Source of the DNA: a virus
Direction: 5' to 3' (one strand)
Virus record (IMG/VR): IMGVR_UViG_3300035670_000055
Location: 1-64,000 of that record
DNA length: 64,000 nucleotides
Shown here piece after piece: positions 1 to 64,000 of this stretch. The notes beneath the pieces are model-generated. The model searched no databases and was not told the origin of the DNA. It was given only the letters and a program-made list of their open reading frames with translations. Each line of letters opens with the position of its first letter. Within the stretch, counting starts at the first letter, position 1. Made by a program: the position numbers and the translations under genes.

Positions 1-1
1 T

Positions 2-223
2 GCTGATGGAACTGTATACGATACTTATTATATTAAATTTAATAATGTAGATAAATCAAGTGATACTTGGGGTGACTATGTAAAACAAGATTCTATGGTA
101 ATTATTGCTGTACCAATAGGTAGTGCTGCTTCTACAGCAATTCAAACTGTTCTTGTTGCTGGATTAGGAGCTGTTACATCTTCTAATGTTGTTCCAACTA
201 CCACTACTACAACAACAGTGTAA
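2..223 (+). CDS. Virion protein, C-terminal part (cut by window edge)
   Basis: An open frame enters from the left edge and stops with TAA at 221-223, leaving about 73 residues. They include a stretch with Asp-Thr-Trp-Gly followed by Val-Ile-Ile-Ala-Val-Pro and an Ala/Ser/Gly-rich segment. The protein ends in seven threonines plus a valine. The same kind of poly-Thr ending recurs in the 45-aa protein at 47.2 kb. It lies just upstream of small virion-type genes and is closed by a strong terminator, so a capsid or capsid-associated role is inferred. The family cannot be named from the C-terminus alone. Confidence 0.7.
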   Translation, partial: ADGTVYDTYYIKFNNVDKSSDTWGDYVKQDSMVIIAVPIGSAASTAIQTVLVAGLGAVTSSNVVPTTTTTTTV

Positions 224-247
224 TATTTGAAATATAAACAATAAACC

Positions 248-294
248 TATGTCAGAGGCGAGAGGATAATCTCTATCCTCTGACATATTTTTTT
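248..294 (+). terminator. Rho-independent terminator
   Basis: An 11-bp arm at 248-258 pairs perfectly with 277-287. An inner AGAG/CTCT stem (261-264 with 271-274) sits above a 2-nt internal loop. A run of seven T follows at 288-294. The next start codon lies only six bases further on, at 301. Confidence 0.9.
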
Positions 295-300
295 AAAATT

Positions 301-846
301 ATGGCAGATTTAAAATTAGATATATTAGTAGTACCAACGTATAATTTAAATTTATTAAATATTACAGATGCTTCTATTTATCCAGACCCACTAACTGTAA
401 CTTCTCCTACAATAGAAATTACTGTACCAGGATTTACACCTATGTCTTTACCTTTCACTATTAAAGAACCAAATATTTTTAATAGTGTAAGTTTAGGACT
501 CTCTGAACCTGGAGAATACCTATCTCTTCCTGATGGAGTGTATAATATAAAATATTCAATTGCTCCTGCACAAGATAACTTTATTACAAGAAATATATTT
601 AGAACAGAAAAACTTCAAGAAAAATTTGATAATGCATTTATGCAACTAGATATGATGGAATGTGATAGAGCAATAAAAGAGCAATCACAAGTAAAATTAA
701 ACACGATAAATATATTTATACAAGGAGCAGTTGCTTCTGCTAATAATTGTGCAAATATAGAAGCAATTAAATTGTATGAGAAAGCAGATAAAATGTTAAC
801 AACATTTATTAAGAAAGATTGTAATTGTACAGGAAATAACTATTAA
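301..846 (+). CDS. Putative virion structural protein, 181 aa
   Basis: The start ATG lies six bases after a terminator. The N-terminal 100 residues alternate hydrophobic and polar residues with many Pro and Thr, typical of a beta-sandwich. They are followed by a helical half (from about residue 100) and a Cys-rich end (KKDCNCTGN). There is no signal peptide or membrane segment. It is followed by small Cys-rich and fibre genes on the same strand. I do not recognise a named family; a head- or fibre-associated structural role is inferred from position. Confidence 0.6.
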   Translation: MADLKLDILVVPTYNLNLLNITDASIYPDPLTVTSPTIEITVPGFTPMSLPFTIKEPNIFNSVSLGLSEPGEYLSLPDGVYNIKYSIAPAQDNFITRNIFRTEKLQEKFDNAFMQLDMMECDRAIKEQSQVKLNTINIFIQGAVASANNCANIEAIKLYEKADKMLTTFIKKDCNCTGNNY

Positions 847-856
847 ATTTAAAAAT

Positions 857-961
857 ATGGCAAATTGTTCAAAGTGTGGTGCACAAGTTTCATGTAGTTG
901 TCAACTAACAAACGGAATGTGTAAATATTGCTATAACGCAAGTATTCAACCTAAAAAATAA
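857..961 (+). CDS. Cys-rich microprotein, 34 aa (zinc-ribbon-like)
   Basis: ATG at 857, TAA at 959-961. It has six cysteines in 34 residues, in two CxxC pairs (CSKC, CKYC) and a CxC (CSC), which is a plausible single Zn2+ site. It sits between two same-strand genes with a 10-base gap upstream and 3 bases downstream, so it is almost certainly translated as part of the operon. From memory, small peptides with this CxxC...CxC...CxxC spacing occur at the same place in other crAss-like genomes. Function unknown. Confidence 0.75.
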   Translation: MANCSKCGAQVSCSCQLTNGMCKYCYNASIQPKK

Positions 962-964
962 AAA

Positions 965-1231
965 ATGTTATATTCAAAATTATCAGATTGTATATATTGT
1001 AATAATATATCTACATTAATTAATGATATTGATTGTAAAATTGTAGAGGTTAGTAAATCTTTATATAATAATATTATATACATGCTAAATAGAAACGTTG
1101 ACTTAAATAATATTAATAAATTATTAATATATAAAAGAATATTATTATATAAACAATGTAACTATGATTATGCTGGTAATTATACAGTCGAAATGATTGC
1201 AAATAAAATAAAATTATTAATACATAAATAA
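965..1231 (+). CDS. Conserved small phage protein, 88 aa, unknown
   Basis: A mostly helical, Asn/Ile/Leu/Lys-rich protein with four cysteines (two in a CIYC pair near the N-terminus) and no membrane segment. It ends one base before the next ATG, so it is co-translated with the fibre gene at 1233. The C-terminal half (YKRILLYKQCN, then YTVEMIANKIKLL) looks like a conserved block in similarly placed crAss-like phage genes, from memory. No function can be assigned. Confidence 0.6.
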   Translation: MLYSKLSDCIYCNNISTLINDIDCKIVEVSKSLYNNIIYMLNRNVDLNNINKLLIYKRILLYKQCNYDYAGNYTVEMIANKIKLLIHK

Positions 1232-1232
1232 T

Positions 1233-2321
1233 ATGTCTTGTCAAAATTGTTATAACGGATGTACAGATATTATATCAGATAAATGTACTAAATATACAGG
1301 AAATAATATCCCTGAGCTTGGAATAGAAAATGGAGATTCTCTATTTTCTATTGAACAATCTATCTTTTCTTTTTTAATTTCTGTAATAGGTGGTACACCT
1401 ATAAAACCAGAAATTAATGAAGAATATATTTGTGGAAAAATATCTCAATACTTGGGAGGACAGGAATTAACTCTTCCCAATATAATAAATGTAATATTAC
1501 AAACTGCGTGTGATTTACAAACACAAATAACCACAATAGAAAACAAAGTAGATGGAATAAATACAGAATACACATTAAATTGTATATCTGGAGTAACAGA
1601 TAATACAAATACACATGAAGTATTACAAGCAGTAATCACAAAATTATGTAGTGTAGATACAGCATTAACAGCACTATCGTTAAATGTTAGTACAAATTAT
1701 GTAAAATTATCAGAATTAAACCAATTAATAGGAGAATACCTCTCTGGAGAAGGATCAAGCTCTAAGATGTATAATAAAATGGTTCCTTATAGTGCCGTTG
1801 AATATTATGGAAGTATTGCAGGTAAATTTGACTCTACAGGAGCTGGCTTAGGAGAATGGGAAAAAATTTATTTATGTAATGGAAACAATGGTACTCCTGA
1901 TAAAAGAGGTAGGGTAGCAGTAGGAGCTACTAATGGTATGGGGGGAGTAACTTTAAGTAATGTAGTTGACCCTGCTATTGCTGGTAATCCTGATTACTCT
2001 TTAGGTTCAACACATGGGAGCTGTGTAGTAACATTAGATGTTACGCAAATTCCTTCACATACTCATACTGCAACAGTTACAGTAAATGATCCTGGACATT
2101 CACACTCTTTATTTTTTGAACGCTACCCTACTAGAATAAATAGTAATCCTGGTTATGATGGAGGAAGTAATAATTATTCACAAGATGTAGATAAATCAAC
2201 AACTACTTCAACTACAGGAATTACAGTTAATGTTTCAAATAGCTCTATTGGAGGAGGTTTGGGTCACAATAACGTACAACCTTCTATTGGTTGTTATTAT
2301 ATAATGTATATACCTTCTTAA
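1233..2321 (+). CDS. Head or tail fibre with collar-type C-terminus, 362 aa
   Basis: Residues 1-50 hold a Cys-rich leader and the motif CTKYTGNNIPELGIENGDSL. This block recurs in shortened form in the proteins at 2323 and 40362 and probably anchors the fibre to the particle. Residues 60-180 are helical and coiled-coil-like (ITTIENKVDGI). The C-terminal part has the phage tail-collar signature: LCNGNNGTPDKRGRVAVGA, paired His motifs (HTHT, HSHS) and an ending HNNVQPSIGCYYIMYI. Collar domains form trimeric receptor-binding tips. It is adjacent to small fibre-like genes. Whether it is on the head or the tail cannot be told. Confidence 0.8.
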   Translation: MSCQNCYNGCTDIISDKCTKYTGNNIPELGIENGDSLFSIEQSIFSFLISVIGGTPIKPEINEEYICGKISQYLGGQELTLPNIINVILQTACDLQTQITTIENKVDGINTEYTLNCISGVTDNTNTHEVLQAVITKLCSVDTALTALSLNVSTNYVKLSELNQLIGEYLSGEGSSSKMYNKMVPYSAVEYYGSIAGKFDSTGAGLGEWEKIYLCNGNNGTPDKRGRVAVGATNGMGGVTLSNVVDPAIAGNPDYSLGSTHGSCVVTLDVTQIPSHTHTATVTVNDPGHSHSLFFERYPTRINSNPGYDGGSNNYSQDVDKSTTTSTTGITVNVSNSSIGGGLGHNNVQPSIGCYYIMYIPS

Positions 2322-2322
2322 T

Positions 2323-2556
2323 ATGTATTTAGTAGAAGAATATCCAAAAGGAAACCCTTTTGAAAACTCAAAATGTAAAAATTGTAGTGATCCAAGATTA
2401 GATACCTCATACAGTTATTATGAAGGTCCTAATCTTCCTGGTACAGGTATAAAAACTTGTGATTCTCTTACATTAGTTATACAGAAAATAGATAATGAGA
2501 TATTAAAAATAAAACAAGATCTTTTAGAAATTAAACAACAAATAAACCAATTATGA
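2323..2556 (+). CDS. Short fibre-anchor protein with coiled coil, 77 aa
   Basis: The central part carries the anchor motif seen in the neighbouring fibre (YYEGPNLPGTGIKTCDSL then VIQKID). A Lys/Ile/Gln heptad-like coiled coil runs from about residue 53 to the end. It looks like the base of a fibre without a tip. It could fill attachment sites alone, trimerise with another fibre, or be the remnant of a longer fibre. The stop TGA overlaps the next ATG (ATGA at 2553-2556), so translation of the two genes is coupled. Confidence 0.65.
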   Translation: MYLVEEYPKGNPFENSKCKNCSDPRLDTSYSYYEGPNLPGTGIKTCDSLTLVIQKIDNEILKIKQDLLEIKQQINQL

Positions 2557-3008
2557 CAGTATTAATAACATTAACAACAGTAGGAGCAGATTGCTCATTA
2601 TTTGATATATATTCTAATATAGATGGATTTATTTCTGCATTTGAGACAGATGTTCCAAAATCTAGTTTATCTGCAGGGTTTAGTTCTGCAAATGTACCAG
2701 ATGGCACAACAATCATTAGAGTGAAAGCAAAAGGGGTCTGTACAAATTATATAGATATAACCCTATCTACTTCTACAACAACAACCACTACTACACTTCC
2801 TGCAACAAGTTTCTTTTGCTTTGAAGGTGAATGGAGTGAAGTTGACACAACCCATGATTGTCCTTCATTATGTGGACAGGTTACTTACATAGATGCTTTT
2901 GGAAACACACAAACAGAGACAGGAATAACTTCTGAAATGGGAGTTATATCAATAGAAGCACAATCAATAATTAGCACAATAGGCGTTAATGCTGTAACAT
3001 GTCCTTAA
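2553..3008 (+). CDS. Virion protein with small beta domain and poly-Thr linker, 151 aa
   Basis: Residues 1-75 form a compact beta-type domain (TTVGADCSLFDIYSNIDGF, then VPDGTTIIRVKAKGVCTNY). A related module opens the protein at 12039. A linker of about ten Thr/Ser residues follows (near residues 77-86), then a second domain with several cysteines. The two-domain layout with a threonine linker resembles the C-terminus of the 1803-aa tail protein. It is the last gene before the terminator at 3079. Exact position in the virion is unknown. Confidence 0.65.
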   Translation: MTVLITLTTVGADCSLFDIYSNIDGFISAFETDVPKSSLSAGFSSANVPDGTTIIRVKAKGVCTNYIDITLSTSTTTTTTTLPATSFFCFEGEWSEVDTTHDCPSLCGQVTYIDAFGNTQTETGITSEMGVISIEAQSIISTIGVNAVTCP

Positions 3009-3078
3009 TTTTAAATTTTTAAATTATTTTTATACACTTAATTAATATTCTTATTTTGTTGGTTTTATAAGAGTATTT

Positions 3079-3108
3079 TCCCAGAAATTAATTTTTCTGG
3101 GATTTTTT
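3079..3108 (+). terminator. Rho-independent terminator
   Basis: A 9-bp perfect stem (3079-3087 with 3094-3102) with a 6-base loop is followed by six T. It closes the 301-3008 operon about 70 bases after its last stop codon. Confidence 0.9.
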
Positions 3109-3143
3109 GTAATTAATTTAATTACTTTATTTACAGTTATTTA

Positions 3144-3175
3144 TTGTATATATAAATTCTTTTTTTGTATCTTTA
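3144..3175 (+). promoter_or_regulatory. Candidate Bacteroidetes-type promoter
   Basis: TTG at 3144-3146, a 21-base gap, then TATCTTTA at 3168-3175. It lies between the terminator and the ATG at 3201. The spacing equals that of the better match before 19038. The last base deviates from TAnnTTTG. Confidence 0.5.
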
Positions 3176-3200
3176 CAATAATTTATTAAATTATACAATT

Positions 3201-4421
3201 ATGTCTGAAAACCATTCTCTATTAGACCAACTTGAAAAATTATTAAGCTGGAAAAAAAGTAAAAAATTCTATGCAGAAAAATTAGGAATTACAGAATATG
3301 AAGTAGAAGAATTGATGAAAGAATTGAAATCAAAGGATGAAGAAGTAGTAGTACAAAACACTGAGACTATATCAGGAACAAAAAAAGTAAATAAAGAAAA
3401 AGGAACGATAGAAAGCACACTAATTTTAGATTTTGAACCAAAAGATGATTTAGAATTAGCAAGACTACATAAGATTGATTTAAACAAATATATTATAACA
3501 AATTATTGGTCTAAACTACTACCTAATGGTAAATTTACTTCTTCTGTATTTAGTAAAAGAAAACAAAATAAAGATTACACGTTACAAGATTTTGAAGAGT
3601 TTTTAAAAAATTATGTTCCTAACTTTACTCTTCCAGAGACACAAAAACATAATCCAATATTAGATACTATAGATGTTGAATTATCAATTGCAGATTTTCA
3701 TTTAGCTAAGAAAACGTTAGAAGGAGAATCAATTCTAGATAAACAAAGACAATTTTTAGATGTAGTAGTAGACTTATTAAATAAGGTTGTAAATAATTAT
3801 AACATAAATACTATTGTATTTCCGATTGGGAATGATTATTTTCATACAGATAATTATCAAAATGGTACAACAAACGGAACACCACAAGATGTACTATCTG
3901 GATATGACAATGAATATGAAAAAGGATTTGATTTATTAGTTGGAGCAATTCAAATATTAAATTTAAACGCTAAAAATATAGAAATAATTTTAGTACAAGG
4001 TAATCACGATAGAACAAAATCATTTTATTTGGCACACGCATTAGAAGTATTTTTTAAAGGGAATAAAAAAATAAAATTTAAAAGAGAACATTCTACAACT
4101 AAGTTTACAGTGTTAGGAAATACATTTATTGGTTATCATCATGGTAATTGTAAAATAGAAGATCTTCCTTTAATATTTGCTACAAATAAAGACTCTAGTG
4201 TGGCTTTTGGAAATGCTTTATATAGACATGTTCATACAGGTGATAAACATCATTATATGGCAAAGGAAGTAAAAGGAGTAAGAATTCAACAGATGCCCAG
4301 CCTATCAGGAACAGATAGATGGCATTTAGATAATAATTATATCAATAATATAAGAGCAGGAATCATCCATTTATTTCATCCTATATATGGAAAGATTGGA
4401 GAATTTGAAAGTCGTATATAA
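3201..4421 (+). CDS. Calcineurin-like metallophosphoesterase with N-terminal HTH-like segment, 406 aa
   Basis: The metallophosphoesterase signatures appear in order: D165-x-H167, G-N211-D212, G-N268-H269-D270, H313/H314 and H343-x-H345. They would bind two divalent metals for phosphodiester or phosphomonoester cleavage. Residues 9-40 read like a helix-turn-helix that could target DNA. The start MSENHS at 3201 is preferred over an upstream in-frame codon that overlaps the candidate promoter. It has its own terminator-promoter boundary upstream and lies ahead of the neck genes. Phage homologues are usually linked to DNA processing; the substrate here is unknown. Confidence 0.85.
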   Translation: MSENHSLLDQLEKLLSWKKSKKFYAEKLGITEYEVEELMKELKSKDEEVVVQNTETISGTKKVNKEKGTIESTLILDFEPKDDLELARLHKIDLNKYIITNYWSKLLPNGKFTSSVFSKRKQNKDYTLQDFEEFLKNYVPNFTLPETQKHNPILDTIDVELSIADFHLAKKTLEGESILDKQRQFLDVVVDLLNKVVNNYNINTIVFPIGNDYFHTDNYQNGTTNGTPQDVLSGYDNEYEKGFDLLVGAIQILNLNAKNIEIILVQGNHDRTKSFYLAHALEVFFKGNKKIKFKREHSTTKFTVLGNTFIGYHHGNCKIEDLPLIFATNKDSSVAFGNALYRHVHTGDKHHYMAKEVKGVRIQQMPSLSGTDRWHLDNNYINNIRAGIIHLFHPIYGKIGEFESRI

Positions 4422-4434
4422 ATAGAATTAGAAA

Positions 4435-5160
4435 ATGAGTACATTAAGAAAATTAGTTTCTGATATAAGAGGAACCCATAGAATATTATCAACAGATAGT
4501 ATGATTACAGATAGAGTAATTGCTAGTGAGATAAGAAATGCTTCTTTATTATTAATTAAAAGAGAAACTAATCTTAGAAAACTTTGGGCAACAGATAGTA
4601 TATTTACCACTATTCCTTGTTTAGAAATGGTGGAAGTTCCTATTTCAGAATGTTCTGACTATGTAGATGATTGTACTATTGCAAGAAGTAAATTTAAGAT
4701 TCCTAGAATAGCAGAAGGAAATTATCAATATGTAATACAAGGAGTTTATTCTATAAATGCTTTAGGAGGAAAAGGAAAAAAACTAAAAGAAATTACCGTT
4801 AATAGATATATTAATTTATTATCTCTTCCTGTTATAAAAAATGAAGAATATTTCTGGATTACTAATGATTACTTATATGTTTCTAATCCATTAATAGAAG
4901 CAATTAGAATTGTTGCTTATTTTGAAAAAGAGGTTCCTAATAAAATAATGTTTTCTGATTGTAATTGTGGAGGTTCTCCAGATATAGAAGAATATTGTAA
5001 AAATCCACTAGATAAAGAATTCTCATTACCTGGATATTTAGAAAAACAAGTACTACAATTAACTTCAGAAACATTAGTAAAAACCTATTTCTCAATTAAA
5101 AATGATAACACACAAGATGGTATAGATGGACAAGCTCCTAATTCTGCACCAACAAGATAA
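4435..5160 (+). CDS. Putative neck/ring (head-tail connector) protein, 241 aa
   Basis: The protein is mixed alpha/beta, with a CNCGGSPDIEEYC stretch near residue 180 and a helical end. It is the first of a tight row (4435, 5164, 5657, 6617) leading to the large tail-nozzle gene. In crAss-like phages this place is occupied by the ring proteins that join portal and tail barrel. The assignment rests on gene order plus remembered resemblance to crAss-like structural proteins, not on a motif. Confidence 0.6.
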   Translation: MSTLRKLVSDIRGTHRILSTDSMITDRVIASEIRNASLLLIKRETNLRKLWATDSIFTTIPCLEMVEVPISECSDYVDDCTIARSKFKIPRIAEGNYQYVIQGVYSINALGGKGKKLKEITVNRYINLLSLPVIKNEEYFWITNDYLYVSNPLIEAIRIVAYFEKEVPNKIMFSDCNCGGSPDIEEYCKNPLDKEFSLPGYLEKQVLQLTSETLVKTYFSIKNDNTQDGIDGQAPNSAPTR

Positions 5161-5163
5161 AAT

Positions 5164-5643
5164 ATGAGAACAGCAGTAGAATGGCGAAGCTCTAGTAAGA
5201 GCAATTATGAAATTTTTTGTAAAAACTATCCATCTATTAAATTAACTTATGATGAATGGAAAAACATTATATATACATTTTCTGAAAAGTTTAAAGAATA
5301 TATTTTAGAAACAGGAGAGAAAGCAAAATTACCATTAGGTCTTGGAGAATTTTCTATTGTTAAAAAGAAAAGGAAAAAAATAAAAAAAGATAAAGATGGT
5401 AGGGAGTTTATAAATCTTCCTGTAGATTGGAAAAAAACTAGAGAAAGAGGGAAGATAATATATAATTTTAATTATGATACGGAAGGATATTTTTTTGGAT
5501 GGGTGTGGTTCAAAAGATCTACAAGAATAAGGCATTCTATTTTATGGTATTTTAAACCATGTAGAAACACTTCTAGATTGTTAGCACATTATATAAAAAC
5601 TGATCCTAAATACCAACATATTTACAGAGAATGGCAAATCTAA
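5164..5643 (+). CDS. Putative neck protein, possibly HU/IHF-like, 159 aa
   Basis: A basic protein starting 3 bases after the previous stop. The segment from about residue 28 to 65 (helix, then TGEKAKLPLGLGEFSI, then KKKRKKIKKDK) resembles the helix plus beta-arm start of HU/IHF proteins. crAss-like genomes carry IHF-like genes among their neck genes. The C-terminal half is rich in Trp, Tyr and Arg. It lies between two putative ring proteins, so a structural role is favoured over a regulatory one. The HU/IHF reading is tentative. Confidence 0.5.
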   Translation: MRTAVEWRSSSKSNYEIFCKNYPSIKLTYDEWKNIIYTFSEKFKEYILETGEKAKLPLGLGEFSIVKKKRKKIKKDKDGREFINLPVDWKKTRERGKIIYNFNYDTEGYFFGWVWFKRSTRIRHSILWYFKPCRNTSRLLAHYIKTDPKYQHIYREWQI

Positions 5644-5656
5644 AAAAATAAATATT

Positions 5657-6607
5657 ATGTCTTATTATTATAAATATACATTCACTTCTCCAGAATCAAT
5701 TTATTCTCTTGTAAAAGAAGAATTTAAATCTTATTTTGATACTGGTGCTGTAGATGATTTACTTTTCCCAACCTATTTGGACAAGTGCCTTAAAAAATTG
5801 GGAAGATCTTCATATATTATTTCCGAAGATGTTATTGAAATAGATAATTTTCAAGGAAGGCTTCCTGATAATTTTTATGCTGTAAGAGAAGCATGGATGC
5901 TTACAAATATTAATTCTATTACACATAAAGAAGCTGGTTCTTTTTATTCTCAAACAACAGATTCTAATGTTATACAAGTAAGTCCTGTTACCACTAATCA
6001 GGCATGTACTAATGAAAGTTGTACAGATCCTAATTGTAATGGAGGATGTACACCGTTAGATAAAACAATTGTTTATAAAGTTAATAATTCTACAAACTAT
6101 ACCTTTAGAAAAGAGTATTTATTAAAACCAGGAAATATATCTGCAAGTAGACAGTGCGATGTAAATTATATGGATAACTGGAATGAGTATTCTATAATAA
6201 ATACTCCAGGTTCTTCTACAGTAGATTCTTTCGACATTAGAGATAATAAATTTGTTACTAATTTTAGAAATGGGTTTGTACAAATTGTTTTCTATGCTAC
6301 AGAACATGATGATCTCGGAAATCAATTAATTCCAGATAATTATAGAATTAAGGAATATGTAGAGGCGTTTATTAAATATAAAGTTATTGAGCAATTAACT
6401 AACCAAGTTAATGATGAGACAATAAATCAATTAGAAAGAAAACTTGATAGATATAAAATGATGGCTGATGAAGCCTATATAATGGCTGAATTAGAAATTA
6501 AAAAACAAGATGTATATTCTAAACAAAGAGCTATTGTAAGAAATCTAAATAGACTTAATATGTATAATTTACCTTCTAAATCAAGAAAATCTAATTTTAG
6601 ACGTTAA
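5657..6607 (+). CDS. Neck/tail-adaptor structural protein, 316 aa
   Basis: The N-terminus (YTFTSPESIYSLVKEE, then SYFDTGAVDDLLFP and CLKKLGRSSY) matches, from memory, a block conserved in crAss-like phage ring/tail-stabilisation proteins compared with P22 gp4. A Cys cluster (CTNESCTDPNCNGGC) lies around residues 116-132 and may bind a metal or form disulfides. The C-terminal 80 residues are helical with a long amphipathic stretch (EQLTNQVNDETINQLERKLD). It sits 10 bases before the 1803-aa tail gene. Confidence 0.7.
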   Translation: MSYYYKYTFTSPESIYSLVKEEFKSYFDTGAVDDLLFPTYLDKCLKKLGRSSYIISEDVIEIDNFQGRLPDNFYAVREAWMLTNINSITHKEAGSFYSQTTDSNVIQVSPVTTNQACTNESCTDPNCNGGCTPLDKTIVYKVNNSTNYTFRKEYLLKPGNISASRQCDVNYMDNWNEYSIINTPGSSTVDSFDIRDNKFVTNFRNGFVQIVFYATEHDDLGNQLIPDNYRIKEYVEAFIKYKVIEQLTNQVNDETINQLERKLDRYKMMADEAYIMAELEIKKQDVYSKQRAIVRNLNRLNMYNLPSKSRKSNFRR

Positions 6608-6616
6608 TGATAAGTT

Positions 6617-9600
6617 ATGGCAGAACAAGATTCACAAAATAATATTACTCTCAATTATAATTTTGCTAATGGTGGATTAAATTTAGATCAAACTCCTAAT
6701 CAAATTCAGAAAGGGGTATTGACTTATGCTCTTAATGCAACTGTAGAGAGTTTTGATTATAATTCAATAAATTATCAAAATGAACAAGGAAATGATTTTT
6801 GTTTAAATTTTCCAGAAGGATATGTTTTAATTGGTAAATATTTTATTTCAGAACAAAACAAGCATGTATTTATGTTGGTAAATCCAGATAGCCAAAATTC
6901 TGAAATAGGCTATATGGAAAGCAACAACTGTAAATACAACACTATAGTAAATGCAAAGTGTTTAAACTTTGATATAAACTATCCTATACATAAAATTGTA
7001 CATAAAATTAGCAAGGAAGGGACAGAAATATATTGGACAGATAGTAAGAATTCTAGAAGATATTTAAATATTGATGCTTTTCCTAAAAAAATAAAAGAAG
7101 GTTCTTCTCTATGTAACCCAGAGTATACAGAAGAGTTAGATTGTAATAAGATAAAAGTACAACCAGATTTTAAAATTCCCACCTTAGAAATAAAAGAAAT
7201 AATAGGTGGAGGAAATATTATATCAGGAACATATCAGTTTGCTATACAATATTGCGATAGTATAGGAAGTCCATATACATCATATTATTCTATTACTAAT
7301 CCTACACCTATAGCTGATCCTACAATCACTACACAAAATTTTAACTATTCTGTAGGTAAATCAATTGTTGTAGAAGTAGATAATTTAGATACTTCTGGAC
7401 AAGCACAATATTTTAATTTAGCTGTAATAAAAACAATTAATGCTATCTCTTCTGTAGAATTAGTAGGAACATACTATATAGATAATATAAATAAAAAAAT
7501 TACATACACAGGACAACAAGTAGATAATATAAGATTAACTATAAATGATATTTTTGAGAAGTTTCCTCTTTATGATGTTGCTGATGATGTGACTGCTGCT
7601 CAAGATGTTTTAATTTGGAAAGGACTTACTTCTATAGACAGAATGAATTATCAATCTATAGCTAATAAAATTAAATTACAATGGGAGTCTTGGAGGATTC
7701 CTGCTACAGAAAATTATTCTGATGAATATAATGCTACAAATTTAAGAGGGTATTTACGAGATGAAGTATATCCTTTTGAAATAACTTTTTTATTAAAAAA
7801 TGGAAAACAAACCGATTCTTTTCACATACCAGGAAGAAAACTAACTCCTTCTGAAGAACTTCTTCCTAGTATAAATATAGACAATGAGGATAGCATAATC
7901 AATACATCCTCTAGCCCTTATTGGGAAACATACAATACAGCAACCATCATTAGTACCCATCCTAACTATCAACCAACAGAAGATTATAAAGGTCCCTATC
8001 AGTATGGAGAATTTGCATATTGGGAATCTTCAGAAACTTATCCTTGTAATTCTGAAGTTTGGGGAGATTTAGCAGGGAAACCCATAAGACATCATAAATT
8101 TCCAGATGTAAATATTAGTCCTATATTTGAATCTAAAACATTCATAGTTTCATCATCTATTCAAATGGGAAATTGCGCTGTATTTCCAATTGGTGTAAAA
8201 ATAGATAATTCTCAAATTGAAACATTAATAAATACTAGCAATCTTACTACTGAACAGAAAGCAGATATAGTTGGCTGGAAAATAGTAAGAGGAGATAGAG
8301 GAACAAACAAATCTATTGTAGCAAAAGGCATTTTAAGAAACGTAAACTCTTATGAAAGAGCAGGACAAACATATTTATATCCAAACTATCCATACAACGA
8401 TTTATCAGAAGATCCATTTTTAAACAGTAATAATAATGCATTTTCTGATATATGCGAAGAATTTAATATTAATGTAACACAATTAGATAATGAAGGAAAA
8501 GCAATCATCCGATATAATGATTGTAATACAAATAAAGAAACAACAACAACCTTAACATCTTTAGGTGATGTTAAATTTTGTTCTATTGGAAAACCAACAA
8601 TAGATTCTCCTGCAAAAGCAGAAATTGGAACAACTAGTTATGAGGTATGGAGAGTTTCTGTTGGAGACCAAGGATGTGCTGTTGGATGGGTAGATCCTAT
8701 AAATGGATATACAAGAGAGTGGCTAACAGGAGTGTGGCTTGGTTCTGGAGAAAGTAAAGTTATACACGTAGTAATTGGTTCTGGAGAACCTGATAGAGTT
8801 GATGGTAGAGGTAGATTATATAAAGAAAAATTAGAAACTGTTTATGGAAGTGGAAATTGTTCTATTAGTGCTTCTCAAGGAACTTCTAATATTGAACAAC
8901 TTTCTCATAGACAAGTATTTAATTCTCCAGAAACTTCTTTTGGACAACCATTTTTAGGAAATGTATTAAAACTTGAAAGTGTAATTTTTGGAGGAGGAAA
9001 GGCACATTTTGTAGAGGTAAAAAATAATGCAAAATATAAATTATTAACACAAGAAATTCAAATTGATGCTTTATTAAGTGCTAATGAATTAGGACATATT
9101 ACAAATCCTTTTGATGCTTCTGCATTCTTTGCTGCATATCAAGGTTATATAGAAATTTATTTACGTTCTATTAGTAGAAAGAATTTTGCATATTCTTATA
9201 ACTCAATTGCGGAATACAATTATTCAAAACCTATTCCTAATGGTGTAGGAGTAAAACAAAGATTACTTGATATAAAAAGATATATAATTCCTGGTGTACA
9301 ATCTATTGGGGATGATTATAACATCAATAATTACCAAAGGGAAACATCTGTATTTTTAAAAACAGATGTTACAAAAGATCCTTTACCATTACCAAATAAA
9401 ACAAACTCAATAATAAATGCTGTAACAGGAAAAAGTATTATTGAAGATAAATCTAGACATACAATTTCTGAGTTAGGCATTTGTTCTACTCCAGATATAG
9501 AAAAAGATATTACAACTCTTTCCTACTATGCATCAATTAAAAATATTTATTCAGGACAGTGGGGACAAATGTACTCATATGATACTATTGATACTGGCTA

Positions 9601-12028
9601 TCAAAAAATTATAGGAATAGATAACTCTGTAGATACCGTCTTTGGAGGAGATACATTCATTAGTAGATTTACTTTTAAAACAAAACTTCCTTTTTTCTTA
9701 GACAATAGGGTAGGAGCATCTGACGATTCTGATATTTATTATGATGAAATAGGAAACGTAGCTTATCCAAAATATTGGCATTCAGCAAGATCTGTTACAA
9801 AAAGTTACTTTTTGTCTAAAACAAAGGTACTTCCAAATATAATTTCTTATAAGGCGCATAACTTTGATTGCCCAAATAATCAAGGTACAGAGTCCTCTGG
9901 GTCAGTTGAAGGAACATTAACTGGTAATCCTAATAGAATGTATTATGATGGATATTTTTATTTATTTGCCTACGGTATTCCTAGTTTCTATTGTGAAAGT
10001 TCTTATAATGTAGATCTAAGACAGGCTTTTAACAGTAAAGAAGGTGACTTTTATCCTCATGTTAGTAAAGGAATTCCTGATGATTGGTTACAAGAAACAA
10101 ATGTTACAATAAATCAAGATAATACCTATTATTATAACACGACTTATTCTAAACAAAATAAAGAGAATACATTTACACATCTTCCTGTAGATTGGGAATC
10201 TGAAAGTTATACTAATTATCCATTTAGAGCAATTTATTCTGATTCTCAAAATACAAGTGCTGATGCAATCACTAATAATTGGTTAACTTATAGAGCATTA
10301 TCTTATTATGATTTTCCAAAAAGTTATGGAAAACTAATAAGTTTAGATGGTATACAGAATAGAGCAATTCTTGCTAGATTTGAAAACAAGAGCTTGTTAT
10401 ATAATAACTTATTAACTATTGATACAAGCAATCCACAATCTGCATATGTAGGAAATCCTAATATGTTTAGTGCTCCTCCGATAGACTTTGCAGAAACAGA
10501 TTTAGGTTATGTAGGTTCACAACATAAATTTCTATTAAAAATACCAGAAGGACAAGTAACAATAGATGCAAAAAGAGGACAAGTATTTATTATATCTGGA
10601 ACTTCTGTAACAGATATATCTGGATTTGGGTCTGGAATGAATAGATTCTTAACAGACAATTTAGATTTTGAAATATTAAAATATTTTCCAGATATAAATA
10701 TAGATAACCACTTTAAAGATTTTGGACTACATGGTGTATATGACTCTAAATTTGATAGAATAATAATAACAAAATTAGACTATATTCCATTAAGTAATGA
10801 GATTAAGTATAATAATAATAAAAAATATTTTTATATAAATGAAAATGTAGGAAATATTACTGTAGAAAAAATAATAGATGTAAAAAATAATTCATACTTT
10901 TGTAATAGGTCATGGACATTATCTTATTCAATAAATTTAAGAAAATGGATTTCTTTTCACAGTTATATTCCTAATTTTTATATAGCAGAGAACAATTTCT
11001 TTTACTCTGGAATAAATGGAGAATCAAGTGATTTTGAAGCCATTGCTGGAGAGGTAATTCCTATACCAACTACTACAACTACAACTACTAATTTTATTCC
11101 TCCATTTACAACCACAACAACTACAACTAGAGCATTAGATTGTAGATTAGAAGGAGAAGTAAGAATTACAGATTGTGAATTTAACGGAACAGCAATTATT
11201 ACTGTACCTCCAGATGTTCCTACTTGTCAAAGACCAGAAGGATTAGTTTATTCTTATTTTGTTACAGGATATACAACAACAGATCCTGTTACAGATGTAA
11301 CTTCTACAGGAAGTTCAATAGATGCTAGTAATGCTGCTGAATATTTAAACTCTCTTTCTGAAGGTACTACAGGAGTTAGTACTAAATTATTATTAGTAAC
11401 AATAGAAGGACTTAATGTAGGAGATAGTGTTTATTTATATAATGGTTCTGAAGACTGTACAACTATTCCTGACGGATGGTATTTTACAGAAGAAACAGCA
11501 TATAATCAGTACGTATTTAGAGTGGTGTCTGGAAGAATAACAGAAATATATAATTATATTCCTGTCACTACTACAACAACTACAACTATACCTATTACAA
11601 CTACAACTACAACAATAGTGTTAGATTGTACAATTGAAGGAACAGGAGTTATAATTACACCATCTACAACCACTACCACTACTACTACTACTATTGGAGA
11701 TAATTTATTATTTAAATTAATAAATCCGTTAAATAATCCTGCAGATGGTTACATAAGTAAAAATGATTATGAAGGAGGTCCTTATCTTACAATAAATACA
11801 TCAGGTATGTTAAATGGCGTTCTTAATACTGGGGATACATTTGCTGCAGTATTTAAAAATAATTCAACAACAGAAATTAGACAAGTTAGATATTTATATG
11901 AATCTTCAATTAGAGGAGTATTAAATGATACAACTTCATATGTAAATGTGAACGTTGGTGTAACTACTACAACTTTTACAAAAATAGATGGAGAAACTAT
12001 AACAATAACTTTAGAAGTTTTAAATTAA
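6617..12028 (+). CDS. Giant tail-nozzle (muzzle-like) protein with poly-Thr-linked C-terminal domains, 1803 aa
   Basis: The N-terminus (NYNFANGGLNLDQTPNQI) and the long beta-rich body fit the P22 gp10/T7 gp12-type nozzle proteins, called muzzle in crAss001. These close the short tail and hold the cargo. After residue about 1480 the character changes: small domains are strung on threonine linkers (residues 1485-1491, 1498-1504, 1651-1657, about 1661-1666 and about 1684-1692). Two of the linkers are followed by the repeated phrase LDC(R/T)(L/I)EG. The linked modules are probably exposed and may bind cell-surface glycans. It follows the neck genes and precedes a second tail protein. The nozzle identity is inferred from size, position and fold character. 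Confidence 0.7.
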   Translation: MAEQDSQNNITLNYNFANGGLNLDQTPNQIQKGVLTYALNATVESFDYNSINYQNEQGNDFCLNFPEGYVLIGKYFISEQNKHVFMLVNPDSQNSEIGYMESNNCKYNTIVNAKCLNFDINYPIHKIVHKISKEGTEIYWTDSKNSRRYLNIDAFPKKIKEGSSLCNPEYTEELDCNKIKVQPDFKIPTLEIKEIIGGGNIISGTYQFAIQYCDSIGSPYTSYYSITNPTPIADPTITTQNFNYSVGKSIVVEVDNLDTSGQAQYFNLAVIKTINAISSVELVGTYYIDNINKKITYTGQQVDNIRLTINDIFEKFPLYDVADDVTAAQDVLIWKGLTSIDRMNYQSIANKIKLQWESWRIPATENYSDEYNATNLRGYLRDEVYPFEITFLLKNGKQTDSFHIPGRKLTPSEELLPSINIDNEDSIINTSSSPYWETYNTATIISTHPNYQPTEDYKGPYQYGEFAYWESSETYPCNSEVWGDLAGKPIRHHKFPDVNISPIFESKTFIVSSSIQMGNCAVFPIGVKIDNSQIETLINTSNLTTEQKADIVGWKIVRGDRGTNKSIVAKGILRNVNSYERAGQTYLYPNYPYNDLSEDPFLNSNNNAFSDICEEFNINVTQLDNEGKAIIRYNDCNTNKETTTTLTSLGDVKFCSIGKPTIDSPAKAEIGTTSYEVWRVSVGDQGCAVGWVDPINGYTREWLTGVWLGSGESKVIHVVIGSGEPDRVDGRGRLYKEKLETVYGSGNCSISASQGTSNIEQLSHRQVFNSPETSFGQPFLGNVLKLESVIFGGGKAHFVEVKNNAKYKLLTQEIQIDALLSANELGHITNPFDASAFFAAYQGYIEIYLRSISRKNFAYSYNSIAEYNYSKPIPNGVGVKQRLLDIKRYIIPGVQSIGDDYNINNYQRETSVFLKTDVTKDPLPLPNKTNSIINAVTGKSIIEDKSRHTISELGICSTPDIEKDITTLSYYASIKNIYSGQWGQMYSYDTIDTGYQKIIGIDNSVDTVFGGDTFISRFTFKTKLPFFLDNRVGASDDSDIYYDEIGNVAYPKYWHSARSVTKSYFLSKTKVLPNIISYKAHNFDCPNNQGTESSGSVEGTLTGNPNRMYYDGYFYLFAYGIPSFYCESSYNVDLRQAFNSKEGDFYPHVSKGIPDDWLQETNVTINQDNTYYYNTTYSKQNKENTFTHLPVDWESESYTNYPFRAIYSDSQNTSADAITNNWLTYRALSYYDFPKSYGKLISLDGIQNRAILARFENKSLLYNNLLTIDTSNPQSAYVGNPNMFSAPPIDFAETDLGYVGSQHKFLLKIPEGQVTIDAKRGQVFIISGTSVTDISGFGSGMNRFLTDNLDFEILKYFPDINIDNHFKDFGLHGVYDSKFDRIIITKLDYIPLSNEIKYNNNKKYFYINENVGNITVEKIIDVKNNSYFCNRSWTLSYSINLRKWISFHSYIPNFYIAENNFFYSGINGESSDFEAIAGEVIPIPTTTTTTTNFIPPFTTTTTTTRALDCRLEGEVRITDCEFNGTAIITVPPDVPTCQRPEGLVYSYFVTGYTTTDPVTDVTSTGSSIDASNAAEYLNSLSEGTTGVSTKLLLVTIEGLNVGDSVYLYNGSEDCTTIPDGWYFTEETAYNQYVFRVVSGRITEIYNYIPVTTTTTTTIPITTTTTTIVLDCTIEGTGVIITPSTTTTTTTTTIGDNLLFKLINPLNNPADGYISKNDYEGGPYLTINTSGMLNGVLNTGDTFAAVFKNNSTTEIRQVRYLYESSIRGVLNDTTSYVNVNVGVTTTTFTKIDGETITITLEVLN
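11069..11692 (+). repeat. Threonine-codon tracts in the tail-nozzle gene
   Basis: Runs of six to nine Thr codons begin at 11069, 11108, 11567, about 11597 and 11666. ACA, ACT and ACC are mixed irregularly, so selection seems to act on the amino-acid run rather than on a perfect trinucleotide repeat. Identical short stretches could still allow slippage or recombination that changes the number of linked domains. Confidence 0.85.
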
Positions 12029-12038
12029 TATAATTAAA

Positions 12039-12902
12039 ATGTCAAAAACTGTAATAGTAAAATTAACAAAATCTGGTGCTAATATAGGTCCATTTAAAAT
12101 TAGTGATGAGTATGGAACTATATTAGAACAAGATATTTCAAAAGATAGACTTATTAATGGTATAGGATATACTGTTAATGATGATGTATCTGTAATTAGC
12201 CTTGAGTCTACAGGAGATATTAAACTGATAAAAACAATTCCTGTTGGTGAAATTAGTTCTTTGGATTTAATAAATAATTACACAGAAATATCAACTGGTC
12301 AAGTCTGGAAACATTTATTAAATACAACAAAGTATAATAATTATTATGGAAAAATACATCCTTACATAGTTGAATATCCATTTATATATCAGTATCAGGA
12401 TGAAATACTACAAAATGTACAAGACTATAGTAAAGTGTATAAACATATAAAAGAACCATTTAATTCGTTTACTGACTTTGAAAAAGTAGAAGTAAATAAT
12501 GAATGGTTTAATAAAGCAATTCTTTATAATGGACAACAAAGTTCTGGAATATTAAATCTTATTCCTAAACCTATAAATAATTTAAAAAAATACGTAAGCT
12601 ATCCAAAATTCAATTTAGATAGTAAGTCTATTCTTTATACTAAAAGTGATAATCTATATCAATATAATACATTCTGGTCTGTAGTAAAAAATACTTCTGA
12701 ACCATTGTTTATTAAGTCATGTGAAAACTTATCTATAGATAAAGAAGTGAATCAAAGTAATATGGATTATAGTAGTAGAAGTTTTAAAAAAGAACCTCTT
12801 AGAGCAAAGTATTTAAAAATAAGACATATAAAAGATGATAGTGATGATACACATATTGTATCTCAATTCATTATAGGAACTACACAAAAATCATATAAGT
12901 AA
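12039..12902 (+). CDS. Tail structural protein with N-terminal beta module, 287 aa
   Basis: The first 85 residues (TKSGANIGPFKISDEYG, then SLESTGDIKLIK) are a small beta module related in pattern to the one opening the protein at 2553. The rest is Tyr/Asn-rich and includes KAILYNGQQSSGILNL and YTKSDNLYQYNTFWSVVK. From memory such phrases occur in crAss-like tail nozzle or tail-hub proteins. The stop overlaps the next start by one base (TAATG). Probably a partner of the 1803-aa protein in the tail. Confidence 0.65.
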   Translation: MSKTVIVKLTKSGANIGPFKISDEYGTILEQDISKDRLINGIGYTVNDDVSVISLESTGDIKLIKTIPVGEISSLDLINNYTEISTGQVWKHLLNTTKYNNYYGKIHPYIVEYPFIYQYQDEILQNVQDYSKVYKHIKEPFNSFTDFEKVEVNNEWFNKAILYNGQQSSGILNLIPKPINNLKKYVSYPKFNLDSKSILYTKSDNLYQYNTFWSVVKNTSEPLFIKSCENLSIDKEVNQSNMDYSSRSFKKEPLRAKYLKIRHIKDDSDDTHIVSQFIIGTTQKSYK

Positions 12903-15754
12903 TGGGAAGAAAGTGGTTAGATAATTACGGACAAGAAGATAATTATAATGATTCTAAAATATCAATTCCTCCAGGATTTGTAGGACAAGGATATGATGTA
13001 TCTGGAAGAAATTATTCTTCTGCATGGGGAGGACAATTTCAAGAAGGTGGTAATTTAGAACCTAAATGGGAATACTCAGAAACAAATGGAACTTTACTCC
13101 CACAAAATAATTTAAAAACTTCAGAAATAAATTATTTAAACGAATGGTTAAATTCTCCAATGGCTAAAAAAATAGCAAATAAAAGACAAGGAGTATCAGG
13201 ATTAGAAAATTTAAATATTAGATTAGAAAGAATAAATGATAAAAACTTAGAAATATCCACAGCAGAAGATTTAATGAAATCAAACAATTCTTATACAAAA
13301 AAGAAAGGAGATAGGTTTAATAATAAAAATCTACAAGGAATTACTTTTATGAATCCTTCTATGAAATATGGAAATATTGTAACTAGAAAAATGGCTCCTG
13401 AGAATGTTATTTTACATGAAGGAGCACATCAATCTACTGCTGGTAATTCTTTATTATTAAAAAATGATGTGGAAGATATTCTTTCTAGAGTTAAAGATGA
13501 TACAGGAAGTTATTTAAGTAATCCTACAGAAGTACATGCCAGATTAAATGTTCTCAGGAAAGAATTAAAAGATAGTGGTGTAGTAGATCCTTTCAAAACA
13601 CCTGTCAGTAAAGAACATCTAAATAAATTTTTAAATAGATATAAAAACCCAGGTGAAAAATCTGATAAACCTCTAATTGAAGCTAATTCAGGAGAATTGT
13701 TAAATATTCTAAACTCACAAGATGATGCTGTCTGGTTATTGAATAATATTGTAAGTAATCAAAATAATAATTTAATTCCTATAGCTCAAAATGGAAGAAA
13801 CTTAAAAAGGTTATTAAATGATAATATTAAATCTGATTCAAATATCAATTTAAATTATACAAAAAGAAAAAATATTGACCCTGGAAGAGAAATAAAAAAA
13901 AATAATAATATAGTTGAAGGTATTCAAAATAAATATAATGTTTCTAGGAATAAGGCATTAGAAATAAAGCAGAAATTAGAAACACAAAAGTATATAAATA
14001 AAAAAATAGATAATCCTTATGAAATAAAACCTGGTGAAGACCAATCTTTTTTATCAAAATCTTGGGAAGTATTAACAAACCCTGCTACTGCGGCTAGTTA
14101 TTGGTTAAACGATCAAAGAATACCTGATCGTTTTAGTAAAGGAGAAAGAAATAACTTAGATATTGCAACAGATTTATTCAATCCTTTTGGTATAGTTGAT
14201 TCTGCAAAAAATGCAGTAAAAGAAACAATCAGTATTCCTAAAAATTTATATAATAGCGAATATGGGGAAGCAGGAAGTAATTTTTTAAATGCAGGATTAA
14301 ATACGTTGTCTGTGGTACCTGCTTTAAGAGAATTAAAAGGAGTAAAAGTTCCTAAAATAAATACTTCTATAAATTCTTCAAGTGTAAATAAAGCAGGTCT
14401 ATCAAATTCTTTAAATTTAATTGATAATAATTTATTTAATAATTTTAATAATAAAGCAAATGAATATATTTCAGGAGTTAACGAAGGTATAGTAGAATCT
14501 AGTTTAACAGGATTAAAAAAACTAGGTTTAATTAATAAAAATATTAATAGTAGAGAGTTATCAGAGATTTTTCCAATTACTAAATCTCAAAAAGAAATTT
14601 CTAATTTCTTACAAGATGAAGAATTTAAAAGAGCTACTAAATTTTATAAAGATTATGTATATAATAATAATGGAAAAATGAGACCTGTTATATATAATAA
14701 AATGAAAAAGATATTTCCTGAGATAGATGAGACTGAGAATAATTTACATATTGATCATTCTAGAAATCCCTTTAATACTACAAGAGATATATTAATTAAT
14801 ACATCATCTTCAAGTATTAATAATTCTAAGTTACCTAAGTATATAAAAAATTATTTAATTGAAAATCGTGGTAAAATTAATGGAGTAAACTTTTCGGATG
14901 ATGTAAGTTTAACGATTAGGAATAAAGGATGGTTTAATGTTCATCCAAAAAACATTGGAGAAACAGCTGTTCATGAGGGAGGTCATTCTATTCAAAATTT
15001 TGGCAGGGAGATTGGCGATACTGATTACATAACTGAGCCTTGGTCGTCAGTACTTACTAAATATGATCCTGATTTCGATTATCATACTTCAAATCCAAAT
15101 ACCGGTATCGGAATACAATTTAAAAATAGTTTAGTTGAGCCTAGTAAAACAGATCGGTATCAGACTTGGAAGTCTTCTCCTAATGAACTTCATTCAGAAT
15201 TAATAGCTGCTAAATATAATTTTTACAAAAAACAATTAAAAGAAGGATTGACTTCTGAGGAAGCTATGGAAACAGTATTAAATCCTACAGATAAAGATTT
15301 TCAATGGCTTATTAAAAATAAAAATTTAAATAAACATTTTAAGAAAAATGTGTCTGAAGAAGAAAAATTAAAATTATTAAGAATATTTCCTGCTATGGCA
15401 GTACCGATTACTGGATCATATATATTATCGCAACAAAAAAATGGTGGAATAATAAAAGACAATGATGGTTATTGGAATCCTAAAAATTGGGGAAAAGTTG
15501 TTGAAATAGATTCTAATGATATTACAATGAAAGGAGTAGATCAACCTTTACTAGGAATATCAGATGAAGGAGATGTTCAATATATGGAACCAAATAAAGA
15601 TTATAAATTTAAAGGAAAAAAAGTAAGAGAGTTTCCTATAGCAAGAAATGGAATAAATAATTTAGATGAAAATTCCTTGCAACAATTAGATCAATTAACT
15701 AACTTTACAAATTACAATAAGCTATCTAATGGAGGATGGCTAGACAAAGTTTAA
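12902..15754 (+). CDS. Virion protein with two zincin-type HExxH domains, 950 aa
   Basis: Two zinc-protease signatures are visible: H172-E-G-A-H176 and H691-E-G-G-H695. Each is followed downstream by a similar phrase that could supply the third zinc ligand (NPTEVHARL around E210, SPNELHSEL around E762). The two halves may thus be copies of one metallopeptidase fold. Between them lie a low-complexity Asn/Lys region and a segment (residues about 380-470) rich in Asn-Pro-Phe-Gly type turns. The C-terminus resembles other crAss-like virion proteins. The context is the tail and cargo cluster. It may cleave virion proteins, the cell-wall peptide or host proteins; the substrate is unknown. Confidence 0.7.
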   Translation: MGRKWLDNYGQEDNYNDSKISIPPGFVGQGYDVSGRNYSSAWGGQFQEGGNLEPKWEYSETNGTLLPQNNLKTSEINYLNEWLNSPMAKKIANKRQGVSGLENLNIRLERINDKNLEISTAEDLMKSNNSYTKKKGDRFNNKNLQGITFMNPSMKYGNIVTRKMAPENVILHEGAHQSTAGNSLLLKNDVEDILSRVKDDTGSYLSNPTEVHARLNVLRKELKDSGVVDPFKTPVSKEHLNKFLNRYKNPGEKSDKPLIEANSGELLNILNSQDDAVWLLNNIVSNQNNNLIPIAQNGRNLKRLLNDNIKSDSNINLNYTKRKNIDPGREIKKNNNIVEGIQNKYNVSRNKALEIKQKLETQKYINKKIDNPYEIKPGEDQSFLSKSWEVLTNPATAASYWLNDQRIPDRFSKGERNNLDIATDLFNPFGIVDSAKNAVKETISIPKNLYNSEYGEAGSNFLNAGLNTLSVVPALRELKGVKVPKINTSINSSSVNKAGLSNSLNLIDNNLFNNFNNKANEYISGVNEGIVESSLTGLKKLGLINKNINSRELSEIFPITKSQKEISNFLQDEEFKRATKFYKDYVYNNNGKMRPVIYNKMKKIFPEIDETENNLHIDHSRNPFNTTRDILINTSSSSINNSKLPKYIKNYLIENRGKINGVNFSDDVSLTIRNKGWFNVHPKNIGETAVHEGGHSIQNFGREIGDTDYITEPWSSVLTKYDPDFDYHTSNPNTGIGIQFKNSLVEPSKTDRYQTWKSSPNELHSELIAAKYNFYKKQLKEGLTSEEAMETVLNPTDKDFQWLIKNKNLNKHFKKNVSEEEKLKLLRIFPAMAVPITGSYILSQQKNGGIIKDNDGYWNPKNWGKVVEIDSNDITMKGVDQPLLGISDEGDVQYMEPNKDYKFKGKKVREFPIARNGINNLDENSLQQLDQLTNFTNYNKLSNGGWLDKV

Positions 15755-15757
15755 TAT

Positions 15758-18700
15758 ATGAAAGCACAATTTCTTAAAATAGCTGGTGTAAAATCAGAGC
15801 GTGAGTTTTATCAAAGATTCCCAACAGAAGAATCATTCTTTAAAGCTTTTCCTGAAGCTCTTAAATCTGCACAAATGGGAACTAATGTTCCTGGTATAGT
15901 AGATGGAATTGGAATGGGAATGGCTGGTATTGAAAGTACAGGCAATATGTTTGAAGAATTAACTCCAATAAATAATCCTTTTTCTACACAATCTATTGTA
16001 AATAACATGGCAAATAAGTTACCAGTTAACACTTCTTCTATTCCTTCTATTGGTAATGATGTTTCTGGGTTAGATAAAGTAGGTTCTCAACTTCCAGGAC
16101 TTGCTGGCTCTGTAATAAAAGGAATTTCACAAATAAAAGCCCAAAAACAAAAATTAAAAAAAGCAAAACAAACAAATCAACTTTCTGAAATGTACAAAAC
16201 GTTATCTGGAATTAGAGAACAGCAACCAGAAAGAAGGTATGTAAGACCAGAAGATTCTTTAATAAATTCAGATCAATTATATCCATCCACAGGAGTTGGA
16301 ACTAATGTTCTTGCTAAGAATGGTAAAAATATAGATTCATATCAATTTGGTGGAGAATTATCTAGCATATTTTCAAAAGGAGGATTGGAAAATATAGCTA
16401 ATTCTGGAATTGTAGACAAAGGAATGTCTGCATTGTTTCCTGATATGGATGATAGTGGGGGTGCAACTATAGGTGGAGCAATAGGTGAAGCAGCAGGAAA
16501 CTTCATACCTATACCTGTAGTAGGACCAATGATTGGTAAAACTGTAGGTAAAATTGCAGGAACTCTGTTAGATACAACTGGTAAAAAGATAAAAAAATAT
16601 AATAAAGATACAGAAAATAATCTTACAACCATGATGGTTAACAATGGAGCAACAGGAATGCATCAAACAAATTATTCATATATGGAAGATGGAGGATTAA
16701 TTCCATTAATGGAAGAAGGTGGAGAATTACAAACTCATTGGGGAGGACATGCTGAAACAGTTTCTCAAAATCCTTATTTAGAAGATGGTGGAGAAACAAT
16801 AATGTTTAGAGGCAATTCACATAATGAAGCTGATAATGATGGAAATACAGGAATAGGAATAACTTATGGAAACAGTCCTGTAGAAGTTGAAAGAGGAGAA
16901 CCAGCAACAAAAATAAATGATGAATTAGTTGTATATGGAAATCTTCAAATACCAAATCAATATGTAGAGTTATTTGGAGATGATAAAGCAAAAGGTAAAA
17001 AGTTTAAAAATTACATAAAAGAAATTTCTAAAGATGAAGAAAAACAAAATAAACTTTTAGAAAAGTCTATGATGCAATTAGATGAATTAAACCCTGCAGA
17101 TCCATTTGATAAATTAAAATTTAATTCTTTAAAATCAAATGTATTAGGAGCAAATACTAAATTAAAAGACATTGCTGAAAAGAAAAAAATTGCTGCTAAT
17201 TTACAAGAAGCAATTAATACAACAGCAGAAGAATATGGAGTAGAAGCAGATGCTCTCGCTAAAGGAAAATTAAAACCTATTTCTAATTCAAATATGAATA
17301 TTGCAAAAGATGGTATTACTAAGAAAAAAAATAATTCTAATGAAGGTAATGTACACCAAAACCTTAATCAACTAACGCAGATATTAGCAAATAAAGGAAT
17401 TGATTTTAACATAACCAGTGGATATAGAAAAGGAGAAAAAACAGCACAAGGTAGAAATTCTAGACATGCTACTGGAGAAGCATTAGATATTACATTTCCT
17501 AAATTAGGTAAAGAAGCATATAATAAAATGATAAATGATCCAGATATTGCAAAATTTGTGTATGATAATGGGTTAACCGTAATTGATGAATATGATCCTA
17601 ATAATCTGTCTCAAACAAAAGGTAGTGGTGGACATCTTCATTTTGGATTTGACAAAAGGACTAAACTCTCTGATAAATTTAGAAAAGAATATATTAGTAA
17701 ATATCCTTCTACTACAACTACAGAGACTACAAATCCTGAATATTTAATTAAAGGGAATCAAAAAGGAGCAATTGATTATAATGATAGAAAAACAACTTCT
17801 AATGACATCTGGAAAGGAGATAATTATAAAAACGTATGGATACCAAAAGTTAATTCAGCAATAAGTAATCCAGAAATAGCAGATAAATTAATTTTACAAA
17901 TTGAAAATTATTCTGGACAAGACGCAGATGATGTAAAATATCAATTATCAAAAGCTAAAACAAAAGAAGAAAAATTAAAAATAATTAATAATTTAGCAAC
18001 AGATGAGCTGTTAGGACCATTTCATAGATTGGTAAATGATTCTATTGATATGGCTTCATCTCCAAATAATAATGAATTTGCAAAAGGAATAGAGCTTCCA
18101 GAAACAGTTATAACAAAAAAGAAAACATCAGGAATTCCTAAGGAAACACCAAAGAAAGATAGTAAATTATTAAATGTACTTTCATCAGCAATGCCTTATA
18201 TCAGACCTTCTGATGCAGAACCATTAGATTATAATCAACTTCTTGGAGAAATGTATGCTTTGGGAAATAATCAATTAGAACCTGTACAAGCACAATCATA
18301 CCAACCACAATTAAGAAATCCTTATGATATTTCCTTACAGGATATATTAAATGAAAATCAGGCTGATTATAGATCACAACAAAGAATGATTGGGAATAAC
18401 CCTGCTGCACAAGCAATGTTAAATGCTCAAAAATATGCAGCTAATCAAAAAGTATTAGGAGAACAATTTAGATTAAATCAGACAAATAAAGACCAAGTAT
18501 ATTCTCAGAATATCAATACATTAAATGATGCTAAGCTTAAAAATTTAGCAATTTATGACCAACAATATGACAGACAGGCTTCTGCTAAAGCTAATACGAA
18601 AGCTATAACACAAGCTGCTTTAAACTCTATATCATCTAAATATTTACAAAATGATGCAGCTAATAAAAAGCTCCAGATATATGAAAATTTGTATGGATAT

Positions 18701-18949
18701 AGATTTGACGACCAAGGAAGAGCAGTTAATTATAATGGTCCTGTTAAATTTAATAGTCCACAAATAACAGATGGACAAGATATTCCTATTTATGATAATA
18801 ATGGAAATATTGTAGGATATAAAAGAATGGGAAATCAACAAACTACAAATAGTGTAAGAACTCTTCCTATAAACCCAGAAAAAACAACGGACACAAAATC
18901 TAAAAAAAGTTTAAATGGTAGTATTGTAAAAGCTATTAAAAATTTGTAA
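15758..18949 (+). CDS. Virion-associated M15 peptidase (VanY-like) structural protein, 1063 aa
   Basis: Residues about 525-650 form a peptidase M15 domain: SRH570ATGEALD577 (the SxHxxGxAxD zinc site) and GGH626LH628FGF. Such enzymes cleave peptide cross-links or stem peptides of peptidoglycan, and on a virion they open the wall for DNA entry. Upstream, residues about 229-265 are Gly/Ala/Ile/Pro-rich and hydrophobic, suited to contact or cross a membrane. The segment GGELQTHWGGHAE to about residue 400 is a type seen in other Bacteroidetes phage virion proteins. The C-terminal 250 residues are Gln/Asn-rich helices. It follows the two-zincin protein by 3 bases. Confidence 0.85.
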   Translation: MKAQFLKIAGVKSEREFYQRFPTEESFFKAFPEALKSAQMGTNVPGIVDGIGMGMAGIESTGNMFEELTPINNPFSTQSIVNNMANKLPVNTSSIPSIGNDVSGLDKVGSQLPGLAGSVIKGISQIKAQKQKLKKAKQTNQLSEMYKTLSGIREQQPERRYVRPEDSLINSDQLYPSTGVGTNVLAKNGKNIDSYQFGGELSSIFSKGGLENIANSGIVDKGMSALFPDMDDSGGATIGGAIGEAAGNFIPIPVVGPMIGKTVGKIAGTLLDTTGKKIKKYNKDTENNLTTMMVNNGATGMHQTNYSYMEDGGLIPLMEEGGELQTHWGGHAETVSQNPYLEDGGETIMFRGNSHNEADNDGNTGIGITYGNSPVEVERGEPATKINDELVVYGNLQIPNQYVELFGDDKAKGKKFKNYIKEISKDEEKQNKLLEKSMMQLDELNPADPFDKLKFNSLKSNVLGANTKLKDIAEKKKIAANLQEAINTTAEEYGVEADALAKGKLKPISNSNMNIAKDGITKKKNNSNEGNVHQNLNQLTQILANKGIDFNITSGYRKGEKTAQGRNSRHATGEALDITFPKLGKEAYNKMINDPDIAKFVYDNGLTVIDEYDPNNLSQTKGSGGHLHFGFDKRTKLSDKFRKEYISKYPSTTTTETTNPEYLIKGNQKGAIDYNDRKTTSNDIWKGDNYKNVWIPKVNSAISNPEIADKLILQIENYSGQDADDVKYQLSKAKTKEEKLKIINNLATDELLGPFHRLVNDSIDMASSPNNNEFAKGIELPETVITKKKTSGIPKETPKKDSKLLNVLSSAMPYIRPSDAEPLDYNQLLGEMYALGNNQLEPVQAQSYQPQLRNPYDISLQDILNENQADYRSQQRMIGNNPAAQAMLNAQKYAANQKVLGEQFRLNQTNKDQVYSQNINTLNDAKLKNLAIYDQQYDRQASAKANTKAITQAALNSISSKYLQNDAANKKLQIYENLYGYRFDDQGRAVNYNGPVKFNSPQITDGQDIPIYDNNGNIVGYKRMGNQQTTNSVRTLPINPEKTTDTKSKKSLNGSIVKAIKNL

Positions 18950-18990
18950 TAAGTTTAATTACAAAACTTTAACCAATTTAATTATTTTTC

Positions 18991-19022
18991 TTGGACAATA
19001 TTACTTTTTTAAATTATATTTG
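18991..19022 (+). promoter_or_regulatory. Bacteroidetes-type promoter
   Basis: TTG at 18991-18993, a 21-base gap, then TATATTTG at 19015-19022, an exact TAnnTTTG match. It lies in the 88-base gap before the cargo gene at 19038 and would drive the giant-protein genes. Confidence 0.65.
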
Positions 19023-19037
19023 TTAATATATTATATT

Positions 19038-21680
19038 ATGGCATCATTTAAAGATATAATACCTCAATTTACACCATATATTCAACAACTTCCTGTTGAA
19101 GATATGGTGCAAGTTGGTATGCATAAACAGCAATTATATGATCAAGGTGTGCAAAAAATTCAATCTCAAATTGATAATATTGCAGGTCTTGACATTATAC
19201 ATGATTCTGACAGAGCTTATTTACAATCAAAATTAGATGAATTAACTTCTAATTTAAGAGGAGTTGCTGCTGGTGATTTCTCAGATCAGAATCTAGTAAA
19301 CTCTGTATCAGGAATGACTTCTCAACTCATTAAAGATAAAAACATTCAAAATGCTGTATCTTCTACAGCCTGGTTTAGAAAAGAAAATCAAAGAATGGAG
19401 AAAGCAATAGATGAAGGAAAAGCTAGTCCTCAGAATATTGCTGACTTCAATGAACAAACAAATCAATGGTTATCTTCTACTAAATTTGGCACAAGTTTTA
19501 GGGGTAGATATAAAGAATATATAGACATGGATGAAAAACTTAGAAAAGTTTTTGCTGAAATGAAAGACAAGGCGGATTTTACAATAGATAATCCCTGGAA
19601 ATCAGATGCTTCAGGAAATCCTTTATATTTTAATTCAGATGGTACTGTCTCTACAGATCCTAGTAAAGGAGGTCAAAAGCAGTATGATTATTCAATGATT
19701 TCTAAAACTGTTAAAGGAACAAGTGCAGAAAAAATATTGAATAATTTTTATGATAGTATTGATGAGAATGACAAAGAACAATTAATGATTGATGCTAAAT
19801 ATTATTATAGAGGAGGAAATTTAGATGTTTTAAAAAGTGATATAAAAGAAAGTGCAAAATTAAAAAAAGATTTTGTATCAAATGAAATTGCTAGAATTAA
19901 TACCTTGTTACAAAACAATAATATTTCTGCAGAAGATAAAAATTTATTAAAAGCTAGATCAAAAACATTAAGTGAACAACTATCCAATGGAGAAATAGAA
20001 AAAGAATCTGAAAGTATTTTACAAGGATTGGAAGATCCTTCTCAAAAGAATAATATTTTATATCAAATATATACTAAAAAAACTCTATCTAATCTAGCAA
20101 AAGATTTAGAAACACAGTCTATTTCTGAAGAGATAAAAACAAATCCTGCTTTTCAAGGATATATGGAGGTACAAAAATTTAATTTTGAACAACAAAAAGA
20201 AATAATAAGACAACAAGAATCTAATAGAGATTATCAGTTGAGTTATAATAACTATTTATTAGCTGTAAAGAAAGATAGAAGAGAAGAAGAAGCAGATGCT
20301 AGAGAAAGAGATAAAAATAGAGCAATTGTAAAAGATGGAGGAATAAATACAGATGTTGAAGTTCCAGATGTATTTACTCTTACCCAAGAAGTAAATAAAA
20401 TGACAAAAGCTAATACAGCAGATTTACTATCTCTGGGAAATAGAATAAGTAATTCAACAGACAGTAAGGAACAGAAAATAAAGAATGCAGAAAAATTAGT
20501 AGAACAATATTATGTAAATCCTTCAGGATTAAAATTAGATAATGCTACTAGAGAAATTGTAGAAAAATTAAGTCAAGATAAAATAGCATTAAATGAAAAA
20601 TTAAAAGCATATAAAGGAGTAAAAGAAATTGGTGCAAAGTATGAAAAAGATATAAAAAATGCATTTAAAGGAGAGCAAGGTATTCGTATTGCAAATATAT
20701 ATTATTCTCCAGAAGAATTATCTAAATTCTATAATAATTCTATGTCTAAATATAGAACTTTAACTTCTGAGAAGATGCCTGCAAAAGAAGGACCTGTTTT
20801 CAAAGAAAGTATGTCTGAGGAAATTCTTAAAAAATATAAAGGTACTAAGTTTTATCCTATTGCATTAGCTTTATATAATGAGACAAATAAAAAAAATATT
20901 ACTTCAAATGATAGAGTTATTGTAAACCAAATAGATCAGATTAAAAGAAATACAAGTGCAAAGATAAATAAAATACTAAGTGCTCAAAAAAAAGAACAAT
21001 CTAATTATTTAGCAAAAATAATGCCTGAAACACAAACAATGAACATTGGGATTAATTTAAAAAATGAAACCGACATGAATATAATTAATCAGGCAATAGG
21101 CTTAAAAAGTCAAGATTATCTGGAATATGGAGCTTTGGATACAAAAAGACCAAAAGATTTTAATCCAGAGACAGTTAATAAGTTAACAAAAGATGGAAAA
21201 GCTAATTATAACATTATTAAAAATTATGATGGTACTGCTAAATTGATTATTACAAATGGGGTAGATAAACAAACTATTCCTTTAACAGCTAATGAATTTT
21301 CTAATTGGTTTCCTCAATATGCACAAATGAATCCAATGACAAAATTTAAAGCTTCTGTGTTATCTTCTGGTAATAAAACAACAAATATGACAGGAATAGG
21401 AAATCCTGCAGGTGCTGCTATACATGGATATAGTCCATTAGTTCCTGCTATAAGTTCCAATCCAAAGATTTCTAGTAAAGTAAGATTTGATATAGAAGGT
21501 AGTCCAAATAATACAGGAGCTGATACTGACAAATATCAAATTAGAGTGTATTATCATTCTTCAAAAGGATGGCAAGATGCAATACTTAATGATGGAGGAT
21601 ATAAATCAGAAGCAGATATTTTACCACTATTACAATCAGTAGGTCCTGCTACAATAAACGACTTATTTAAAATTAAATAA
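19038..21680 (+). CDS. Putative virion cargo (ejected) protein, 880 aa
   Basis: The start ATG at 19038 (MASFKDIIPQ) is chosen because the in-frame TTG further up lies inside the promoter box. The N-terminus (FTPYIQQLPVEDMVQVGM) and the long alpha-helical body with Glu/Lys/Gln-rich coiled coils resemble the large cargo proteins packed in crAss-like virions, from memory. There is no enzyme motif and no clear membrane segment. It is the first gene after a promoter and heads a run of giant proteins including the RNA polymerase, consistent with ejection into the host with DNA. Confidence 0.65.
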   Translation: MASFKDIIPQFTPYIQQLPVEDMVQVGMHKQQLYDQGVQKIQSQIDNIAGLDIIHDSDRAYLQSKLDELTSNLRGVAAGDFSDQNLVNSVSGMTSQLIKDKNIQNAVSSTAWFRKENQRMEKAIDEGKASPQNIADFNEQTNQWLSSTKFGTSFRGRYKEYIDMDEKLRKVFAEMKDKADFTIDNPWKSDASGNPLYFNSDGTVSTDPSKGGQKQYDYSMISKTVKGTSAEKILNNFYDSIDENDKEQLMIDAKYYYRGGNLDVLKSDIKESAKLKKDFVSNEIARINTLLQNNNISAEDKNLLKARSKTLSEQLSNGEIEKESESILQGLEDPSQKNNILYQIYTKKTLSNLAKDLETQSISEEIKTNPAFQGYMEVQKFNFEQQKEIIRQQESNRDYQLSYNNYLLAVKKDRREEEADARERDKNRAIVKDGGINTDVEVPDVFTLTQEVNKMTKANTADLLSLGNRISNSTDSKEQKIKNAEKLVEQYYVNPSGLKLDNATREIVEKLSQDKIALNEKLKAYKGVKEIGAKYEKDIKNAFKGEQGIRIANIYYSPEELSKFYNNSMSKYRTLTSEKMPAKEGPVFKESMSEEILKKYKGTKFYPIALALYNETNKKNITSNDRVIVNQIDQIKRNTSAKINKILSAQKKEQSNYLAKIMPETQTMNIGINLKNETDMNIINQAIGLKSQDYLEYGALDTKRPKDFNPETVNKLTKDGKANYNIIKNYDGTAKLIITNGVDKQTIPLTANEFSNWFPQYAQMNPMTKFKASVLSSGNKTTNMTGIGNPAGAAIHGYSPLVPAISSNPKISSKVRFDIEGSPNNTGADTDKYQIRVYYHSSKGWQDAILNDGGYKSEADILPLLQSVGPATINDLFKIK

Positions 21681-21695
21681 AAAAACCAAAAAATT

Positions 21696-24600
21696 ATGCC
21701 AATTCTAGATAACGAATTAAATGGTAATATTTCTAATAGAGATTATACACAAGAAAGAGTAGACTTATCTTCAATTAATGGACCTATGCCAGGTAGATTA
21801 CCTAATCTTATCGCTTCTTATTCACCAGGTTATTCTGGAGACCCATCTCAATTTCAAGGAATTAGATTAAAAGATGTTAATTCTTTCACTGTAGGAAATG
21901 TTCCAAAAGGACCAAATTCTACATTTGGAATGGTTACAAGAAAAGAATTATTAGATAACTCTAGATACCCTTTATATGAAAGAGGAGTAAACTTAGAGAA
22001 TGTATATGGAAATGCTCAATCTGGTTGGGCACAGTTAGGAAATGGATTAGTTAAAATGGGATTAACTGCAGTAGGAACTTTTGCACAATCCTTTGCTACT
22101 CTTCCTGATACAATTTCTGCTATAAAAAATAGAAAATTTAGTGAATTAAGTAATCCTAATGGGTATGAATCTGATATAGATAATTGGTTAAAAAATATGG
22201 AAGATAGATTTCCAAATTATGTAACTGATTATGAAAAATCTAGAGGATTAGCAACAATGATTCCGTTTACAGCAGGTTCTGCTAATTTTTGGGGGGATAA
22301 AGTTATTAAAAATTTAGGATTCACTGTAGGAGCAATAGGTGGAGCACTTGCTCAAGATGCTATTGTTGGACTAGCAACAGAAGGTATTGGTGAAATACCT
22401 TTAATAGGAGCACAAATTGGAAAAGCTTCTTTATGGTTAAATAAATTATTTACAGGAACCAATAGATTAGAAGAAGCCTTATCTTTAGCAACAAAGGTTG
22501 GAGCCTCAGAGAGAAGAATAATGACATTAACGTCATTAGCTAGAGCTGCTGAAGCAGAAAAAATTACAACAGGATTAAGATATGGATTAAATTTATATGG
22601 TTCTTCTAGAACAGAGGCTGCTACAGAGGCAAGAGATGGTTATAGGCAAATCAAAGAAGAGTTAATAAAAGAATATAAATTAAATAATGGAGGAGCAGAA
22701 CCTACTTCTAATGATTTATATAAAATAGAGAAACTTGCAGAAAGTGGAATGAATGCTAGATTTGGAATAAATATGGCACTTCTCACTGTATCTAATGCTA
22801 TTCAATTTGATAATTTATTAAAATCATTTAATTCTGCCAAAAAAGGAATTGAATCTATTACCTCTGCTGAAGTAAAAGGATTAGGAAATATTAAATTAAA
22901 AGAAGGAAGTTTAGATGTTTTTGAAAAAGTTGTTCCTAATAGCACTTCTGGTAAAGTGTGGGAATATATAAAACCTACTGTTAAAAATATTTTTACAGAG
23001 GGTATATATGAAGAAGGAGGGCAATATGCTGCAGAAAAAGGAACTTTTGATTATTATACTAGGAAATATAAAAATTCTAAAGATTGGAACTGGACCAAAG
23101 AAGTATTAAATTCTACAGTAACAGGACTACAAGAACAGTTTGGATCAAAAGAAGGTATTGAGAATATGGTAATTGGAGCATTAACTGCTTCTATAACTTC
23201 TCCTATATCTAGCAGAATTGAGGATATTACAAAAGGAAAGTCAAAAGATCAAATGTTGCAATCTGTAATTAGTACAGTAAATCAATACGGGTTAACAGGA
23301 ATACTATCAAATAAATTTGAAGACACTGCAAATAGTGTAGCTATTGCCAAACAAATGAACGATGCAGTAAAATCAAATAATATATTTAAATATAAAAACT
23401 TAAAAGCTGATTTATTCTTTAATTTTGTAAATTCTCGTCTTTCGGTTGGAATGCATGATGTTACTATAGAGCAATTAAAGTTGTTAAAAGATCTTCCAAA
23501 AGAAGAGTTTGAAAAAACTTTTGGGATGAACTTTGATGAATCTAATAAATCTACTGTGGCTGAATATGTAGATTCATTAATTATAAAGGCAGATAATATC
23601 AAAGCAATAAATGATTCTATTCAATTCTCTTTTAAAAATCCATTCCAGAGAATAATAAATCCTACGAATGAGGAAGAAAAAAATGAACTTATTAATTATT
23701 CAAAGTTTGAAAATTGGAAAACAAATTTAGTTAATTTATCATATTTAGAAGAAGATACTACTTCTAGAACGAATAGCATTGAAAAACAAATTCAATCTAT
23801 ACATTCTGGTCTAAATAACTCTTTATTATCTTCTACATTTAATATAAAAGGATTATCTGAGTTCTCTTCAATTTATGAAGAAAAGGCTAATCAATTAGAA
23901 CAAAGTATTAATTCATTACCATTAAAAGATAGAGCTGCTGTTAGAAGTGAAGTAAAAAAACTTAGAACATTAGTTGAAAAAATAGGTATAATCAAATCTA
24001 ATAAATCAATAGATGCAAAGACACTTAAAGAATTATTAGAGTTTGAGCTATCTGGACAAAATTTTGAAAATGATATAAACTTAAGATTTGATCAAATAGA
24101 AAAATTAATGGATTTTGCAGGAGACTTAAATCTATTAAATTCCAGAAATGAAGCAATTAAAGAAGGAATTGAATTCTTAACTTCTGAAAAGGGTGTAGAC
24201 AAATTTATAAATGAAGATGAAGAAAACTTTAATGAAGATGAGGAAAAAACAAATGATGAAGTTTTAACATATGTAGATAATAAAGGAAATAATAAAACTA
24301 TTGATGTAGGAAGAGAATATCAACTTCCTAATATTAAATTGGCAAAAGTTCGTAAGTCTGGAGAAAAATATAAAGTTACCTCTCCAGATGGGAAAGTTAC
24401 GTTCTATGATACAAAAGAAGAAGCCAATTTAGCAAAAGATGAATTAAATATTGATTTTTCAGAACTATCAAAAGTTAAAATTCTTGCAATAAATAAAGAT
24501 GGTTCATTAAAAGTTGAAGATTTAGCAGGAAATATTCAAAACATTTCTAAACAGTCTTTGAACGGTTATGAATTTTTATTAAGTAAACAAGAAGAATTAT

Positions 24601-27479
24601 TAAAAACAAAAGATGTAGTTTCTAAAGACCAAGAAGAATTAGAAACTGTATCAGGAACTACAGAAACAATTAATGAAAATCAAGTTGATCATACAGAGGG
24701 TAAATTAAAAGAAGCATCTATATTATTTAAAAGTTCTATTACAGAATCAGAAGATTGGGATAATCCAGAACAATCTGCTCCACATATAAAAAGAGCTAGA
24801 ATATTCTTAAATAATGTAGCTAGATTTAAAAATAGAAAGAATTATAAAGTGATTCTTATTACTCCTAATAATGCTAAAACTGCTGGATTAGAAGGTATTG
24901 TACAATTGTCATATAAAAGAAGTATAGATACACCTTTGTCTGAAATAGAAGATGTTACAAATCCAGAGAATGGATTTATGGCACAGGTTTTTGTGTATAC
25001 GGATAAATCTGGTTCTTACTTTGTAAATGAGAAAGGAGAAAAGATTGGTAAAGTAGGTAAACAATTAGAAAATATAGAATCTAGTGGAATAGTATTTCAA
25101 ACTATGCCAGCAGCAACTTTATATAATAGTAAAGGAACTCCTAGATTTAGAAAAAATGAAGAGGAAAAAGCCAATAGAGAATTAGCTGCTTATAAAATAT
25201 TTAGAGAGAAAAAATTTGCAAATGATGCTATAGGACAAGCTTATCCTTTTAAAGTGTCTAGAGGAGTAAGAAGAAAAACAGAAATAAAAGAAGATAATCA
25301 TATAAGCTCTATTTTAGGAAAAGATGGAGATAAAATAATATCTTCTATTTCTTCTTTATTAGAAGTTGTTACAACAGGTAAAATTAGTTTTAATGGAGAA
25401 CTTATTAGTTTTCCAAAAGGAACAGTTGTATTTAAATATGGAGATACATTAGATTTTGCTAATAATAAACCATTAACAGAAAAACAAGCAAGCAGTGTAT
25501 ATGCTGTAATAGAAAAATTAGCAGACGATGTTTTAAATGGAAAGAGTATTCAGGGAGCATATTCTAATTTCTTACAAAATATTTTATACTGGAAATCGAA
25601 AGCAGAAACAACTTCTCCTAGCCAAATAAAAATAGATGTTAATACAATGTCTTTACATCTAGGAAAAGAATCATTTCCTATTTCTGAAATTTCTCAAAGA
25701 AAAGATGAAATTATAAATGCATTAAAACAAGCATTTATTACAGTGAATGACAAAACTTTAAAAGAAGGAGTTAATAAAACTTTTATCGAATATGCTTTAA
25801 ATACACAAGGAGAATTAAAACCTATCGTATGGAAGAACTATCAGGAATACTTATTGTCTGATAAATATCCAAATGGAGATAAGAGAGATGTTTCTGAAAC
25901 TCCATTAATTACTCATGCTCCAAAACCTACAGAACTATTTCCAAGTTCTTATGTACAGAGATATTCTACAATTGAAGAAGGAAAATTAGAATTTCCTTAT
26001 GAATTAATTAAAGAAGAACCTGTTCCAATAAAGCAAGAATCTTCTACAGAAACTAAAAAAGAACAACCTAAACAACAAAATAAATATAATCTAACACCTG
26101 GAATTGTAAACGGATATAAATTAAATGATGGAAGAGATATTCTATTCACAGGAGAAATGACTCATGAAGGTCCTAGTATATCTATACAACAAACTAGTGT
26201 ATTTAACGATATTGTTGCTAATAAGGTTACAATAAATGGTATTAGATTAAACATAGAAAAAATAGGAACTGATACATCAAAAATGTCTGATGCACAAGTT
26301 CTAGATTTTTATTTAAAATTACTTATTGTAAAAGATATAGAAAACCAAAATGAACAACAACAAACAACACAATCAGAACAGACACAAGAAACAGCACAAG
26401 GACAAACCACAGAAACCAATATACAATCCCAACAAGGAACAGTTGCAACAAGACAAGGTGTTTCTGCTGACATAGGACTTAAAAAAACTAGAGAACAAGC
26501 TATAAAAGAAGCAGAAGAAAAATGGGCTGAAAATGTTGACGATAGAGGATTTCCTATAGAATCGTTACAACCTATATTAGCAAAAATAAATAAAGAATAT
26601 GATGAATTAGAAGCTAATAATGTATCTAAAGAAACATCATCTTCAGAAAATCCTCCTGTTAATTTCTCTAAATTAAAAACCAAAGGGAAAGGAAAAGGTT
26701 TACAATTTAGAAAATTAGGTATTTCTGATTCTGAAAGAATGACAGAAGAAGATATAAAAGAATTTAAAAAGTGGCATGCTGAAAATGTTCCTAATATTCC
26801 TTTTGAAATATTGGAACAAATGATTGTTATAAACTCTACAGAATCTGCATGGGGTGTTTTTGAAGATGGTGTAGCAAAATTTGTAAGAGGTGGATTAAAA
26901 GGTACAGAATATCACGAAGTATTTGAAGCTATCTGGGCAAATTTACTAACAGAAACAGAAAAGAAAAATCTATTAGAAGAATTTAGAAATAAAAAAGGAA
27001 CATTTATAGATAGACAGTCTGGAGAAGAATATAATTACAATAGTCCTTCTGTAGATGATAATACGATTAAAGAAAGAATTGCTGATGATTTTGCTGATTA
27101 CAGACTTGGTAAAATTAAAAATAGTTCTATAAAAGGAATGATAAAAGAATTCTTTAACAGAATCATGAATTTCTTTAAATCATTTGTTACAAAAAAATCA
27201 TTAAAAGAAAAATTATTTGATGAAATAGATAAAGGTAGATTTAAAAATAAAAAGATTGTTTCTGAAGATAAATTTAAAAATGTTCCAGTAAAATCAGGAG
27301 TAAAAGAATTATTTAATGAAAATTCTGAATTAGCTTCTGTTGGTACACAACAACAATATTCAGCATATCTGGATACTGTATTTCCTGATAGTAAAGTTAC
27401 AGAAATAGATAATTCTTTGTATATTAGTGTTTTAGAAGATTTAAAATCTAACAAAATAATAGAAAAACAATGTTCATAA
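21696..27479 (+). CDS. Giant virion cargo protein with degenerate zincin motif, 1927 aa
   Basis: The N-terminal 250 residues contain Gly/Ala-rich hydrophobic stretches (near residues 120-140 and 205-245) that could insert into membranes. The middle is helical and Lys/Glu-rich. A Gln/Thr-rich linker lies around residues 1550-1590. After it comes a zincin-like segment, GTEYH1740EVFE1744, in which the second His of HExxH is Glu. The end carries ELASVGTQQQYSAYLDTVF, a block that also appears near the N-terminus of the RNA polymerase protein. The last 10 bases overlap the GIY-YIG gene. Such giant proteins are packaged in crAss-like virions with the polymerase. Confidence 0.75.
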   Translation: MPILDNELNGNISNRDYTQERVDLSSINGPMPGRLPNLIASYSPGYSGDPSQFQGIRLKDVNSFTVGNVPKGPNSTFGMVTRKELLDNSRYPLYERGVNLENVYGNAQSGWAQLGNGLVKMGLTAVGTFAQSFATLPDTISAIKNRKFSELSNPNGYESDIDNWLKNMEDRFPNYVTDYEKSRGLATMIPFTAGSANFWGDKVIKNLGFTVGAIGGALAQDAIVGLATEGIGEIPLIGAQIGKASLWLNKLFTGTNRLEEALSLATKVGASERRIMTLTSLARAAEAEKITTGLRYGLNLYGSSRTEAATEARDGYRQIKEELIKEYKLNNGGAEPTSNDLYKIEKLAESGMNARFGINMALLTVSNAIQFDNLLKSFNSAKKGIESITSAEVKGLGNIKLKEGSLDVFEKVVPNSTSGKVWEYIKPTVKNIFTEGIYEEGGQYAAEKGTFDYYTRKYKNSKDWNWTKEVLNSTVTGLQEQFGSKEGIENMVIGALTASITSPISSRIEDITKGKSKDQMLQSVISTVNQYGLTGILSNKFEDTANSVAIAKQMNDAVKSNNIFKYKNLKADLFFNFVNSRLSVGMHDVTIEQLKLLKDLPKEEFEKTFGMNFDESNKSTVAEYVDSLIIKADNIKAINDSIQFSFKNPFQRIINPTNEEEKNELINYSKFENWKTNLVNLSYLEEDTTSRTNSIEKQIQSIHSGLNNSLLSSTFNIKGLSEFSSIYEEKANQLEQSINSLPLKDRAAVRSEVKKLRTLVEKIGIIKSNKSIDAKTLKELLEFELSGQNFENDINLRFDQIEKLMDFAGDLNLLNSRNEAIKEGIEFLTSEKGVDKFINEDEENFNEDEEKTNDEVLTYVDNKGNNKTIDVGREYQLPNIKLAKVRKSGEKYKVTSPDGKVTFYDTKEEANLAKDELNIDFSELSKVKILAINKDGSLKVEDLAGNIQNISKQSLNGYEFLLSKQEELLKTKDVVSKDQEELETVSGTTETINENQVDHTEGKLKEASILFKSSITESEDWDNPEQSAPHIKRARIFLNNVARFKNRKNYKVILITPNNAKTAGLEGIVQLSYKRSIDTPLSEIEDVTNPENGFMAQVFVYTDKSGSYFVNEKGEKIGKVGKQLENIESSGIVFQTMPAATLYNSKGTPRFRKNEEEKANRELAAYKIFREKKFANDAIGQAYPFKVSRGVRRKTEIKEDNHISSILGKDGDKIISSISSLLEVVTTGKISFNGELISFPKGTVVFKYGDTLDFANNKPLTEKQASSVYAVIEKLADDVLNGKSIQGAYSNFLQNILYWKSKAETTSPSQIKIDVNTMSLHLGKESFPISEISQRKDEIINALKQAFITVNDKTLKEGVNKTFIEYALNTQGELKPIVWKNYQEYLLSDKYPNGDKRDVSETPLITHAPKPTELFPSSYVQRYSTIEEGKLEFPYELIKEEPVPIKQESSTETKKEQPKQQNKYNLTPGIVNGYKLNDGRDILFTGEMTHEGPSISIQQTSVFNDIVANKVTINGIRLNIEKIGTDTSKMSDAQVLDFYLKLLIVKDIENQNEQQQTTQSEQTQETAQGQTTETNIQSQQGTVATRQGVSADIGLKKTREQAIKEAEEKWAENVDDRGFPIESLQPILAKINKEYDELEANNVSKETSSSENPPVNFSKLKTKGKGKGLQFRKLGISDSERMTEEDIKEFKKWHAENVPNIPFEILEQMIVINSTESAWGVFEDGVAKFVRGGLKGTEYHEVFEAIWANLLTETEKKNLLEEFRNKKGTFIDRQSGEEYNYNSPSVDDNTIKERIADDFADYRLGKIKNSSIKGMIKEFFNRIMNFFKSFVTKKSLKEKLFDEIDKGRFKNKKIVSEDKFKNVPVKSGVKELFNENSELASVGTQQQYSAYLDTVFPDSKVTEIDNSLYISVLEDLKSNKIIEKQCS

Positions 27480-28135
27480 AAGATATGCAAAGAGGGCAAT
27501 ACACAAATGTTTGTGGAATATATAAGTTGTATTTTGACAATGATAATAGATTTTATATAGGTTCTACAAATGATTTACAAGAAAGATTACAAGCACACAC
27601 AAGAGCTATAAATAAGCAAAAACATTTTAATGTATATTTTCAAAGATTATGTTTAAAATTAGGAGTAGAAAATTTAAAGTATGAAATACTTGTTAAATGT
27701 CCACAAGAGTATCTTTTAAAGATGGAACAATGGTTTATAGATAAATTAAAACCTGAATTGAATTTAGCAGAAACTGTTGGGAGACCTCCTATAAATAGAA
27801 AAAGAGGATATAAAATGTCAGAGGAAGCTAAACAAAATATAAGTAAAGCAAGAACTGGTCAAAAAATAGATAGAAGTAATTATGTTCATTCAGAAGAAAC
27901 TTTAAATAAAATAAGTCAATCTTTAAAAGGTAGAGTTATTATTGAAGAATGGAAACAAAAAATGAAGGAAGCTAAAGCTAAAGGAGGTAAATATTCCAAA
28001 TTAACTGTTAAACAAGTTAAAGAAATTAAATCTTTAGTTGGAACTAAAACAGATAAAGAAATTTCACAACTGTTTAATTGTTCAAGAGCTACTGTAAATC
28101 AAATCAAAAATAATAAAATCTGGAAAGAAGTATGA
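27470..28135 (+). CDS. GIY-YIG homing endonuclease, 221 aa
   Basis: The catalytic core starts with G16-I-Y18 and Y29-I-G31, followed by an Arg at about 39 and a Glu (MEQWFID) near residue 87. The middle has NUMOD3-like phrases (SEEAKQNISKARTGQ, SEETLNKISQSLKG). Residues about 172-221 form an HTH-type DNA-binding tail ending NNKIWKEV, closely similar to the tail of the HNH endonuclease at 47391. The gene overlaps the upstream giant gene by 10 bases and the polymerase gene by 4 (ATGA). A second ATG at 27485 would avoid the upstream overlap. It is a free-standing mobile gene wedged between two essential virion genes without breaking the downstream one. Confidence 0.9.
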   Translation: MFIKDMQRGQYTNVCGIYKLYFDNDNRFYIGSTNDLQERLQAHTRAINKQKHFNVYFQRLCLKLGVENLKYEILVKCPQEYLLKMEQWFIDKLKPELNLAETVGRPPINRKRGYKMSEEAKQNISKARTGQKIDRSNYVHSEETLNKISQSLKGRVIIEEWKQKMKEAKAKGGKYSKLTVKQVKEIKSLVGTKTDKEISQLFNCSRATVNQIKNNKIWKEV

Positions 28136-31100
28136 GTTGTATAATAACATATAAAGGTCAAAAGTATTCAGAAGAACAATTTAAAGAATACTTTATTAAT
28201 AATAAACAAGAATTTATTACATCTATTGCTAATAACAAAGATGTAGTGGATTCTTTTAAAAGAAAAATGGAAGGGATTGACTTTGTGTTCAGTCAATCAC
28301 CAGAACTTGCTTCTATTGGTAGTAAAGCTCAATATTTACAGTATTTATCTACTATCTTTAAAACCAGTCAAGTGAAGGATATTGTTTATCATGGTAGTGA
28401 TACAAAGATTGATAGATTTGATAAAAAATTTATAGGAACTGGGGCAGGATTACATTTAGGTAGAGGTTTTTATTTTGATATAAGTAAAGACAGCGCTAAA
28501 TTCTACACTGAGACTGTTGCAAATAAAACACTCAAAAGTTATAATCCATCTATTATCAATTTAACAAATCCACAAGAAAGTAAAGCATTATTAAGAAATC
28601 CTGATTATGTAAATTACGATGGAGTTAAAGATATTACAGGGCAACTTGTAGTATTTGAACCAGAGCAAATTCACATTTTAGGTTCTCAAGCAGATATAGA
28701 AGGATTTAAAGAATTTGTTTCTAAAAATGGTTCCTCAACTACTCCTCAATATAGAGTTGTGGAGGGATTGTCTGAAGAACAAGTAAATGATTTATCTGAT
28801 GATATAATTGGTACTATTGCTGAACTTATTTATGGAAGAGAAGATTATACAAAACAATTATTATTTAATCCAGAAGAAATATCTGGAAAAGGAATATTTG
28901 CTGAAATAAAAAGAAGACATGAAGAAGCAGGTTTAATTGATGCTATTGGAGAAAATAGATGGAATCAAATTAAAGAAAGAGCAATTGATAAATTAAGAAC
29001 CTTAGGAGTTTCTTTTGAAGAAGATGTAGACATTAATGATGAGAATGCTAGCCAAAAAGAATATGAAAGGGAAGCATTTGTTGTAGATTGGAAAAAAACT
29101 TCTTCTGCAGCAATTAGATTTTCATTAGCTACAATCCCTCAAAGAGTTCAAATGAATCAAGCAAATTCATTAGAACTAGTCTTTCCAGATAATGAAAATG
29201 ATGGTTTTGTTTTATCTGAAAGTTTAGGTGATTATGGAGGATATAAATTAGTTGATTTTAGTAGAGTGTTTGCTACATTGATGGATAAACTTTCTAATAC
29301 AAATAGTCCTGAGGAATTTGTTAGAAAATTAGTAGAATTGGCTGAAACAGATACAACATATTTATCTGTATTTGCAAGACTTGGTGGAAATTTATCAAGT
29401 AAATCTATTGATTTTTCTAATATGACTAATAAATATGATGTGAAATATTTCACACAGTTTTATAATTTATTTTCTAAACAAAAACCAGAAACATTAATTC
29501 AATATATAAATGATGGAGAAATATATTCAAACAATGCTAATTTATTTTCTGCTGTTACAGAAATTACTAATGGTTGGATTAATAATATAAAAGCATTAAG
29601 TAAATCAGAAGATAGTTTAATTTCTTACGATAGAAATCAGAAAATTTATAAAATAGATTCTGAGAAAATAAAATCATTTCCTATTAGAAAAGCTAGTGAT
29701 AGAATTAATTTATTAAACGCTATAGGAATCAATTTTGATTTACAAACATATAATCTATTAAGCGATGAACCTGAAACCATAGGAAAAAGAAGAGTTTCTC
29801 AAAAAGAACAATTTGATACTGCTGTAGATAAAATTTCTGAATATCTTGGAAGTAATCCAGATATAATGACTTTAAAAGGGAATACGTTAGGTATATCTGG
29901 ACCATTAAGAACTTTATCTAGATTATATATTGTTGCTACAAATCCTAATCAAGATTCTACATTCTTTGGTGTAAATAATCAAAGAAAAGGTTCTTATGCA
30001 GAAAATAATGCTGCTTCTTTCTTTGAGAATGATTTTAATGAATCAGAAACAATAGATGAATTATTGGAGAAAAGACCAGAATTAAATGGATATTTTTCTA
30101 AAGGTTCACAAATTCTTAAAAAAGGAGGATTGTTTTTTGATGAAGATGGAAATAGAATAGCTAAATTAAAACTTCTTACAATAGAAGGGTTAAAAAATAT
30201 AGATGAAGGTAAGAATAAAGGAATTTCTAAATTAACATTATCAGAAAGAGCAACACAAGAAATTAACCAGAATTTAAATGGTAATTATTATGTGTTAGTA
30301 CCTGGAGATGGTTCTACAGAATGGATGATGAATTTAGGAAATATAATTTCTTTTGAAGAAGTAGAAGCTGGTGTTTATTCTAAAAAATTAGAAGAAATAT
30401 TCATCAATGGGTATTTAATGGATGAAGTTAATCTTGTTTTGTTTGGAAAAAATAATACTGTTACTGTTAAGAAAAAATCTAAAGAACTTAGATTTATGAA
30501 AGACATTCTCTCTGATAAGCAAGTTAAAGAAATTGAAGACTTATTATCAAAAGATGCAACAACATTAGAACAAATAGAAAAGTATATTAAAGATAATAAA
30601 AAAGAATTAGTAAATAGTGTTGAACAATTTGTTAAAAATGTAAACGAAGAAACATTTAATAATTTAATTAATTCTTCACAGATTGAACAAATAGAAGAAG
30701 ATGAATTTGTATTAAATAAATTTGATTCAGAATTTATTAAGGAAAAAGGATTATCTACAGCTAGTAAAGAACGAGTGGATAATTTTATTAATTTCTTAAA
30801 TTTAAATTACATAATCAATAATATTGAATATCATAAGTTTATATTTGGAGACCCTTATCAATATAAAATTAAAGGAGATGGTTCTTTAGATGAAACAAAG
30901 CGTATAAAAATGTATTTGTCTCCTAGAAGAAGATTGCTTGATTTACGAGAATTTAATGATATTTTTAATATTGATTATAATAAAGTGGGAGATATAGAAT
31001 TAGATAAAAAAGATCCTACTTATCATACATTTAAATCTTACACAAAAACTGCTACACTATCTGATGTAGAAGTTAATGGTAGCGTATCTAGAGGAGATTT

Positions 31101-34100
31101 TCCTGAAAAAATTAAAAAGCAATATGCTGAGATAGATGAAACCGATGCTATGTCTTGGATAGAGGATAATACATATAGAGAAGTTAATATTAAAAAAGGA
31201 CAATGGTCTGACGAAGCTGAAAAATGGCATCAATGGCAAATGGCTTTCACAAGACAAAACTATCCTAATTATAAATATACAAACGATGAATTAAGAAAAC
31301 ATGATGAAGAATTAGTAAATACCCCTGAGCCAGAACATCACATAGAACAAATTAAACCTATTGTAACTGGAAATAAATATGGTTCTAAAGAAATAAATCC
31401 TGTAGGAGATAAACTTTCACAAATGCCTATTTATTATAGTATGGTGAAAGGAACTAACTTGGAAAAATTATACATCAAGATGAAAAAAGAAGACCTTGGT
31501 TATGTAATTGTACAAACAGGAAGAAAATTTGGTTCTGAAGGAACAAATCCTATGTATGTAAATGGTAAGTTTAATGAAGAAGAATATACCAATACAATTG
31601 ATGTAGCATGGGATACTTATGGTGTAATTGTAGAAACTGCTACAGAAGGAGATAAAAAACAAACTAGAGGGTCTCAGATCCCAAAAGTAATTACAATGGA
31701 TATGTTTTCTAATGGTGAAGTTTCTGAGGGATATAATAAAGAAGAAATAATTGCTGCGAATAAAGAATTTAATTCTGCAGAAGAAGATTTAGCTAAATTT
31801 AGATATGAGGAATTGTTAGATAGATTAGGAATTATTGAAGAAGATGGAGAGTTTATTTCTACATCAAATAAAACTATTGCTGAAACATTACAAGAAGAAT
31901 TATTAAGAAGAGATTCTTCTGAAAATGTAAAAGATTCTTTAAAATTAAATGAAGATGAAGAATTTGAAATTCCTTTTGAAGCTTCTCCTTCATATGAGCA
32001 AATTAGAAGTATTCTTTATTCCATGGTGAATAAATCATTTATTTCTCCTAAGATGAATGGTGCTCCACACGTACAAGCTCCTTCTACAATGTTTGAACAA
32101 GAAAATAGAATATTAGCAATTAAAGAAAATGGTGTGTACAGATTAATTGTAACACAAAAACAATATAATTCTTTAAGTGCTGCAGATAAGAAAAATGCCA
32201 TTATTACTCCTGATACAGAAAAATATTTTAATGAATTGGGAGAAGAGCAAAAGAAAACTGCTGTTCTTACAGATAATACGCTGAAGTTCTACACTAAAGA
32301 ACAACCTTGGTGTGAAATCATGTTACCTAATTGGTTCAAAAATAAACTAAAGAAAGGAAAATTAAAAAATGCTTCTGATGAAGATATTATCAACTATCTA
32401 AATAATTCAAAAGAAGGACAAAGAATATTATCTGGAATGGCATTCCGTATTCCTACACAAGCACTTTCTTCTATTGAAAGATTTAAAGTGAAAGCTTTTC
32501 TTCCTCAGTATATGGGACATGCAGTGATTGTACCTACAGAGATTACAAAAAAATCTGGATCTGACTTTGATATTGATAAATTGAACATTTATTTAAAATC
32601 AATTTATGTAGATAATAGTGGTAATCCTAGAATTATTGAATACAAAGGTTCAGAAGAAGAAACAAAACAGTTTTATGCAGAAGTTTTTGAAAAAGGTTTT
32701 GATAAAAAGATTTCTAATAAATCAGAATTGTTAGAAGCAATTGATATTGTTTTATATAATTTAGATGATCCAAAAGATCTTCTTTCTAAACATGGAGATT
32801 ATATTATGTCTTTTAGAGATAAATTTTCTTCTCCTATGGATGTAAGAGATTATTTGGAAAATCAGTTAAAAAAAATAACTGAAGAAGAATATTACAATAA
32901 GAGAAAAGAAGATTATGTAAATAGAATGTATAAGAGTGCTTTAGAAAATAGATATTACGAAGCATTAGAAAGATTATTCGAGCTACAACCTATTGAAAAA
33001 ATTCTTTCTCCTGTAGATGATGGAGGATTAGAAGATGTTTCTAAAAACCTAGATAAATTAAGAAACGATAATGAATCTGCAATAAAAGGAAGATTATTAA
33101 ATAGAAACTATATGTCTAATCTAAGACATGCATTTATCGTAGGAAAAGCATGGGTTGGTATTGCTGCTGTAAATATTACAGGATTATCATTAAGACAAAA
33201 ATCTAAAGTGTATCTAGATCCTAATAGAATTTCTTTGTTAGGAAAAAGAGAACAAGATTTTGTTAAAAACTTAGATATTGCTCTTCCACATAATACAATG
33301 GTATTAGAGAATGGACAAAAGGTAGTTTCTTTATCTGGATTAAAAACAGCAGATGGAACACAGTATCTATCTGATAGGTTCTCTGGATATGCTACAGCGT
33401 TTGTAGATATTGCAGCAAATCCATTCATTTCTAAGATTATTAAGAGTGATATTGTTATTTCTACATTTATGTTATTAGAAGCTGTAGGTGCTGGTAATAA
33501 AGGGGTGTATTTCTTAAATCAACCAATTATAGAAGAGTATTTAAAATTATTAGATAAAGAAGGAACTAAATCTGTAGTAAATGAAAATAACATTAAAAAA
33601 GTAAAAGAATTATTTCCTGCTAATGAAAAAGATATAAAATATGTAAAAATATCTCCAGAAGGATTAGAACAAAATATTGCAGACTATTATAAAAATGGTA
33701 AATTAAGACCTACAAAAAATGCAGAACAGCAAAAAATATTAGATGAATTTATTAAATATAAAATATTAGCAGACCAATTGTTTGAGTTTACACAAGCGAC
33801 AAACTATGACACTACTAGATTAACAGGTGTAGATTCTTTATATAAAAAAGAATTACTTACTAAAAAAGTAAGAGAAAGAAATATTATTGCTAATATAGAT
33901 GGTGTATTAAATGAAACTTTTATTGGTAATCTTACTAACTTGCTATCAAAATCTACACAAGCAATGGGAACTATCTTTAAATTAGATGAACCAAAAATCA
34001 GAGCTTATGTATTAGATACAGTGAAAAGATATGCAACTAAACCATTTATGTCTAATGATGATTATGAAAGAATAACTAATTTAATTAGAAGTTCTTTCTT

Positions 34101-35253
34101 AGATTATATTATTCAATCTCATTCTACATTAAATAAAGAAATTTCTGATTTATTATTAAATGAATCTACAAATATTGCTACACAATTAGAACTAATGAAA
34201 TCTAAATATCCAGGTATATCAATTCTACAAGATTTTGAAGTGGTATCTGGAAATAGAGAAAATAGTGCTAAGACAGTTAAGTTAAAAGTTAATTTAAAAG
34301 GAGATGTATTTGCTGAGAATCATTATATTGCTAAAATGAATGAGTTAAGAGATTATAATACGGAACTTAATGAATTCTACAATAATTTAATTAGAGTGGC
34401 TATATTACAAGGAAATTCACAATCTGCTATTTCTTTTAAAAATATTATTCCTGTACAAGATTATGCTAAAATTATTACACCAATTATAAATAATATAATG
34501 CCTGGTGCAAGATTGGATAATTTTACAAAATCAATGTTTGAAAGAAATAGTTTTACAAATGAAAATGTATTTGTTCCAGCTAAAATATTTTATGCTAAAG
34601 AAAGTCAAGGTGGTGGTTTATGGCTTCCTGCATTTGATTTTAGCAAATATAAATTTAATTCTGATGAAAGACAATTACTAAAACTTTCTGAGAAATTTAA
34701 TTTTACACAAGTTAGTTCTGATTTTGTAAAAGTTCCTAGAGTGTTCAAAACTAAGGTGGGAGTAGTTGATGAATTTGGAGATACAGACACACAAGAAAGG
34801 TACATAGATATATTATCTGGAAAAGTAATGAGACCAGAAGACTGGAAACAAGCTAAAGAAAAAGGAGACCAATCTTTAAATGACGTGTTTTATTACAAGA
34901 AAGTATATACAAATGAAGTAGACCAATTTGGAGAAAGAATTCCATTAAAAATATGGAATGGAGATGGAAAGGTACTAGCATTTGAACAAGTGTATAAACT
35001 AATGAATGTATATGGAGATAGTTTTAGAGCTGCTGAATATCCTTCTTCTAACGTAAGTTCTATATTTGATAATGGTTCTATTAAAACAAGAGAATTAACA
35101 GATGAAGAAATTGTAGATGCTATAAAAAATCCTGGTAAGAAAAAGGAAATTGTTACTGATTCTTTGAAAGATGAAGAAAATTCATTATCTTTACCAACAG
35201 AAGAAGATCTTGGACTAAATACAGATTTATCACAAGATGATTTTAAATGCTAA
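28132..35253 (+). CDS. Virion RNA polymerase (phi14:2 gp66-like) with N-terminal ADP-ribosyltransferase-like domain, 2373 aa
   Basis: D1478-F-D1480-I-D1482 is the metal-binding catalytic motif of crAss-like RNA polymerases, which have two double-psi beta-barrels on one chain. A conserved-looking GKAWVGIAAVNITG follows at 1671. In phi14:2 this protein travels in the virion and transcribes early genes after injection. Residues about 60-185 instead look like an ADP-ribosyltransferase fold: VYH87G, GFY114FD and FEPE178QIH give an H-Y-E triad. This is preceded by the block PELASIGSKAQYLQYL shared with the upstream giant protein. The length is a little above the roughly 2200 aa of phi14:2 gp66. The polymerase call is firm; the transferase activity is inferred. 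Confidence 0.9.
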   Translation: MSCIITYKGQKYSEEQFKEYFINNKQEFITSIANNKDVVDSFKRKMEGIDFVFSQSPELASIGSKAQYLQYLSTIFKTSQVKDIVYHGSDTKIDRFDKKFIGTGAGLHLGRGFYFDISKDSAKFYTETVANKTLKSYNPSIINLTNPQESKALLRNPDYVNYDGVKDITGQLVVFEPEQIHILGSQADIEGFKEFVSKNGSSTTPQYRVVEGLSEEQVNDLSDDIIGTIAELIYGREDYTKQLLFNPEEISGKGIFAEIKRRHEEAGLIDAIGENRWNQIKERAIDKLRTLGVSFEEDVDINDENASQKEYEREAFVVDWKKTSSAAIRFSLATIPQRVQMNQANSLELVFPDNENDGFVLSESLGDYGGYKLVDFSRVFATLMDKLSNTNSPEEFVRKLVELAETDTTYLSVFARLGGNLSSKSIDFSNMTNKYDVKYFTQFYNLFSKQKPETLIQYINDGEIYSNNANLFSAVTEITNGWINNIKALSKSEDSLISYDRNQKIYKIDSEKIKSFPIRKASDRINLLNAIGINFDLQTYNLLSDEPETIGKRRVSQKEQFDTAVDKISEYLGSNPDIMTLKGNTLGISGPLRTLSRLYIVATNPNQDSTFFGVNNQRKGSYAENNAASFFENDFNESETIDELLEKRPELNGYFSKGSQILKKGGLFFDEDGNRIAKLKLLTIEGLKNIDEGKNKGISKLTLSERATQEINQNLNGNYYVLVPGDGSTEWMMNLGNIISFEEVEAGVYSKKLEEIFINGYLMDEVNLVLFGKNNTVTVKKKSKELRFMKDILSDKQVKEIEDLLSKDATTLEQIEKYIKDNKKELVNSVEQFVKNVNEETFNNLINSSQIEQIEEDEFVLNKFDSEFIKEKGLSTASKERVDNFINFLNLNYIINNIEYHKFIFGDPYQYKIKGDGSLDETKRIKMYLSPRRRLLDLREFNDIFNIDYNKVGDIELDKKDPTYHTFKSYTKTATLSDVEVNGSVSRGDFPEKIKKQYAEIDETDAMSWIEDNTYREVNIKKGQWSDEAEKWHQWQMAFTRQNYPNYKYTNDELRKHDEELVNTPEPEHHIEQIKPIVTGNKYGSKEINPVGDKLSQMPIYYSMVKGTNLEKLYIKMKKEDLGYVIVQTGRKFGSEGTNPMYVNGKFNEEEYTNTIDVAWDTYGVIVETATEGDKKQTRGSQIPKVITMDMFSNGEVSEGYNKEEIIAANKEFNSAEEDLAKFRYEELLDRLGIIEEDGEFISTSNKTIAETLQEELLRRDSSENVKDSLKLNEDEEFEIPFEASPSYEQIRSILYSMVNKSFISPKMNGAPHVQAPSTMFEQENRILAIKENGVYRLIVTQKQYNSLSAADKKNAIITPDTEKYFNELGEEQKKTAVLTDNTLKFYTKEQPWCEIMLPNWFKNKLKKGKLKNASDEDIINYLNNSKEGQRILSGMAFRIPTQALSSIERFKVKAFLPQYMGHAVIVPTEITKKSGSDFDIDKLNIYLKSIYVDNSGNPRIIEYKGSEEETKQFYAEVFEKGFDKKISNKSELLEAIDIVLYNLDDPKDLLSKHGDYIMSFRDKFSSPMDVRDYLENQLKKITEEEYYNKRKEDYVNRMYKSALENRYYEALERLFELQPIEKILSPVDDGGLEDVSKNLDKLRNDNESAIKGRLLNRNYMSNLRHAFIVGKAWVGIAAVNITGLSLRQKSKVYLDPNRISLLGKREQDFVKNLDIALPHNTMVLENGQKVVSLSGLKTADGTQYLSDRFSGYATAFVDIAANPFISKIIKSDIVISTFMLLEAVGAGNKGVYFLNQPIIEEYLKLLDKEGTKSVVNENNIKKVKELFPANEKDIKYVKISPEGLEQNIADYYKNGKLRPTKNAEQQKILDEFIKYKILADQLFEFTQATNYDTTRLTGVDSLYKKELLTKKVRERNIIANIDGVLNETFIGNLTNLLSKSTQAMGTIFKLDEPKIRAYVLDTVKRYATKPFMSNDDYERITNLIRSSFLDYIIQSHSTLNKEISDLLLNESTNIATQLELMKSKYPGISILQDFEVVSGNRENSAKTVKLKVNLKGDVFAENHYIAKMNELRDYNTELNEFYNNLIRVAILQGNSQSAISFKNIIPVQDYAKIITPIINNIMPGARLDNFTKSMFERNSFTNENVFVPAKIFYAKESQGGGLWLPAFDFSKYKFNSDERQLLKLSEKFNFTQVSSDFVKVPRVFKTKVGVVDEFGDTDTQERYIDILSGKVMRPEDWKQAKEKGDQSLNDVFYYKKVYTNEVDQFGERIPLKIWNGDGKVLAFEQVYKLMNVYGDSFRAAEYPSSNVSSIFDNGSIKTRELTDEEIVDAIKNPGKKKEIVTDSLKDEENSLSLPTEEDLGLNTDLSQDDFKC

Positions 35254-35268
35254 AATAAATATTAAACT

Positions 35269-38200
35269 ATGGATTTTTGTAAAATTGGAATAGATAACGC
35301 AGTAAATAGAGCTATTAAAAATAATCCAGATTATTCTTATGATGAAAAAAGTGGAATTATTGAAATAAGTGATAATCCTAACAAAGATTTAAATCAATAC
35401 ACATCAATTAGATTTGCAAAAGGAATAGCTGCACAAATTAATAAATTTATAAACGATGGAGAAAAGGCAATTGGAAGAATTGCCTATTCTTCTTTTTATA
35501 AAGGAAGAGGAGTTGTAAGAATTGTTCCTACTAATTCACAATTAGAATTAATTAATTCTAATGAAGAAAAAAAATATATAGAATTAGAAGATAAAATACA
35601 AGAAGAATTATTACAAGAAGAATTTAGAAAACTTGCAGAAGAATCTAATACATATCTGGATGAAGAAAAAGAAGTAGTTTATGAAGATCCTTTATTACAA
35701 TTATCAGATGAAAATTTAAAACCTGTCTCTCCAAAAATGTTAAAATTTGTAAAAGAATTTATTAAACAGATTGGTGTAGATTATCAAAAGGTTGATAAAA
35801 TTGTTGTAAATGGAAAAGTTATAGATGCTAATGGTATTGCTCGAATGATGAGTAAACTTATTCAAGTGGTTGAAGGAAAAGAATCTGTAGCTCTTCCAGA
35901 AGAAGCTATGCACTTTGCTGTAGAGATTATAGAACAAACTAATCCAAAATTATTTGAACAAATGTTGAAAGATATAAATGGAGAGGAAATTTATAAAGAT
36001 GTATTAGAACAATATGGTAAAAATCCATATTATCAAAAAGATGGTAAACCAGATATAAGAAAATTAAAAAAAGAAGCTATTGGTAAATTACTAGTAGATA
36101 AAGTTTCCAGCATAAAAGCACAAACTTGGTGGGATAAAATTGTAAAATTCTTAAAAGAACTATTTAATAAACCACAGATGGATGGTGTAGATAGTCTTAC
36201 ACAATTTGCAGAAATGATTGTATCTGGAGAAGATTTTGGCACTGTAAATGATATTAAATCTTTAGAAGATTATTTCCAATTAAATGAACAAGATAAAGTA
36301 TTTAATAAATTAAAAGATTTAGATAATCAAATAACAAAAGAAGATGATGGTGTAAATGATGATGGAGATCCAAGACAAAGTTATTTTATAGGTGATAAAA
36401 AAATTAAATATAGAGTTACAGATTTTGTAAGTGATTGGTATTTAAAAATATTTGGTAATGAACAAACAGAATATCAAAAAAGACTAGCAGAATTAAAAGC
36501 AGAAGAAGGAACAAAAGGACATTATCATTTTGAAAAAGCATTTGATACATTTGTAGATTCTGATACAGGATTACTGAGAGAAGATTTTTTAGAAGATGAT
36601 GATCAATATTTATCTACTTTATCACAGGTAGATAAAGATGTGTATGCTACATTAAAAGAAAATTTAAGAGATAGATTATTATCTTTTCCTGAAGGAAGTA
36701 AGTTCTTAAAAGAAACAAAAATATATGATGGTAAAGAAACTGCTGGTACAGTGGATTTATTAATTGTAGAACCTTCTGGTAAAGTTAGTATTATTGACTG
36801 GAAATTTATAGACATAAATACTGATAAATATGAAGATGTTCCTTGGTATAAAGTTAAAGCTTGGAATCTTCAAATGGAAAAATATAGAGGTATTCTTACT
36901 AAGAATTATGGAGTAAAAGAAGAAGATTTTAAGCAAACAAGAATGATACCTATTCTTGCTATGTACACAGATGCTGATTATCAGGGACAAAATCTTCCTA
37001 AATTAAGAGGAATTAAAATAGGTTCTGTAAATGTTGATAATATTAATGAAGATTATTTACTATATGTAGGATTTAAAGAAAGAACAGGGGATGAAAAAAT
37101 TGATAATTTATTAGATAAAATGAATAGTGTTTATTCTAAAATATCTAATGAAAAAGTATCTCCACAAGATAGACCTTTAAAAAATGAACAACTAAACTCT
37201 TTATATAAGGCTATTAGACACTTAGAAATAAAAAAAGATATTATCCCTTTAATTAATCAAGGAAAGGTGCTAAATAAACAAGTTAGTAATTTTATTAAAA
37301 AATACAATGATAATATAAAAGATAAATCTAAAGAAGAATTAGAAAAAGAAACAATTAATGAGTTTGCTGGAATGATTAGAGTGCACATGGAAGCTCTACA
37401 ACCATATTTAGGTATAAGGCAATTAAAGTATTTATTAAATGAAACTAATCCTGAATTTAATGAAATAAAATCAAAATTAAGAGATACGATAGAAGATGTA
37501 CAGGATTATCTGGATCAACTAGAATCTATAGATAAAGAATTTGGTAAAAAGTTTGTAGGAGCTAGTTACACAGCAGAAAAAGTTGTAAAAGGTATTACTA
37601 GATGGTTTGGTAATGCTGCTACAATTCAATTAGAGAATTTACAAAGATTATTTACATTAGCTAATGAAGCAACAGCAATTTCTAATTTCGAAGTGAGCGA
37701 TGAAGTAAAAAAATTAGAAGAACTTAAAGAAAAATATATTAATTGGGCTAGGTCAAAAGGATTATCTACAAAAGATTATTTTAAAATGATAATAAAGAAT
37801 GACAAAAATGAGCTGATTAATCAATACGATTCTAATTTTTATAAAGAATTAAAAACTGCAGTTGCTAAAAAAGATTTTAGATGGATATTAGATAATGTGG
37901 ACAAAGTCGAAGTTATTAAAAAAATAAAAGAACAAGAAGAAAGAGAAATAGACGCAGCTTTAAACTATCCTGTTGTTGGTTCTGAGGAGCATGTAAAAGC
38001 AGAAATCAATAGAAAAATAGCCAAGATTAAAGATAAATATGATGTTTCTACATCTACATCTAAAGGTTGGTTACAAGAGCAATTTATAAAAATACCAACG
38101 GAGAAATGGGAATCTCAGGAATGGAAAACATTACATGAAAAAGATTCTTCTGGAAATTATGTAAATCAACCAGCTATAGATTTTTATAATTATATTGTAG

Positions 38201-40266
38201 AAAAAAATAAGTTATATAAAGAAATAGGATATTTAACAGGTAAATCAGCTAGAACATTTCTTCCTTGGATAAGAAAAGGATTTTTAGAAGGAGTAATATT
38301 AGATGGAAAACCACAAGGTTCTCTAGATCAGTTTTTAAGAAATATTTCTGTAGATGAAAATGAAACTGCTTATGGACAGATAGATCCTATTACAGGAAAA
38401 GTAATTGATACTATTCCTATTCATTTTGTAAATCAATTAGATGGAAAATATTCTACAGATTTATTTTCTACAATGTTTTTATATAATGAATTTGCAATTA
38501 AATATAAAAATCTTTCTCAAATAGAAGAACAAGCTAGATTATTGTTAAGGGCAGAACAAAATAAACAATCTATAATGACTTCTATGTTTGGAAACGTTAT
38601 AAAAAAGGGAGAAGGATTTGATTTTAATAATAATAATTTAGAAAATACAAAACTTTATGAATCATTCATGAAGTCTATTATTTATCAACAAAAATATATT
38701 AATGATTCTGAATTTGACATAATAATTGGTAAAATATCTGGATTTGGTAAAAAATTTAATGATAAATTAGGAATGAAAATATTTCCTGAAGCTATGGAAT
38801 CTAGATATTTAACAGTAAATAAAACATTAGATCAAATGAATAGAGCTTTCCAGTTACAGGCGTTAGGACTAAATGCTCTTTCTTCTATTTCTAACATGTT
38901 TGGTGGTACAGCTAATGCAATGATTAATGCTGGTAAATATTTTACTAAAGATGACTATTTAAAAACACAAGCTAAATTTCTTTGGGAAAAATTACAAGGA
39001 GATGAAAATGCTGGTAAAATATTAGCTGCTGTAGATTATTTTGCTCCATTTGTAGATAATTATAACAAAGAAGCTAAAAAGAAATTATCTCTTATGAAAT
39101 TAACTCCAGAAGGGATACAAGATTTTCTTATGGTTGGTCTTAGAAAAGGAGATGAAATGATTCAATATATGAATGCTTTTACGTTTATAAAGAATATGAT
39201 TGTTGTAGATGGACAGGTAAAAAATGTTAGAGAATATTTAAGAAGTACAGATGAGTACAAAGATTTTTATGCTGGTAATGCAGAGCAGAGAAAGGAAAGA
39301 AAAGAAAAATTTGAAGAAGATGTTAATAAGTTAATTGAAGAAAAAGGATTATTAAATGTCTCTAAACTATCAGAAAATGGCACATTAGAAATACCTGGTA
39401 TAGAAAGAAAATCTGATTCTATAATAGAACAAAGAAGAATCATACAACAGTTTACTTCTGATGCATTAGGTTCTTTAACAGAAGAAAATAGAAGATTGAT
39501 TAACATGAATGTATATGGTTCTTCTTTAATGGTATTTAAAAACTGGATTCCTAGATTGGTAGATGTTCGTGTAGGAGGATTAAAGTATAATGCTGCATAT
39601 CAAGCTTATGAATGGGGTAGATATAGAACATTTTATAGTATGCTTATTCCAGATATATTAAAGACTATTAAGAGCCTCACAGGAGCTGTAACTGGAAATA
39701 GTGATGTTTGGTTAGAACAAGTTAGATCAATGTTTGAAAAACAAAAAGAACAATATTTTAATAGTACAGGGAAAGAATTAAAAATGACAGAATCAGAATT
39801 TATTTCACTTGTAAATCAAAATATTAAAAACCAAGCATTAGATTTAATGATTTTAACAACATTATTAGCAATTGGTACAGTAGCAAAAGCTATGGCTCCA
39901 GATGATGATGAAGATGAAAATGTAAAAAATGTTTATAAATTTATGTTAAAAGCTACAGATAAAGTGACAGATGAGGTTTCTTATTTTTATAATCCTATGA
40001 CACCATTTAATTTAATTTCTACAAAAGGTGTGTTTCCTTCTGTAGGAATTTTAAATAATTATGCTAAATTCTTAAGAGATTTCGCTTTAGAAAATTATGG
40101 AATGATTATTAATGATGATGAAATTATAGATGATGCTAAACCAATTAAATATTTAATGAAATCTTTTCCTGTATCATCACAGGCTGCTTCTTATTTACCA
40201 ATGTTCTATCCAGAACTAGCAAAAGATCTTGGTATTAGAATGCAATCTACTTATGGTGTTAGATAA
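35269..40266 (+). CDS. Giant virion protein with PD-(D/E)XK nuclease domain, 1665 aa
   Basis: Around residues 400-580 lies a RecB-like nuclease domain: GHYHFEKAFD, then GTVD496LLIVEPSG and IID510WK512F, the D...(D/E)xK signature. The rest is long, helical and Lys/Glu-rich. A hydrophobic stretch (LDLMILTTLLAIGTVAKAM) near residue 1525 is followed by an acidic cluster (DDDEDE). The gene follows the polymerase by 15 bases and closes the cargo cluster. It might process the incoming genome or attack host DNA after ejection. crAss-like phages are known to carry such a nuclease near their giant virion genes. Confidence 0.8.
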   Translation: MDFCKIGIDNAVNRAIKNNPDYSYDEKSGIIEISDNPNKDLNQYTSIRFAKGIAAQINKFINDGEKAIGRIAYSSFYKGRGVVRIVPTNSQLELINSNEEKKYIELEDKIQEELLQEEFRKLAEESNTYLDEEKEVVYEDPLLQLSDENLKPVSPKMLKFVKEFIKQIGVDYQKVDKIVVNGKVIDANGIARMMSKLIQVVEGKESVALPEEAMHFAVEIIEQTNPKLFEQMLKDINGEEIYKDVLEQYGKNPYYQKDGKPDIRKLKKEAIGKLLVDKVSSIKAQTWWDKIVKFLKELFNKPQMDGVDSLTQFAEMIVSGEDFGTVNDIKSLEDYFQLNEQDKVFNKLKDLDNQITKEDDGVNDDGDPRQSYFIGDKKIKYRVTDFVSDWYLKIFGNEQTEYQKRLAELKAEEGTKGHYHFEKAFDTFVDSDTGLLREDFLEDDDQYLSTLSQVDKDVYATLKENLRDRLLSFPEGSKFLKETKIYDGKETAGTVDLLIVEPSGKVSIIDWKFIDINTDKYEDVPWYKVKAWNLQMEKYRGILTKNYGVKEEDFKQTRMIPILAMYTDADYQGQNLPKLRGIKIGSVNVDNINEDYLLYVGFKERTGDEKIDNLLDKMNSVYSKISNEKVSPQDRPLKNEQLNSLYKAIRHLEIKKDIIPLINQGKVLNKQVSNFIKKYNDNIKDKSKEELEKETINEFAGMIRVHMEALQPYLGIRQLKYLLNETNPEFNEIKSKLRDTIEDVQDYLDQLESIDKEFGKKFVGASYTAEKVVKGITRWFGNAATIQLENLQRLFTLANEATAISNFEVSDEVKKLEELKEKYINWARSKGLSTKDYFKMIIKNDKNELINQYDSNFYKELKTAVAKKDFRWILDNVDKVEVIKKIKEQEEREIDAALNYPVVGSEEHVKAEINRKIAKIKDKYDVSTSTSKGWLQEQFIKIPTEKWESQEWKTLHEKDSSGNYVNQPAIDFYNYIVEKNKLYKEIGYLTGKSARTFLPWIRKGFLEGVILDGKPQGSLDQFLRNISVDENETAYGQIDPITGKVIDTIPIHFVNQLDGKYSTDLFSTMFLYNEFAIKYKNLSQIEEQARLLLRAEQNKQSIMTSMFGNVIKKGEGFDFNNNNLENTKLYESFMKSIIYQQKYINDSEFDIIIGKISGFGKKFNDKLGMKIFPEAMESRYLTVNKTLDQMNRAFQLQALGLNALSSISNMFGGTANAMINAGKYFTKDDYLKTQAKFLWEKLQGDENAGKILAAVDYFAPFVDNYNKEAKKKLSLMKLTPEGIQDFLMVGLRKGDEMIQYMNAFTFIKNMIVVDGQVKNVREYLRSTDEYKDFYAGNAEQRKERKEKFEEDVNKLIEEKGLLNVSKLSENGTLEIPGIERKSDSIIEQRRIIQQFTSDALGSLTEENRRLINMNVYGSSLMVFKNWIPRLVDVRVGGLKYNAAYQAYEWGRYRTFYSMLIPDILKTIKSLTGAVTGNSDVWLEQVRSMFEKQKEQYFNSTGKELKMTESEFISLVNQNIKNQALDLMILTTLLAIGTVAKAMAPDDDEDENVKNVYKFMLKATDKVTDEVSYFYNPMTPFNLISTKGVFPSVGILNNYAKFLRDFALENYGMIINDDEIIDDAKPIKYLMKSFPVSSQAASYLPMFYPELAKDLGIRMQSTYGVR

Positions 40267-40290
40267 AAGATATTCATATGCTATATTATA

Positions 40291-40331
40291 TAATCTATTT
40301 TGTAATTAATTTTTTAATTACAAATAGATTA
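40291..40331 (+). repeat. AT-rich inverted repeat after the cargo operon
   Basis: The arms 40291-40309 and 40314-40331 are complementary except for one extra base, giving a stem of about 18 bp with a 4-base loop. No T run follows, so it is at best a weak terminator. The TAAATTTG box begins 3 bases after it. Confidence 0.7.
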
Positions 40332-40333
40332 TG

Positions 40334-40341
40334 TAAATTTG
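40334..40341 (+). promoter_or_regulatory. Candidate promoter -7 box (TAAATTTG)
   Basis: An exact TAnnTTTG match 20 bases before the fibre start at 40362. No TTG lies at the expected upstream distance, which falls in the hairpin loop, so support is partial. Confidence 0.4.
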
Positions 40342-40361
40342 TTAACCTATAGAAATAAAAA

Positions 40362-42785
40362 ATGAAACATTGTACAACAGATAAATGTCCACAAATATTA
40401 GACTCTTCATGTGTATTTTATGAAGGAACAAGCCTTATATTCTCTGGAATAAATACAAATGATTCTGTAGAAATAGTAATACAAAAATTAAATTTAAAAT
40501 TAGAATCTATTCCAGTATTTAATTCAAATAATTATTATACAAAAAATGAAACTTATTCTAAAATTGAAATTAATGAGTTACTAGATACAATAGAAGTAAC
40601 AAAAACACAATTAGATGTTTTAATTTCTGAAAATAAATTAGAGCCAAATAGGCTTTATAAAATTACAGGAGTTGAATCATGGTGTATTTCACAGCACTTA
40701 ATTAAAGCTATTTATCTTAAAGCAATTACTAACAACACTTTAGAATCAGAAGGTGTAGGTGAATTTTACACACCAAAATACAACAATTCAGATGATAATT
40801 TAGGTATTTGGAAAGGAGAGTTATTTACTAATGGAATGATTGATTCATTAAGTTATAATATTGGCGATAAAGTTATTTGGGGTAATTTGTTTTGGGAGAA
40901 TATAAGTGGGAGTATTGGAAATAATATTGGAAGTAAGGTTGGAAGTCTTGTTCAAGTAAAAGTAGAAAATCATTTATCTGAAACAGATTGGCAATTAATA
41001 ACTCCTAATAATAATGAAAATCTTTATAATATTCAATTTGATAGAATTAAATATGATATTGAAAATGACTATATTAATTTTAGAGCAGATGATTTTGGAA
41101 ATGTATATGAGCTTTCTTATAACACTCTTTTTAGTCTATTTCCTTTAGTTAATTCTGTTAATGTTTATTATGTAAATGGAATATCGTTGTTTCAATGGGG
41201 TATAAGTAATACATCAAGCAATACTATTAATGAATCATTAGTCTTTAATTGTAATCACAATTTAATTTCATTTAAAAATAACCATATTTTAAAAAAATCT
41301 ACAATTATTAGAAATAGTTTTTTAAATGTAAATATTGAAGGAAATACACTTAAAACATCTTATGTTACTAATAATTTTTTAAAAACTTATGGGGGAATAT
41401 TTTATAATAACTTAGACAATTCATATATTAGTTTAAATAAATATTATTTTGAAATAAGTTATAATAATTTGAAATATAACTCTAGAATCTATACCAATAA
41501 TGATAATAACATAATTGTTAATGATAAATATTCTATTATTAAAGGAAACGCCTTAGATAATAATAGTACAATATCTTATAATATCTTTGTAGAAGAGGGG
41601 GAAGAAGTAGATGGTAATATAAAATCTATTCAGGGAAATGAATTAATTAACAATTGTTCAATCAATAATAATACTATTAAGAATGGTTCAAAAATAAGTG
41701 ACCATCACTTATCATATTCCTCAACTATTAATAGAAATACATTAGATAGAGAGTCTAATATTTACAATAATCAAGTTACTCAGAGATCAAAAATTGATAA
41801 TAACATTCTAGCAGGACATAGTAGAATATATGCAAATCAATTAGATGATGCCTCTGAAATTACTTTATGTAAATTGAGAATATATCCAACAACTTCTTAC
41901 TCATCTGAAATACATAGTAGTAGATTATTTAAAGGAAAAATACAGAATATTGATTTTGGAAACATTGTAAATCCAGAGGGTACAAATCCTAATGACCCTA
42001 ATTTTCGTGGAAACACTTTGTCAGAATGTATTATTGAAAATTTATCAATAATTAAAGATTTAAAATTTCCTAACAGTGGTGGAAAATACATTCAATTTGT
42101 TAAAATGAATGGATTTAGTGAATTTAAAAATATTACTGTAAATGATTCAATTAGAAATGTAGATTTTATAAATACTATTTTTAATGAAGCATCAGATTAT
42201 TCTAAATTAATAGAAGGTAGTGGATACCAAACAAATGGTTTTACAAAAACTTATATTGATGGAATATTACTACAAGATAAATTTGATGGGAAACAAGATG
42301 TTTTAACAAACCCAGTAACAGGGACTGGTACTATTAACTATCTTACTAAATTCTCAGAAAATGGAAAAATTAGTGACTCTCAAATTTTTGAGGATGGAAC
42401 TAGTGTAGGAATAGGAAAAGATTCACCATCAGAAAAATTAGATATAAATGGAAACGTAAAAGCAACTGGTTTCTTATTAGGAACAGACAAAATATTACCA
42501 ACTAAACCAATTATAGTAACAGGAAATATTACATTAGATAACAGCCATAATTCAGCCGTATTAATTATAACCAATACGTGTACGATTACAATCCCTACTG
42601 GATTAGAGGCAGGCTTTAATCTTGTAGCAATTGTAGAAGGTTCTTTCATAGCAACATTTATACAAGGTAGCGGAACTACCGTAAATGCACCACAAGGTTT
42701 TTATTTAAAAACTAACTCTAAATGTTCTTTAATTAAGAAAAGTGGAGAAAATTATATATTAACAGGAGAATTAGCAACATCATGA
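40362..42785 (+). CDS. Tail fibre with beta-helix repeats, 807 aa
   Basis: The N-terminus repeats the anchor motif of the 0-3 kb fibres (CVFYEGTSLIFSGINTNDS, then VIQKLN). Residues about 300-540 are built from short Asn/Ile/Ser repeats (NNCSINNNTIKNGSKI-like turns), as in a right-handed beta-helix. The part from about residue 640 (NPVTGTGTINYLTKFSENG, then GTSVGIGKDSPSEKLDING) is a head-like segment common in Bacteroidetes phage fibres. It probably binds the host receptor. The last 4 bases overlap the next gene (ATGA). Confidence 0.8.
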   Translation: MKHCTTDKCPQILDSSCVFYEGTSLIFSGINTNDSVEIVIQKLNLKLESIPVFNSNNYYTKNETYSKIEINELLDTIEVTKTQLDVLISENKLEPNRLYKITGVESWCISQHLIKAIYLKAITNNTLESEGVGEFYTPKYNNSDDNLGIWKGELFTNGMIDSLSYNIGDKVIWGNLFWENISGSIGNNIGSKVGSLVQVKVENHLSETDWQLITPNNNENLYNIQFDRIKYDIENDYINFRADDFGNVYELSYNTLFSLFPLVNSVNVYYVNGISLFQWGISNTSSNTINESLVFNCNHNLISFKNNHILKKSTIIRNSFLNVNIEGNTLKTSYVTNNFLKTYGGIFYNNLDNSYISLNKYYFEISYNNLKYNSRIYTNNDNNIIVNDKYSIIKGNALDNNSTISYNIFVEEGEEVDGNIKSIQGNELINNCSINNNTIKNGSKISDHHLSYSSTINRNTLDRESNIYNNQVTQRSKIDNNILAGHSRIYANQLDDASEITLCKLRIYPTTSYSSEIHSSRLFKGKIQNIDFGNIVNPEGTNPNDPNFRGNTLSECIIENLSIIKDLKFPNSGGKYIQFVKMNGFSEFKNITVNDSIRNVDFINTIFNEASDYSKLIEGSGYQTNGFTKTYIDGILLQDKFDGKQDVLTNPVTGTGTINYLTKFSENGKISDSQIFEDGTSVGIGKDSPSEKLDINGNVKATGFLLGTDKILPTKPIIVTGNITLDNSHNSAVLIITNTCTITIPTGLEAGFNLVAIVEGSFIATFIQGSGTTVNAPQGFYLKTNSKCSLIKKSGENYILTGELATS

Positions 42786-44314
42786 TAAGTTTACATCACG
42801 AAATATTTGGAAGGCAGCTAAATGGATTATTTAAAATACCTTTTTTAAATTCAAATATGGTTAGTATTGGTATTAGTACACGTTATGGGGATATTATTGT
42901 AAAGCATTTAGATAACTCTATCATTAATTATACAACACTTAAATTTACAGACTTATCAAATCTAAGTAATTATAATACATTTAATCAAGTATATTCTAAC
43001 ATATATACAGGAGATTTAGAAGTAACAACATTAAATGGAAATTCAGATGTATATAGTATTGCTTTCTATTCAGATAATGGAGCAATAAATGAAAATAGAT
43101 ATAATATACAAGACATAGGGTTATTTTATGCGCAATTTCCAAGTTTGTATAGTATTAGATATTATATATTTTATGCTCAAGATGATACTAAAAGAGCTAC
43201 AATAAAAGGGAATATGTGTAAGATAGGCGCGTCTGTTGAAATAGTTAATATAGAAACGTTTGACGTTTTAAATAGAACTAACGATGTTTGGGGTAATATA
43301 GACGAAATGCCAATTAATTCACAATTAAAATACTGGAAAGACACAAATACAGCATGGGGGTTTAGATATTTTGGAAATTTAGCCAACTTGCCTATAAGTA
43401 TAAACTATTTTGCAATTTCGGGGTTAATTAATTCAAGTTTCACTTATACAGCAGGTAGAACATGGGCTTCCTCTTTCGATACTTTAGACTTAGGAAATGC
43501 AAGTTTATCACCAGCAGATACTGACAATCTACTCAATGATATGGCTAATTCTATTACTACTGCAATAGGTAGTAAAGTGATAAGATTAGCTAATTGTTAT
43601 AGAACACAAGCAAGTGACACAGCAGTTGCTTATTTGCAAAGTTTAGGGTTTACAATTACTGTTTTAGGTATTAGCTCTAAAATTTTAGATTTACCACTGC
43701 AAAATAATTTTACAGATACTACTGGCATTAACACAATGGTAGCAGGTGGTACTTCTAATTTACCAACTTTCACATTAGAAGGTGGAGAATATGCAGCGAC
43801 TTTTAACGGTTCGCAATCATTAAAAACGAACGCTAATTTTGTTATAAATAGTGATAAAATTTCTATAAGTTTTTGGATGAAAACAAGTCAGACAGGAATT
43901 GCTGTTTTGCAAGAGCTTTCTTCAAATTCTGATAATAAAAATGCATTTGCAACAGCTATTAATGTAGAGTATGCTAATAAATTTAGTATGCAAAACAAAA
44001 AAACATCAAACTCTGTTTATAATGCCGTCTATTCAACATCTACAATTAATCAAAATAGTTGGCATCACGTGTGCGTAGTTTCAGATAGATATTTAAACGG
44101 AAATAATGAAACTAAAATATATGTAGATAATGTTTTAGCTAATGTTGTTTTTAACAATTTTGATTCATCAGGAAATTATATTAATGATATTCTATATATA
44201 GGGCAAAGAGGTGGAAGTTCTTTAGGCTTCAATGGTCAAATGAAATTCTTAAAAATCTTTAATTATCCGCTTTCAACAACAGAAATAACAAATCTTTTTA
44301 ATAAAACAATGTAA
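42782..44314 (+). CDS. Fibre/adhesin with C-terminal LamG-like domain, 510 aa
   Basis: Residues about 300-510 read as a concanavalin/LamG fold: LDLPLQNNFTDTTG, ISISFWMKTSQTG, NSWHHVCVVSDRY, KIYVDNVLAN and GQMKFLKIFNYPLS. Such domains bind sugars or proteins at the cell surface. The N-terminal half is an unfamiliar beta-rich region. It begins inside the stop of the preceding fibre. Base and codon use differ from neighbours: CGT, GCG, GGG and ACG appear here but are rare elsewhere, suggesting recent transfer, plausibly as a host-range cassette. Confidence 0.8.
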   Translation: MISLHHEIFGRQLNGLFKIPFLNSNMVSIGISTRYGDIIVKHLDNSIINYTTLKFTDLSNLSNYNTFNQVYSNIYTGDLEVTTLNGNSDVYSIAFYSDNGAINENRYNIQDIGLFYAQFPSLYSIRYYIFYAQDDTKRATIKGNMCKIGASVEIVNIETFDVLNRTNDVWGNIDEMPINSQLKYWKDTNTAWGFRYFGNLANLPISINYFAISGLINSSFTYTAGRTWASSFDTLDLGNASLSPADTDNLLNDMANSITTAIGSKVIRLANCYRTQASDTAVAYLQSLGFTITVLGISSKILDLPLQNNFTDTTGINTMVAGGTSNLPTFTLEGGEYAATFNGSQSLKTNANFVINSDKISISFWMKTSQTGIAVLQELSSNSDNKNAFATAINVEYANKFSMQNKKTSNSVYNAVYSTSTINQNSWHHVCVVSDRYLNGNNETKIYVDNVLANVVFNNFDSSGNYINDILYIGQRGGSSLGFNGQMKFLKIFNYPLSTTEITNLFNKTM

Positions 44315-44315
44315 T

Positions 44316-44801
44316 ATGAGCGAAATAGCAATTATAAGCACAAGAGAAGTCATTTATGAATCTTCTTTACAGAAATCAGGAAAAATAAAAGTTACTTTAA
44401 AAATATCTCAAAATTTTGGCACGTGGAATTTAGATGTCAAATATTTTGGGGTAGAAAAAGCAACAGGCACTAGAACTGCACTTGTAGAAACAGGCGTTAA
44501 TGAAGAAACTCTAGAGCCTATCTATGATACAGTAGAAGAAAGTTATGAGTATTTACAACAAAATTTAGTACTTGAAAAACAATTGAATAAATCTGATGCA
44601 GAAATAGACGGTTTATTCCAATTAGTTGGTAAATCTATTTTGCCTAATGAATTTTCAGATAAATTTTTTGAAATACAATGCGATGCTTTGCTAATGTATG
44701 TAAAAAACGACTTTATAAATCCAGAAGAACAAGACGAAAATAAGAAACTTTGCATTTTTGGATTAAAACCTAATGAATGGGAAATTTTTAATAACAATTA
44801 A
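44316..44801 (+). CDS. Unknown protein of the fibre cassette, 161 aa
   Basis: It starts 2 bases after the LamG fibre and shares its less AT-biased codon use. The N-terminal 60 residues look beta-stranded (KIKVTLKISQNFGTWNLDVKYFG), the rest helical and acidic. There is no signal peptide or membrane segment. Position right after a fibre would suit a fibre-assembly chaperone or a small fibre-tip partner, but no family is recognised. Confidence 0.55.
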   Translation: MSEIAIISTREVIYESSLQKSGKIKVTLKISQNFGTWNLDVKYFGVEKATGTRTALVETGVNEETLEPIYDTVEESYEYLQQNLVLEKQLNKSDAEIDGLFQLVGKSILPNEFSDKFFEIQCDALLMYVKNDFINPEEQDENKKLCIFGLKPNEWEIFNNN

Positions 44802-44802
44802 T

Positions 44803-45141
44803 ATGAATTTACTTTTATTTATAATTGCGTGGGTTTTGATACCGCCTTTAACCGTTTGGAATTTAATAATTGTAAACCGAAAATATGGCAGTACAAAAGG
44901 CTACTTTAGAAGCACAGCATTATCCATTGATATTTGGGCTAATCGTGAGTTTCGTGCCTTTTGGAACGCACAGTTAAGAACAGAAGAAGGTTATGAATTT
45001 GGAGTAATTGGCGAAACTATTTCAAGCGCACTTGGGAAAAACCAAAGAGATTGAACGCTGACCAAAAAAGGAAAAACTTTAGTCGCAATCTTAGATTTTT
45101 TAGATAAAAATCATTGTATAAAATCAATCAAAGAAATATAA
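44803..45141 (+). pseudogene. Small membrane protein gene with in-frame TGA
   Basis: ATG at 44803 begins an 83-residue frame with an N-terminal membrane helix (LLLFIIAWVLIPPLTVWNLIIV), ending at TGA 45052-45054. The same frame then continues as convincing protein for 28 codons (TLTKKGKTLVAILDFLDKNH and on) to TAA at 45139-45141. From memory, related Bacteroidetes phage proteins read through this point with Gly (GKNQRDG), which a single GGA-to-TGA change would explain. TGA ends other genes in this window, so recoding is unlikely. An upstream in-frame ATG at 44773 lies inside the previous gene. Likely a decaying passenger gene. Confidence 0.7.
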
Positions 45142-45185
45142 ACAACACGCACAAACGATAAACTAATTAATCAAAATCAAATTAT

Positions 45186-45274
45186 ATGGAGTTTTTAGAT
45201 TATTTTTACTAACAATAATTGGAATTGTTTTTGTTTCTTATTGCTTTATAAAAAATACATTAAATAAATACTAA
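45186..45274 (+). pseudogene. Frameshifted remnant of a small membrane protein
   Basis: From ATG 45186 the frame stops after eight codons. Adding one T to the run at 45191-45195 would give a short membrane protein (MEFFRLFLLTIIGIVFVS and on) ending at TAA 45272-45274. The +1 frame holds a clear hydrophobic helix but no start codon. It follows another broken gene and shares its foreign look. A sequencing error in a T run cannot be excluded. Confidence 0.5.
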
Positions 45275-45280
45275 AAATAT

Positions 45281-45311
45281 TTGCATAATTAAAATTTTAT
45301 TATTAAGTTTG
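45281..45311 (+). promoter_or_regulatory. Candidate promoter (TTG-N20-TAAGTTTG)
   Basis: TTG at 45281-45283 and TAAGTTTG at 45304-45311 lie just downstream of the broken genes. A strong terminator hairpin begins 19 bases later, so any transcript would be a short leader unless termination is overcome. Confidence 0.45.
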
Positions 45312-45329
45312 TAGTTATTAACTAAATAG

Positions 45330-45370
45330 CACGTAATGATTCTTAAAATAAGAATAATTACGTGTTTTTT
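45330..45370 (+). terminator. Strong rho-independent terminator ahead of the lysis cassette
   Basis: Arms 45330-45345 and 45349-45364 pair over about 15 bp with one mismatch and a 3-base loop, followed by six T at 45365-45370. It separates the fibre/passenger region from the lysis genes. It could also act as an attenuator for the promoter just upstream. Confidence 0.85.
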
Positions 45371-45390
45371 GTATATACGTATAAACGACT

Positions 45391-45711
45391 ATGAACAATA
45401 ATATCTTTGAAGATCAGGTTAAAAAAGAATTAAAAAATATGGACCAACGTCTCTATGAGTTGGAGGAAAAAATGACCTCTATTGACACAAAACTAAGCCA
45501 AGTTGTAGATGCTATTTTAGGAAACCCATTAACTAAATCGGGAGGTTTTATAAAAGACATCGAAATAATGAAAGAAAAAATTCAAGAATTAGAAAACAAA
45601 ATACAATTTCAAGAAGAATTTAAAAAGAAAATTACATGGACTTTTGCCATTGTTGTTACTGTTGCTCTTATTTTAGAGTATTTTGTAAATATTTATTCAA
45701 GTATAACATAA
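45391..45711 (+). CDS. Coiled-coil, tail-anchored membrane protein (lysis cassette), 106 aa
   Basis: Residues 1-80 are a charged coiled coil (MDQRLYELEEKMTSIDTKL, then EIMKEKIQELENKIQFQEE). A single membrane helix follows near the C-terminus (ITWTFAIVVTVALILEYFV). It is the first gene of a cassette with a second membrane protein, a holin-like protein and an amidase. A lysis role, for example regulating or forming the membrane lesion, is inferred from context. The stop TAA shares one base with the next ATG. Confidence 0.65.
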   Translation: MNNNIFEDQVKKELKNMDQRLYELEEKMTSIDTKLSQVVDAILGNPLTKSGGFIKDIEIMKEKIQELENKIQFQEEFKKKITWTFAIVVTVALILEYFVNIYSSIT

Positions 45712-46319
45712 TGAAAATAAATTTTAATAATATATTATCTATTGCTATTCTTATATTAGCTGTAATTATTATTCTACAAAGAATTAATTCTTCTCCTGAT
45801 ATAGTAGAAAAGTCTACTATTGTTCGAGATACTGTTTGGCAGAAAAAAAATAGTGTAATATATACTTCTCCTAAAGTAGTACAGACTATTCCTGTTAAAA
45901 TAGTTAGTGAAAAATATTTACCAGATCCAAATTATGATAAACTTGTTTTGCAATATCAGGAACTAGTAAAATTACATTTAGCTAAAAATGTTCAAAAAGA
46001 TAGTGTTCAAATAGATTCTATAGGCTTTGTAAAAGTGACAGACACTGTACAAAATAATATTGTCCAAAATAGAAAATGGGAATATAATATTAAATATCCT
46101 ATTATAAAAGAAACAATTATACAACCTCCTAAAAAAGTAAATCAATTATATATTGGTGGAGGATTACAAGGAAACCAATATAATATAATTAATTCTGTAA
46201 ATGGCGGAATATTATATAAAAATAAAAAAGATCAAATATATGGACTCTCTGTAGGTATAAACACAAATGGACAAATAGTTTATGGAGTGAGTTCTTATTG
46301 GAAAATAAAATTTAAATAA
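45711..46319 (+). CDS. Membrane-anchored periplasmic protein, possible spanin-like, 202 aa
   Basis: ATG at 45711 overlaps the previous stop (TAATG). An in-frame start 75 bases earlier would lie inside the previous gene. Residues 8-24 form one membrane helix (ILSIAILILAVIIILQR). The rest faces the periplasm and ends in beta-strand repeats (LYIGGGLQG, GGILYKNKKDQIYGLSVGI, YGVSSYWKIKF). One N-terminal anchor plus an extended exterior domain fits an inner-membrane spanin or a wall-spanning protein. It directly precedes the holin-like gene. The spanin label is inference. Confidence 0.55.
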   Translation: MKINFNNILSIAILILAVIIILQRINSSPDIVEKSTIVRDTVWQKKNSVIYTSPKVVQTIPVKIVSEKYLPDPNYDKLVLQYQELVKLHLAKNVQKDSVQIDSIGFVKVTDTVQNNIVQNRKWEYNIKYPIIKETIIQPPKKVNQLYIGGGLQGNQYNIINSVNGGILYKNKKDQIYGLSVGINTNGQIVYGVSSYWKIKFK

Positions 46320-46538
46320 ATGAAAAAAGTAGATTTTGGATGGAAATATTATTTTCAACCTACACCAAAAAGATTAAGAGTTTTTGGAGATAGTCTTGCT
46401 GCTGCTGGTACATTAGGAGCGAGTATTGCTGTGTTAAATGGACATCCTATTGTAGGTACAGTAGTAATGGTTATTGCTGTAATAGGTAAATTTATTTCAA
46501 ATTTTTTCATAGAAGATAAAAAAGAAGAAAATGAATAG
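46320..46538 (+). CDS. Putative holin, 72 aa
   Basis: It starts directly after the previous stop codon. Two hydrophobic helices, Gly/Ala-rich (LAAAGTLGASIAVLNG and GTVVMVIAVIGKFISNFF), follow a basic N-terminus and precede a charged tail (EDKKEENE). This is the size and layout of a small class II-type holin that lets the endolysin reach the wall. It overlaps the amidase gene by 8 bases, which supports the lysis role. Confidence 0.7.
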   Translation: MKKVDFGWKYYFQPTPKRLRVFGDSLAAAGTLGASIAVLNGHPIVGTVVMVIAVIGKFISNFFIEDKKEENE

Positions 46539-47067
46539 AAAAATTATTATAAGTGCAGGACATGGAGGAACTGATTCTGGAGCTGTAGCTAATGGATACA
46601 CAGAAAGAGATTTAACTATAGAATTTAGAGAATTGTTGGTAAAAGAATTGTTATTATTAGGTGTAAAACCTTTAATTGATGATAATAAAAACGCTTTAAA
46701 ACAAACTCTAGCATGGTTAGTAGGAAAATATTCTTCTAAAGATATACTATTAGATATTCACTGGAATGCTGCTATTCCTAAAGCTAGAGGTACAGAAGTA
46801 ATTGTTCCTGATAAGCCTTCTCTATTTGAAAGTTCTTTTGCAAAAGAAATTTTAGATGTTTTTGTATCTAATGGATTTACTAGTAGAGGAGTAAAAACAG
46901 AAAGTCAAACTGCTAGAAAAAGATTAGGATGGATGAGACCTGCAGCAGAAAACATATTAATTGAAATGGCATTTTTAACAAATACATTAGATTTAGAATT
47001 ATATAAAATGGTTAAATATAAATTAGCTAAAGAATTAGCAGTTGTAATAAAAAAATCACTAAATTAA
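46531..47067 (+). CDS. N-acetylmuramoyl-L-alanine amidase (endolysin), 178 aa
   Basis: A single Amidase_3 domain covers the whole protein. The zinc ligands and catalytic residues are visible as GH11GG, E25 in GYTERDL, DIH77WNA and ILIE145MAFLTN. It cuts the bond between the glycan strand and the stem peptide of peptidoglycan. There is no signal peptide, so it needs the holin encoded just upstream. It is the last gene of the lysis cassette and is followed by a palindromic hairpin. Confidence 0.93.
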   Translation: MNRKIIISAGHGGTDSGAVANGYTERDLTIEFRELLVKELLLLGVKPLIDDNKNALKQTLAWLVGKYSSKDILLDIHWNAAIPKARGTEVIVPDKPSLFESSFAKEILDVFVSNGFTSRGVKTESQTARKRLGWMRPAAENILIEMAFLTNTLDLELYKMVKYKLAKELAVVIKKSLN

Positions 47068-47071
47068 TTAC

Positions 47072-47102
47072 AATTAATGTAATTGAATCAATTACATTAA
47101 TT
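47072..47102 (+). terminator. Palindromic hairpin after the lysis cassette
   Basis: A perfect 14-bp stem (47072-47085 with 47089-47102) with a 3-base loop begins 5 bases after the amidase stop. Only a weak T-rich tail follows (TTATAAAT). Probably a terminator or an RNA 3'-end stabiliser. Confidence 0.65.
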
Positions 47103-47136
47103 TATAAATAATTACCATAGATTTATAATTATTTTA

Positions 47137-47144
47137 TAAATTTG
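47137..47144 (+). promoter_or_regulatory. Candidate promoter -7 box (TAAATTTG)
   Basis: An exact TAnnTTTG match, 22 bases before the ATG at 47166 and after the hairpin. At the upstream distance only TTA (47113) is seen instead of TTG. Confidence 0.45.
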
Positions 47145-47165
47145 TGTATAATAAAAATTCATATT

Positions 47166-47303
47166 ATGAGTATACCAGCAAGACCTACTGGACAAGATCC
47201 ACAATCACAATTACTATGGCATATATCTAAACAATTAGATACGCTTATTAAAATTGTAAGTAAAAGCCCTTCTACAACTACAACAACTACCACTACAGTA
47301 TAA
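47166..47303 (+). CDS. Microprotein with poly-Thr tail, 45 aa
   Basis: ATG at 47166 follows a candidate promoter; TAA at 47301-47303. The first 34 residues contain an amphipathic helix (QLLWHISKQLDTLIKIVSK). The last ten residues are Ser, eight Thr and Val, the same ending as the protein cut by the left window edge. Its own promoter and the strict threonine tail argue that it is a real gene. It may be a small virion or fibre-associated peptide. Confidence 0.65.
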   Translation: MSIPARPTGQDPQSQLLWHISKQLDTLIKIVSKSPSTTTTTTTTV

Positions 47304-47365
47304 TGAGAGATGTAAAATTTATTAAGTAATCAATCAAATAGTATGATATTTCAAATTTTTTATTG

Positions 47366-47373
47366 TATATTTG
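47366..47373 (+). promoter_or_regulatory. Candidate promoter -7 box (TATATTTG)
   Basis: An exact TAnnTTTG match 18 bases before the HNH endonuclease start at 47391. No clear TTG is seen at the expected upstream distance. Confidence 0.4.
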
Positions 47374-47390
47374 TTAAATAAATAATAGAT

Positions 47391-47933
47391 ATGAAAAAAG
47401 AAATTTGGAAACCAGTAAAAAATTATGAATCTTATTATGAAGTTAGTAATGAAGGAAATATCAGATCAATTGAAAGAATTGTTGAACTCCCAATACATCA
47501 ATATCTTAAAAAGCAAAAAATGATAAAACAATTTAAAGATCGTCGTGGGTATTTTCATGTAAAGTTGTATAATGGACTTGGAGAATGTAAATCATTAACA
47601 ACTCATAGAATAGTTGCTTTAACTTTCATAGACAATCCAGAAGGTTTAATAGAAGTTAATCATATTGATCATAATAAGCATAATAATCATGTTGATAATC
47701 TTGAATGGATTACTAGGAGTGATAATATAAAACATTCATATATTCATAGAGATCCTAAAACTTATAAAGGCAGTGGGAATAAAAATGCTAAGTTAACAGA
47801 AGAGCAAGTTAAAAATATTAGAAAAGAATATAAAAATAATAAAATTACATATAAAGAACTTGCTTATAAAAATAATGTTGGAGTAACATTAATAGGATAT
47901 ATTGTTAATAATAAAATATGGAAACATGTCTAA
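47391..47933 (+). CDS. HNH homing endonuclease (NUMOD4-HNH), 180 aa
   Basis: Residues 4-27 are the NUMOD4 DNA-binding motif (IWKPVKNYESYYEVSNEGNI). The HNH core follows: TTHRIVALTFI, VNH91IDHNKHNNHVDNLEW. The last 45 residues (KLTEEQVKNIRKEY to NNKIWKHV) are an HTH-type tail like that of the GIY-YIG protein at 27470. Such genes cut intron-less or endonuclease-less relatives to spread by homing. It has a candidate promoter, and its end overlaps the start of the glycosyltransferase by 8 bases. Confidence 0.9.
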   Translation: MKKEIWKPVKNYESYYEVSNEGNIRSIERIVELPIHQYLKKQKMIKQFKDRRGYFHVKLYNGLGECKSLTTHRIVALTFIDNPEGLIEVNHIDHNKHNNHVDNLEWITRSDNIKHSYIHRDPKTYKGSGNKNAKLTEEQVKNIRKEYKNNKITYKELAYKNNVGVTLIGYIVNNKIWKHV

Positions 47934-48942
47934 ACCAATTATAATTACAGCACAGCCCGATGATCAATACTTTATTTGGCAAAATCATTTGTACATTGAA
48001 TCATGTTTAAACCAAGGATTTACTCAAGATCAAATACATATATTATTATACAAACCTAAAAATAGACAATTTAATAATAATTGGAATAAATTAAAAGATA
48101 TATATCCAGATATAAATATATTTTTATACGAAGATAAAGGAGTTCAACAATTCTTGGGAGTTTATATTCCTATACTAAGACCTCATATTCTTTGGCAGCA
48201 TTTTGAAGTTTATCCAGAATTAAAGGATAAAACAATTATTTATACAGATAGTGATATTCTTTGGTTAGATACATTAAATATAAATCATCTCTTATTAGAT
48301 AATATAAACTATGTAAGTGATGCCAGTTCTTATTTAAATTATTCATATTTTGAAAATAAATATAAACAAGTTATTCCTGAGAAATTAGAAGAGGCTAAGT
48401 CGGTAGATTTTCTAAAAGAAGTATGTAATATAGTAGGAATAGATAAAAAAATTGTAATAGATAATAATAATAACACTGGTGGAGTACAATATATTTTAAA
48501 AAATATAGATGTTGATTTTTGGAAAAAAGTTGAAACTGATGTGCTTAAAATAAGATTGTATCTTCAACAAGTAAATAAAATATATTTTAAAAGTGAGAAT
48601 GATGGCATACAATCATGGTGCGCAGATCTTTGGGCAGTACAATTTAATTTATGGTTTAGAAATTTAGAAACTAAAGTGGTAAAAGAATTAGATTTTGCTT
48701 GGGCTACAGAACCTATAGAAAAATTAAATTCTTGTACAATATTACATAATGCTGGAGTTGGAAGTAAATTTATGAATAATATTCCATATTTTTATAAAGG
48801 AGCATATCATACTGGTAATAGTCCTTTTTTAGATGAACATCTAGAAACAGTTATCAACAATGAACAATCTAAAAAACATTGTACATGGTATTATACTAAT
48901 AAATTATTAGAGTTAAAAAATAAATATAATATAAATTATTAA
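47926..48942 (+). CDS. Putative glycosyltransferase (DxD), 338 aa
   Basis: The start MSKPIIITAQ at 47926 is preferred; an upstream in-frame codon lies deep inside the HNH gene. The N-terminus is a Rossmann-like strand. TIIYTD108SD110ILW is a DxD nucleotide-sugar/metal motif of GT-A enzymes. Later blocks (NTGGVQYIL, NDGIQSWCADLWAVQFNLW, LHNAGVG) fit an acceptor domain. It might glycosylate virion proteins, host surface sugars or phage DNA. The poly-Thr tracts of several virion proteins are candidate targets. Family number is uncertain. Confidence 0.7.
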   Translation: MSKPIIITAQPDDQYFIWQNHLYIESCLNQGFTQDQIHILLYKPKNRQFNNNWNKLKDIYPDINIFLYEDKGVQQFLGVYIPILRPHILWQHFEVYPELKDKTIIYTDSDILWLDTLNINHLLLDNINYVSDASSYLNYSYFENKYKQVIPEKLEEAKSVDFLKEVCNIVGIDKKIVIDNNNNTGGVQYILKNIDVDFWKKVETDVLKIRLYLQQVNKIYFKSENDGIQSWCADLWAVQFNLWFRNLETKVVKELDFAWATEPIEKLNSCTILHNAGVGSKFMNNIPYFYKGAYHTGNSPFLDEHLETVINNEQSKKHCTWYYTNKLLELKNKYNINY

Positions 48943-49022
48943 TAAAGATGTATTTATAATGCATGTTCCTTATTTAAGGAAGAGTGAATTTCGCTAATTT
49001 AAAAATAATAAATTTAATTAAA

Positions 49023-49202
49023 ATGAGTAACAAAACATTAAAAGCATTTGTCAGATTAGATGGACAAAATAGAGTGATTGCATCAAGTCTTATTCTTAGA
49101 AAAAATAAACCTAAGGTAGGTAGATGGAGAGAAATTGTAGCAAATGAATGCTGTATAACAAGTACAACAAGTACAACAACTGCCACATCTACAGGTAGAT
49201 AA
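49023..49202 (+). CDS. Small protein with Thr/Ser tail, 59 aa
   Basis: The start ATG at 49023 (MSNKTLKAFVRLDG) is preferred over one 39 bases upstream because the conserved part begins there. Residues 4-43 (KAFVRLDGQNRVIASSLILR, KPKVGRWREI, ECC) match, from memory, a small protein common in Bacteroidetes phages. The last 15 residues are Thr/Ser-rich. It precedes a ferritin-like protein and a fibre. A virion role is likely but unproven. Confidence 0.6.
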   Translation: MSNKTLKAFVRLDGQNRVIASSLILRKNKPKVGRWREIVANECCITSTTSTTTATSTGR

Positions 49203-49206
49203 TATT

Positions 49207-49623
49207 ATGGAATTATCAATATTTCCAGGTAGCATGAAACCTTCTAAAGTTTCTACAGAAGGACTAACATTAGAAACGATTGCTTCTAAGTTAACTTATT
49301 TTCAAGAACAAATACATTTACTTCATTGGCAAACTAATATGTATTCTGAACATAAAGCATTAGGTGTATTGTACGAATATATACAAGACTTTAAAGATGA
49401 ATTAATAGAAAAATTAATGGGATATACAGGAAAGAAACCTGCTATATATAAACTAGAACCACTTTCTACTTCTACATCTAATGTAGTAATAGATGAATTA
49501 CTTTCTTTTGCTAAATTATTAAAAGAATACGGAGAAATGAATTGTTACCAAGATGTATGTAATTTATCAGATTCATTATCTGGAGAAGCAGCTAAAGTAA
49601 AATATTTATTAACATTAACATAG
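49207..49623 (+). CDS. Ferritin/Dps-like helical phage protein (DUF5856-type), 138 aa
   Basis: An all-helical protein with the phrases LTYFQEQIHLLHWQTNMYSEH and ALGVLYEYIQDFKDEL, which resemble the metal-binding helices of Dps/ferritins (the LHWQ and EH positions). It ends SLSGEAAKVKYLLTL. From memory it matches a phage family listed as DUF5856. It could bind metal or DNA, or be structural. It lies between a small virion-like gene and a fibre gene. Confidence 0.55.
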   Translation: MELSIFPGSMKPSKVSTEGLTLETIASKLTYFQEQIHLLHWQTNMYSEHKALGVLYEYIQDFKDELIEKLMGYTGKKPAIYKLEPLSTSTSNVVIDELLSFAKLLKEYGEMNCYQDVCNLSDSLSGEAAKVKYLLTLT

Positions 49624-49629
49624 ACAAAT

Positions 49630-50457
49630 ATGCCTACATTTATAAAAACAGGACTTTGGGAAACTAGTACAACAGCACAAGTACCAAAAGGATGGTTAAA
49701 TTTAACAAAATTAATTAAAGATAATTCTGGAGGAAGTTCAGGAAATTACGTGCCTGTTATAGAGGTAACTTATGATGAATTAGTTAATTTAAAAAATACT
49801 TCTTCGTTAAAAAAAGGTCAGAATTATCTATTAACCGATTATGAAACAACTTATATACAACCAGTAACAAATGTAAATAAGAGTAGTGGAGTAGTAGAAC
49901 CTTTAATAATTACAGCAACTGACGTAGATAAACTACACAATCAATGTAAATCTACATTATACCCTCAAGATATTGTATTTTATGAAATAACAGGAGATAC
50001 GGGAGAATGGTATGGAACAGAAGGTTTCACAAAAGGTAAAATTTACAGAAGAATAGACACTAAAAAAAATAATGACATAGGTACAGATTGGAGGCATGTA
50101 AAATATGATAGAAATGGTGTAGATAAATTATTATTTGAAGATTACGCTGACGTTTATAACAACAAAATAGAAACTTATTATTTGTTCAATAATGTAATAG
50201 GAAATGGTTTCTCAAATAATATAATAGGAGATTATTTCCAAAACAATACAATAGGAATTAGTTTCCAGAATAACGGAACTACCTCAATTCCTTTAGTTTC
50301 AGCACACACCGAGTTTAGAAATAGGCTAAGTAACGTTACAAGTTCTACTGAAATTAAAAACCAAAATATAGATGTAGTAGTTTTTAACTCACCTAATGGA
50401 ACACTAAAACAAAGATATTATGACGATTCAAATAATTTAGTAATAAATAATTTATAA
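49630..50457 (+). CDS. Short tail fibre/receptor-binding protein, 275 aa
   Basis: The central domain (VTYDELVNLKNTSSLKKGQN, YLLTDYETTYIQP, YPQDIVFYEITGDTG, DWRHVKYDRNG) is a fibre domain seen in Bacteroidetes phages. A related segment lies in the 807-aa fibre at 40362. It is followed by short Asn-rich repeats (NVIGNGFSNNIIGDYFQNN) of beta-helix type. The N-terminus (GLWETSTTAQVPKGWLNL) probably forms the attachment part. It may be an alternative fibre for a second receptor. Confidence 0.65.
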   Translation: MPTFIKTGLWETSTTAQVPKGWLNLTKLIKDNSGGSSGNYVPVIEVTYDELVNLKNTSSLKKGQNYLLTDYETTYIQPVTNVNKSSGVVEPLIITATDVDKLHNQCKSTLYPQDIVFYEITGDTGEWYGTEGFTKGKIYRRIDTKKNNDIGTDWRHVKYDRNGVDKLLFEDYADVYNNKIETYYLFNNVIGNGFSNNIIGDYFQNNTIGISFQNNGTTSIPLVSAHTEFRNRLSNVTSSTEIKNQNIDVVVFNSPNGTLKQRYYDDSNNLVINNL

Positions 50458-50486
50458 TAAAATCAATATTAGGAATAGTATAATGT

Positions 50487-50771
50487 ATGGAAGTAGTAAA
50501 GAAATTTTTTCCTAAAATAATGTCTGAAAACGACACAAATTATTTTGCACATTTGGAAGGTGTAATATCTTCAATAGATGAATTAGCTAATGTACAAATT
50601 ACTAAGAATCCACATTCTTATCAATTTAGAATAGCTCCTTCTATTCCCAGATATTCACAGCCGCTATTGCAGGAAATATTAAAATTTCATAATTTATACA
50701 AAATAAAATTAAATCTTTCTAAGAGTATAAGAACTTCTTCTACAATATTTTTTGAGATAGAGTTAAAATAA
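50487..50771 (+). CDS. Unknown small protein, 94 aa
   Basis: Mixed alpha/beta, no membrane segment, no motif recognised. A second ATG at residue 12 (MSENDTNYFAHLEG) is an equally good start. It lies between a fibre gene and a promoter-led small gene. The last bases overlap the candidate promoter of the next gene. Confidence 0.5.
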   Translation: MEVVKKFFPKIMSENDTNYFAHLEGVISSIDELANVQITKNPHSYQFRIAPSIPRYSQPLLQEILKFHNLYKIKLNLSKSIRTSSTIFFEIELK

Positions 50772-50784
50772 TTTTGTACATTTG
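50752..50784 (+). promoter_or_regulatory. Candidate promoter (TTG-N22-TACATTTG)
   Basis: TTG at 50752-50754 and an exact TACATTTG at 50777-50784 lie 26 bases before the start at 50811. The gene behind it is followed by a terminator, making a single-gene unit. Confidence 0.55.
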
Positions 50785-50810
50785 TAATATAATTTTAAAA
50801 CCAAAATAAT

Positions 50811-51029
50811 ATGGCAACTTATGACCCTAGTAAAAAGTACACATGGTCTCCAGAAGACAAATTTGAATTCTCTGGAGCAGAATTTGGATTAATTCTTAAT
50901 ACATTCAGAAAAATTTTAAGTACACCAGAAGCAGAAGTAATTCTATTGGCAAATCAAGCTAATATGATTATTGAAAAAAAGATTTCTGAAGCTGTAGAGA
51001 ACGATGTAGTGAAAGAATCACAAGAATAA
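50811..51029 (+). CDS. Conserved small phage protein, 72 aa, own transcription unit
   Basis: The N-terminus (YDPSKKYTWSPEDKFEFSG) is followed by two amphipathic helices (EFGLILNTFRKILS, EVILLANQANMIIEKKI). It has its own promoter and a strong terminator directly after the stop, so it may be strongly expressed. From memory similar proteins occur in other crAss-like phages. Function unknown. Confidence 0.6.
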   Translation: MATYDPSKKYTWSPEDKFEFSGAEFGLILNTFRKILSTPEAEVILLANQANMIIEKKISEAVENDVVKESQE

Positions 51030-51034
51030 AAATA

Positions 51035-51056
51035 AAGCCCTCTTAATTGAGGGCTT
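51035..51056. terminator. Bidirectional terminator at the convergent strand switch
   Basis: A perfect 8-bp GC-containing stem (51035-51042 with 51049-51056) with a 6-base loop. It is flanked by T-rich sequence on the + side (ATTTATTTTAT) and by the complement of A-rich sequence on the other side. It serves both the + strand gene ending at 51029 and the - strand operon ending at 51059. Confidence 0.88.
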
Positions 51057-51058
51057 AT

Positions 51059-51718
51059 TTATTTTATAAGAAAATTAGAAGTTGATATATTATTACCATG
51101 AATATTCCAGATAATATTATCCTTGTTAGTTGTTGGAAAATGTTTTAGTCCTTTTTTCTCCCAATAAATTCTCCATAACATATCATCATTCCACCCAACT
51201 TCTTCATCAGGAATATTTAAAATACATTCTAATCCTTTTTTATTAAAAGCAAAAGTCATAGGCATGTGATAATTACTGTTATTAGGATTACCTCCTAAAT
51301 TATCATAATTTCTATCTGTAAACATAAATATTCCATTCAGTTGTGTAGAAATTCTAGAAGAAGTGGTAGATATATCTGGATTATTTGTAAATGTTTCTAC
51401 GACATTTTTTACATAATCCTTTTTGTATATATCGTCATCATCCATCTTAATAAATATATCATACTGTTCATAATTTGGTACATTTTTTATAGCAAGTATT
51501 TCATTAAAGTGAATATACTTATTTCCTGATTTTGTTACTATTAATTTATCATCTAATAAATCATCGTATATAGGAGAGAAGTTTTGATCATTCCCTCCAT
51601 CTGATACAATGTTTACACTATGTACAATATTCTGATAAGACTGATTCTTTACATTAAGAATACATTGTCTTAACATATATGGTCTATTGTATGAGCATGT
51701 AAAAATTAAAACTTTCAT
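51059..51718 (-). CDS. Glycosyltransferase family 2-like, 219 aa
   Basis: The start MKVLIFTCSYNRPYML at 51718 is a typical GT-A family 2 opening (strand, then YNRP). FIKMD93DDD96IY supplies the DxD-type metal and nucleotide-sugar site. A later WNDDMLWRIYWEKKG fits the acceptor side. The start overlaps the stop of the GIY-YIG gene by one base (TAATG). It is the last gene of the recA operon. It could modify virion proteins, host surface or phage DNA; the acceptor is unknown. Confidence 0.8.
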   Translation of the reverse strand: MKVLIFTCSYNRPYMLRQCILNVKNQSYQNIVHSVNIVSDGGNDQNFSPIYDDLLDDKLIVTKSGNKYIHFNEILAIKNVPNYEQYDIFIKMDDDDIYKKDYVKNVVETFTNNPDISTTSSRISTQLNGIFMFTDRNYDNLGGNPNNSNYHMPMTFAFNKKGLECILNIPDEEVGWNDDMLWRIYWEKKGLKHFPTTNKDNIIWNIHGNNISTSNFLIK

Positions 51719-52449
51719 TACCAAATATGTGCTACATTACTAAAACATTCTTGATACCCATTAAATTTAATTAAAGGTTTATACTTTTTATCTTTATTCA
51801 TCTTTTTTAGTTTATTTTCTAGATTATATATTTTATTACAACTATCTTCTATAATTTTTATTATAGAATAATTATAAGGCATTTCTTTTTTAGATTTAAA
51901 TCTTTTTTCTATTGTTTGAAAAGTTCTTCCAATTTTATAAAATTCTTCAAAATCATTCCAACATTTTATAATATATATTTTATATGTATGAAAATTTTTT
52001 GATTCTTTAGCAGACTTTTCCCAGTTTTTTTCAGACCACCCTGTTGGATTATTAGAATGTAAAATAGAACTTTTTATATTTTTACATTTGGGACATCCTT
52101 TTTTATTTAAATGATCATTTGCTTCTTGTAAAAAATTACCATGAATTTTACAAGTTATTGTTATTTTATTATGTGCTGTTGTATAGTTAATAAAATCATA
52201 AGTATACTTAAAATTATGTATTAAATTAGCTTTATTAGAATAATATTCATTTTTATTTAGAGCAGTATTTATAGAAGGTATTACACCATTCATTAAATGT
52301 CCTTTTCTTATTTTACATAATCCTAAAGAAGTTTCAACTATAACATATAAATTATTAATTCCTACCTCTTCTAAAATAATAATAGAAGAGGTAGGGAATT
52401 TATTTTTATATTTTGTTATAAAAGAATCTAACATTTTATCACCACACAT
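51718..52449 (-). CDS. GIY-YIG-type endonuclease inserted at the groES 3' end, 243 aa
   Basis: Residues about 80-122 are a Cys/His module (TCKIHGNF, HLNKKGCPKC) of the kind found in phage endonucleases. Residues 157-240 look like a T5orf172/GIY-YIG nuclease: YIIKCW, FYKIG174R, a Glu in NLENKL and GYQECF. The C-terminus is VAHIW, copying the end VAHVW of the upstream GroES-like protein. M1 at 52449 overlaps that gene by 11 bases; M6 at 52434 would not. Probably a mobile gene. Confidence 0.75.
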   Translation of the reverse strand: MCGDKMLDSFITKYKNKFPTSSIIILEEVGINNLYVIVETSLGLCKIRKGHLMNGVIPSINTALNKNEYYSNKANLIHNFKYTYDFINYTTAHNKITITCKIHGNFLQEANDHLNKKGCPKCKNIKSSILHSNNPTGWSEKNWEKSAKESKNFHTYKIYIIKCWNDFEEFYKIGRTFQTIEKRFKSKKEMPYNYSIIKIIEDSCNKIYNLENKLKKMNKDKKYKPLIKFNGYQECFSNVAHIW

Positions 52450-52729
52450 GCGCTACATCAAATACAGACACCATGATAACTTCTTTATCTTCCGATAAAG
52501 GAATTTTTACAACTCCTCTAGCAGCAGAACTAGGATCAATCATAACTTCATCTCCAGGAACAATATGTTCTACACCATTTCCTACAGCATATACTTTTAA
52601 TCTTCCATAAGTTCTAAGCTTTTCTTTTTCTAATTCTATTTTAGATGCTTCATCTAATACTAAATTACTTTTTGGTTCTTCTGGTAATTCCAGATAAATT
52701 CTAGTTCCTAATAATTTTTTAAATTCCAT
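52439..52729 (-). CDS. GroES-like co-chaperonin, 96 aa
   Basis: The GroES fold is readable: GTRIYLELPEE opening strand, a mobile-loop-like region after residue 17, GRLKVYAVGNGVE, IVPGDEVMIDPSSA and a C-terminal strand ending VFDVAHVW. It would cap the host GroEL or adapt it to phage proteins, as T4 gp31 does. It lies 4 bases after the PGDYG/Acb2-like gene in the recA operon. Its 3' end is the insertion point of the GIY-YIG gene. Confidence 0.8.
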   Translation of the reverse strand: MEFKKLLGTRIYLELPEEPKSNLVLDEASKIELEKEKLRTYGRLKVYAVGNGVEHIVPGDEVMIDPSSAARGVVKIPLSEDKEVIMVSVFDVAHVW

Positions 52730-52733
52730 ATAA

Positions 52734-53243
52734 TTAATCTTTCCAAGTTAAATATTTTACTAAAGCCATTTGTGCAGAAACCAAAAGATTGAAAGCTTGA
52801 GTTCTTAAAACATTTCTTACCCAACTTGTATTTGCACTATCATTTGTAAGTTTAATATGAACTTTTTCAAGTAAATCTATTTGTTTAGCAGCTAACATTT
52901 TTGCTTCATAAACTTCATCACTTCCAGAAGGATTGAATGTAATTCCTACGGCTTTTTCACCAAATGTTTGTGGTCTTTCTGCATTTTCTATAACATCATA
53001 AGTTTTTTCAAAGACATCTGGTTTGCATGGATAAAATTCTCCATTAATACCTTTAATAATATAATCTCCTTTTGAAGCTTTCATATCTCCTTCTAAAGTA
53101 GGAATTTTTAACTCTAAAGGTTCTTTAAGTTCTGTATATACAGTATCTAGTTTTTTTTCAACGAAAGCTTCAATTTCTTTTTTATTTGCTCCATTGTATT
53201 CTACTGCTTGAACCACTACTGGTTTTTTTACATAATTTTTCAT
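52734..53243 (-). CDS. PGDYG domain fused to Acb2/Tad1-like hairpin domain, 169 aa
   Basis: Residues 1-86 are a PGDYG-type domain (VVVQAVEYNGANKKEIEAF, KGD60YIIKGINGEFYPCKP). Residues 91-169 (FGEKAVGITFNPSGSDEV, a helical hairpin, then AFNLLVSAQMALVKYLTWKD) match, from memory, the Acb2/Tad1 hairpin family. Members of that family sequester cyclic nucleotide signals and block CBASS or Thoeris defence. It sits between an unknown 98-aa gene and groES in an early-type operon. The hairpin call rests on pattern memory; binding activity is inference. Confidence 0.7.
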   Translation of the reverse strand: MKNYVKKPVVVQAVEYNGANKKEIEAFVEKKLDTVYTELKEPLELKIPTLEGDMKASKGDYIIKGINGEFYPCKPDVFEKTYDVIENAERPQTFGEKAVGITFNPSGSDEVYEAKMLAAKQIDLLEKVHIKLTNDSANTSWVRNVLRTQAFNLLVSAQMALVKYLTWKD

Positions 53244-53248
53244 AATGT

Positions 53249-53545
53249 TTATTTATATAGGTTACAAATTAATTTAATATATTTAGAATCTTTTATAAAT
53301 CTAATATCATCTTGAAGTCCAAATTCTCCTTTTTTATAATAAAGTGAAATAAAATAATTAACAACTTCATCATGAGTTCTAAATTTCTTATATCTATACA
53401 GAAAACCTGTTATATGATATAATAGTTCTTCTCCAAATTGAAGTATATTTTTTATTAATCTCGCTTCATCATTATTATATTTTTTTAAAAGGTCTAAATA
53501 ATAATATTGTTTATAAAATATTTGATTTTTCTTAAGAGTGATCAT
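53249..53545 (-). CDS. Unknown protein, 98 aa
   Basis: Tyr/Lys-rich and helical (YYYLDLLKKYNNDEARLIKN), without membrane segment or known motif. It is set 5 bases before the PGDYG gene and 5 bases after a 20-codon microORF, so it belongs to the same operon. Function unknown; small genes beside a putative anti-defence gene may themselves be anti-host. Confidence 0.5.
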   Translation of the reverse strand: MITLKKNQIFYKQYYYLDLLKKYNNDEARLIKNILQFGEELLYHITGFLYRYKKFRTHDEVVNYFISLYYKKGEFGLQDDIRFIKDSKYIKLICNLYK

Positions 53546-53550
53546 ATAAA

Positions 53551-53613
53551 TTATTTTAAATATTTTAATCTAGCTAATACTTTTTGTGACATATGTCCAT
53601 CAAATACTTTCAT
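53551..53613 (-). CDS. Possible 20-aa microprotein
   Basis: ATG at 53613 overlaps the TGA of the upstream gene (ATGA, 53610-53613), the coupling seen elsewhere here. The frame runs 20 codons to TAA at 53551-53553 and the next gene starts 5 bases later. The peptide is MKVFDGHMSQKVLARLKYLK, basic and helix-forming. It fills a gap exactly, which argues for a real or recently shortened gene. Confidence 0.45.
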   Translation of the reverse strand: MKVFDGHMSQKVLARLKYLK

Positions 53614-53891
53614 ATATTTACTAATCTTGTTTGTTCATAAAATCTTTCTATATCTTCTCCAGATAAGTAGATTTCGCTTTGAAATACTTCTACTTGCTTT
53701 CTAACACCTGTAACTTTATTACTATGTGTGTTAATGTTTGGAACTTCTTTTACTCTTTCATGTAAATCATCTAATAATACTACTAATGTATTATCATCTG
53801 TTTGTACAGATCTAATTACTTTGTTGATATTAAAACTGTCTCTAAATGTTTTATCACCTTCTGTTCTGGTGAAAAAGAATTGGTTTCTCAT
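53610..53891 (-). CDS. Unknown conserved phage protein, 93 aa
   Basis: The N-terminus is MRNQFFFTRTE, followed by FRDSFNINKVIRSVQTDD and a strand LVVLLDDLHERV, ending in an acidic helix. There is no membrane segment or catalytic motif. It overlaps the HNH gene before it by 4 bases and the microORF after it by 4, so translation is coupled through the row. No function assigned. Confidence 0.55.
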   Translation of the reverse strand: MRNQFFFTRTEGDKTFRDSFNINKVIRSVQTDDNTLVVLLDDLHERVKEVPNINTHSNKVTGVRKQVEVFQSEIYLSGEDIERFYEQTRLVNI

Positions 53892-54274
53892 AAATTATAT
53901 TTTAATTTTAAATATTTACGTCTATTATTAACTTCTTCATATCTATATATATCACTTTCTACTTGTTGGTGTTCTTCCCAGGTAAGCAGAATTATATTTT
54001 CTTCATCAAATGCTATATCGGGATATTTACTTTTTGGTAAGAGGTGATGAAAGAATGTTGTACGTGGTTCATTTCCTAAAAACTTTCCAGAAACTTCTGA
54101 GAAATGAGGTTTCTTTTTCCATATAGATAGAAAAAAATCTCTCATTTCATCAGTTTTAGTTTCCTTTTTATAACCTTTTAAAATTTTTTTTGTTTTAGGA
54201 ATTGCTTTTTTTGGTTTATGAATGAAACAATATTCTGATTCACTCTTTTTTCCACAAACTTTACAATTCATCAT
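53888..54274 (-). CDS. HNH/NinG-like zinc-binding nuclease, 128 aa
   Basis: The N-terminal Cys/His cluster (CKVCGKK, CFIHK) suggests zinc. The C-terminal part has TTFFHHLLPKSKYPDIAFDEENIILLTWEEHQ, a His-His...Asn...His arrangement of a degenerate HNH fold like NinG-type recombination nucleases. It is encoded between dUTPase (4-base ATGA overlap) and the 93-aa gene, close to recA. It probably acts in phage recombination or DNA processing. Homing is less likely because it lies snugly in the operon and lacks extra DNA-binding motifs. Confidence 0.6.
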   Translation of the reverse strand: MMNCKVCGKKSESEYCFIHKPKKAIPKTKKILKGYKKETKTDEMRDFFLSIWKKKPHFSEVSGKFLGNEPRTTFFHHLLPKSKYPDIAFDEENIILLTWEEHQQVESDIYRYEEVNNRRKYLKLKYNL

Positions 54275-54714
54275 TCTCCTGTACTGCCAAATCCTCCTGT
54301 ATTTCTTTCTGATTCTAAAAGTTCTTCTGCTTCTTCAAACTCAATTTGTGGATAAGGTAAAATTATAATTTGACCTATTCTATCTCCTATTTCATAACTA
54401 TAACCAAATCCGTAACTACCTTGCCATAAAGTAGATTTAAACTTAAACATAACTTCACCACGATAACCACTATCTAAAACCCCAACAGAATTGCTTAATA
54501 ATAAATCTTTTTTTGCATTACTACTTCTTGGAAATAATAATCCTACATATCCTTTAGGAATTTCAAAAGCTAATCCAGTTCCATATACTATATTTCCATT
54601 ATTATCATAATATTTTGATGCGGCTACTAAATCCATTCCAGCATCCCCATCCTTGCTATAAGTTGGTAAAACACTGTTTTTTGATAATTTTTTAATTTTA
54701 ATTTTTAAATTCAT
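54271..54714 (-). CDS. dut: Trimeric dUTPase, 147 aa
   Basis: All five motifs are present: I DGDAGMDLVA (residues 22-31), II PRSSNAK (62-68), III GVLDSGYRGEVMF (78-90, with the catalytic Asp81), IV GDRIGQIII (110-118), V RNTGGFGSTG (137-146). It hydrolyses dUTP to dUMP and PPi, keeping uracil out of DNA and feeding dUMP to ThyX at the right end of the window. It lies 1 base from recA. Confidence 0.95.
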   Translation of the reverse strand: MNLKIKIKKLSKNSVLPTYSKDGDAGMDLVAASKYYDNNGNIVYGTGLAFEIPKGYVGLLFPRSSNAKKDLLLSNSVGVLDSGYRGEVMFKFKSTLWQGSYGFGYSYEIGDRIGQIIILPYPQIEFEEAEELLESERNTGGFGSTGE

Positions 54715-54715
54715 A

Positions 54716-55819
54716 TTATTCTTCTAATTTTTCTGGTTCACTAAATGCTTCATCTAATGTTTGTACAGGAAGAGATTTTTTTATTTCTGGTTGTTCTAGG
54801 ATTTCTTCAACTATTTCATCATTATCTTCTTCTTTAATCTTTTCAACAATTTTTTCTTTTAATTGTTCAAAGAATTCATCATTCCCATCAATAGATTGTT
54901 TAAATTCTTCAAGGTCATATTTTACTCCGTCAAATGTATATGTTTTGCCATACTTTTTACCTAATCCAAAATCATGAGCAAGATCCATAACTTCTCCAAT
55001 TTTATCAATTCCTTTTCCATATACAATTTCAAAAGAAGATTGTCTATATGGAGGAGACATTTTATTTTTTACTGCTTTTAATTTAGTAATATTACCATAA
55101 GTTACATCACCATCTTTTGCAAGACTCCTAGAAATTTCTACTCTAACATCAGAATAAAATTTAAGAGCATGACCACCTTGAGTTGTTGTAGGATTACCAA
55201 ACATTACTCCTATTTTCTCTCTATATTGGGAAATAACAATAACGCATACATTATGTGCAGAAAGTGCAGTTTTAAGTTTTGGATAAGCATTGCTATTTAA
55301 TAATGCTTTTCTACCAATTGCAGAATCACCTACATCACCATCTAATACTTTTTTAGGAATTAATGATGAATCTGAATCAATAATAACAAGATCAATTTCT
55401 CCTGTATTAATCATTTCCATAGCAATGTTAAAACCTTCTTCACCGCTAGACGGTTGAGCAATTAATAATTTAGTTGTATCAACTCCTAAAGATTTAAAAT
55501 AGCTTTTATCAACAGCATGTTCGCCATCAATATATAATACTGTTCCTCCGTTTTTTTGACAATTTGCAGTTGTATGCCCACATATTGTAGATTTACCAGT
55601 ACCTTCCCAACCCATTAATTCATAAAGTTTACCTTTTACAAATCCTCCTACACCTAGTGTTATATAATCTAATCCGATAGAACCTGATGAAATTACGTCA
55701 TAATCACTATTTGTTTTTGAATCTAATGATAATATTGTTCCTTCACCATAACTTTTATTAAGCTTATCTAAAGCTTCTTGAAATTTACTTTTTGTTTCTG
55801 TTTGTTTTTGTTTTGCCAT
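54716..55819 (-). CDS. recA: RecA-type recombinase, 367 aa
   Basis: Walker A is G70WEGTGKST78; DGE99HAVD matches the RecA EHALD region; Walker B is LVIIDSDS (144-151). The Q198YREKIGVMFG and TTTQGGHALKFYSD parts are the L1/L2 DNA-binding region. It forms filaments on single-stranded DNA for strand exchange during replication-coupled recombination. The C-terminal tail is acidic (Glu/Asp-rich), as in bacterial RecA. It heads a nine- to ten-gene operon that runs to the 51.04 kb terminator, with a promoter box 18 bases upstream. Confidence 0.95.
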   Translation of the reverse strand: MAKQKQTETKSKFQEALDKLNKSYGEGTILSLDSKTNSDYDVISSGSIGLDYITLGVGGFVKGKLYELMGWEGTGKSTICGHTTANCQKNGGTVLYIDGEHAVDKSYFKSLGVDTTKLLIAQPSSGEEGFNIAMEMINTGEIDLVIIDSDSSLIPKKVLDGDVGDSAIGRKALLNSNAYPKLKTALSAHNVCVIVISQYREKIGVMFGNPTTTQGGHALKFYSDVRVEISRSLAKDGDVTYGNITKLKAVKNKMSPPYRQSSFEIVYGKGIDKIGEVMDLAHDFGLGKKYGKTYTFDGVKYDLEEFKQSIDGNDEFFEQLKEKIVEKIKEEDNDEIVEEILEQPEIKKSLPVQTLDEAFSEPEKLEE

Positions 55820-55836
55820 TTTATTGTTGATTTGTT

Positions 55837-55844
55837 TACAAATT
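55837..55844 (-). promoter_or_regulatory. Candidate promoter -7 box for the recA operon
   Basis: TAAATTTG on the - strand, an exact TAnnTTTG match 18 bases before the recA ATG (55819). The expected -33 region lies in the outer arm of the inverted repeat at 55851-55940 and shows no TTG. Confidence 0.5.
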
Positions 55845-55850
55845 TACAAA

Positions 55851-55940
55851 AATAATTCGTTTTTTCCTATTGTTAAAAAAGAAAAAGTCTTAAATTTTCA
55901 TTAAGACTTTTTCACATTAACAATAAAACAAAACGAATTA
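55851..55940. terminator. Nested inverted repeat with terminator core between nrdJ and recA
   Basis: There are three concentric pairs of perfect arms: 13 bp (55881-55893 with 55901-55913), 8 bp (55869-55876 with 55917-55924) and 11 bp (55851-55861 with 55930-55940). The inner stem is followed on the - strand by six T, giving a terminator for the RNR operon. The outer arms extend it into a 90-base structure next to the recA promoter. Confidence 0.8.
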
Positions 55941-55975
55941 TATTACATTTTTACTTTTTATTTATTTATTCCAAA

Positions 55976-58900
55976 CTACCCACATTTACTAGATCCACAA
56001 TCTAAACATTTATTACACCCTTCTTCAAATATTACATTTTCAGAACCGCAATCATTACACTTCACCGTAGACTTTGCGCCATCAGGAATATATTTCTTTA
56101 AAACTCTTACAAGTCCTTTTGTAAAAGAAAATAAATCTCCATTACATTTATTTATCTGTTCTACAATAAACTTAATATCTGCGCCATGTCTTAATGAAAC
56201 AGAGACTAGTCTAGTAATAGCAGCTTGTTCGTCAGTCATTTCAGAAGTAACACTTTCTGAATAAGTCTCCCCATCTTTTATTAAATCATACCTACCTTTA
56301 TTAATTTTCTTCAAAATTAATTCTTGTTCATGTGTAAAGTATTCTGTCACAAATACTTCGTAAGGTTTATTATTAAGTAATCCTACAATAACGTTATATT
56401 TTTTACCATTTGCATTGGTAGTATGGATTTTACATTTAAGTTCTTTAGGTCTTTTGGGAGCATCTACGTAATTAAATTCATCTCTTCCTTTATTTTCTGT
56501 AGTAGAGACTAGAACGCCACTTCTTGAACCATCCCTATAAACCGTAATACCTTTTAATCCTTTATTCCAAGATTCAAAATAAATTTTAGAAACTTCCTCT
56601 TCTGATACATTATTTGGTAAATTAATAGTTGAAGAAATACTATGAGTAGTATATTTTTGTATAATACTCTGCATTTCGACTCTTTTAATCCAATCTATAT
56701 CATTAGCTGTAGAACCATCCCAAGGAGTAGTATGATTATCCAAAAATTCTTTCGTGATTTTAACTAATTCTTCCTGTTCTTCTTTAGTATTAACATCTAG
56801 AGATATATTGATATTGAATAATTTCATATAATCAATTAATTTTGGATGAATTACAGCATATTCTTGCCAACTATCCCCAGACTCGTCCACAAAATCCACT
56901 CGTACATTTTTATCATTAGGATTGATTTTTTTTCTCCTAATATATGGATGTAATGAAAAGATTGGTTCAATTCCAGATGTAGTTTGAGTTAATAAACTTA
57001 CAGTACCAGTAGGGGCTACAGTATTCCAAGATACATTTCTTCTTCCATGTTCAATCATTCTTTTAGCTTGATTAGGATAATTATTACTTATAAAATTATA
57101 AAAAGAATTCTCTCCACCTAATAAATTAAAATCTCCTGGAAATAAAGATTTCCAATCAAATTCTAAAGAACTATTCCAACCTTCAAATGGACCTCTAAGT
57201 ATAGCTAAGTCAATAGTACAATCTAATTCAGCTTCCATTTTAATATGCATTATTTGTTCTACAAATAATAAAGCTTCATCTGAATCATATTTATATCCTA
57301 AAGCAGCTAATGTATCTCCTAAAGCAGTAAAACCAAGTCCTGTTCTTCTGGAAGCTTGTGCTGTCTGTTTAATTTTATTCCATAGTTCAATTTCTGTCCA
57401 TTTAACTTCATTTGATTCTGAGTCTGAATTAAGTTTGTTTAAAATTCTATTAATATGCTCAACTTCTAAATCAATAAGATCATCTGATAACCTCATTGCT
57501 TCATATGTAATTCTATAGAATTTTTCAGAATCAAATTCTACATCTTTTGTAAATGGATTCTTAACAAAGGAATAAAGATTTAATGCTATTAATCTACAAG
57601 CATCATACGGTTGCATAAAAATTTCTCCGCAATTATGAGCTATAACTCCTTGAATAACACCCCAATGAGTATCATCATTTAAACTAAAATCATAAACTGG
57701 TTTAACTTCTGTAATTTTTGCAGATAAAATTTTTGGAGCTTTTGTTAAAATAAGTTCTTTTAAAGAATCTTGTTTATAATTATGAACAAATCCAATATTC
57801 TCTGCAAATTTTAATACTGCCCTATATTTTGAAATATTTAAATCATAAGATTCTTTGCACAAATAAATTCCATTAGAAAATTCAACTTCTTTAGCTTTAT
57901 TTGTAGTAAAATAATTATCAATTCCAAATTCTTGTAATACATTAGATAATTCTAAAATTAATTCTTTACAAGTAGATTTAAAAGATATTCTATGTCCTTT
58001 TATAATACTTCCATTAGCTGACCATAATCCTTTTAAAAACATTAATTTATTATCAGGACTCCAATTATAAAAAGTTGTAGGTAAAGTCCTATTTGGTAAA
58101 ATAGAAGAATCAAATCCTAATTCTTTTAAAATCTCATTAAATCCTCCTAGATAAATTTTTCCAGTAGTCTTTACATTAAATAGCTTAGCAATGTCTTCAT
58201 CTTTTTCACCAATATTAACTTCTATACCTAAATGAGCAGTTGAATCTAGTCTTCCTGTACAACCATCTCCTTGTATAAATCCGTATTTAACAAACTCATT
58301 AATTTTGTCATTTATAATAAAGAAAGGCATTAGTCTATCCTCTTTAGTTATAAATTGAGCTTGTTTTTCTGAACCATCTGTTAACATAAATCTATGATCA
58401 ATTGTGGTTACAATTGTTTCTTTATTACTTAAATTTAATGTGTAAGTAGCTTTCTCTCCTGATTTAAATACTGTTCCAGATACAATTTTTCCATCTTTAT
58501 TTACAAAATCAATATCTTGACCTTCTAAATCTCCAATTTTCTCATACCCATGAGCTGTTAGTATTTTAGTTTCATAGCTAAAACATGGATTAGTTGTTAC
58601 CCCTTTGAATTGAGGATAAACTCCATCAGGTGAATAGTTATGATGATTATCTACAAATATAATTCCTGGTTCTGCGTATCCATGAGCTGATTTAATAACT
58701 TCTTCCCAATATTCTTTAGCTTTAATTTTTTTTGTATAAACAACATCTCTACTTTTTATATGAGAGCATCTATACAATGTATTATATTCTATAGTTTCAT
58801 CTGGGTATAATAATTCTTCTGTACTTGAATTACATGGAAATTTAAGAATGTAATCTTCATCATTTTCTACAGCTTTCATGAATTCATTATTAATTTTAAT

Positions 58901-59536
58901 AGAAATGTTGGCTCCTGTTACAGAAGTACCATCTCTTTTAATTTTAATGAAATCCATTACATCAGGATGGTTAATATCTATTGACAACATTAATGCTCCT
59001 CTTCTTCCATTTTGAGCCACTTCTCTGGTAGTGTTGCTAAATCTATGCATGAATGATACAGCTCCTGTAGTAGTTTTTGCAGCGTTTGAAACAGAAGTAT
59101 TTTTAGGTCTAAGAGTAGATATATCTAATCCTACTCCACCTCTTCTTTTCATTAATTGAGCCATTTCTTCATCTTTTTGAAATATTCCACCATAAGAATC
59201 TTCTGGTGTACCTATTACAAAACAATTAGATAATGAACCTATTGATTTTGCACCTAATTGAGACATAATAGAACCTTGAGGAATTATGTACTTAAAGTCT
59301 TTAAAAAGATTATAAATACTATTTTCTGTCATAAAACCTCTACTTTTACCATAAGTAGATAATAGTCTTAAGTCAGATTCTTTTTTCTGGTATTCATAAT
59401 CTATTCTAAAAAACTCCTTTGCCATTCTTTTATGCATATCATCAGGAATTTCTTCTTCTTCTTGTGCATATTTTCCTAACCATACTGATGATGCTAAATC
59501 ATCTCCATTAAAATAACTTAATAATTTGTCTTGCAT
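55976..59536 (-). CDS. nrdJ: Adenosylcobalamin-dependent (class II) ribonucleotide reductase with intein, 1186 aa
   Basis: The host protein without the intein is about 868 aa. It has the RNR landmarks SLSNC105F, RRGGVGLDIS, REVAQNGRRGALM, NPC(GEIFM), GLGFTALGD, NTVAPTGTVSLL and SGIEPIFSLH. The C-terminus is a Cys-rich ribbon (CNDCG, CNKCLDCG) typical of NrdJ. It makes dNTPs from ribonucleotides and needs host vitamin B12. An intein occupies residues 318-635, breaking the NPCGEI motif at its cysteine, so activity depends on splicing. The stop is TAG. A weak promoter (TTG-N20-TAAATTCA) lies just upstream. Confidence 0.93.
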   Translation of the reverse strand: MQDKLLSYFNGDDLASSVWLGKYAQEEEEIPDDMHKRMAKEFFRIDYEYQKKESDLRLLSTYGKSRGFMTENSIYNLFKDFKYIIPQGSIMSQLGAKSIGSLSNCFVIGTPEDSYGGIFQKDEEMAQLMKRRGGVGLDISTLRPKNTSVSNAAKTTTGAVSFMHRFSNTTREVAQNGRRGALMLSIDINHPDVMDFIKIKRDGTSVTGANISIKINNEFMKAVENDEDYILKFPCNSSTEELLYPDETIEYNTLYRCSHIKSRDVVYTKKIKAKEYWEEVIKSAHGYAEPGIIFVDNHHNYSPDGVYPQFKGVTTNPCFSYETKILTAHGYEKIGDLEGQDIDFVNKDGKIVSGTVFKSGEKATYTLNLSNKETIVTTIDHRFMLTDGSEKQAQFITKEDRLMPFFIINDKINEFVKYGFIQGDGCTGRLDSTAHLGIEVNIGEKDEDIAKLFNVKTTGKIYLGGFNEILKELGFDSSILPNRTLPTTFYNWSPDNKLMFLKGLWSANGSIIKGHRISFKSTCKELILELSNVLQEFGIDNYFTTNKAKEVEFSNGIYLCKESYDLNISKYRAVLKFAENIGFVHNYKQDSLKELILTKAPKILSAKITEVKPVYDFSLNDDTHWGVIQGVIAHNCGEIFMQPYDACRLIALNLYSFVKNPFTKDVEFDSEKFYRITYEAMRLSDDLIDLEVEHINRILNKLNSDSESNEVKWTEIELWNKIKQTAQASRRTGLGFTALGDTLAALGYKYDSDEALLFVEQIMHIKMEAELDCTIDLAILRGPFEGWNSSLEFDWKSLFPGDFNLLGGENSFYNFISNNYPNQAKRMIEHGRRNVSWNTVAPTGTVSLLTQTTSGIEPIFSLHPYIRRKKINPNDKNVRVDFVDESGDSWQEYAVIHPKLIDYMKLFNINISLDVNTKEEQEELVKITKEFLDNHTTPWDGSTANDIDWIKRVEMQSIIQKYTTHSISSTINLPNNVSEEEVSKIYFESWNKGLKGITVYRDGSRSGVLVSTTENKGRDEFNYVDAPKRPKELKCKIHTTNANGKKYNVIVGLLNNKPYEVFVTEYFTHEQELILKKINKGRYDLIKDGETYSESVTSEMTDEQAAITRLVSVSLRHGADIKFIVEQINKCNGDLFSFTKGLVRVLKKYIPDGAKSTVKCNDCGSENVIFEEGCNKCLDCGSSKCG
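57632..58585 (-). mobile_element. Intein with LAGLIDADG endonuclease domain in nrdJ
   Basis: It encodes residues 318-635 of the precursor (318 aa). It starts with Cys318 (CFSYETKILTAHGYEKIGDL, block A). Block B is TTIDH381RF. Two LAGLIDADG-like motifs are visible, YGFIQGDG (418-425) and FLKGLWSANG (500-509). It ends GVIAHN635, followed by Cys636 of the extein. All splice-site residues (Cys1, His-Asn, Cys+1) are present, so splicing should be active. The endonuclease motifs keep Asp in the first (GDG), while the second has Asn (SANG), so cutting activity is uncertain. Confidence 0.95.
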
Positions 59537-59584
59537 TTTTATTTAATTTTTTGAGAGCGTGAATTTACAATTTTAATATCAATT

Positions 59585-59980
59585 TTACAAAATCTCATCT
59601 GTTAAAGTTTTATCTTTTTCTAATTGTTCTAATTTATTATTTAGAATTTTTGTAGCTCCTATTATTCCAGATAATTCAGCTTCTTTTCTTGTTTTGTGTC
59701 TTGTGGGTTTTTCATCCTCCATATAAGAAAAGAATAAATTGTTATCTGGAATAATTTTTATAAATATTTTATTTTCATCAAATACATCAAACATCATTCT
59801 AGGATTAATATTAATTAATTCTACAAATGTTTTTTCTGCTAATGTATCTTCTATATATTGTTCTATTTGTTCTTTTGTTAATTCTGTTCCCTGGAAAGAA
59901 TTTAACATCTGTTGTTTAAACCAATTTAATATAACTGGTTTTGCAAATTGTGATTCGTTTAATAATTCTACTGTATACAT
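59585..59980 (-). CDS. Unknown conserved phage protein, 131 aa
   Basis: The start ATG at 59980 (MYTVELLNESQFAKPVILNW) follows one base after the upstream stop TAG. An in-frame ATG at 60010 would overlap the upstream gene by 29 bases and is less likely. Helical, ending in an acidic coiled coil (NNKLEQLEKDKTLTDEIL). There is no catalytic motif. It directly precedes nrdJ in the operon and may be a regulator or an unrelated structural helper; nothing specific can be said. Confidence 0.5.
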   Translation of the reverse strand: MYTVELLNESQFAKPVILNWFKQQMLNSFQGTELTKEQIEQYIEDTLAEKTFVELININPRMMFDVFDENKIFIKIIPDNNLFFSYMEDEKPTRHKTRKEAELSGIIGATKILNNKLEQLEKDKTLTDEIL

Positions 59981-59981
59981 G

Positions 59982-60239
59982 CTATTTAATTTTTTTAATT
60001 CCATTGTCATCTAATGTTTCTAATAATTTACTACATTGTAATAATGTATCAATATGTTCTGAGTTGTTACTTTCTTCATCATTAAATTGGTCATCTTCAG
60101 ATAATCTTTCTATTACCCATTGTAATTTACAAAATAACACCTCAGGAACTTCCCAATATTTTCCTGTTTCTTCATCCTTCCAATTATCCCAAGATATTTC
60201 CTGAGATATTTCTTCTATTGCTTTTTTATAAAGATTCAT
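59982..60239 (-). CDS. Unknown acidic protein, 85 aa
   Basis: Acidic and helical (WVIERLSEDDQFNDEESNNSE), with a Trp-rich N-terminal part (ISWDNWKDEETGKYWEVP). Its start shares one base with the preceding stop and it ends with TAG. It is part of a row of overlapping small genes between the exonuclease and nrdJ. No family recognised. Confidence 0.5.
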   Translation of the reverse strand: MNLYKKAIEEISQEISWDNWKDEETGKYWEVPEVLFCKLQWVIERLSEDDQFNDEESNNSEHIDTLLQCSKLLETLDDNGIKKIK

Positions 60240-60442
60240 TATATTACTTCTTTTGTTAATTCTTTATATTTATTTTTCCACCAAGCATATTCATATTCAT
60301 ATTCGTTAGCTTCATTTGGAAATTTTTTATTAAAATCGTTCATTAATAATTGATTTTTATGAGTTTCCATTCTCACATATTTAATTGCATCTTCTATTCC
60401 GAATTTTGCAATAATTTCATCTAAGATAAATTGATTAAACAT
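60239..60442 (-). CDS. Unknown small protein, 67 aa
   Basis: Helical with an aromatic stretch (EYEYEYAWWKNKYKEL). It overlaps the gene before it by 22 bases and the gene after it by one, indicating translational coupling. No motif or homologue recognised. Confidence 0.5.
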   Translation of the reverse strand: MFNQFILDEIIAKFGIEDAIKYVRMETHKNQLLMNDFNKKFPNEANEYEYEYAWWKNKYKELTKEVI

Positions 60443-60978
60443 ATTATTTTATTATTTAAGGTTTCTGATTCTTCTTTAAATTTATACAAAAGTTCATATT
60501 CTTCTTTAAACTGTACATCTAATATTTCTTCCCAATATTTTAATAAATCTTCTGTTTTATTGAATATTCTATATTGTAAAGAAACTTCTTCTTTGTTATA
60601 ACCTTTTATAGATATAATAAGTTTTTCAGGAAATAATTTTTGAAATTCTTTAGATGTTTTTGAATATTTTCCTTGTTTAATTAATTCAAAATCATTTTTA
60701 AAATTGTTATCTAATTGATATACTAAAACTATGTGTTTATTATCATAATTATAATCATCAATTAATTCTTGTGTTCTTTCATATTCTGAATCTACAAACT
60801 CTCTAAATATATCAATATTTTCAGGTTTAAATAAAAGATATACAGCATTTTCATACTGTACATCTCTATTTAAATCCTTTATATAACCATTTATAAAATT
60901 ATTTTTTTCTAATTGTTCTTTAGGAATCTTCAATGTAGGAACCATAAATATGGAAGTAATTGTCTTCTCTAATTTCAT
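60421..60978 (-). CDS. Unknown phage protein, 185 aa
   Basis: Alpha/beta pattern with a strand-rich centre (KHIVLVYQLDNNF, KLIISIKGYNKEEVSLQYRIF) and a helical end. There is no membrane segment and no catalytic motif seen. The start overlaps the stop of the exonuclease by 4 bases (ATGA), so the two are co-translated and may work together. An exonuclease partner is possible but unsupported by motif. Confidence 0.5.
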   Translation of the reverse strand: MKLEKTITSIFMVPTLKIPKEQLEKNNFINGYIKDLNRDVQYENAVYLLFKPENIDIFREFVDSEYERTQELIDDYNYDNKHIVLVYQLDNNFKNDFELIKQGKYSKTSKEFQKLFPEKLIISIKGYNKEEVSLQYRIFNKTEDLLKYWEEILDVQFKEEYELLYKFKEESETLNNKIICLINLS

Positions 60979-62042
60979 ACAGATTTAATATTTACTATTC
61001 CTTTTTTTAAATAATTACTTTTTGATATATTCCAGATATTCATGTCCATAGCCCATTTTAATTCATCAATTAAATATTTTACACCTGGATAAGTTTTTCC
61101 TTTATGAACAAACCCTTCATAAGCATCTTTCATATCTTCATCAGAAAGTGTATATACCAATGGATTATAATAATTTGTGCTATCACAAACAATAAATTGT
61201 AAAGGCTTCACTGTATATCCATATAATTCACTATTTTCATCTAACGTTAAATGTTTTGTAGCATAATAATATAGATAAGCTTGGATATATGCTCTTCTAT
61301 ATAAATAGTATTCTTCATAGAAATTTTCTACAGACCATGTACATTTTAAATCATAAGGTTGAATTATTTTTTCTTGATGGTCTACAATTACTTTATCCAT
61401 CATTGACTTAAATAAATGACCATCAACTTCATATGCTTCCACTTGAAGCTGATCATATACACTATATCTGGAACTATTTACAAGATTAACAATATCTTTT
61501 GTGGCAAAATTATTTCTTAATTCTGATACAATATTTTCAGCATGTGTTACATCTTGAGAAGTTACAACAGTGAGATTATTTGCTCTCACCTTTCTAATTT
61601 CATTATAATAAATTTCTGCATCAGAACCTATGAACTTTTTTATTATATTTTCATAACTTCCATTTCCTTTTCCACTATATCCACAATCTGCAAAAGCAGC
61701 TTTAGAAATTTCTTCAAATGTTTTTGTAACATTCCCAAATTCATCTGTAGCATCTATAGTTTCTCTATATAAATTTTCTACAAAAGTTACCATATTTCCT
61801 GTAGGAGAAGTAGCACAAGCAGACATGTAAAATCTTTTATCAAATTCATCTTCTTCCATTAATATAGTTTCTACAAGTCTTCCCATAATAGCAGCTTGAG
61901 AATCTTTATCTTCTACATTCTTTCCTAAATAATATTTATTATAATATTTCTTCCTGTCCATTGAAAATTCTTTCAATGAACTAGAACTGTCTAATAATAT
62001 TGCTCTATAAACAGCTTCTGTTTTTGCTTGTCCTTTAATCAT
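60975..62042 (-). CDS. PD-(D/E)XK exonuclease (RecB/Cas4-like), 355 aa
   Basis: The nuclease core is HLFKSMMD followed by IIQPYDLKCTW, giving the D...(D)xK signature. The downstream YLYRRAYIQAYLYYYATKHL is the Q-Y type helix of RecB-family nucleases. An N-terminal LLDSSSSLKEFSMDRKKYY helix fits the family. It probably makes 3' single-stranded ends used by RecA, encoded in the next operon. Its start overlaps an upstream -1-frame extension (stop at 62035-62037) by 8 bases. Confidence 0.8.
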   Translation of the reverse strand: MIKGQAKTEAVYRAILLDSSSSLKEFSMDRKKYYNKYYLGKNVEDKDSQAAIMGRLVETILMEEDEFDKRFYMSACATSPTGNMVTFVENLYRETIDATDEFGNVTKTFEEISKAAFADCGYSGKGNGSYENIIKKFIGSDAEIYYNEIRKVRANNLTVVTSQDVTHAENIVSELRNNFATKDIVNLVNSSRYSVYDQLQVEAYEVDGHLFKSMMDKVIVDHQEKIIQPYDLKCTWSVENFYEEYYLYRRAYIQAYLYYYATKHLTLDENSELYGYTVKPLQFIVCDSTNYYNPLVYTLSDEDMKDAYEGFVHKGKTYPGVKYLIDELKWAMDMNIWNISKSNYLKKGIVNIKSV

Positions 62043-62175
62043 TTTTATTATATTTAATTAACACATTTTCTGAAATTGCTAAATTAACTAAATTTTTAAT
62101 AATTTTAAATACTCCTTCTACATAAAGATTTTTATCAACCAACTCTTGTTTACAATCTTGTTCTATTATTTTTTT
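62035..62175 (-). other. -1 frame extension with A_AAA_AAA slippery site
   Basis: Seven A on the - strand (62175-62169) fall in the frame A AAA AAA at the end of the 64-aa gene, directly before its TAA. A -1 shift opens 44 more codons (IIEQDCKQELVDKNLYVEGV and on) to TAA at 62035-62037. That frame has no start codon of its own and fits exactly up to the exonuclease start. It gives a fused protein of about 108 aa by programmed frameshift, or marks a one-base mutation or error. Confidence 0.55.
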
Positions 62176-62203
62176 ATTATTAAAAATAAAAAATCAAGAT
62201 TGT
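62152..62203. repeat. Inverted repeat enclosing the slippery site
   Basis: Perfect 9-bp arms 62152-62160 and 62195-62203 enclose 34 bases of A/T-only or nearly A/T-only sequence that includes the A7 run. The enclosed part can also pair internally. Confidence 0.7.
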
Positions 62204-62360
62204 CCCAAAAACAAAATTCTTTATTTGATACATTAACACTTGTTATCTCAATATATCCAATATTATCATTAGAGTTTGAAAAATCATCTAAATCTACTGA
62301 TAACTTTATGTTTATATTTTCAATATCTACATCATAAACTTTACTTCTATATATTTTCAT
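62166..62360 (-). CDS. Unknown small protein, 64 aa (or 108 aa after frameshift)
   Basis: Beta-rich and acidic (SKVYDVDIENINIKLSVDLD, NIGYIEITSVNVSN), turning hydrophobic only at its last dozen codons (DFLFLIIKK). This looks less like a natural end than like low-complexity insertion. The -1 frame continues as ordinary protein. It is in the ThyX-RNR operon between an unknown gene and the exonuclease. No family recognised. Confidence 0.5.
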   Translation of the reverse strand: MKIYRSKVYDVDIENINIKLSVDLDDFSNSNDNIGYIEITSVNVSNKEFCFWDNLDFLFLIIKK

Positions 62361-62378
62361 AATCTTTAATATTATAAT

Positions 62379-62651
62379 TTAATTAAAAGTTGAAAAATCG
62401 TTTGTGAATAATAATTGATCTTCTTTACCACAAATTTCTTCTCTTATAGAAACATAAAATGGTTCTGTTGAAGTATCATTATCTTCATAGATTTTTATAT
62501 CTTTTTTGTCCCACTCACTTTCAGGAATTTCTTCAATTTTATAATCATTGAAAACTCCTATTTCTTCAGATAAAAATGTAATAGCATCTTCTATGTTTTC
62601 AGCATAAATTGCATAAAAATAATTTTCAATTGTAATTTTAAATACTTTCAT
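62379..62651 (-). CDS. Unknown acidic phage protein, 90 aa
   Basis: The N-terminal half (KITIENYFYAIYAENIEDAI, then FLSEEIGVF) has the pattern of a small alpha/beta protein of a type common in phage early regions; the whole is strongly acidic. The start overlaps the previous gene by 14 bases. No function known to me. Acidic small early proteins are sometimes host-takeover or DNA-mimic factors, but nothing here proves it. Confidence 0.5.
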   Translation of the reverse strand: MKVFKITIENYFYAIYAENIEDAITFLSEEIGVFNDYKIEEIPESEWDKKDIKIYEDNDTSTEPFYVSIREEICGKEDQLLFTNDFSTFN

Positions 62652-62943
62652 AATTTCTAATATTTATTAATTTACCATCCCAAGGAATATTATTTAAATA
62701 TAATTGTCCTTTCTTAGTTCCTAACCTAACTTCAGTTAAACCATTTAATCTGTTTCTAGTAGTTACACTATTCCAGCCTGCTGTAGTGATAAATAACTCA
62801 TTAACTTCATCTAACGTTGCGATTACATTATTAAATAATTTTAGATAAGTTTTTCCTTCTTTATTTTCTACAATCATATTAGATTTTTTAAAAGGCTTCC
62901 TATTATAGAAAGCCTTTATTGATTCTTTTGTTATTTTTCTCAT
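62638..62943 (-). CDS. Conserved phage protein of unknown function, 101 aa
   Basis: Residues about 24-95 (LFNNVIATLD, LFITTAGWNSVTTRNRLNGL, GQLYLNNIPWDGKLI) follow a pattern that I remember from many phage small proteins: strand, TAGWNxVTTxxRLN, strand, Trp-Asp/Asn-Gly. The N-terminus is basic. It overlaps neighbouring genes at both ends (1 base and 14 bases). Function unknown. Confidence 0.6.
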   Translation of the reverse strand: MRKITKESIKAFYNRKPFKKSNMIVENKEGKTYLKLFNNVIATLDEVNELFITTAGWNSVTTRNRLNGLTEVRLGTKKGQLYLNNIPWDGKLINIRNYESI

Positions 62944-63125
62944 TATTCTATTTTAAGATTTAATTTATCTACAATCATATAATGACAATCTGAATGGAGA
63001 ATTAAATTTCCATCTCCATCTGTCATATCTTCTGCACAATCCCAAATATTTTCATCATAATCTTTTATTAACACTTCTCCTGTAGAATAATATAAAATAA
63101 TTATTTTTTTAATATTTTCGTTCAT
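62943..63125 (-). CDS. Unknown small protein, 60 aa
   Basis: The start ATG at 63125 (MNENIKKIIILYYSTGE) is chosen. A longer frame up to 63221 would overlap thyX by 92 bases. Acidic, beta-type, with two cysteines and a His (WDCAEDM, HSDCHYM) that could bind a metal. It starts 4 bases after the thyX stop. No family recognised. Confidence 0.5.
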   Translation of the reverse strand: MNENIKKIIILYYSTGEVLIKDYDENIWDCAEDMTDGDGNLILHSDCHYMIVDKLNLKIE

Positions 63126-63129
63126 AATT

Positions 63130-64000
63130 TTATAATTCAATTTTGTTATCAATAAAATACCTGTAAGGAATGAATCCTTTAAAATTGTTACACCATCCTT
63201 TTTCCCCACTGTCATCTTCAATAAACCAATATTGATTCTCTGTATTGTCCATCAATGTAACTTCATGTTTACCTTTTCTAAAAGATTCATATTCTTCATC
63301 ACTCATAGCTCTTGCACAATGTTCCATAGGTGAAGAGTGAGGTGGATCATAAGCAATTAATTTATCATGCAATTCAATCCATTTTTCATAAGATTTTACT
63401 GCTTCTCCACCAACAATAGTATAAGAAGTATGTGCTGACATTGCTGTAGAAATTTTTATAAATTCATCAACAGGTATTTCTGTCTCAGGAACATACCCCT
63501 TATTTTTAATATATAAATTTATTATTTCAATTGCAAAAGGAATATGCCATTCTCCAGGTTTTAACTGTATAGGTGTACTTTCATTCATAGCATCATAAAT
63601 CTCTTCAGCAAGAGCCATCATGTGAATTTCTGCTTGACCTTTGTTTATTTGTAACCATTTTAAATCTAATTCTTTCTTTGGAAGACCTGTTAATTTTCTT
63701 TCGTTAAAAGAATCTATAAATTCTTTCCTGCTTTTATATGATATATTTTCTTGTGTTATATCTATATATTGAGGACATCTCAAATGAAAAAAATTATTCC
63801 ATCCTTCTTTACTACCTGTAATTAACATAGTAGTCCACATGAAAGGTTCAAGAAGTCTATTTGCTAATTGTTTAGTTATTAAAGAATCTTCATATAAATG
63901 TTTAGCTTGTTCCACAGCAAAATCTCTCGCTCTTAACCAATTTCTTTCTGCTCTGGCTTTATAATTTATATCTCCAACATTACCTTCTCCTGTATGGTAT
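63130..64000 (-). CDS. thyX: FAD-dependent thymidylate synthase ThyX (cut by window edge)
   Basis: The frame is open to the right edge; 289 residues are visible. Its first recognisable part is YHTGEGNVGDINYKARAERN, then LLEPFMWTTMLITGSKEGWNNFFHLRC and AEIHMMALAEEIYDAM, the C-terminal half of ThyX. An inner GTG at 63915 is not the true start. ThyX makes dTMP from dUMP with methylene-tetrahydrofolate and FAD. After the ThyX core an extra 150 or so residues follow (from LKPGEWHIPFAIE), longer than bacterial ThyX of about 220-250 aa. It is in one operon with nrdJ and works with dUTPase. Confidence 0.88.
   Translation of the reverse strand, partial: YHTGEGNVGDINYKARAERNWLRARDFAVEQAKHLYEDSLITKQLANRLLEPFMWTTMLITGSKEGWNNFFHLRCPQYIDITQENISYKSRKEFIDSFNERKLTGLPKKELDLKWLQINKGQAEIHMMALAEEIYDAMNESTPIQLKPGEWHIPFAIEIINLYIKNKGYVPETEIPVDEFIKISTAMSAHTSYTIVGGEAVKSYEKWIELHDKLIAYDPPHSSPMEHCARAMSDEEYESFRKGKHEVTLMDNTENQYWFIEDDSGEKGWCNNFKGFIPYRYFIDNKIEL

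Follow-up and report, generated by a model that had tools for sequence, protein, structure and literature searches.

Polythreonine tails of virion proteins are paired with a predicted glycosyltransferase in crAss-like and other phages

Introduction

The gene for a predicted glycosyltransferase of the phrog_4417 family (GT1) and threonine tails on virion proteins come and go together in unrelated phages, so that the particle is probably sugar-coated by its own phage. This pairing of phrog_4417 with poly-Thr tails, described here in a crAss-like phage and in phages of several bacterial hosts, is new. We consider it probable that GT1 O-glycosylates the Thr tails and linkers of virion proteins; glycan extension in the crAss-like clade may be the task of a second enzyme, GT2.

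Virion glycosylation by phage-encoded glycosyltransferases has so far been reported for a few mycobacteriophages, including Che8 (Freeman et al., 2023), as cited in PMC11256854 and PMC12619734; according to the latter, the glycans sit on the C-termini of the capsid and tail-tube subunits. Mycobacteriophages and the present crAss-like phage have a phage-encoded glycosyltransferase in common, and the putative system is seen here as Thr tails and gene linkage. Two differences separate them. The first is the putative acceptor, which here is a run of 6-10 Thr, whereas in Che8 the major capsid protein (MCP) ends in ...VVFNKTGS and the MTP in ...QYSDGS, with no poly-Thr tail. The second is the range of carriers, which here takes in crAss-like phages as well as those that infect Firmicutes and other hosts. 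A literature search for poly-Thr in phages returned no report.

If the proposal is true, it would give a function to a whole uncharacterised enzyme family and would make glycosylated virions predictable from sequence, as a Thr tail together with GT1, both in crAss-like phages, which abound in the environment, and in phages of Lactococcus, Lactobacillus, Enterococcus and Staphylococcus that are in culture. Since some of the cultured phages have the system and comparable ones lack it, the effect of a sugar coat on a phage can be tested directly.

Results and discussion

Source genome and tract-bearing genes

The window analyzed spans the opening 64 kb of a crAss-like phage record 115,492 bases long. 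The record is classed as linear; its first 244 bases recur at the far end with one mismatch, and this overlap makes a complete, circular genome probable. It belongs to the Crassvirales, as it encodes an MCP (PF23898, E 1.5e-30), a portal (phrog_6547, E 1.3e-94) and a muzzle protein (PF25731, E 4.5e-27) of crassvirus type. The genes discussed below are the following.

2..223, + strand: C-terminal part of a 368-aa virion-cluster protein, ending in ...NVVPTTTTTTTV, a Thr tail
2553..3008, + strand: 151-aa protein with an N-terminal domain, an STSTTTTTTT linker and a variable C-terminal domain
6617..12028, + strand: muzzle (tail tip) protein with five poly-Thr linkers (11069-11692) among small domains
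47166..47303, + strand: 45-aa protein ending in STTTTTTTTV; upstream neighbour of GT1 in relatives
47391..47933, + strand: NUMOD4/HNH homing endonuclease (PF07463, PF13392, phrog_59) between the 45-aa gene and GT1
47926..48942, + strand: GT1, phrog_4417, predicted GT-A/GT8-like, with a DxD motif at residues 108-110
49023..49202, + strand: 59-aa protein with the Thr/Ser-rich tail TSTTSTTTATSTGR; downstream neighbour of GT1
51059..51724, - strand: GT2, family-2 glycosyltransferase (PF00535, E 4e-8)

The 368-aa protein spans the contig ends, and its full-length gene is L004 11666-12772. The gene is the third after that of the MCP, which was identified upstream, and by gene order only the protein resembles the crassvirus auxiliary capsid protein gp36. 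Its Thr-rich tail is kept in 75 of 80 orthologs; the AF2 model of a relative of this T-tailed protein was poor (pLDDT 46). In the muzzle protein, the poly-Thr linkers all lie within a C-terminal extension, and nearly all of 80 relatives carry tracts there, often as longer T/S arrays. Relatives of the 59-aa protein end in T7 tails. The N-terminal domain of the 151-aa protein (about 70-72 aa) forms a cluster of 61 unique segments drawn from three gene contexts, and is possibly a particle-anchoring module. In relatives this domain, which lies at 2553-2780 in the window, begins many different Thr-linked genes, and the N-terminal part of the 12039 protein (12039-12230) resembles it by eye.

Threonine tracts are conserved as peptide

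The tracts, all of which fall inside predicted genes, are listed here.

197-217: T7, then V-stop, end of the 368-aa protein
2766-2795: STSTTTTTTT linker, 151-aa protein
11069-11089: T7, muzzle extension
11108-11128: T7, muzzle extension
11567-11587: T7, muzzle extension
11597-11614: T6, muzzle extension
11663-11692: ST9, muzzle extension
47271-47297: ST8, then V-stop, 45-aa protein
49158-49181: TSTTSTTT, 59-aa protein

An initial annotation of this DNA had pointed out recurrent Thr runs, and these exist as described: eight runs of at least six Thr are present in the window against 0.006 expected from per-protein shuffling, and no other amino acid forms a run of six in the window proteins. The positions given there held overall with minor corrections, in that 11069-11692 lies in the muzzle extension, the 45-aa gene is 47166-47303 and the first protein has 368 aa. 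Two placements can be distinguished. The first is the C-terminal tail (368-aa, 45-aa and 59-aa proteins); the second is the inter-domain linker (muzzle extension and 151-aa protein). The domains between tracts are modular, with 15 of 36 clusters found in at least two gene contexts.

Run lengths in relatives show a sharp mode at seven (85 runs of six, 244 of seven and 51 of eight). The 244 T7 tracts are encoded by 215 distinct DNA sequences, the similarity between neighbouring codons in a tract does not exceed that in shuffled tracts, and ACC makes up 18% of the codons in tracts compared with 5% elsewhere. Pro or Ser usually precedes the tract, and I, S, V, A or L follows it. Free codon variation together with the length peak at seven indicates that the peptide is conserved and not the DNA, as the initial annotation had concluded from the mixed codons. 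The tracts might instead act as DNA, either as recombination junctions or as slippage-prone repeats aiding tail-domain swaps, and the shuffling of the inter-tract domains would suit such a role; however, the diversity of the T7 sequences, the shuffle-like adjacent codons, the strict length mode and the terminal position of many tracts make it highly improbable. Relatives including L014, L016 and L024 also have, between T5-T7 blocks, stretches of 20-50 residues in which T and S alternate strictly as (TS)n, a regularity that poly-Thr by itself does not explain.

GT1 is predicted to be a GT-A glycosyltransferase

GT1 matches the phrog_4417 profile with an E of 1.6e-47 (residues 15-334 against 4-287 of 293). 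The family is also called 'prophage pi2 protein 34' and is annotated as of unknown function. No Pfam match was obtained for GT1 up to E 10, or above the cut-off for distant members, and sequence searches of the PDB returned nothing useful. The AF2 model (pLDDT 94.1, pTM 0.90) was matched in structural comparison to glycogenin (Z 14.5, 233 residues, rmsd 3.8), LgtC (Z 14.2) and Streptococcus pneumoniae GlyE (Z 13.6), and UGGT was also matched (Z 13.6-14.5). Glycogenin, LgtC and GlyE, which are GT8-type retaining enzymes, share the predicted GT-A fold and the DxD motif with GT1, whereas identity in the structural alignment is only 8-12%. Residues Y106, D108 and D110 are invariant in 18 diverse members. 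The fold matches of the model and the invariant DxD imply that GT1 is very likely a GT-A glycosyltransferase of GT8 type. The initial annotation's assignment of two glycosyltransferases to this phage is thus borne out, one by the PF00535 match of GT2 and the other by the phrog_4417 match and predicted fold of GT1.

GT1 and tracts are gained and lost together in the crAss-like clade

The initial annotation had proposed a check for co-occurrence of the tracts and the glycosyltransferase genes across relatives, and the outcome was positive: GT1 is present in 23/23 long crAss-like records that bear tracts and cover the GT1 locus, and in 0/4 complete tract-less crAss-like relatives. Among the first 22 long records, 19 carry GT1 and tracts, two carry tracts only and one (G010) carries neither; the two tract-only records (G003 and G016) are 89-90 kb long and end before the GT1 locus. 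Four further long records all carry both, and shorter fragments (G122, G123 and G128-G130) were left out of the count. Three relatives with complete genomes, Cellulophaga phi17:2, Leptolyngbya Lbo-JY46 and csAssE-Sib, lack both GT1 and tracts. No complete crAss-like record has tracts but lacks the gene, although some poly-Thr contigs outside the clade do.

The strongest single observation is the matched loss of tails and enzyme in G010. Its orthologs of the muzzle, 368-aa and 45-aa proteins stop just before the start of the tract, ending in ...NNFFYSGLNGGCDLEAIAASEELT, ...ALGTVTTI and ...QITSKLVP, respectively, and GT1 is cleanly missing between its two conserved neighbours, which are about 27 bases apart.

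The same pairing recurs in unrelated phages

Relatives of GT1 were found in Lactococcus, Lactobacillus, Enterococcus, Staphylococcus, Arcanobacterium and Chryseobacterium phages, and in each of the 14 GT1-bearing phages examined, virion genes or genes next to GT1 encode Thr-rich tails or repeats. GT1-bearing phages with such tails are as follows.

Lactococcus: 1706, CHPC971
Enterococcus: VPE25, 9183, 4995_1
Staphylococcus: DH5, PMBT8
Arcanobacterium: TPWB06
Chryseobacterium: MA9V-3
Lactobacillus: Semele, iLp84
Tybeckvirus: SAC12B, ENFP1

In these unrelated phages the tails are poly-Thr or Thr-Pro and occur on virion genes or genes adjacent to GT1. The tail of phage 9183 is ATTTDPVTTTSTTRQ, SAC12B and ENFP1 have TTVAP/TTVKP repeats, and in 4995_1 the tail-tube tail is degenerate and the capsid tail intact. 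Two further on/off contrasts were observed. In the GT1-bearing Enterococcus prophages L388 and L389, the MCP ends in GTTTTTTKPTTTTTTTQA, with one Thr fewer in L389, and the MTP in SSTTTTTTTQA, whereas prophages L390-L392, with MCPs 83-84% identical, are without GT1 and without an MCP or MTP tail. Likewise, the GT1-bearing Lactobacillus Coetzeevirus R3.3 has T tails on its MCP and MTP, while the Coetzeeviruses Silenus, cIP1, ATCC8014, phiJL-1 and phiLpTT2 (MCP 66-74% identical) have no MCP tail and no GT1 in the region read.

The linkage is also positional: an immediate neighbour with a run of at least five Thr is present at 54 of 64 GT1 loci, compared with 7.6% of the genes in the same loci. 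These counts overstate independence, since members of a group share ancestry; what counts as independent is the three on/off contrasts and roughly eight unrelated phage groups. We judge it likely, with somewhat less assurance than the role of GT1 itself, that phrog_4417 is a widespread family of phage protein O-glycosyltransferases with a portable poly-Thr 'glycotag', repeatedly gained or lost along with the Thr tails of capsid and tail proteins that are not homologous, and that glycan-coated virions are thus common in crAss-like phages and phages of lactic acid bacteria. Phage glycosyltransferases that target DNA or host surface polymers are known, as reviewed in PMC12619734, and GT1 might act in this way with the Thr tails as a separate adaptation. 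With such a target, virion proteins would not be expected to lose their Thr tails in step with the enzyme, and GT1 adjoins capsid, tail or Thr-tail genes across unrelated genomes, which leaves it very unlikely.

Association of GT2 with the tracts is confined to the crAss-like clade

Orthologs of GT2 were near zero with the window's own GT2 as the query, which suggested that this enzyme is irrelevant; the PF00535 profile overturned this. Of 15 near-complete crAss-like genomes with tracts, 14 have a PF00535 gene at a distance of a few kilobases from GT1, in most cases on the other strand; the remaining record stops 2 kb past GT1. None of the four tract-less relatives has a PF00535 gene. GT2 is far more variable than GT1 (median identity 30% versus 57%), and it is absent from 11 GT1-bearing phages of other groups. 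GT1 is thus the general partner of the tracts, whereas GT2, which diverges fast, is found with them in the crAss-like clade alone. The earlier suggestion that the tracts are acceptors and the two phage glycosyltransferases the enzymes is strongly supported for GT1, by co-occurrence and matched gain and loss, but the two are unequal. A constant first sugar added by GT1 and a variable outer sugar added by GT2 is a plausible arrangement. A T5orf172 endonuclease-like gene (51718-52449) directly adjoins GT2.

Proposed mechanism

We propose that GT1 is an initiating O-Thr glycosyltransferase, with the poly-Thr tails and linkers as its acceptor tags. GT1 would move a sugar from a nucleotide sugar to Thr of exposed tails and linkers on the capsid-cluster, muzzle and small proteins, presumably while these are still in the cytoplasm of the host and either not yet assembled or being assembled, and GT2 may then extend or vary the glycan in the crAss-like clade. 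By analogy with GT8 enzymes, the donor may be a UDP-hexose or HexNAc and the linkage alpha. The released virion would be studded with O-glycans, which might protect it from proteases or antibodies or alter its binding, and glycosylated tracts would also form stiff, protease-resistant spacers between small exchangeable domains. Nevertheless, the glycosyltransferase could use another substrate, with the gene and the tails sharing another cause.

Threonine tracts with and without GT1

In a reverse test, 50 viral contigs with an (ACN)8 tract coding for poly-Thr were compared with 50 carrying a (CAN)8 control tract. GT1 was found in 12 of the former and in one of the latter (Fisher p=0.002, phylogeny ignored), and the lone GT1-bearing control contig also has poly-Thr tails. 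In 11 of the 12 GT1-bearing poly-Thr contigs, GT1 directly follows the tract-bearing gene on the same strand. GT1 is missing from the other 38, several of which exceed 50 kb; poly-Thr alone therefore does not prove a GT1 system.

These contigs bear on an alternative in which the tracts are plain unmodified linkers, flexible or extended, that join exchangeable domains while the glycosyltransferases act elsewhere. The small domains that flank the tracts and their reuse across gene contexts fit this account, as do the many poly-Thr contigs without GT1, in which no glycosyltransferase family lies beside the tracts among the families listed. It is nonetheless unlikely, since many tracts stand at the C-terminus, where there is nothing to join, and the joint loss of GT1 and of tails on separate genes in the crAss-like phages, Enterococcus prophages and Coetzeeviruses would be left unexplained. 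Even with glycosylation by GT1 as the preferred reading, part of the tract role may be plain linkage, as tracts also separate shuffled domains.

Other enzymes may stand in for GT1 in some of these phages. Suggestive cases are the long poly-Thr contigs G022 and G053, which lack GT1 and encode two GT4-type and two family-2 glycosyltransferases among 72 proteins, an uncontrolled count. Capsid-region proteins of two long phage contigs without phrog_4417 (L495 8474-11089 and L496 18324-18902) have C-terminal tails of 12-17 Thr, and these contigs encode GT4-type and family-2 glycosyltransferases and a sulfotransferase.

What the first reader, a model, noticed from the sequence alone, without database searches (positions are those of the whole stretch)
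28315..28720. ADP-ribosyltransferase-like domain at the N-terminus of the virion RNA polymerase
The 2373-aa polymerase protein carries, at residues about 60-185, the pattern VYH87G, GFY114FD, FEPE178QIH, an H-Y-E arrangement of ADP-ribosyltransferases, as in phage polyvalent proteins and toxins. The catalytic DFDID of the polymerase is 1300 residues further on. A polymerase packaged in the virion would deliver a host-modifying enzyme in the same molecule, comparable in logic to T4 Alt, which is injected and ADP-ribosylates host RNA polymerase. It could silence host transcription while the phage polymerase starts.
Basis: partly seen in the sequence, partly recalled or inferred. Interest (0 to 1): 0.75.

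Follow-up and report, generated by a model that had tools for sequence, protein, structure and literature searches.

The report
ADP-ribosyltransferase module on phage virion polymerase
A crAss-like phage carries, on the RNA polymerase it probably injects into bacteria, a real ADP-ribosyltransferase-type enzyme module that related phages swap between their injected giant proteins; here the gene was also cut in two by a selfish DNA-cutting element.

Summary
ORF 28132-35253 (2373 aa) is a crAss-like virion RNA polymerase (profile matches phi14:2 gp66, PDB 6vr4, E 1.5e-38). Residues ~40-207 are an ADP-ribosyltransferase (ART): Pfam ART-PolyVal E 5.7e-8, confident AlphaFold model (pLDDT 87), every listed PDB fold match a PARP catalytic domain. 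One correction: the third catalytic position is probably residue 171 (Gln here, Glu in many relatives), not E178.

The domain does not belong to the polymerase as such. It is a roaming module: about 30 other phage contigs fuse it to this polymerase at different places, 39 carry it in the next ORF, and phi14:2 and crAss001 lack it. Its ends are conserved even at synonymous sites between phages whose polymerases are saturated, which implies recent exchange. In this window a GIY-YIG homing-endonuclease cassette (27408-~28374) has inserted into the module's leader and split an ancestral ~4000-aa protein, which is why the ART now starts the polymerase ORF.

Delivery is supported by near-total cysteine loss in the cargo ORFs (105 of 106 ART domains have none). 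Alt-like modification of a host target is plausible but untested. An ART fused to an N4-like virion polymerase was reported in 2017, so this is a new variant.

The parts
28132..35253 (+). ART-RNAP ORF, 2373 aa: HEG-borne N-terminus, ART module, crAss-like virion RNA polymerase; ends ..DDFKC
   Evidence: profile A3 vs 6vr4_A E 1.5e-38
28249..28752 (+). ART module, residues 40-207 (leader, core, trailer)
   Evidence: own HMM 169.7 bits; PF18760 E 5.7e-8; AF2/Foldseek PARP fold
28390..28392 (+). H87, first motif residue (64 H, 5 R, 1 K of 70 homologues)
28471..28473 (+). Y114, second motif residue (37 Y, 21 F, 7 H of 70)
28642..28644 (+). Q171, probable third (E/D/Q) motif residue
   Evidence: (E 29, Q 8, T 8 of 70), DSSP of the model, inference from PARP1
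28663..28665 (+).
28639..28722 (+). conserved trailer (..VVFEPEQIHILGSQADIEGFKEFV)
32563..32577 (+). DFDID catalytic motif of the RNA polymerase, residues 1478-1482
27408..28374 (+). inferred inserted cassette between ..PDSKV and KDIVYHG: stop tail, GIY-YIG HEG, new start plus recoded leader
   Evidence: 95.5% DNA identity of 27443-28394 with L124, 82.6% of 27441-28436 with L006; same layout in L018/L178, L019, L021
27470..28135 (+). GIY-YIG/NUMOD3 homing endonuclease, 221 aa
   Evidence: Pfam GIY-YIG E 1.2e-9, NUMOD3 E 9.2e-9
28132..28275 (+). cassette-borne new N-terminus of the polymerase ORF (MSCIITYKGQKYSEEQF.., 48 aa)
   Evidence: 77-89% identical in L124, L019, L006, L021
21696..27479 (+). 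upstream giant cargo ORF (1927 aa); in relatives fused to the RNAP in one ~4000-aa ORF
27288..27407 (+). orphan ART leader (SELASVGTQQQYSAYLDTVFPDSKV) at the C-terminus of the upstream ORF
   Evidence: leader HMM 75.2 bits, residues 1865-1904
35269..40266 (+). downstream giant cargo ORF (1665 aa); its homologues carry the ART at their N-terminus in many other phages
6617..12028 (+). crassvirus muzzle protein, identifies the phage as a crassvirus
   Evidence: PF25731 E 4.5e-27

Best explanation
Residues ~40-207 of the polymerase ORF are an H-Y-[E/D/Q] type ADP-ribosyltransferase module (ART-PolyVal/PARP-like). SHOWN by sequence and predicted fold: ART family, crAss-like RNAP, recurring fusion and relocation of the module, and splitting of the upstream-protein/ART/RNAP polypeptide by a GIY-YIG HEG cassette in the module's leader. 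INFERRED: the ~270-kDa protein is packaged, threaded through tail and periplasm as an almost cysteine-free chain and refolds in the cytoplasm. There the ART mono-ADP-ribosylates host targets in the first minutes while the RNAP transcribes early genes. The two activities are linked for joint delivery rather than for a joint reaction. Modules are exchanged between phages by recombination in the conserved leader and trailer.
For: ART: PF18760; model; PARP domains are the top PDB hits; viral ART-PolyVal proteins, including an N4-like 'VRNAP protein'. RNAP. Module: 33 ORFs with ART and the DxDxD core (31 distinct after stricter filtering) plus 39 in the next ORF; ART inside the RNAP between profile positions 366 and 417 in L210. 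Nearest ART relative (L003, 54%) comes from a phage whose RNAP is only 24% identical. Exchange: same-codon share 0.786 leader, 0.746 trailer, 0.557 RNAP core, against 0.52-0.55 expected. Other accessory domains on the same RNAPs: SF1 helicase, AlkB-like oxygenase, NADAR, SLOG. Delivery: 105 of 106 ART domains have no Cys, background 8.8 per 1000; MS-detected phi14:2 g065-g067 have 1-2 Cys each. HEG split.
Against: No biochemistry and no virion proteomics for this phage. The third motif residue is Gln, which could mean weak or altered activity, and the family varies there and at Y114. Most RNAP relatives closest to the window have no ART detectable by this HMM, so it is dispensable. The HMMER match to PF18760 covers only its first half (profile 8-66 of 140). 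A profile comparison with PARP1 alone aligned only the Y motif.
Confidence: 0.72

Rival explanations
1. The module is an ART fold that has lost transferase activity and serves as a binding or packaging domain of the giant protein.
For: Gln at the probable catalytic position and E/Q/T/I/V variation there in the family; H to R/K in 6 of 70.
Against: H is kept in 64 of 70 although the core is very divergent; a pure structural role would not explain the presence/absence pattern or the changing positions.
Confidence: 0.15
2. The ART acts against host defence or NAD-based signalling (NAD+-ADPr conflict) rather than on host RNA polymerase.
For: Same slots in relatives carry NADAR and SLOG domains of the NAD+/ADPr network; cores are fast-evolving and exchanged, as expected of conflict proteins.
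Against: No target data; Alt-like action on transcription fits co-delivery with a polymerase equally well.
Confidence: 0.35
3. The ART-RNAP ORF is joined to the upstream ORF by RNA splicing, so the split is only apparent.
For: Crass-like phages have many introns and inteins (PMC7886860), and the split lies within an otherwise continuous ~4000-aa protein.
Against: No Rfam intron hit at 26500-29500; the HEG overlaps both neighbours in stop/start fashion, the cassette brings its own start and a second copy of the leader, and the downstream leader is recoded.
Confidence: 0.07
4. The ART modifies the phage's own polymerase, DNA or nascent RNA (cis action) to tune early transcription.
For: Covalent link to the polymerase; in L210 the ART lies inside the RNAP sequence near the catalytic motif.
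Against: In 39 phages the module is in a separate ORF and many polymerases lack it.
Confidence: 0.08

Closest known systems
ART-PolyVal domains of polyvalent proteins; Roseovarius Plymouth podovirus 1 vRNAP (Iyer et al. 2017, PMC5512222)
   Same: H-Y ART of the polyvalent-protein type fused to a virion RNA polymerase; Alt-like role proposed there
   Different: There the polymerase is N4-like, T7-type single-subunit; here it is a two-barrel DxDxD polymerase of crassviruses. The published motif is H-Y-D; here H-Y-Q. The roaming bracketed module and HEG cassette were not found in the papers searched.
phi14:2 gp66 / crAss001 gp50 virion RNA polymerase
   Same: Homologous catalytic region, neighbouring giant cargo genes, cysteine-poor body
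   Different: No ART-PolyVal in either genome
Gut Suoliviridae crassviruses cr1_1, cr4_1, cr10_1, cr52_1, cr115_1
   Same: ART-PolyVal right after the RNAP gene; in the three with a gene annotated there it lies in a giant ORF not named as ART
   Different: Separate ORF, not fused to the polymerase
T4 Alt
   Same: Virion-carried ART as the logical model
   Different: R-S-E class by published classification; Alt is its own protein, not fused to a polymerase
PARP catalytic domains (tankyrase, PARP4, PARP10)
   Same: Best fold matches; H and Y motifs align
   Different: About 12-16% identity; Q in place of Glu988
Phage Aeh1 mobE in nrdA (genes in pieces, PMC2988022)
   Same: Homing endonuclease splits a gene that is whole in relatives
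   Different: GIY-YIG here (HNH in mobE); target is the leader of a roaming virion-cargo module

Membership tests
ART-PolyVal (PF18760) | Profile score above the curated cut-off | tested here: met
   34.1 vs 31.2 bits for residues 26-218; below cut-off when the whole 2373-aa protein is scanned (24.4)
ART-PolyVal (PF18760) | ART fold | tested here: met
ART-PolyVal (PF18760) | H-Y-[E/D/Q] motif | tested here: inconclusive
   H87 and Y114 met; third residue probably Q171, register not proven
ART-PolyVal (PF18760) | NAD-dependent transfer | not testable with these tools
   needs purified protein
Polyvalent proteins (Iyer 2017) | Several effector or enzymatic domains in one polypeptide encoded with virion genes | tested here: met
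   ART + RNAP in the window; helicase, AlkB-like, NADAR, SLOG on relatives; muzzle gene near by
Polyvalent proteins (Iyer 2017) | Carried in the particle and delivered | not testable with these tools
   indirect support only: Cys loss and MS-detected homologues in phi14:2
crAss-like virion RNA polymerase | DxDxD motif and homology to phi14:2 gp66 | tested here: met
T4 Alt family | R-S-E motif class | tested here: not met
   H at the first motif position and GFYF at the second; fold hits are PARPs
Free-standing GIY-YIG homing endonuclease splitting a gene | GIY-YIG domain inside a gene that is whole in relatives | tested here: met
Free-standing GIY-YIG homing endonuclease splitting a gene | Cuts the uninterrupted leader | not testable with these tools
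   needs cleavage assay
Group I/II intron | Covariance-model match at the insertion | tested here: not met
   no Rfam match at 26500-29500

The most novel reading that the evidence does not exclude
Crassvirus virion-polymerase and neighbouring cargo genes act as a polyvalent effector platform. Hypervariable ART cores, H- and R-types, are swapped between distantly related phages by recombination at conserved leader and trailer DNA, much as toxin tips are swapped in polymorphic toxins. Homing endonucleases parasitise the leader and cut the giant proteins into pieces. The cargo is almost free of cysteine for ejection, with a conserved cysteine at the extreme C-terminus of the polymerase.
Probability: 0.55. 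Interest if true: 0.78.

Novelty: new variant of a known kind. Interest (0 to 1): 0.66.

Why it matters
Crassviruses are among the most abundant gut viruses, and how they take over the host in the first minutes is poorly known. An injected ART next to or on the injected polymerase gives a concrete, testable takeover enzyme, present but not named as such in several described gut crassvirus genomes. The bracketed module shows how phages exchange injected effectors. The cysteine signature gives a simple sequence test for proteins that are ejected through the tail.

Tried and rejected
Chance motif: rejected. ART as a general part of crAss-like polymerases: rejected. Self-splicing intron at the split: no Rfam hit. 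E178 as catalytic Glu: judged unlikely from the model's secondary structure and PARP1 comparison, but the BLOSUM register test was inconclusive. Sequence search of PDB with the ART profile and with single relatives gave nothing, and PARP Pfam search in ten phage records gave nothing, so the PARP link rests on fold and motif. Bias check: FEPEQIHI was a search pattern, so trailer conservation was re-examined with a leader-only scan: the leader is nearly always followed by an ART core and trailer. R-type cores as a different ART clade: the model of L048 still finds PARPs, weakly, so not shown. ART tree: few supported branches; 23 location changes on 70 rows, at least 5 or 6 forced for the larger classes by strong branches. 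Bacterial genomes: only 8 contigs, in MAGs, which may be phage.

Full report
1. Observation. The ORF at 28132-35253 encodes 2373 aa. The polymerase motif DFDID lies at residues 1478-1482. Pfam ART-PolyVal (PF18760) matches the N-terminal piece with E 5.7e-8 (6.5e-7 for residues 1-243 and 5.5e-5 for the whole protein). A 61-member alignment gave an AlphaFold model with mean pLDDT 87.1 and pTM 0.82. In the PDB all 50 listed fold matches are PARP-family catalytic domains (tankyrase, PARP4, PARP10), probability 0.99-1.00. In the viral library the matches include many proteins annotated as PolyVal ART, among them crAss-like ones (cr130_1, cr116_1, ctelJ1) and an N4-like 'VRNAP protein'. TM-scores are modest (about 0.4), as expected for an ART this divergent with an extra N-terminal helical part.

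2. The polymerase. A profile of 26 relatives hits phi14:2 gp66 (6vr4) with E 1.5e-38. A crassvirus muzzle protein lies at 6617-12028. The record is 115,492 bases.

3. Catalytic residues. H is kept in 64 of 70 homologues and Y114 is Y or F in 58. In the model it sits in a three-residue helical turn after the strand 171-174. In PARP1 the catalytic Glu988 starts the corresponding strand (NEYIVYDIAQV), and relatives read NEYVVFEPEQI. The matching position is Q171, with E 29, Q 8, T 8, I 5, V 4, N 4 of 70. This is inference; a scoring test of the register was not decisive. The domain is best called H-Y-Q, with activity unproven.

4. Where the module occurs. The 42 nearest RNAP loci (one of them the window's own phage) mostly have one ORF of about 4000 aa in which homologues of the window's upstream ORF (21696-27479) and RNAP are joined. 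Most have no detectable ART there. L051 has it exactly at the junction, and L102, L114, L052 and L012 have it in the ORF downstream of the RNAP, at or near its N-terminus. Over all loci, 33 ORFs contain both ART and the DxDxD core. After removal of near-copies there are 106 distinct ARTs: 12 before the core, 19 after it, 39 in the next ORF, 36 not placed. In L210 the ART lies between two matched pieces of the RNAP profile, positions 366 and 417, close to the catalytic motif; in L138 it follows just after the motif region. Among 19 named crassvirus genomes, phi14:2, crAss001 and crAss002 have none, while five Suoliviridae have ART-PolyVal immediately downstream of the RNAP ORF.

5. Exchange. 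The closest ART relative (L003, 54% identity) comes from a phage whose polymerase is 24% identical to this one. The module is framed by a leader (NPELAxIGTxEQYSQYLDTIFPDSKVKDIVYHG) and a trailer (FEPEQIHILGxKQDIEGFKxFV), while the core varies strongly. Among 911 locus pairs, shared residues use the same codon in 78.6% (leader) and 74.6% (trailer) of cases, against 52-55% expected from codon usage; the RNAP core gives 55.7%, about the expectation of 53.9%. The ends were therefore exchanged recently between phages whose polymerases are saturated. Pairs are not independent, so no p-value is given.

6. The homing-endonuclease cassette. Between the two halves lies a GIY-YIG/NUMOD3 gene (27470-28135). 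The stretch 27443-28394 is 95.5% identical in DNA to L124, and 27441-28436 is 82.6% identical to L006, where the same cassette precedes other ARTs. It ends the upstream ORF after ..PDSKV with a short tail (..IEKQCS), overlaps the HEG start, and provides a new start (MSCIITYKGQKYSEEQF..) and a second, recoded leader before KDIVYHG. L018/L178, L019 and L021 show a similar layout with more distant endonucleases. Joining ..PDSKV to KDIVYHG restores the family consensus, as in uninterrupted L051. So the N-terminal position of the ART in this ORF is a product of gene splitting, comparable to phage Aeh1 nrdA (PMC2988022). No intron family matches.

7. Delivery. In the window the cargo ORFs between 12902 and 40266 (HEG excluded) have 0 to 1.3 Cys per 1000 aa, while muzzle, tail-fibre-like protein, HEG and RNR have 12-30. 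Of 106 ART domains 105 have none; neighbouring non-cargo ORFs average 8.8 per 1000. The MS-detected phi14:2 proteins g065-g067 show the same depletion. I read this as selection against disulphides in chains that cross the tail and periplasm partly unfolded, as proposed for crAss001 (PMC10172136). It supports packaging and injection of the ART but does not prove it.

8. Mechanism. Best reading: joint delivery of a polymerase and a mono-ART that alters host proteins at once. Relatives carry NADAR, SLOG, AlkB-like and helicase domains on the same polymerase, so the polymerase is a carrier of assorted early effectors. The NAD-related company makes a role against NAD-based defence as likely as an Alt-like effect on transcription.

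9. Novelty. Iyer et al. 2017 described an ART fused to an N4-like virion RNAP with the same Alt-like idea (PMC5512222). Four crAss-like papers searched for 'ribosyl' returned no occurrence, and library searches combining the terms returned no paper whose title or abstract points to this link. Most subscription papers, including the phi14:2 polymerase paper, were not held. I therefore rate it a new variant of a known kind.

Noticed in passing
window 27408-28374; L124:7236-8188; L006:8154-9152; L019; L021; L018: GIY-YIG homing-endonuclease cassettes sit in the leader of ART modules and split giant cargo genes, bringing a stop, a new start and a recoded leader.
   Followed up: yes
window 28132-35253 and 99 RNAP-core ORFs: 94 of 99 complete RNAP-core ORFs carry a cysteine in the last six residues although their bodies are nearly cysteine-free (51 of 99 have none); phi14:2 g066 ends QECK and g067 ends TIC. 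Unexplained.
   Followed up: partly
window 12902-40266: Giant cargo ORFs are almost free of cysteine (0-1.3 per 1000), a possible general sequence sign of ejected proteins.
   Followed up: partly
L088:16472-19891, L119:16124-18226, L107:16517-18250, L117:16379-17320, L093:16316-17353: C-terminal extensions of crAss-like RNAPs carry RecD/SF1 helicase, AlkB-like 2OG-Fe(II) oxygenase, NADAR and SLOG cpYpsA domains.
   Followed up: partly
L210:5530-6741, L138:1777-9117: ART inserted inside the RNAP sequence close to the DxDxD region.
   Followed up: partly
L048, L042, L102, L024, L142, L151: Some modules have Arg instead of the motif His in the same frame, perhaps a different ART type; the L048 model still finds PARPs weakly.
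   Followed up: partly
NC_055873, NC_055875, NC_055888, NC_055893, NC_055898: Five gut Suoliviridae genomes have an ART-PolyVal domain just downstream of the RNAP gene, not named as such in the annotations looked at.
   Followed up: yes
window 55976-59536 (-): Ribonucleotide reductase gene with a LAGLIDADG intein.
   Followed up: no
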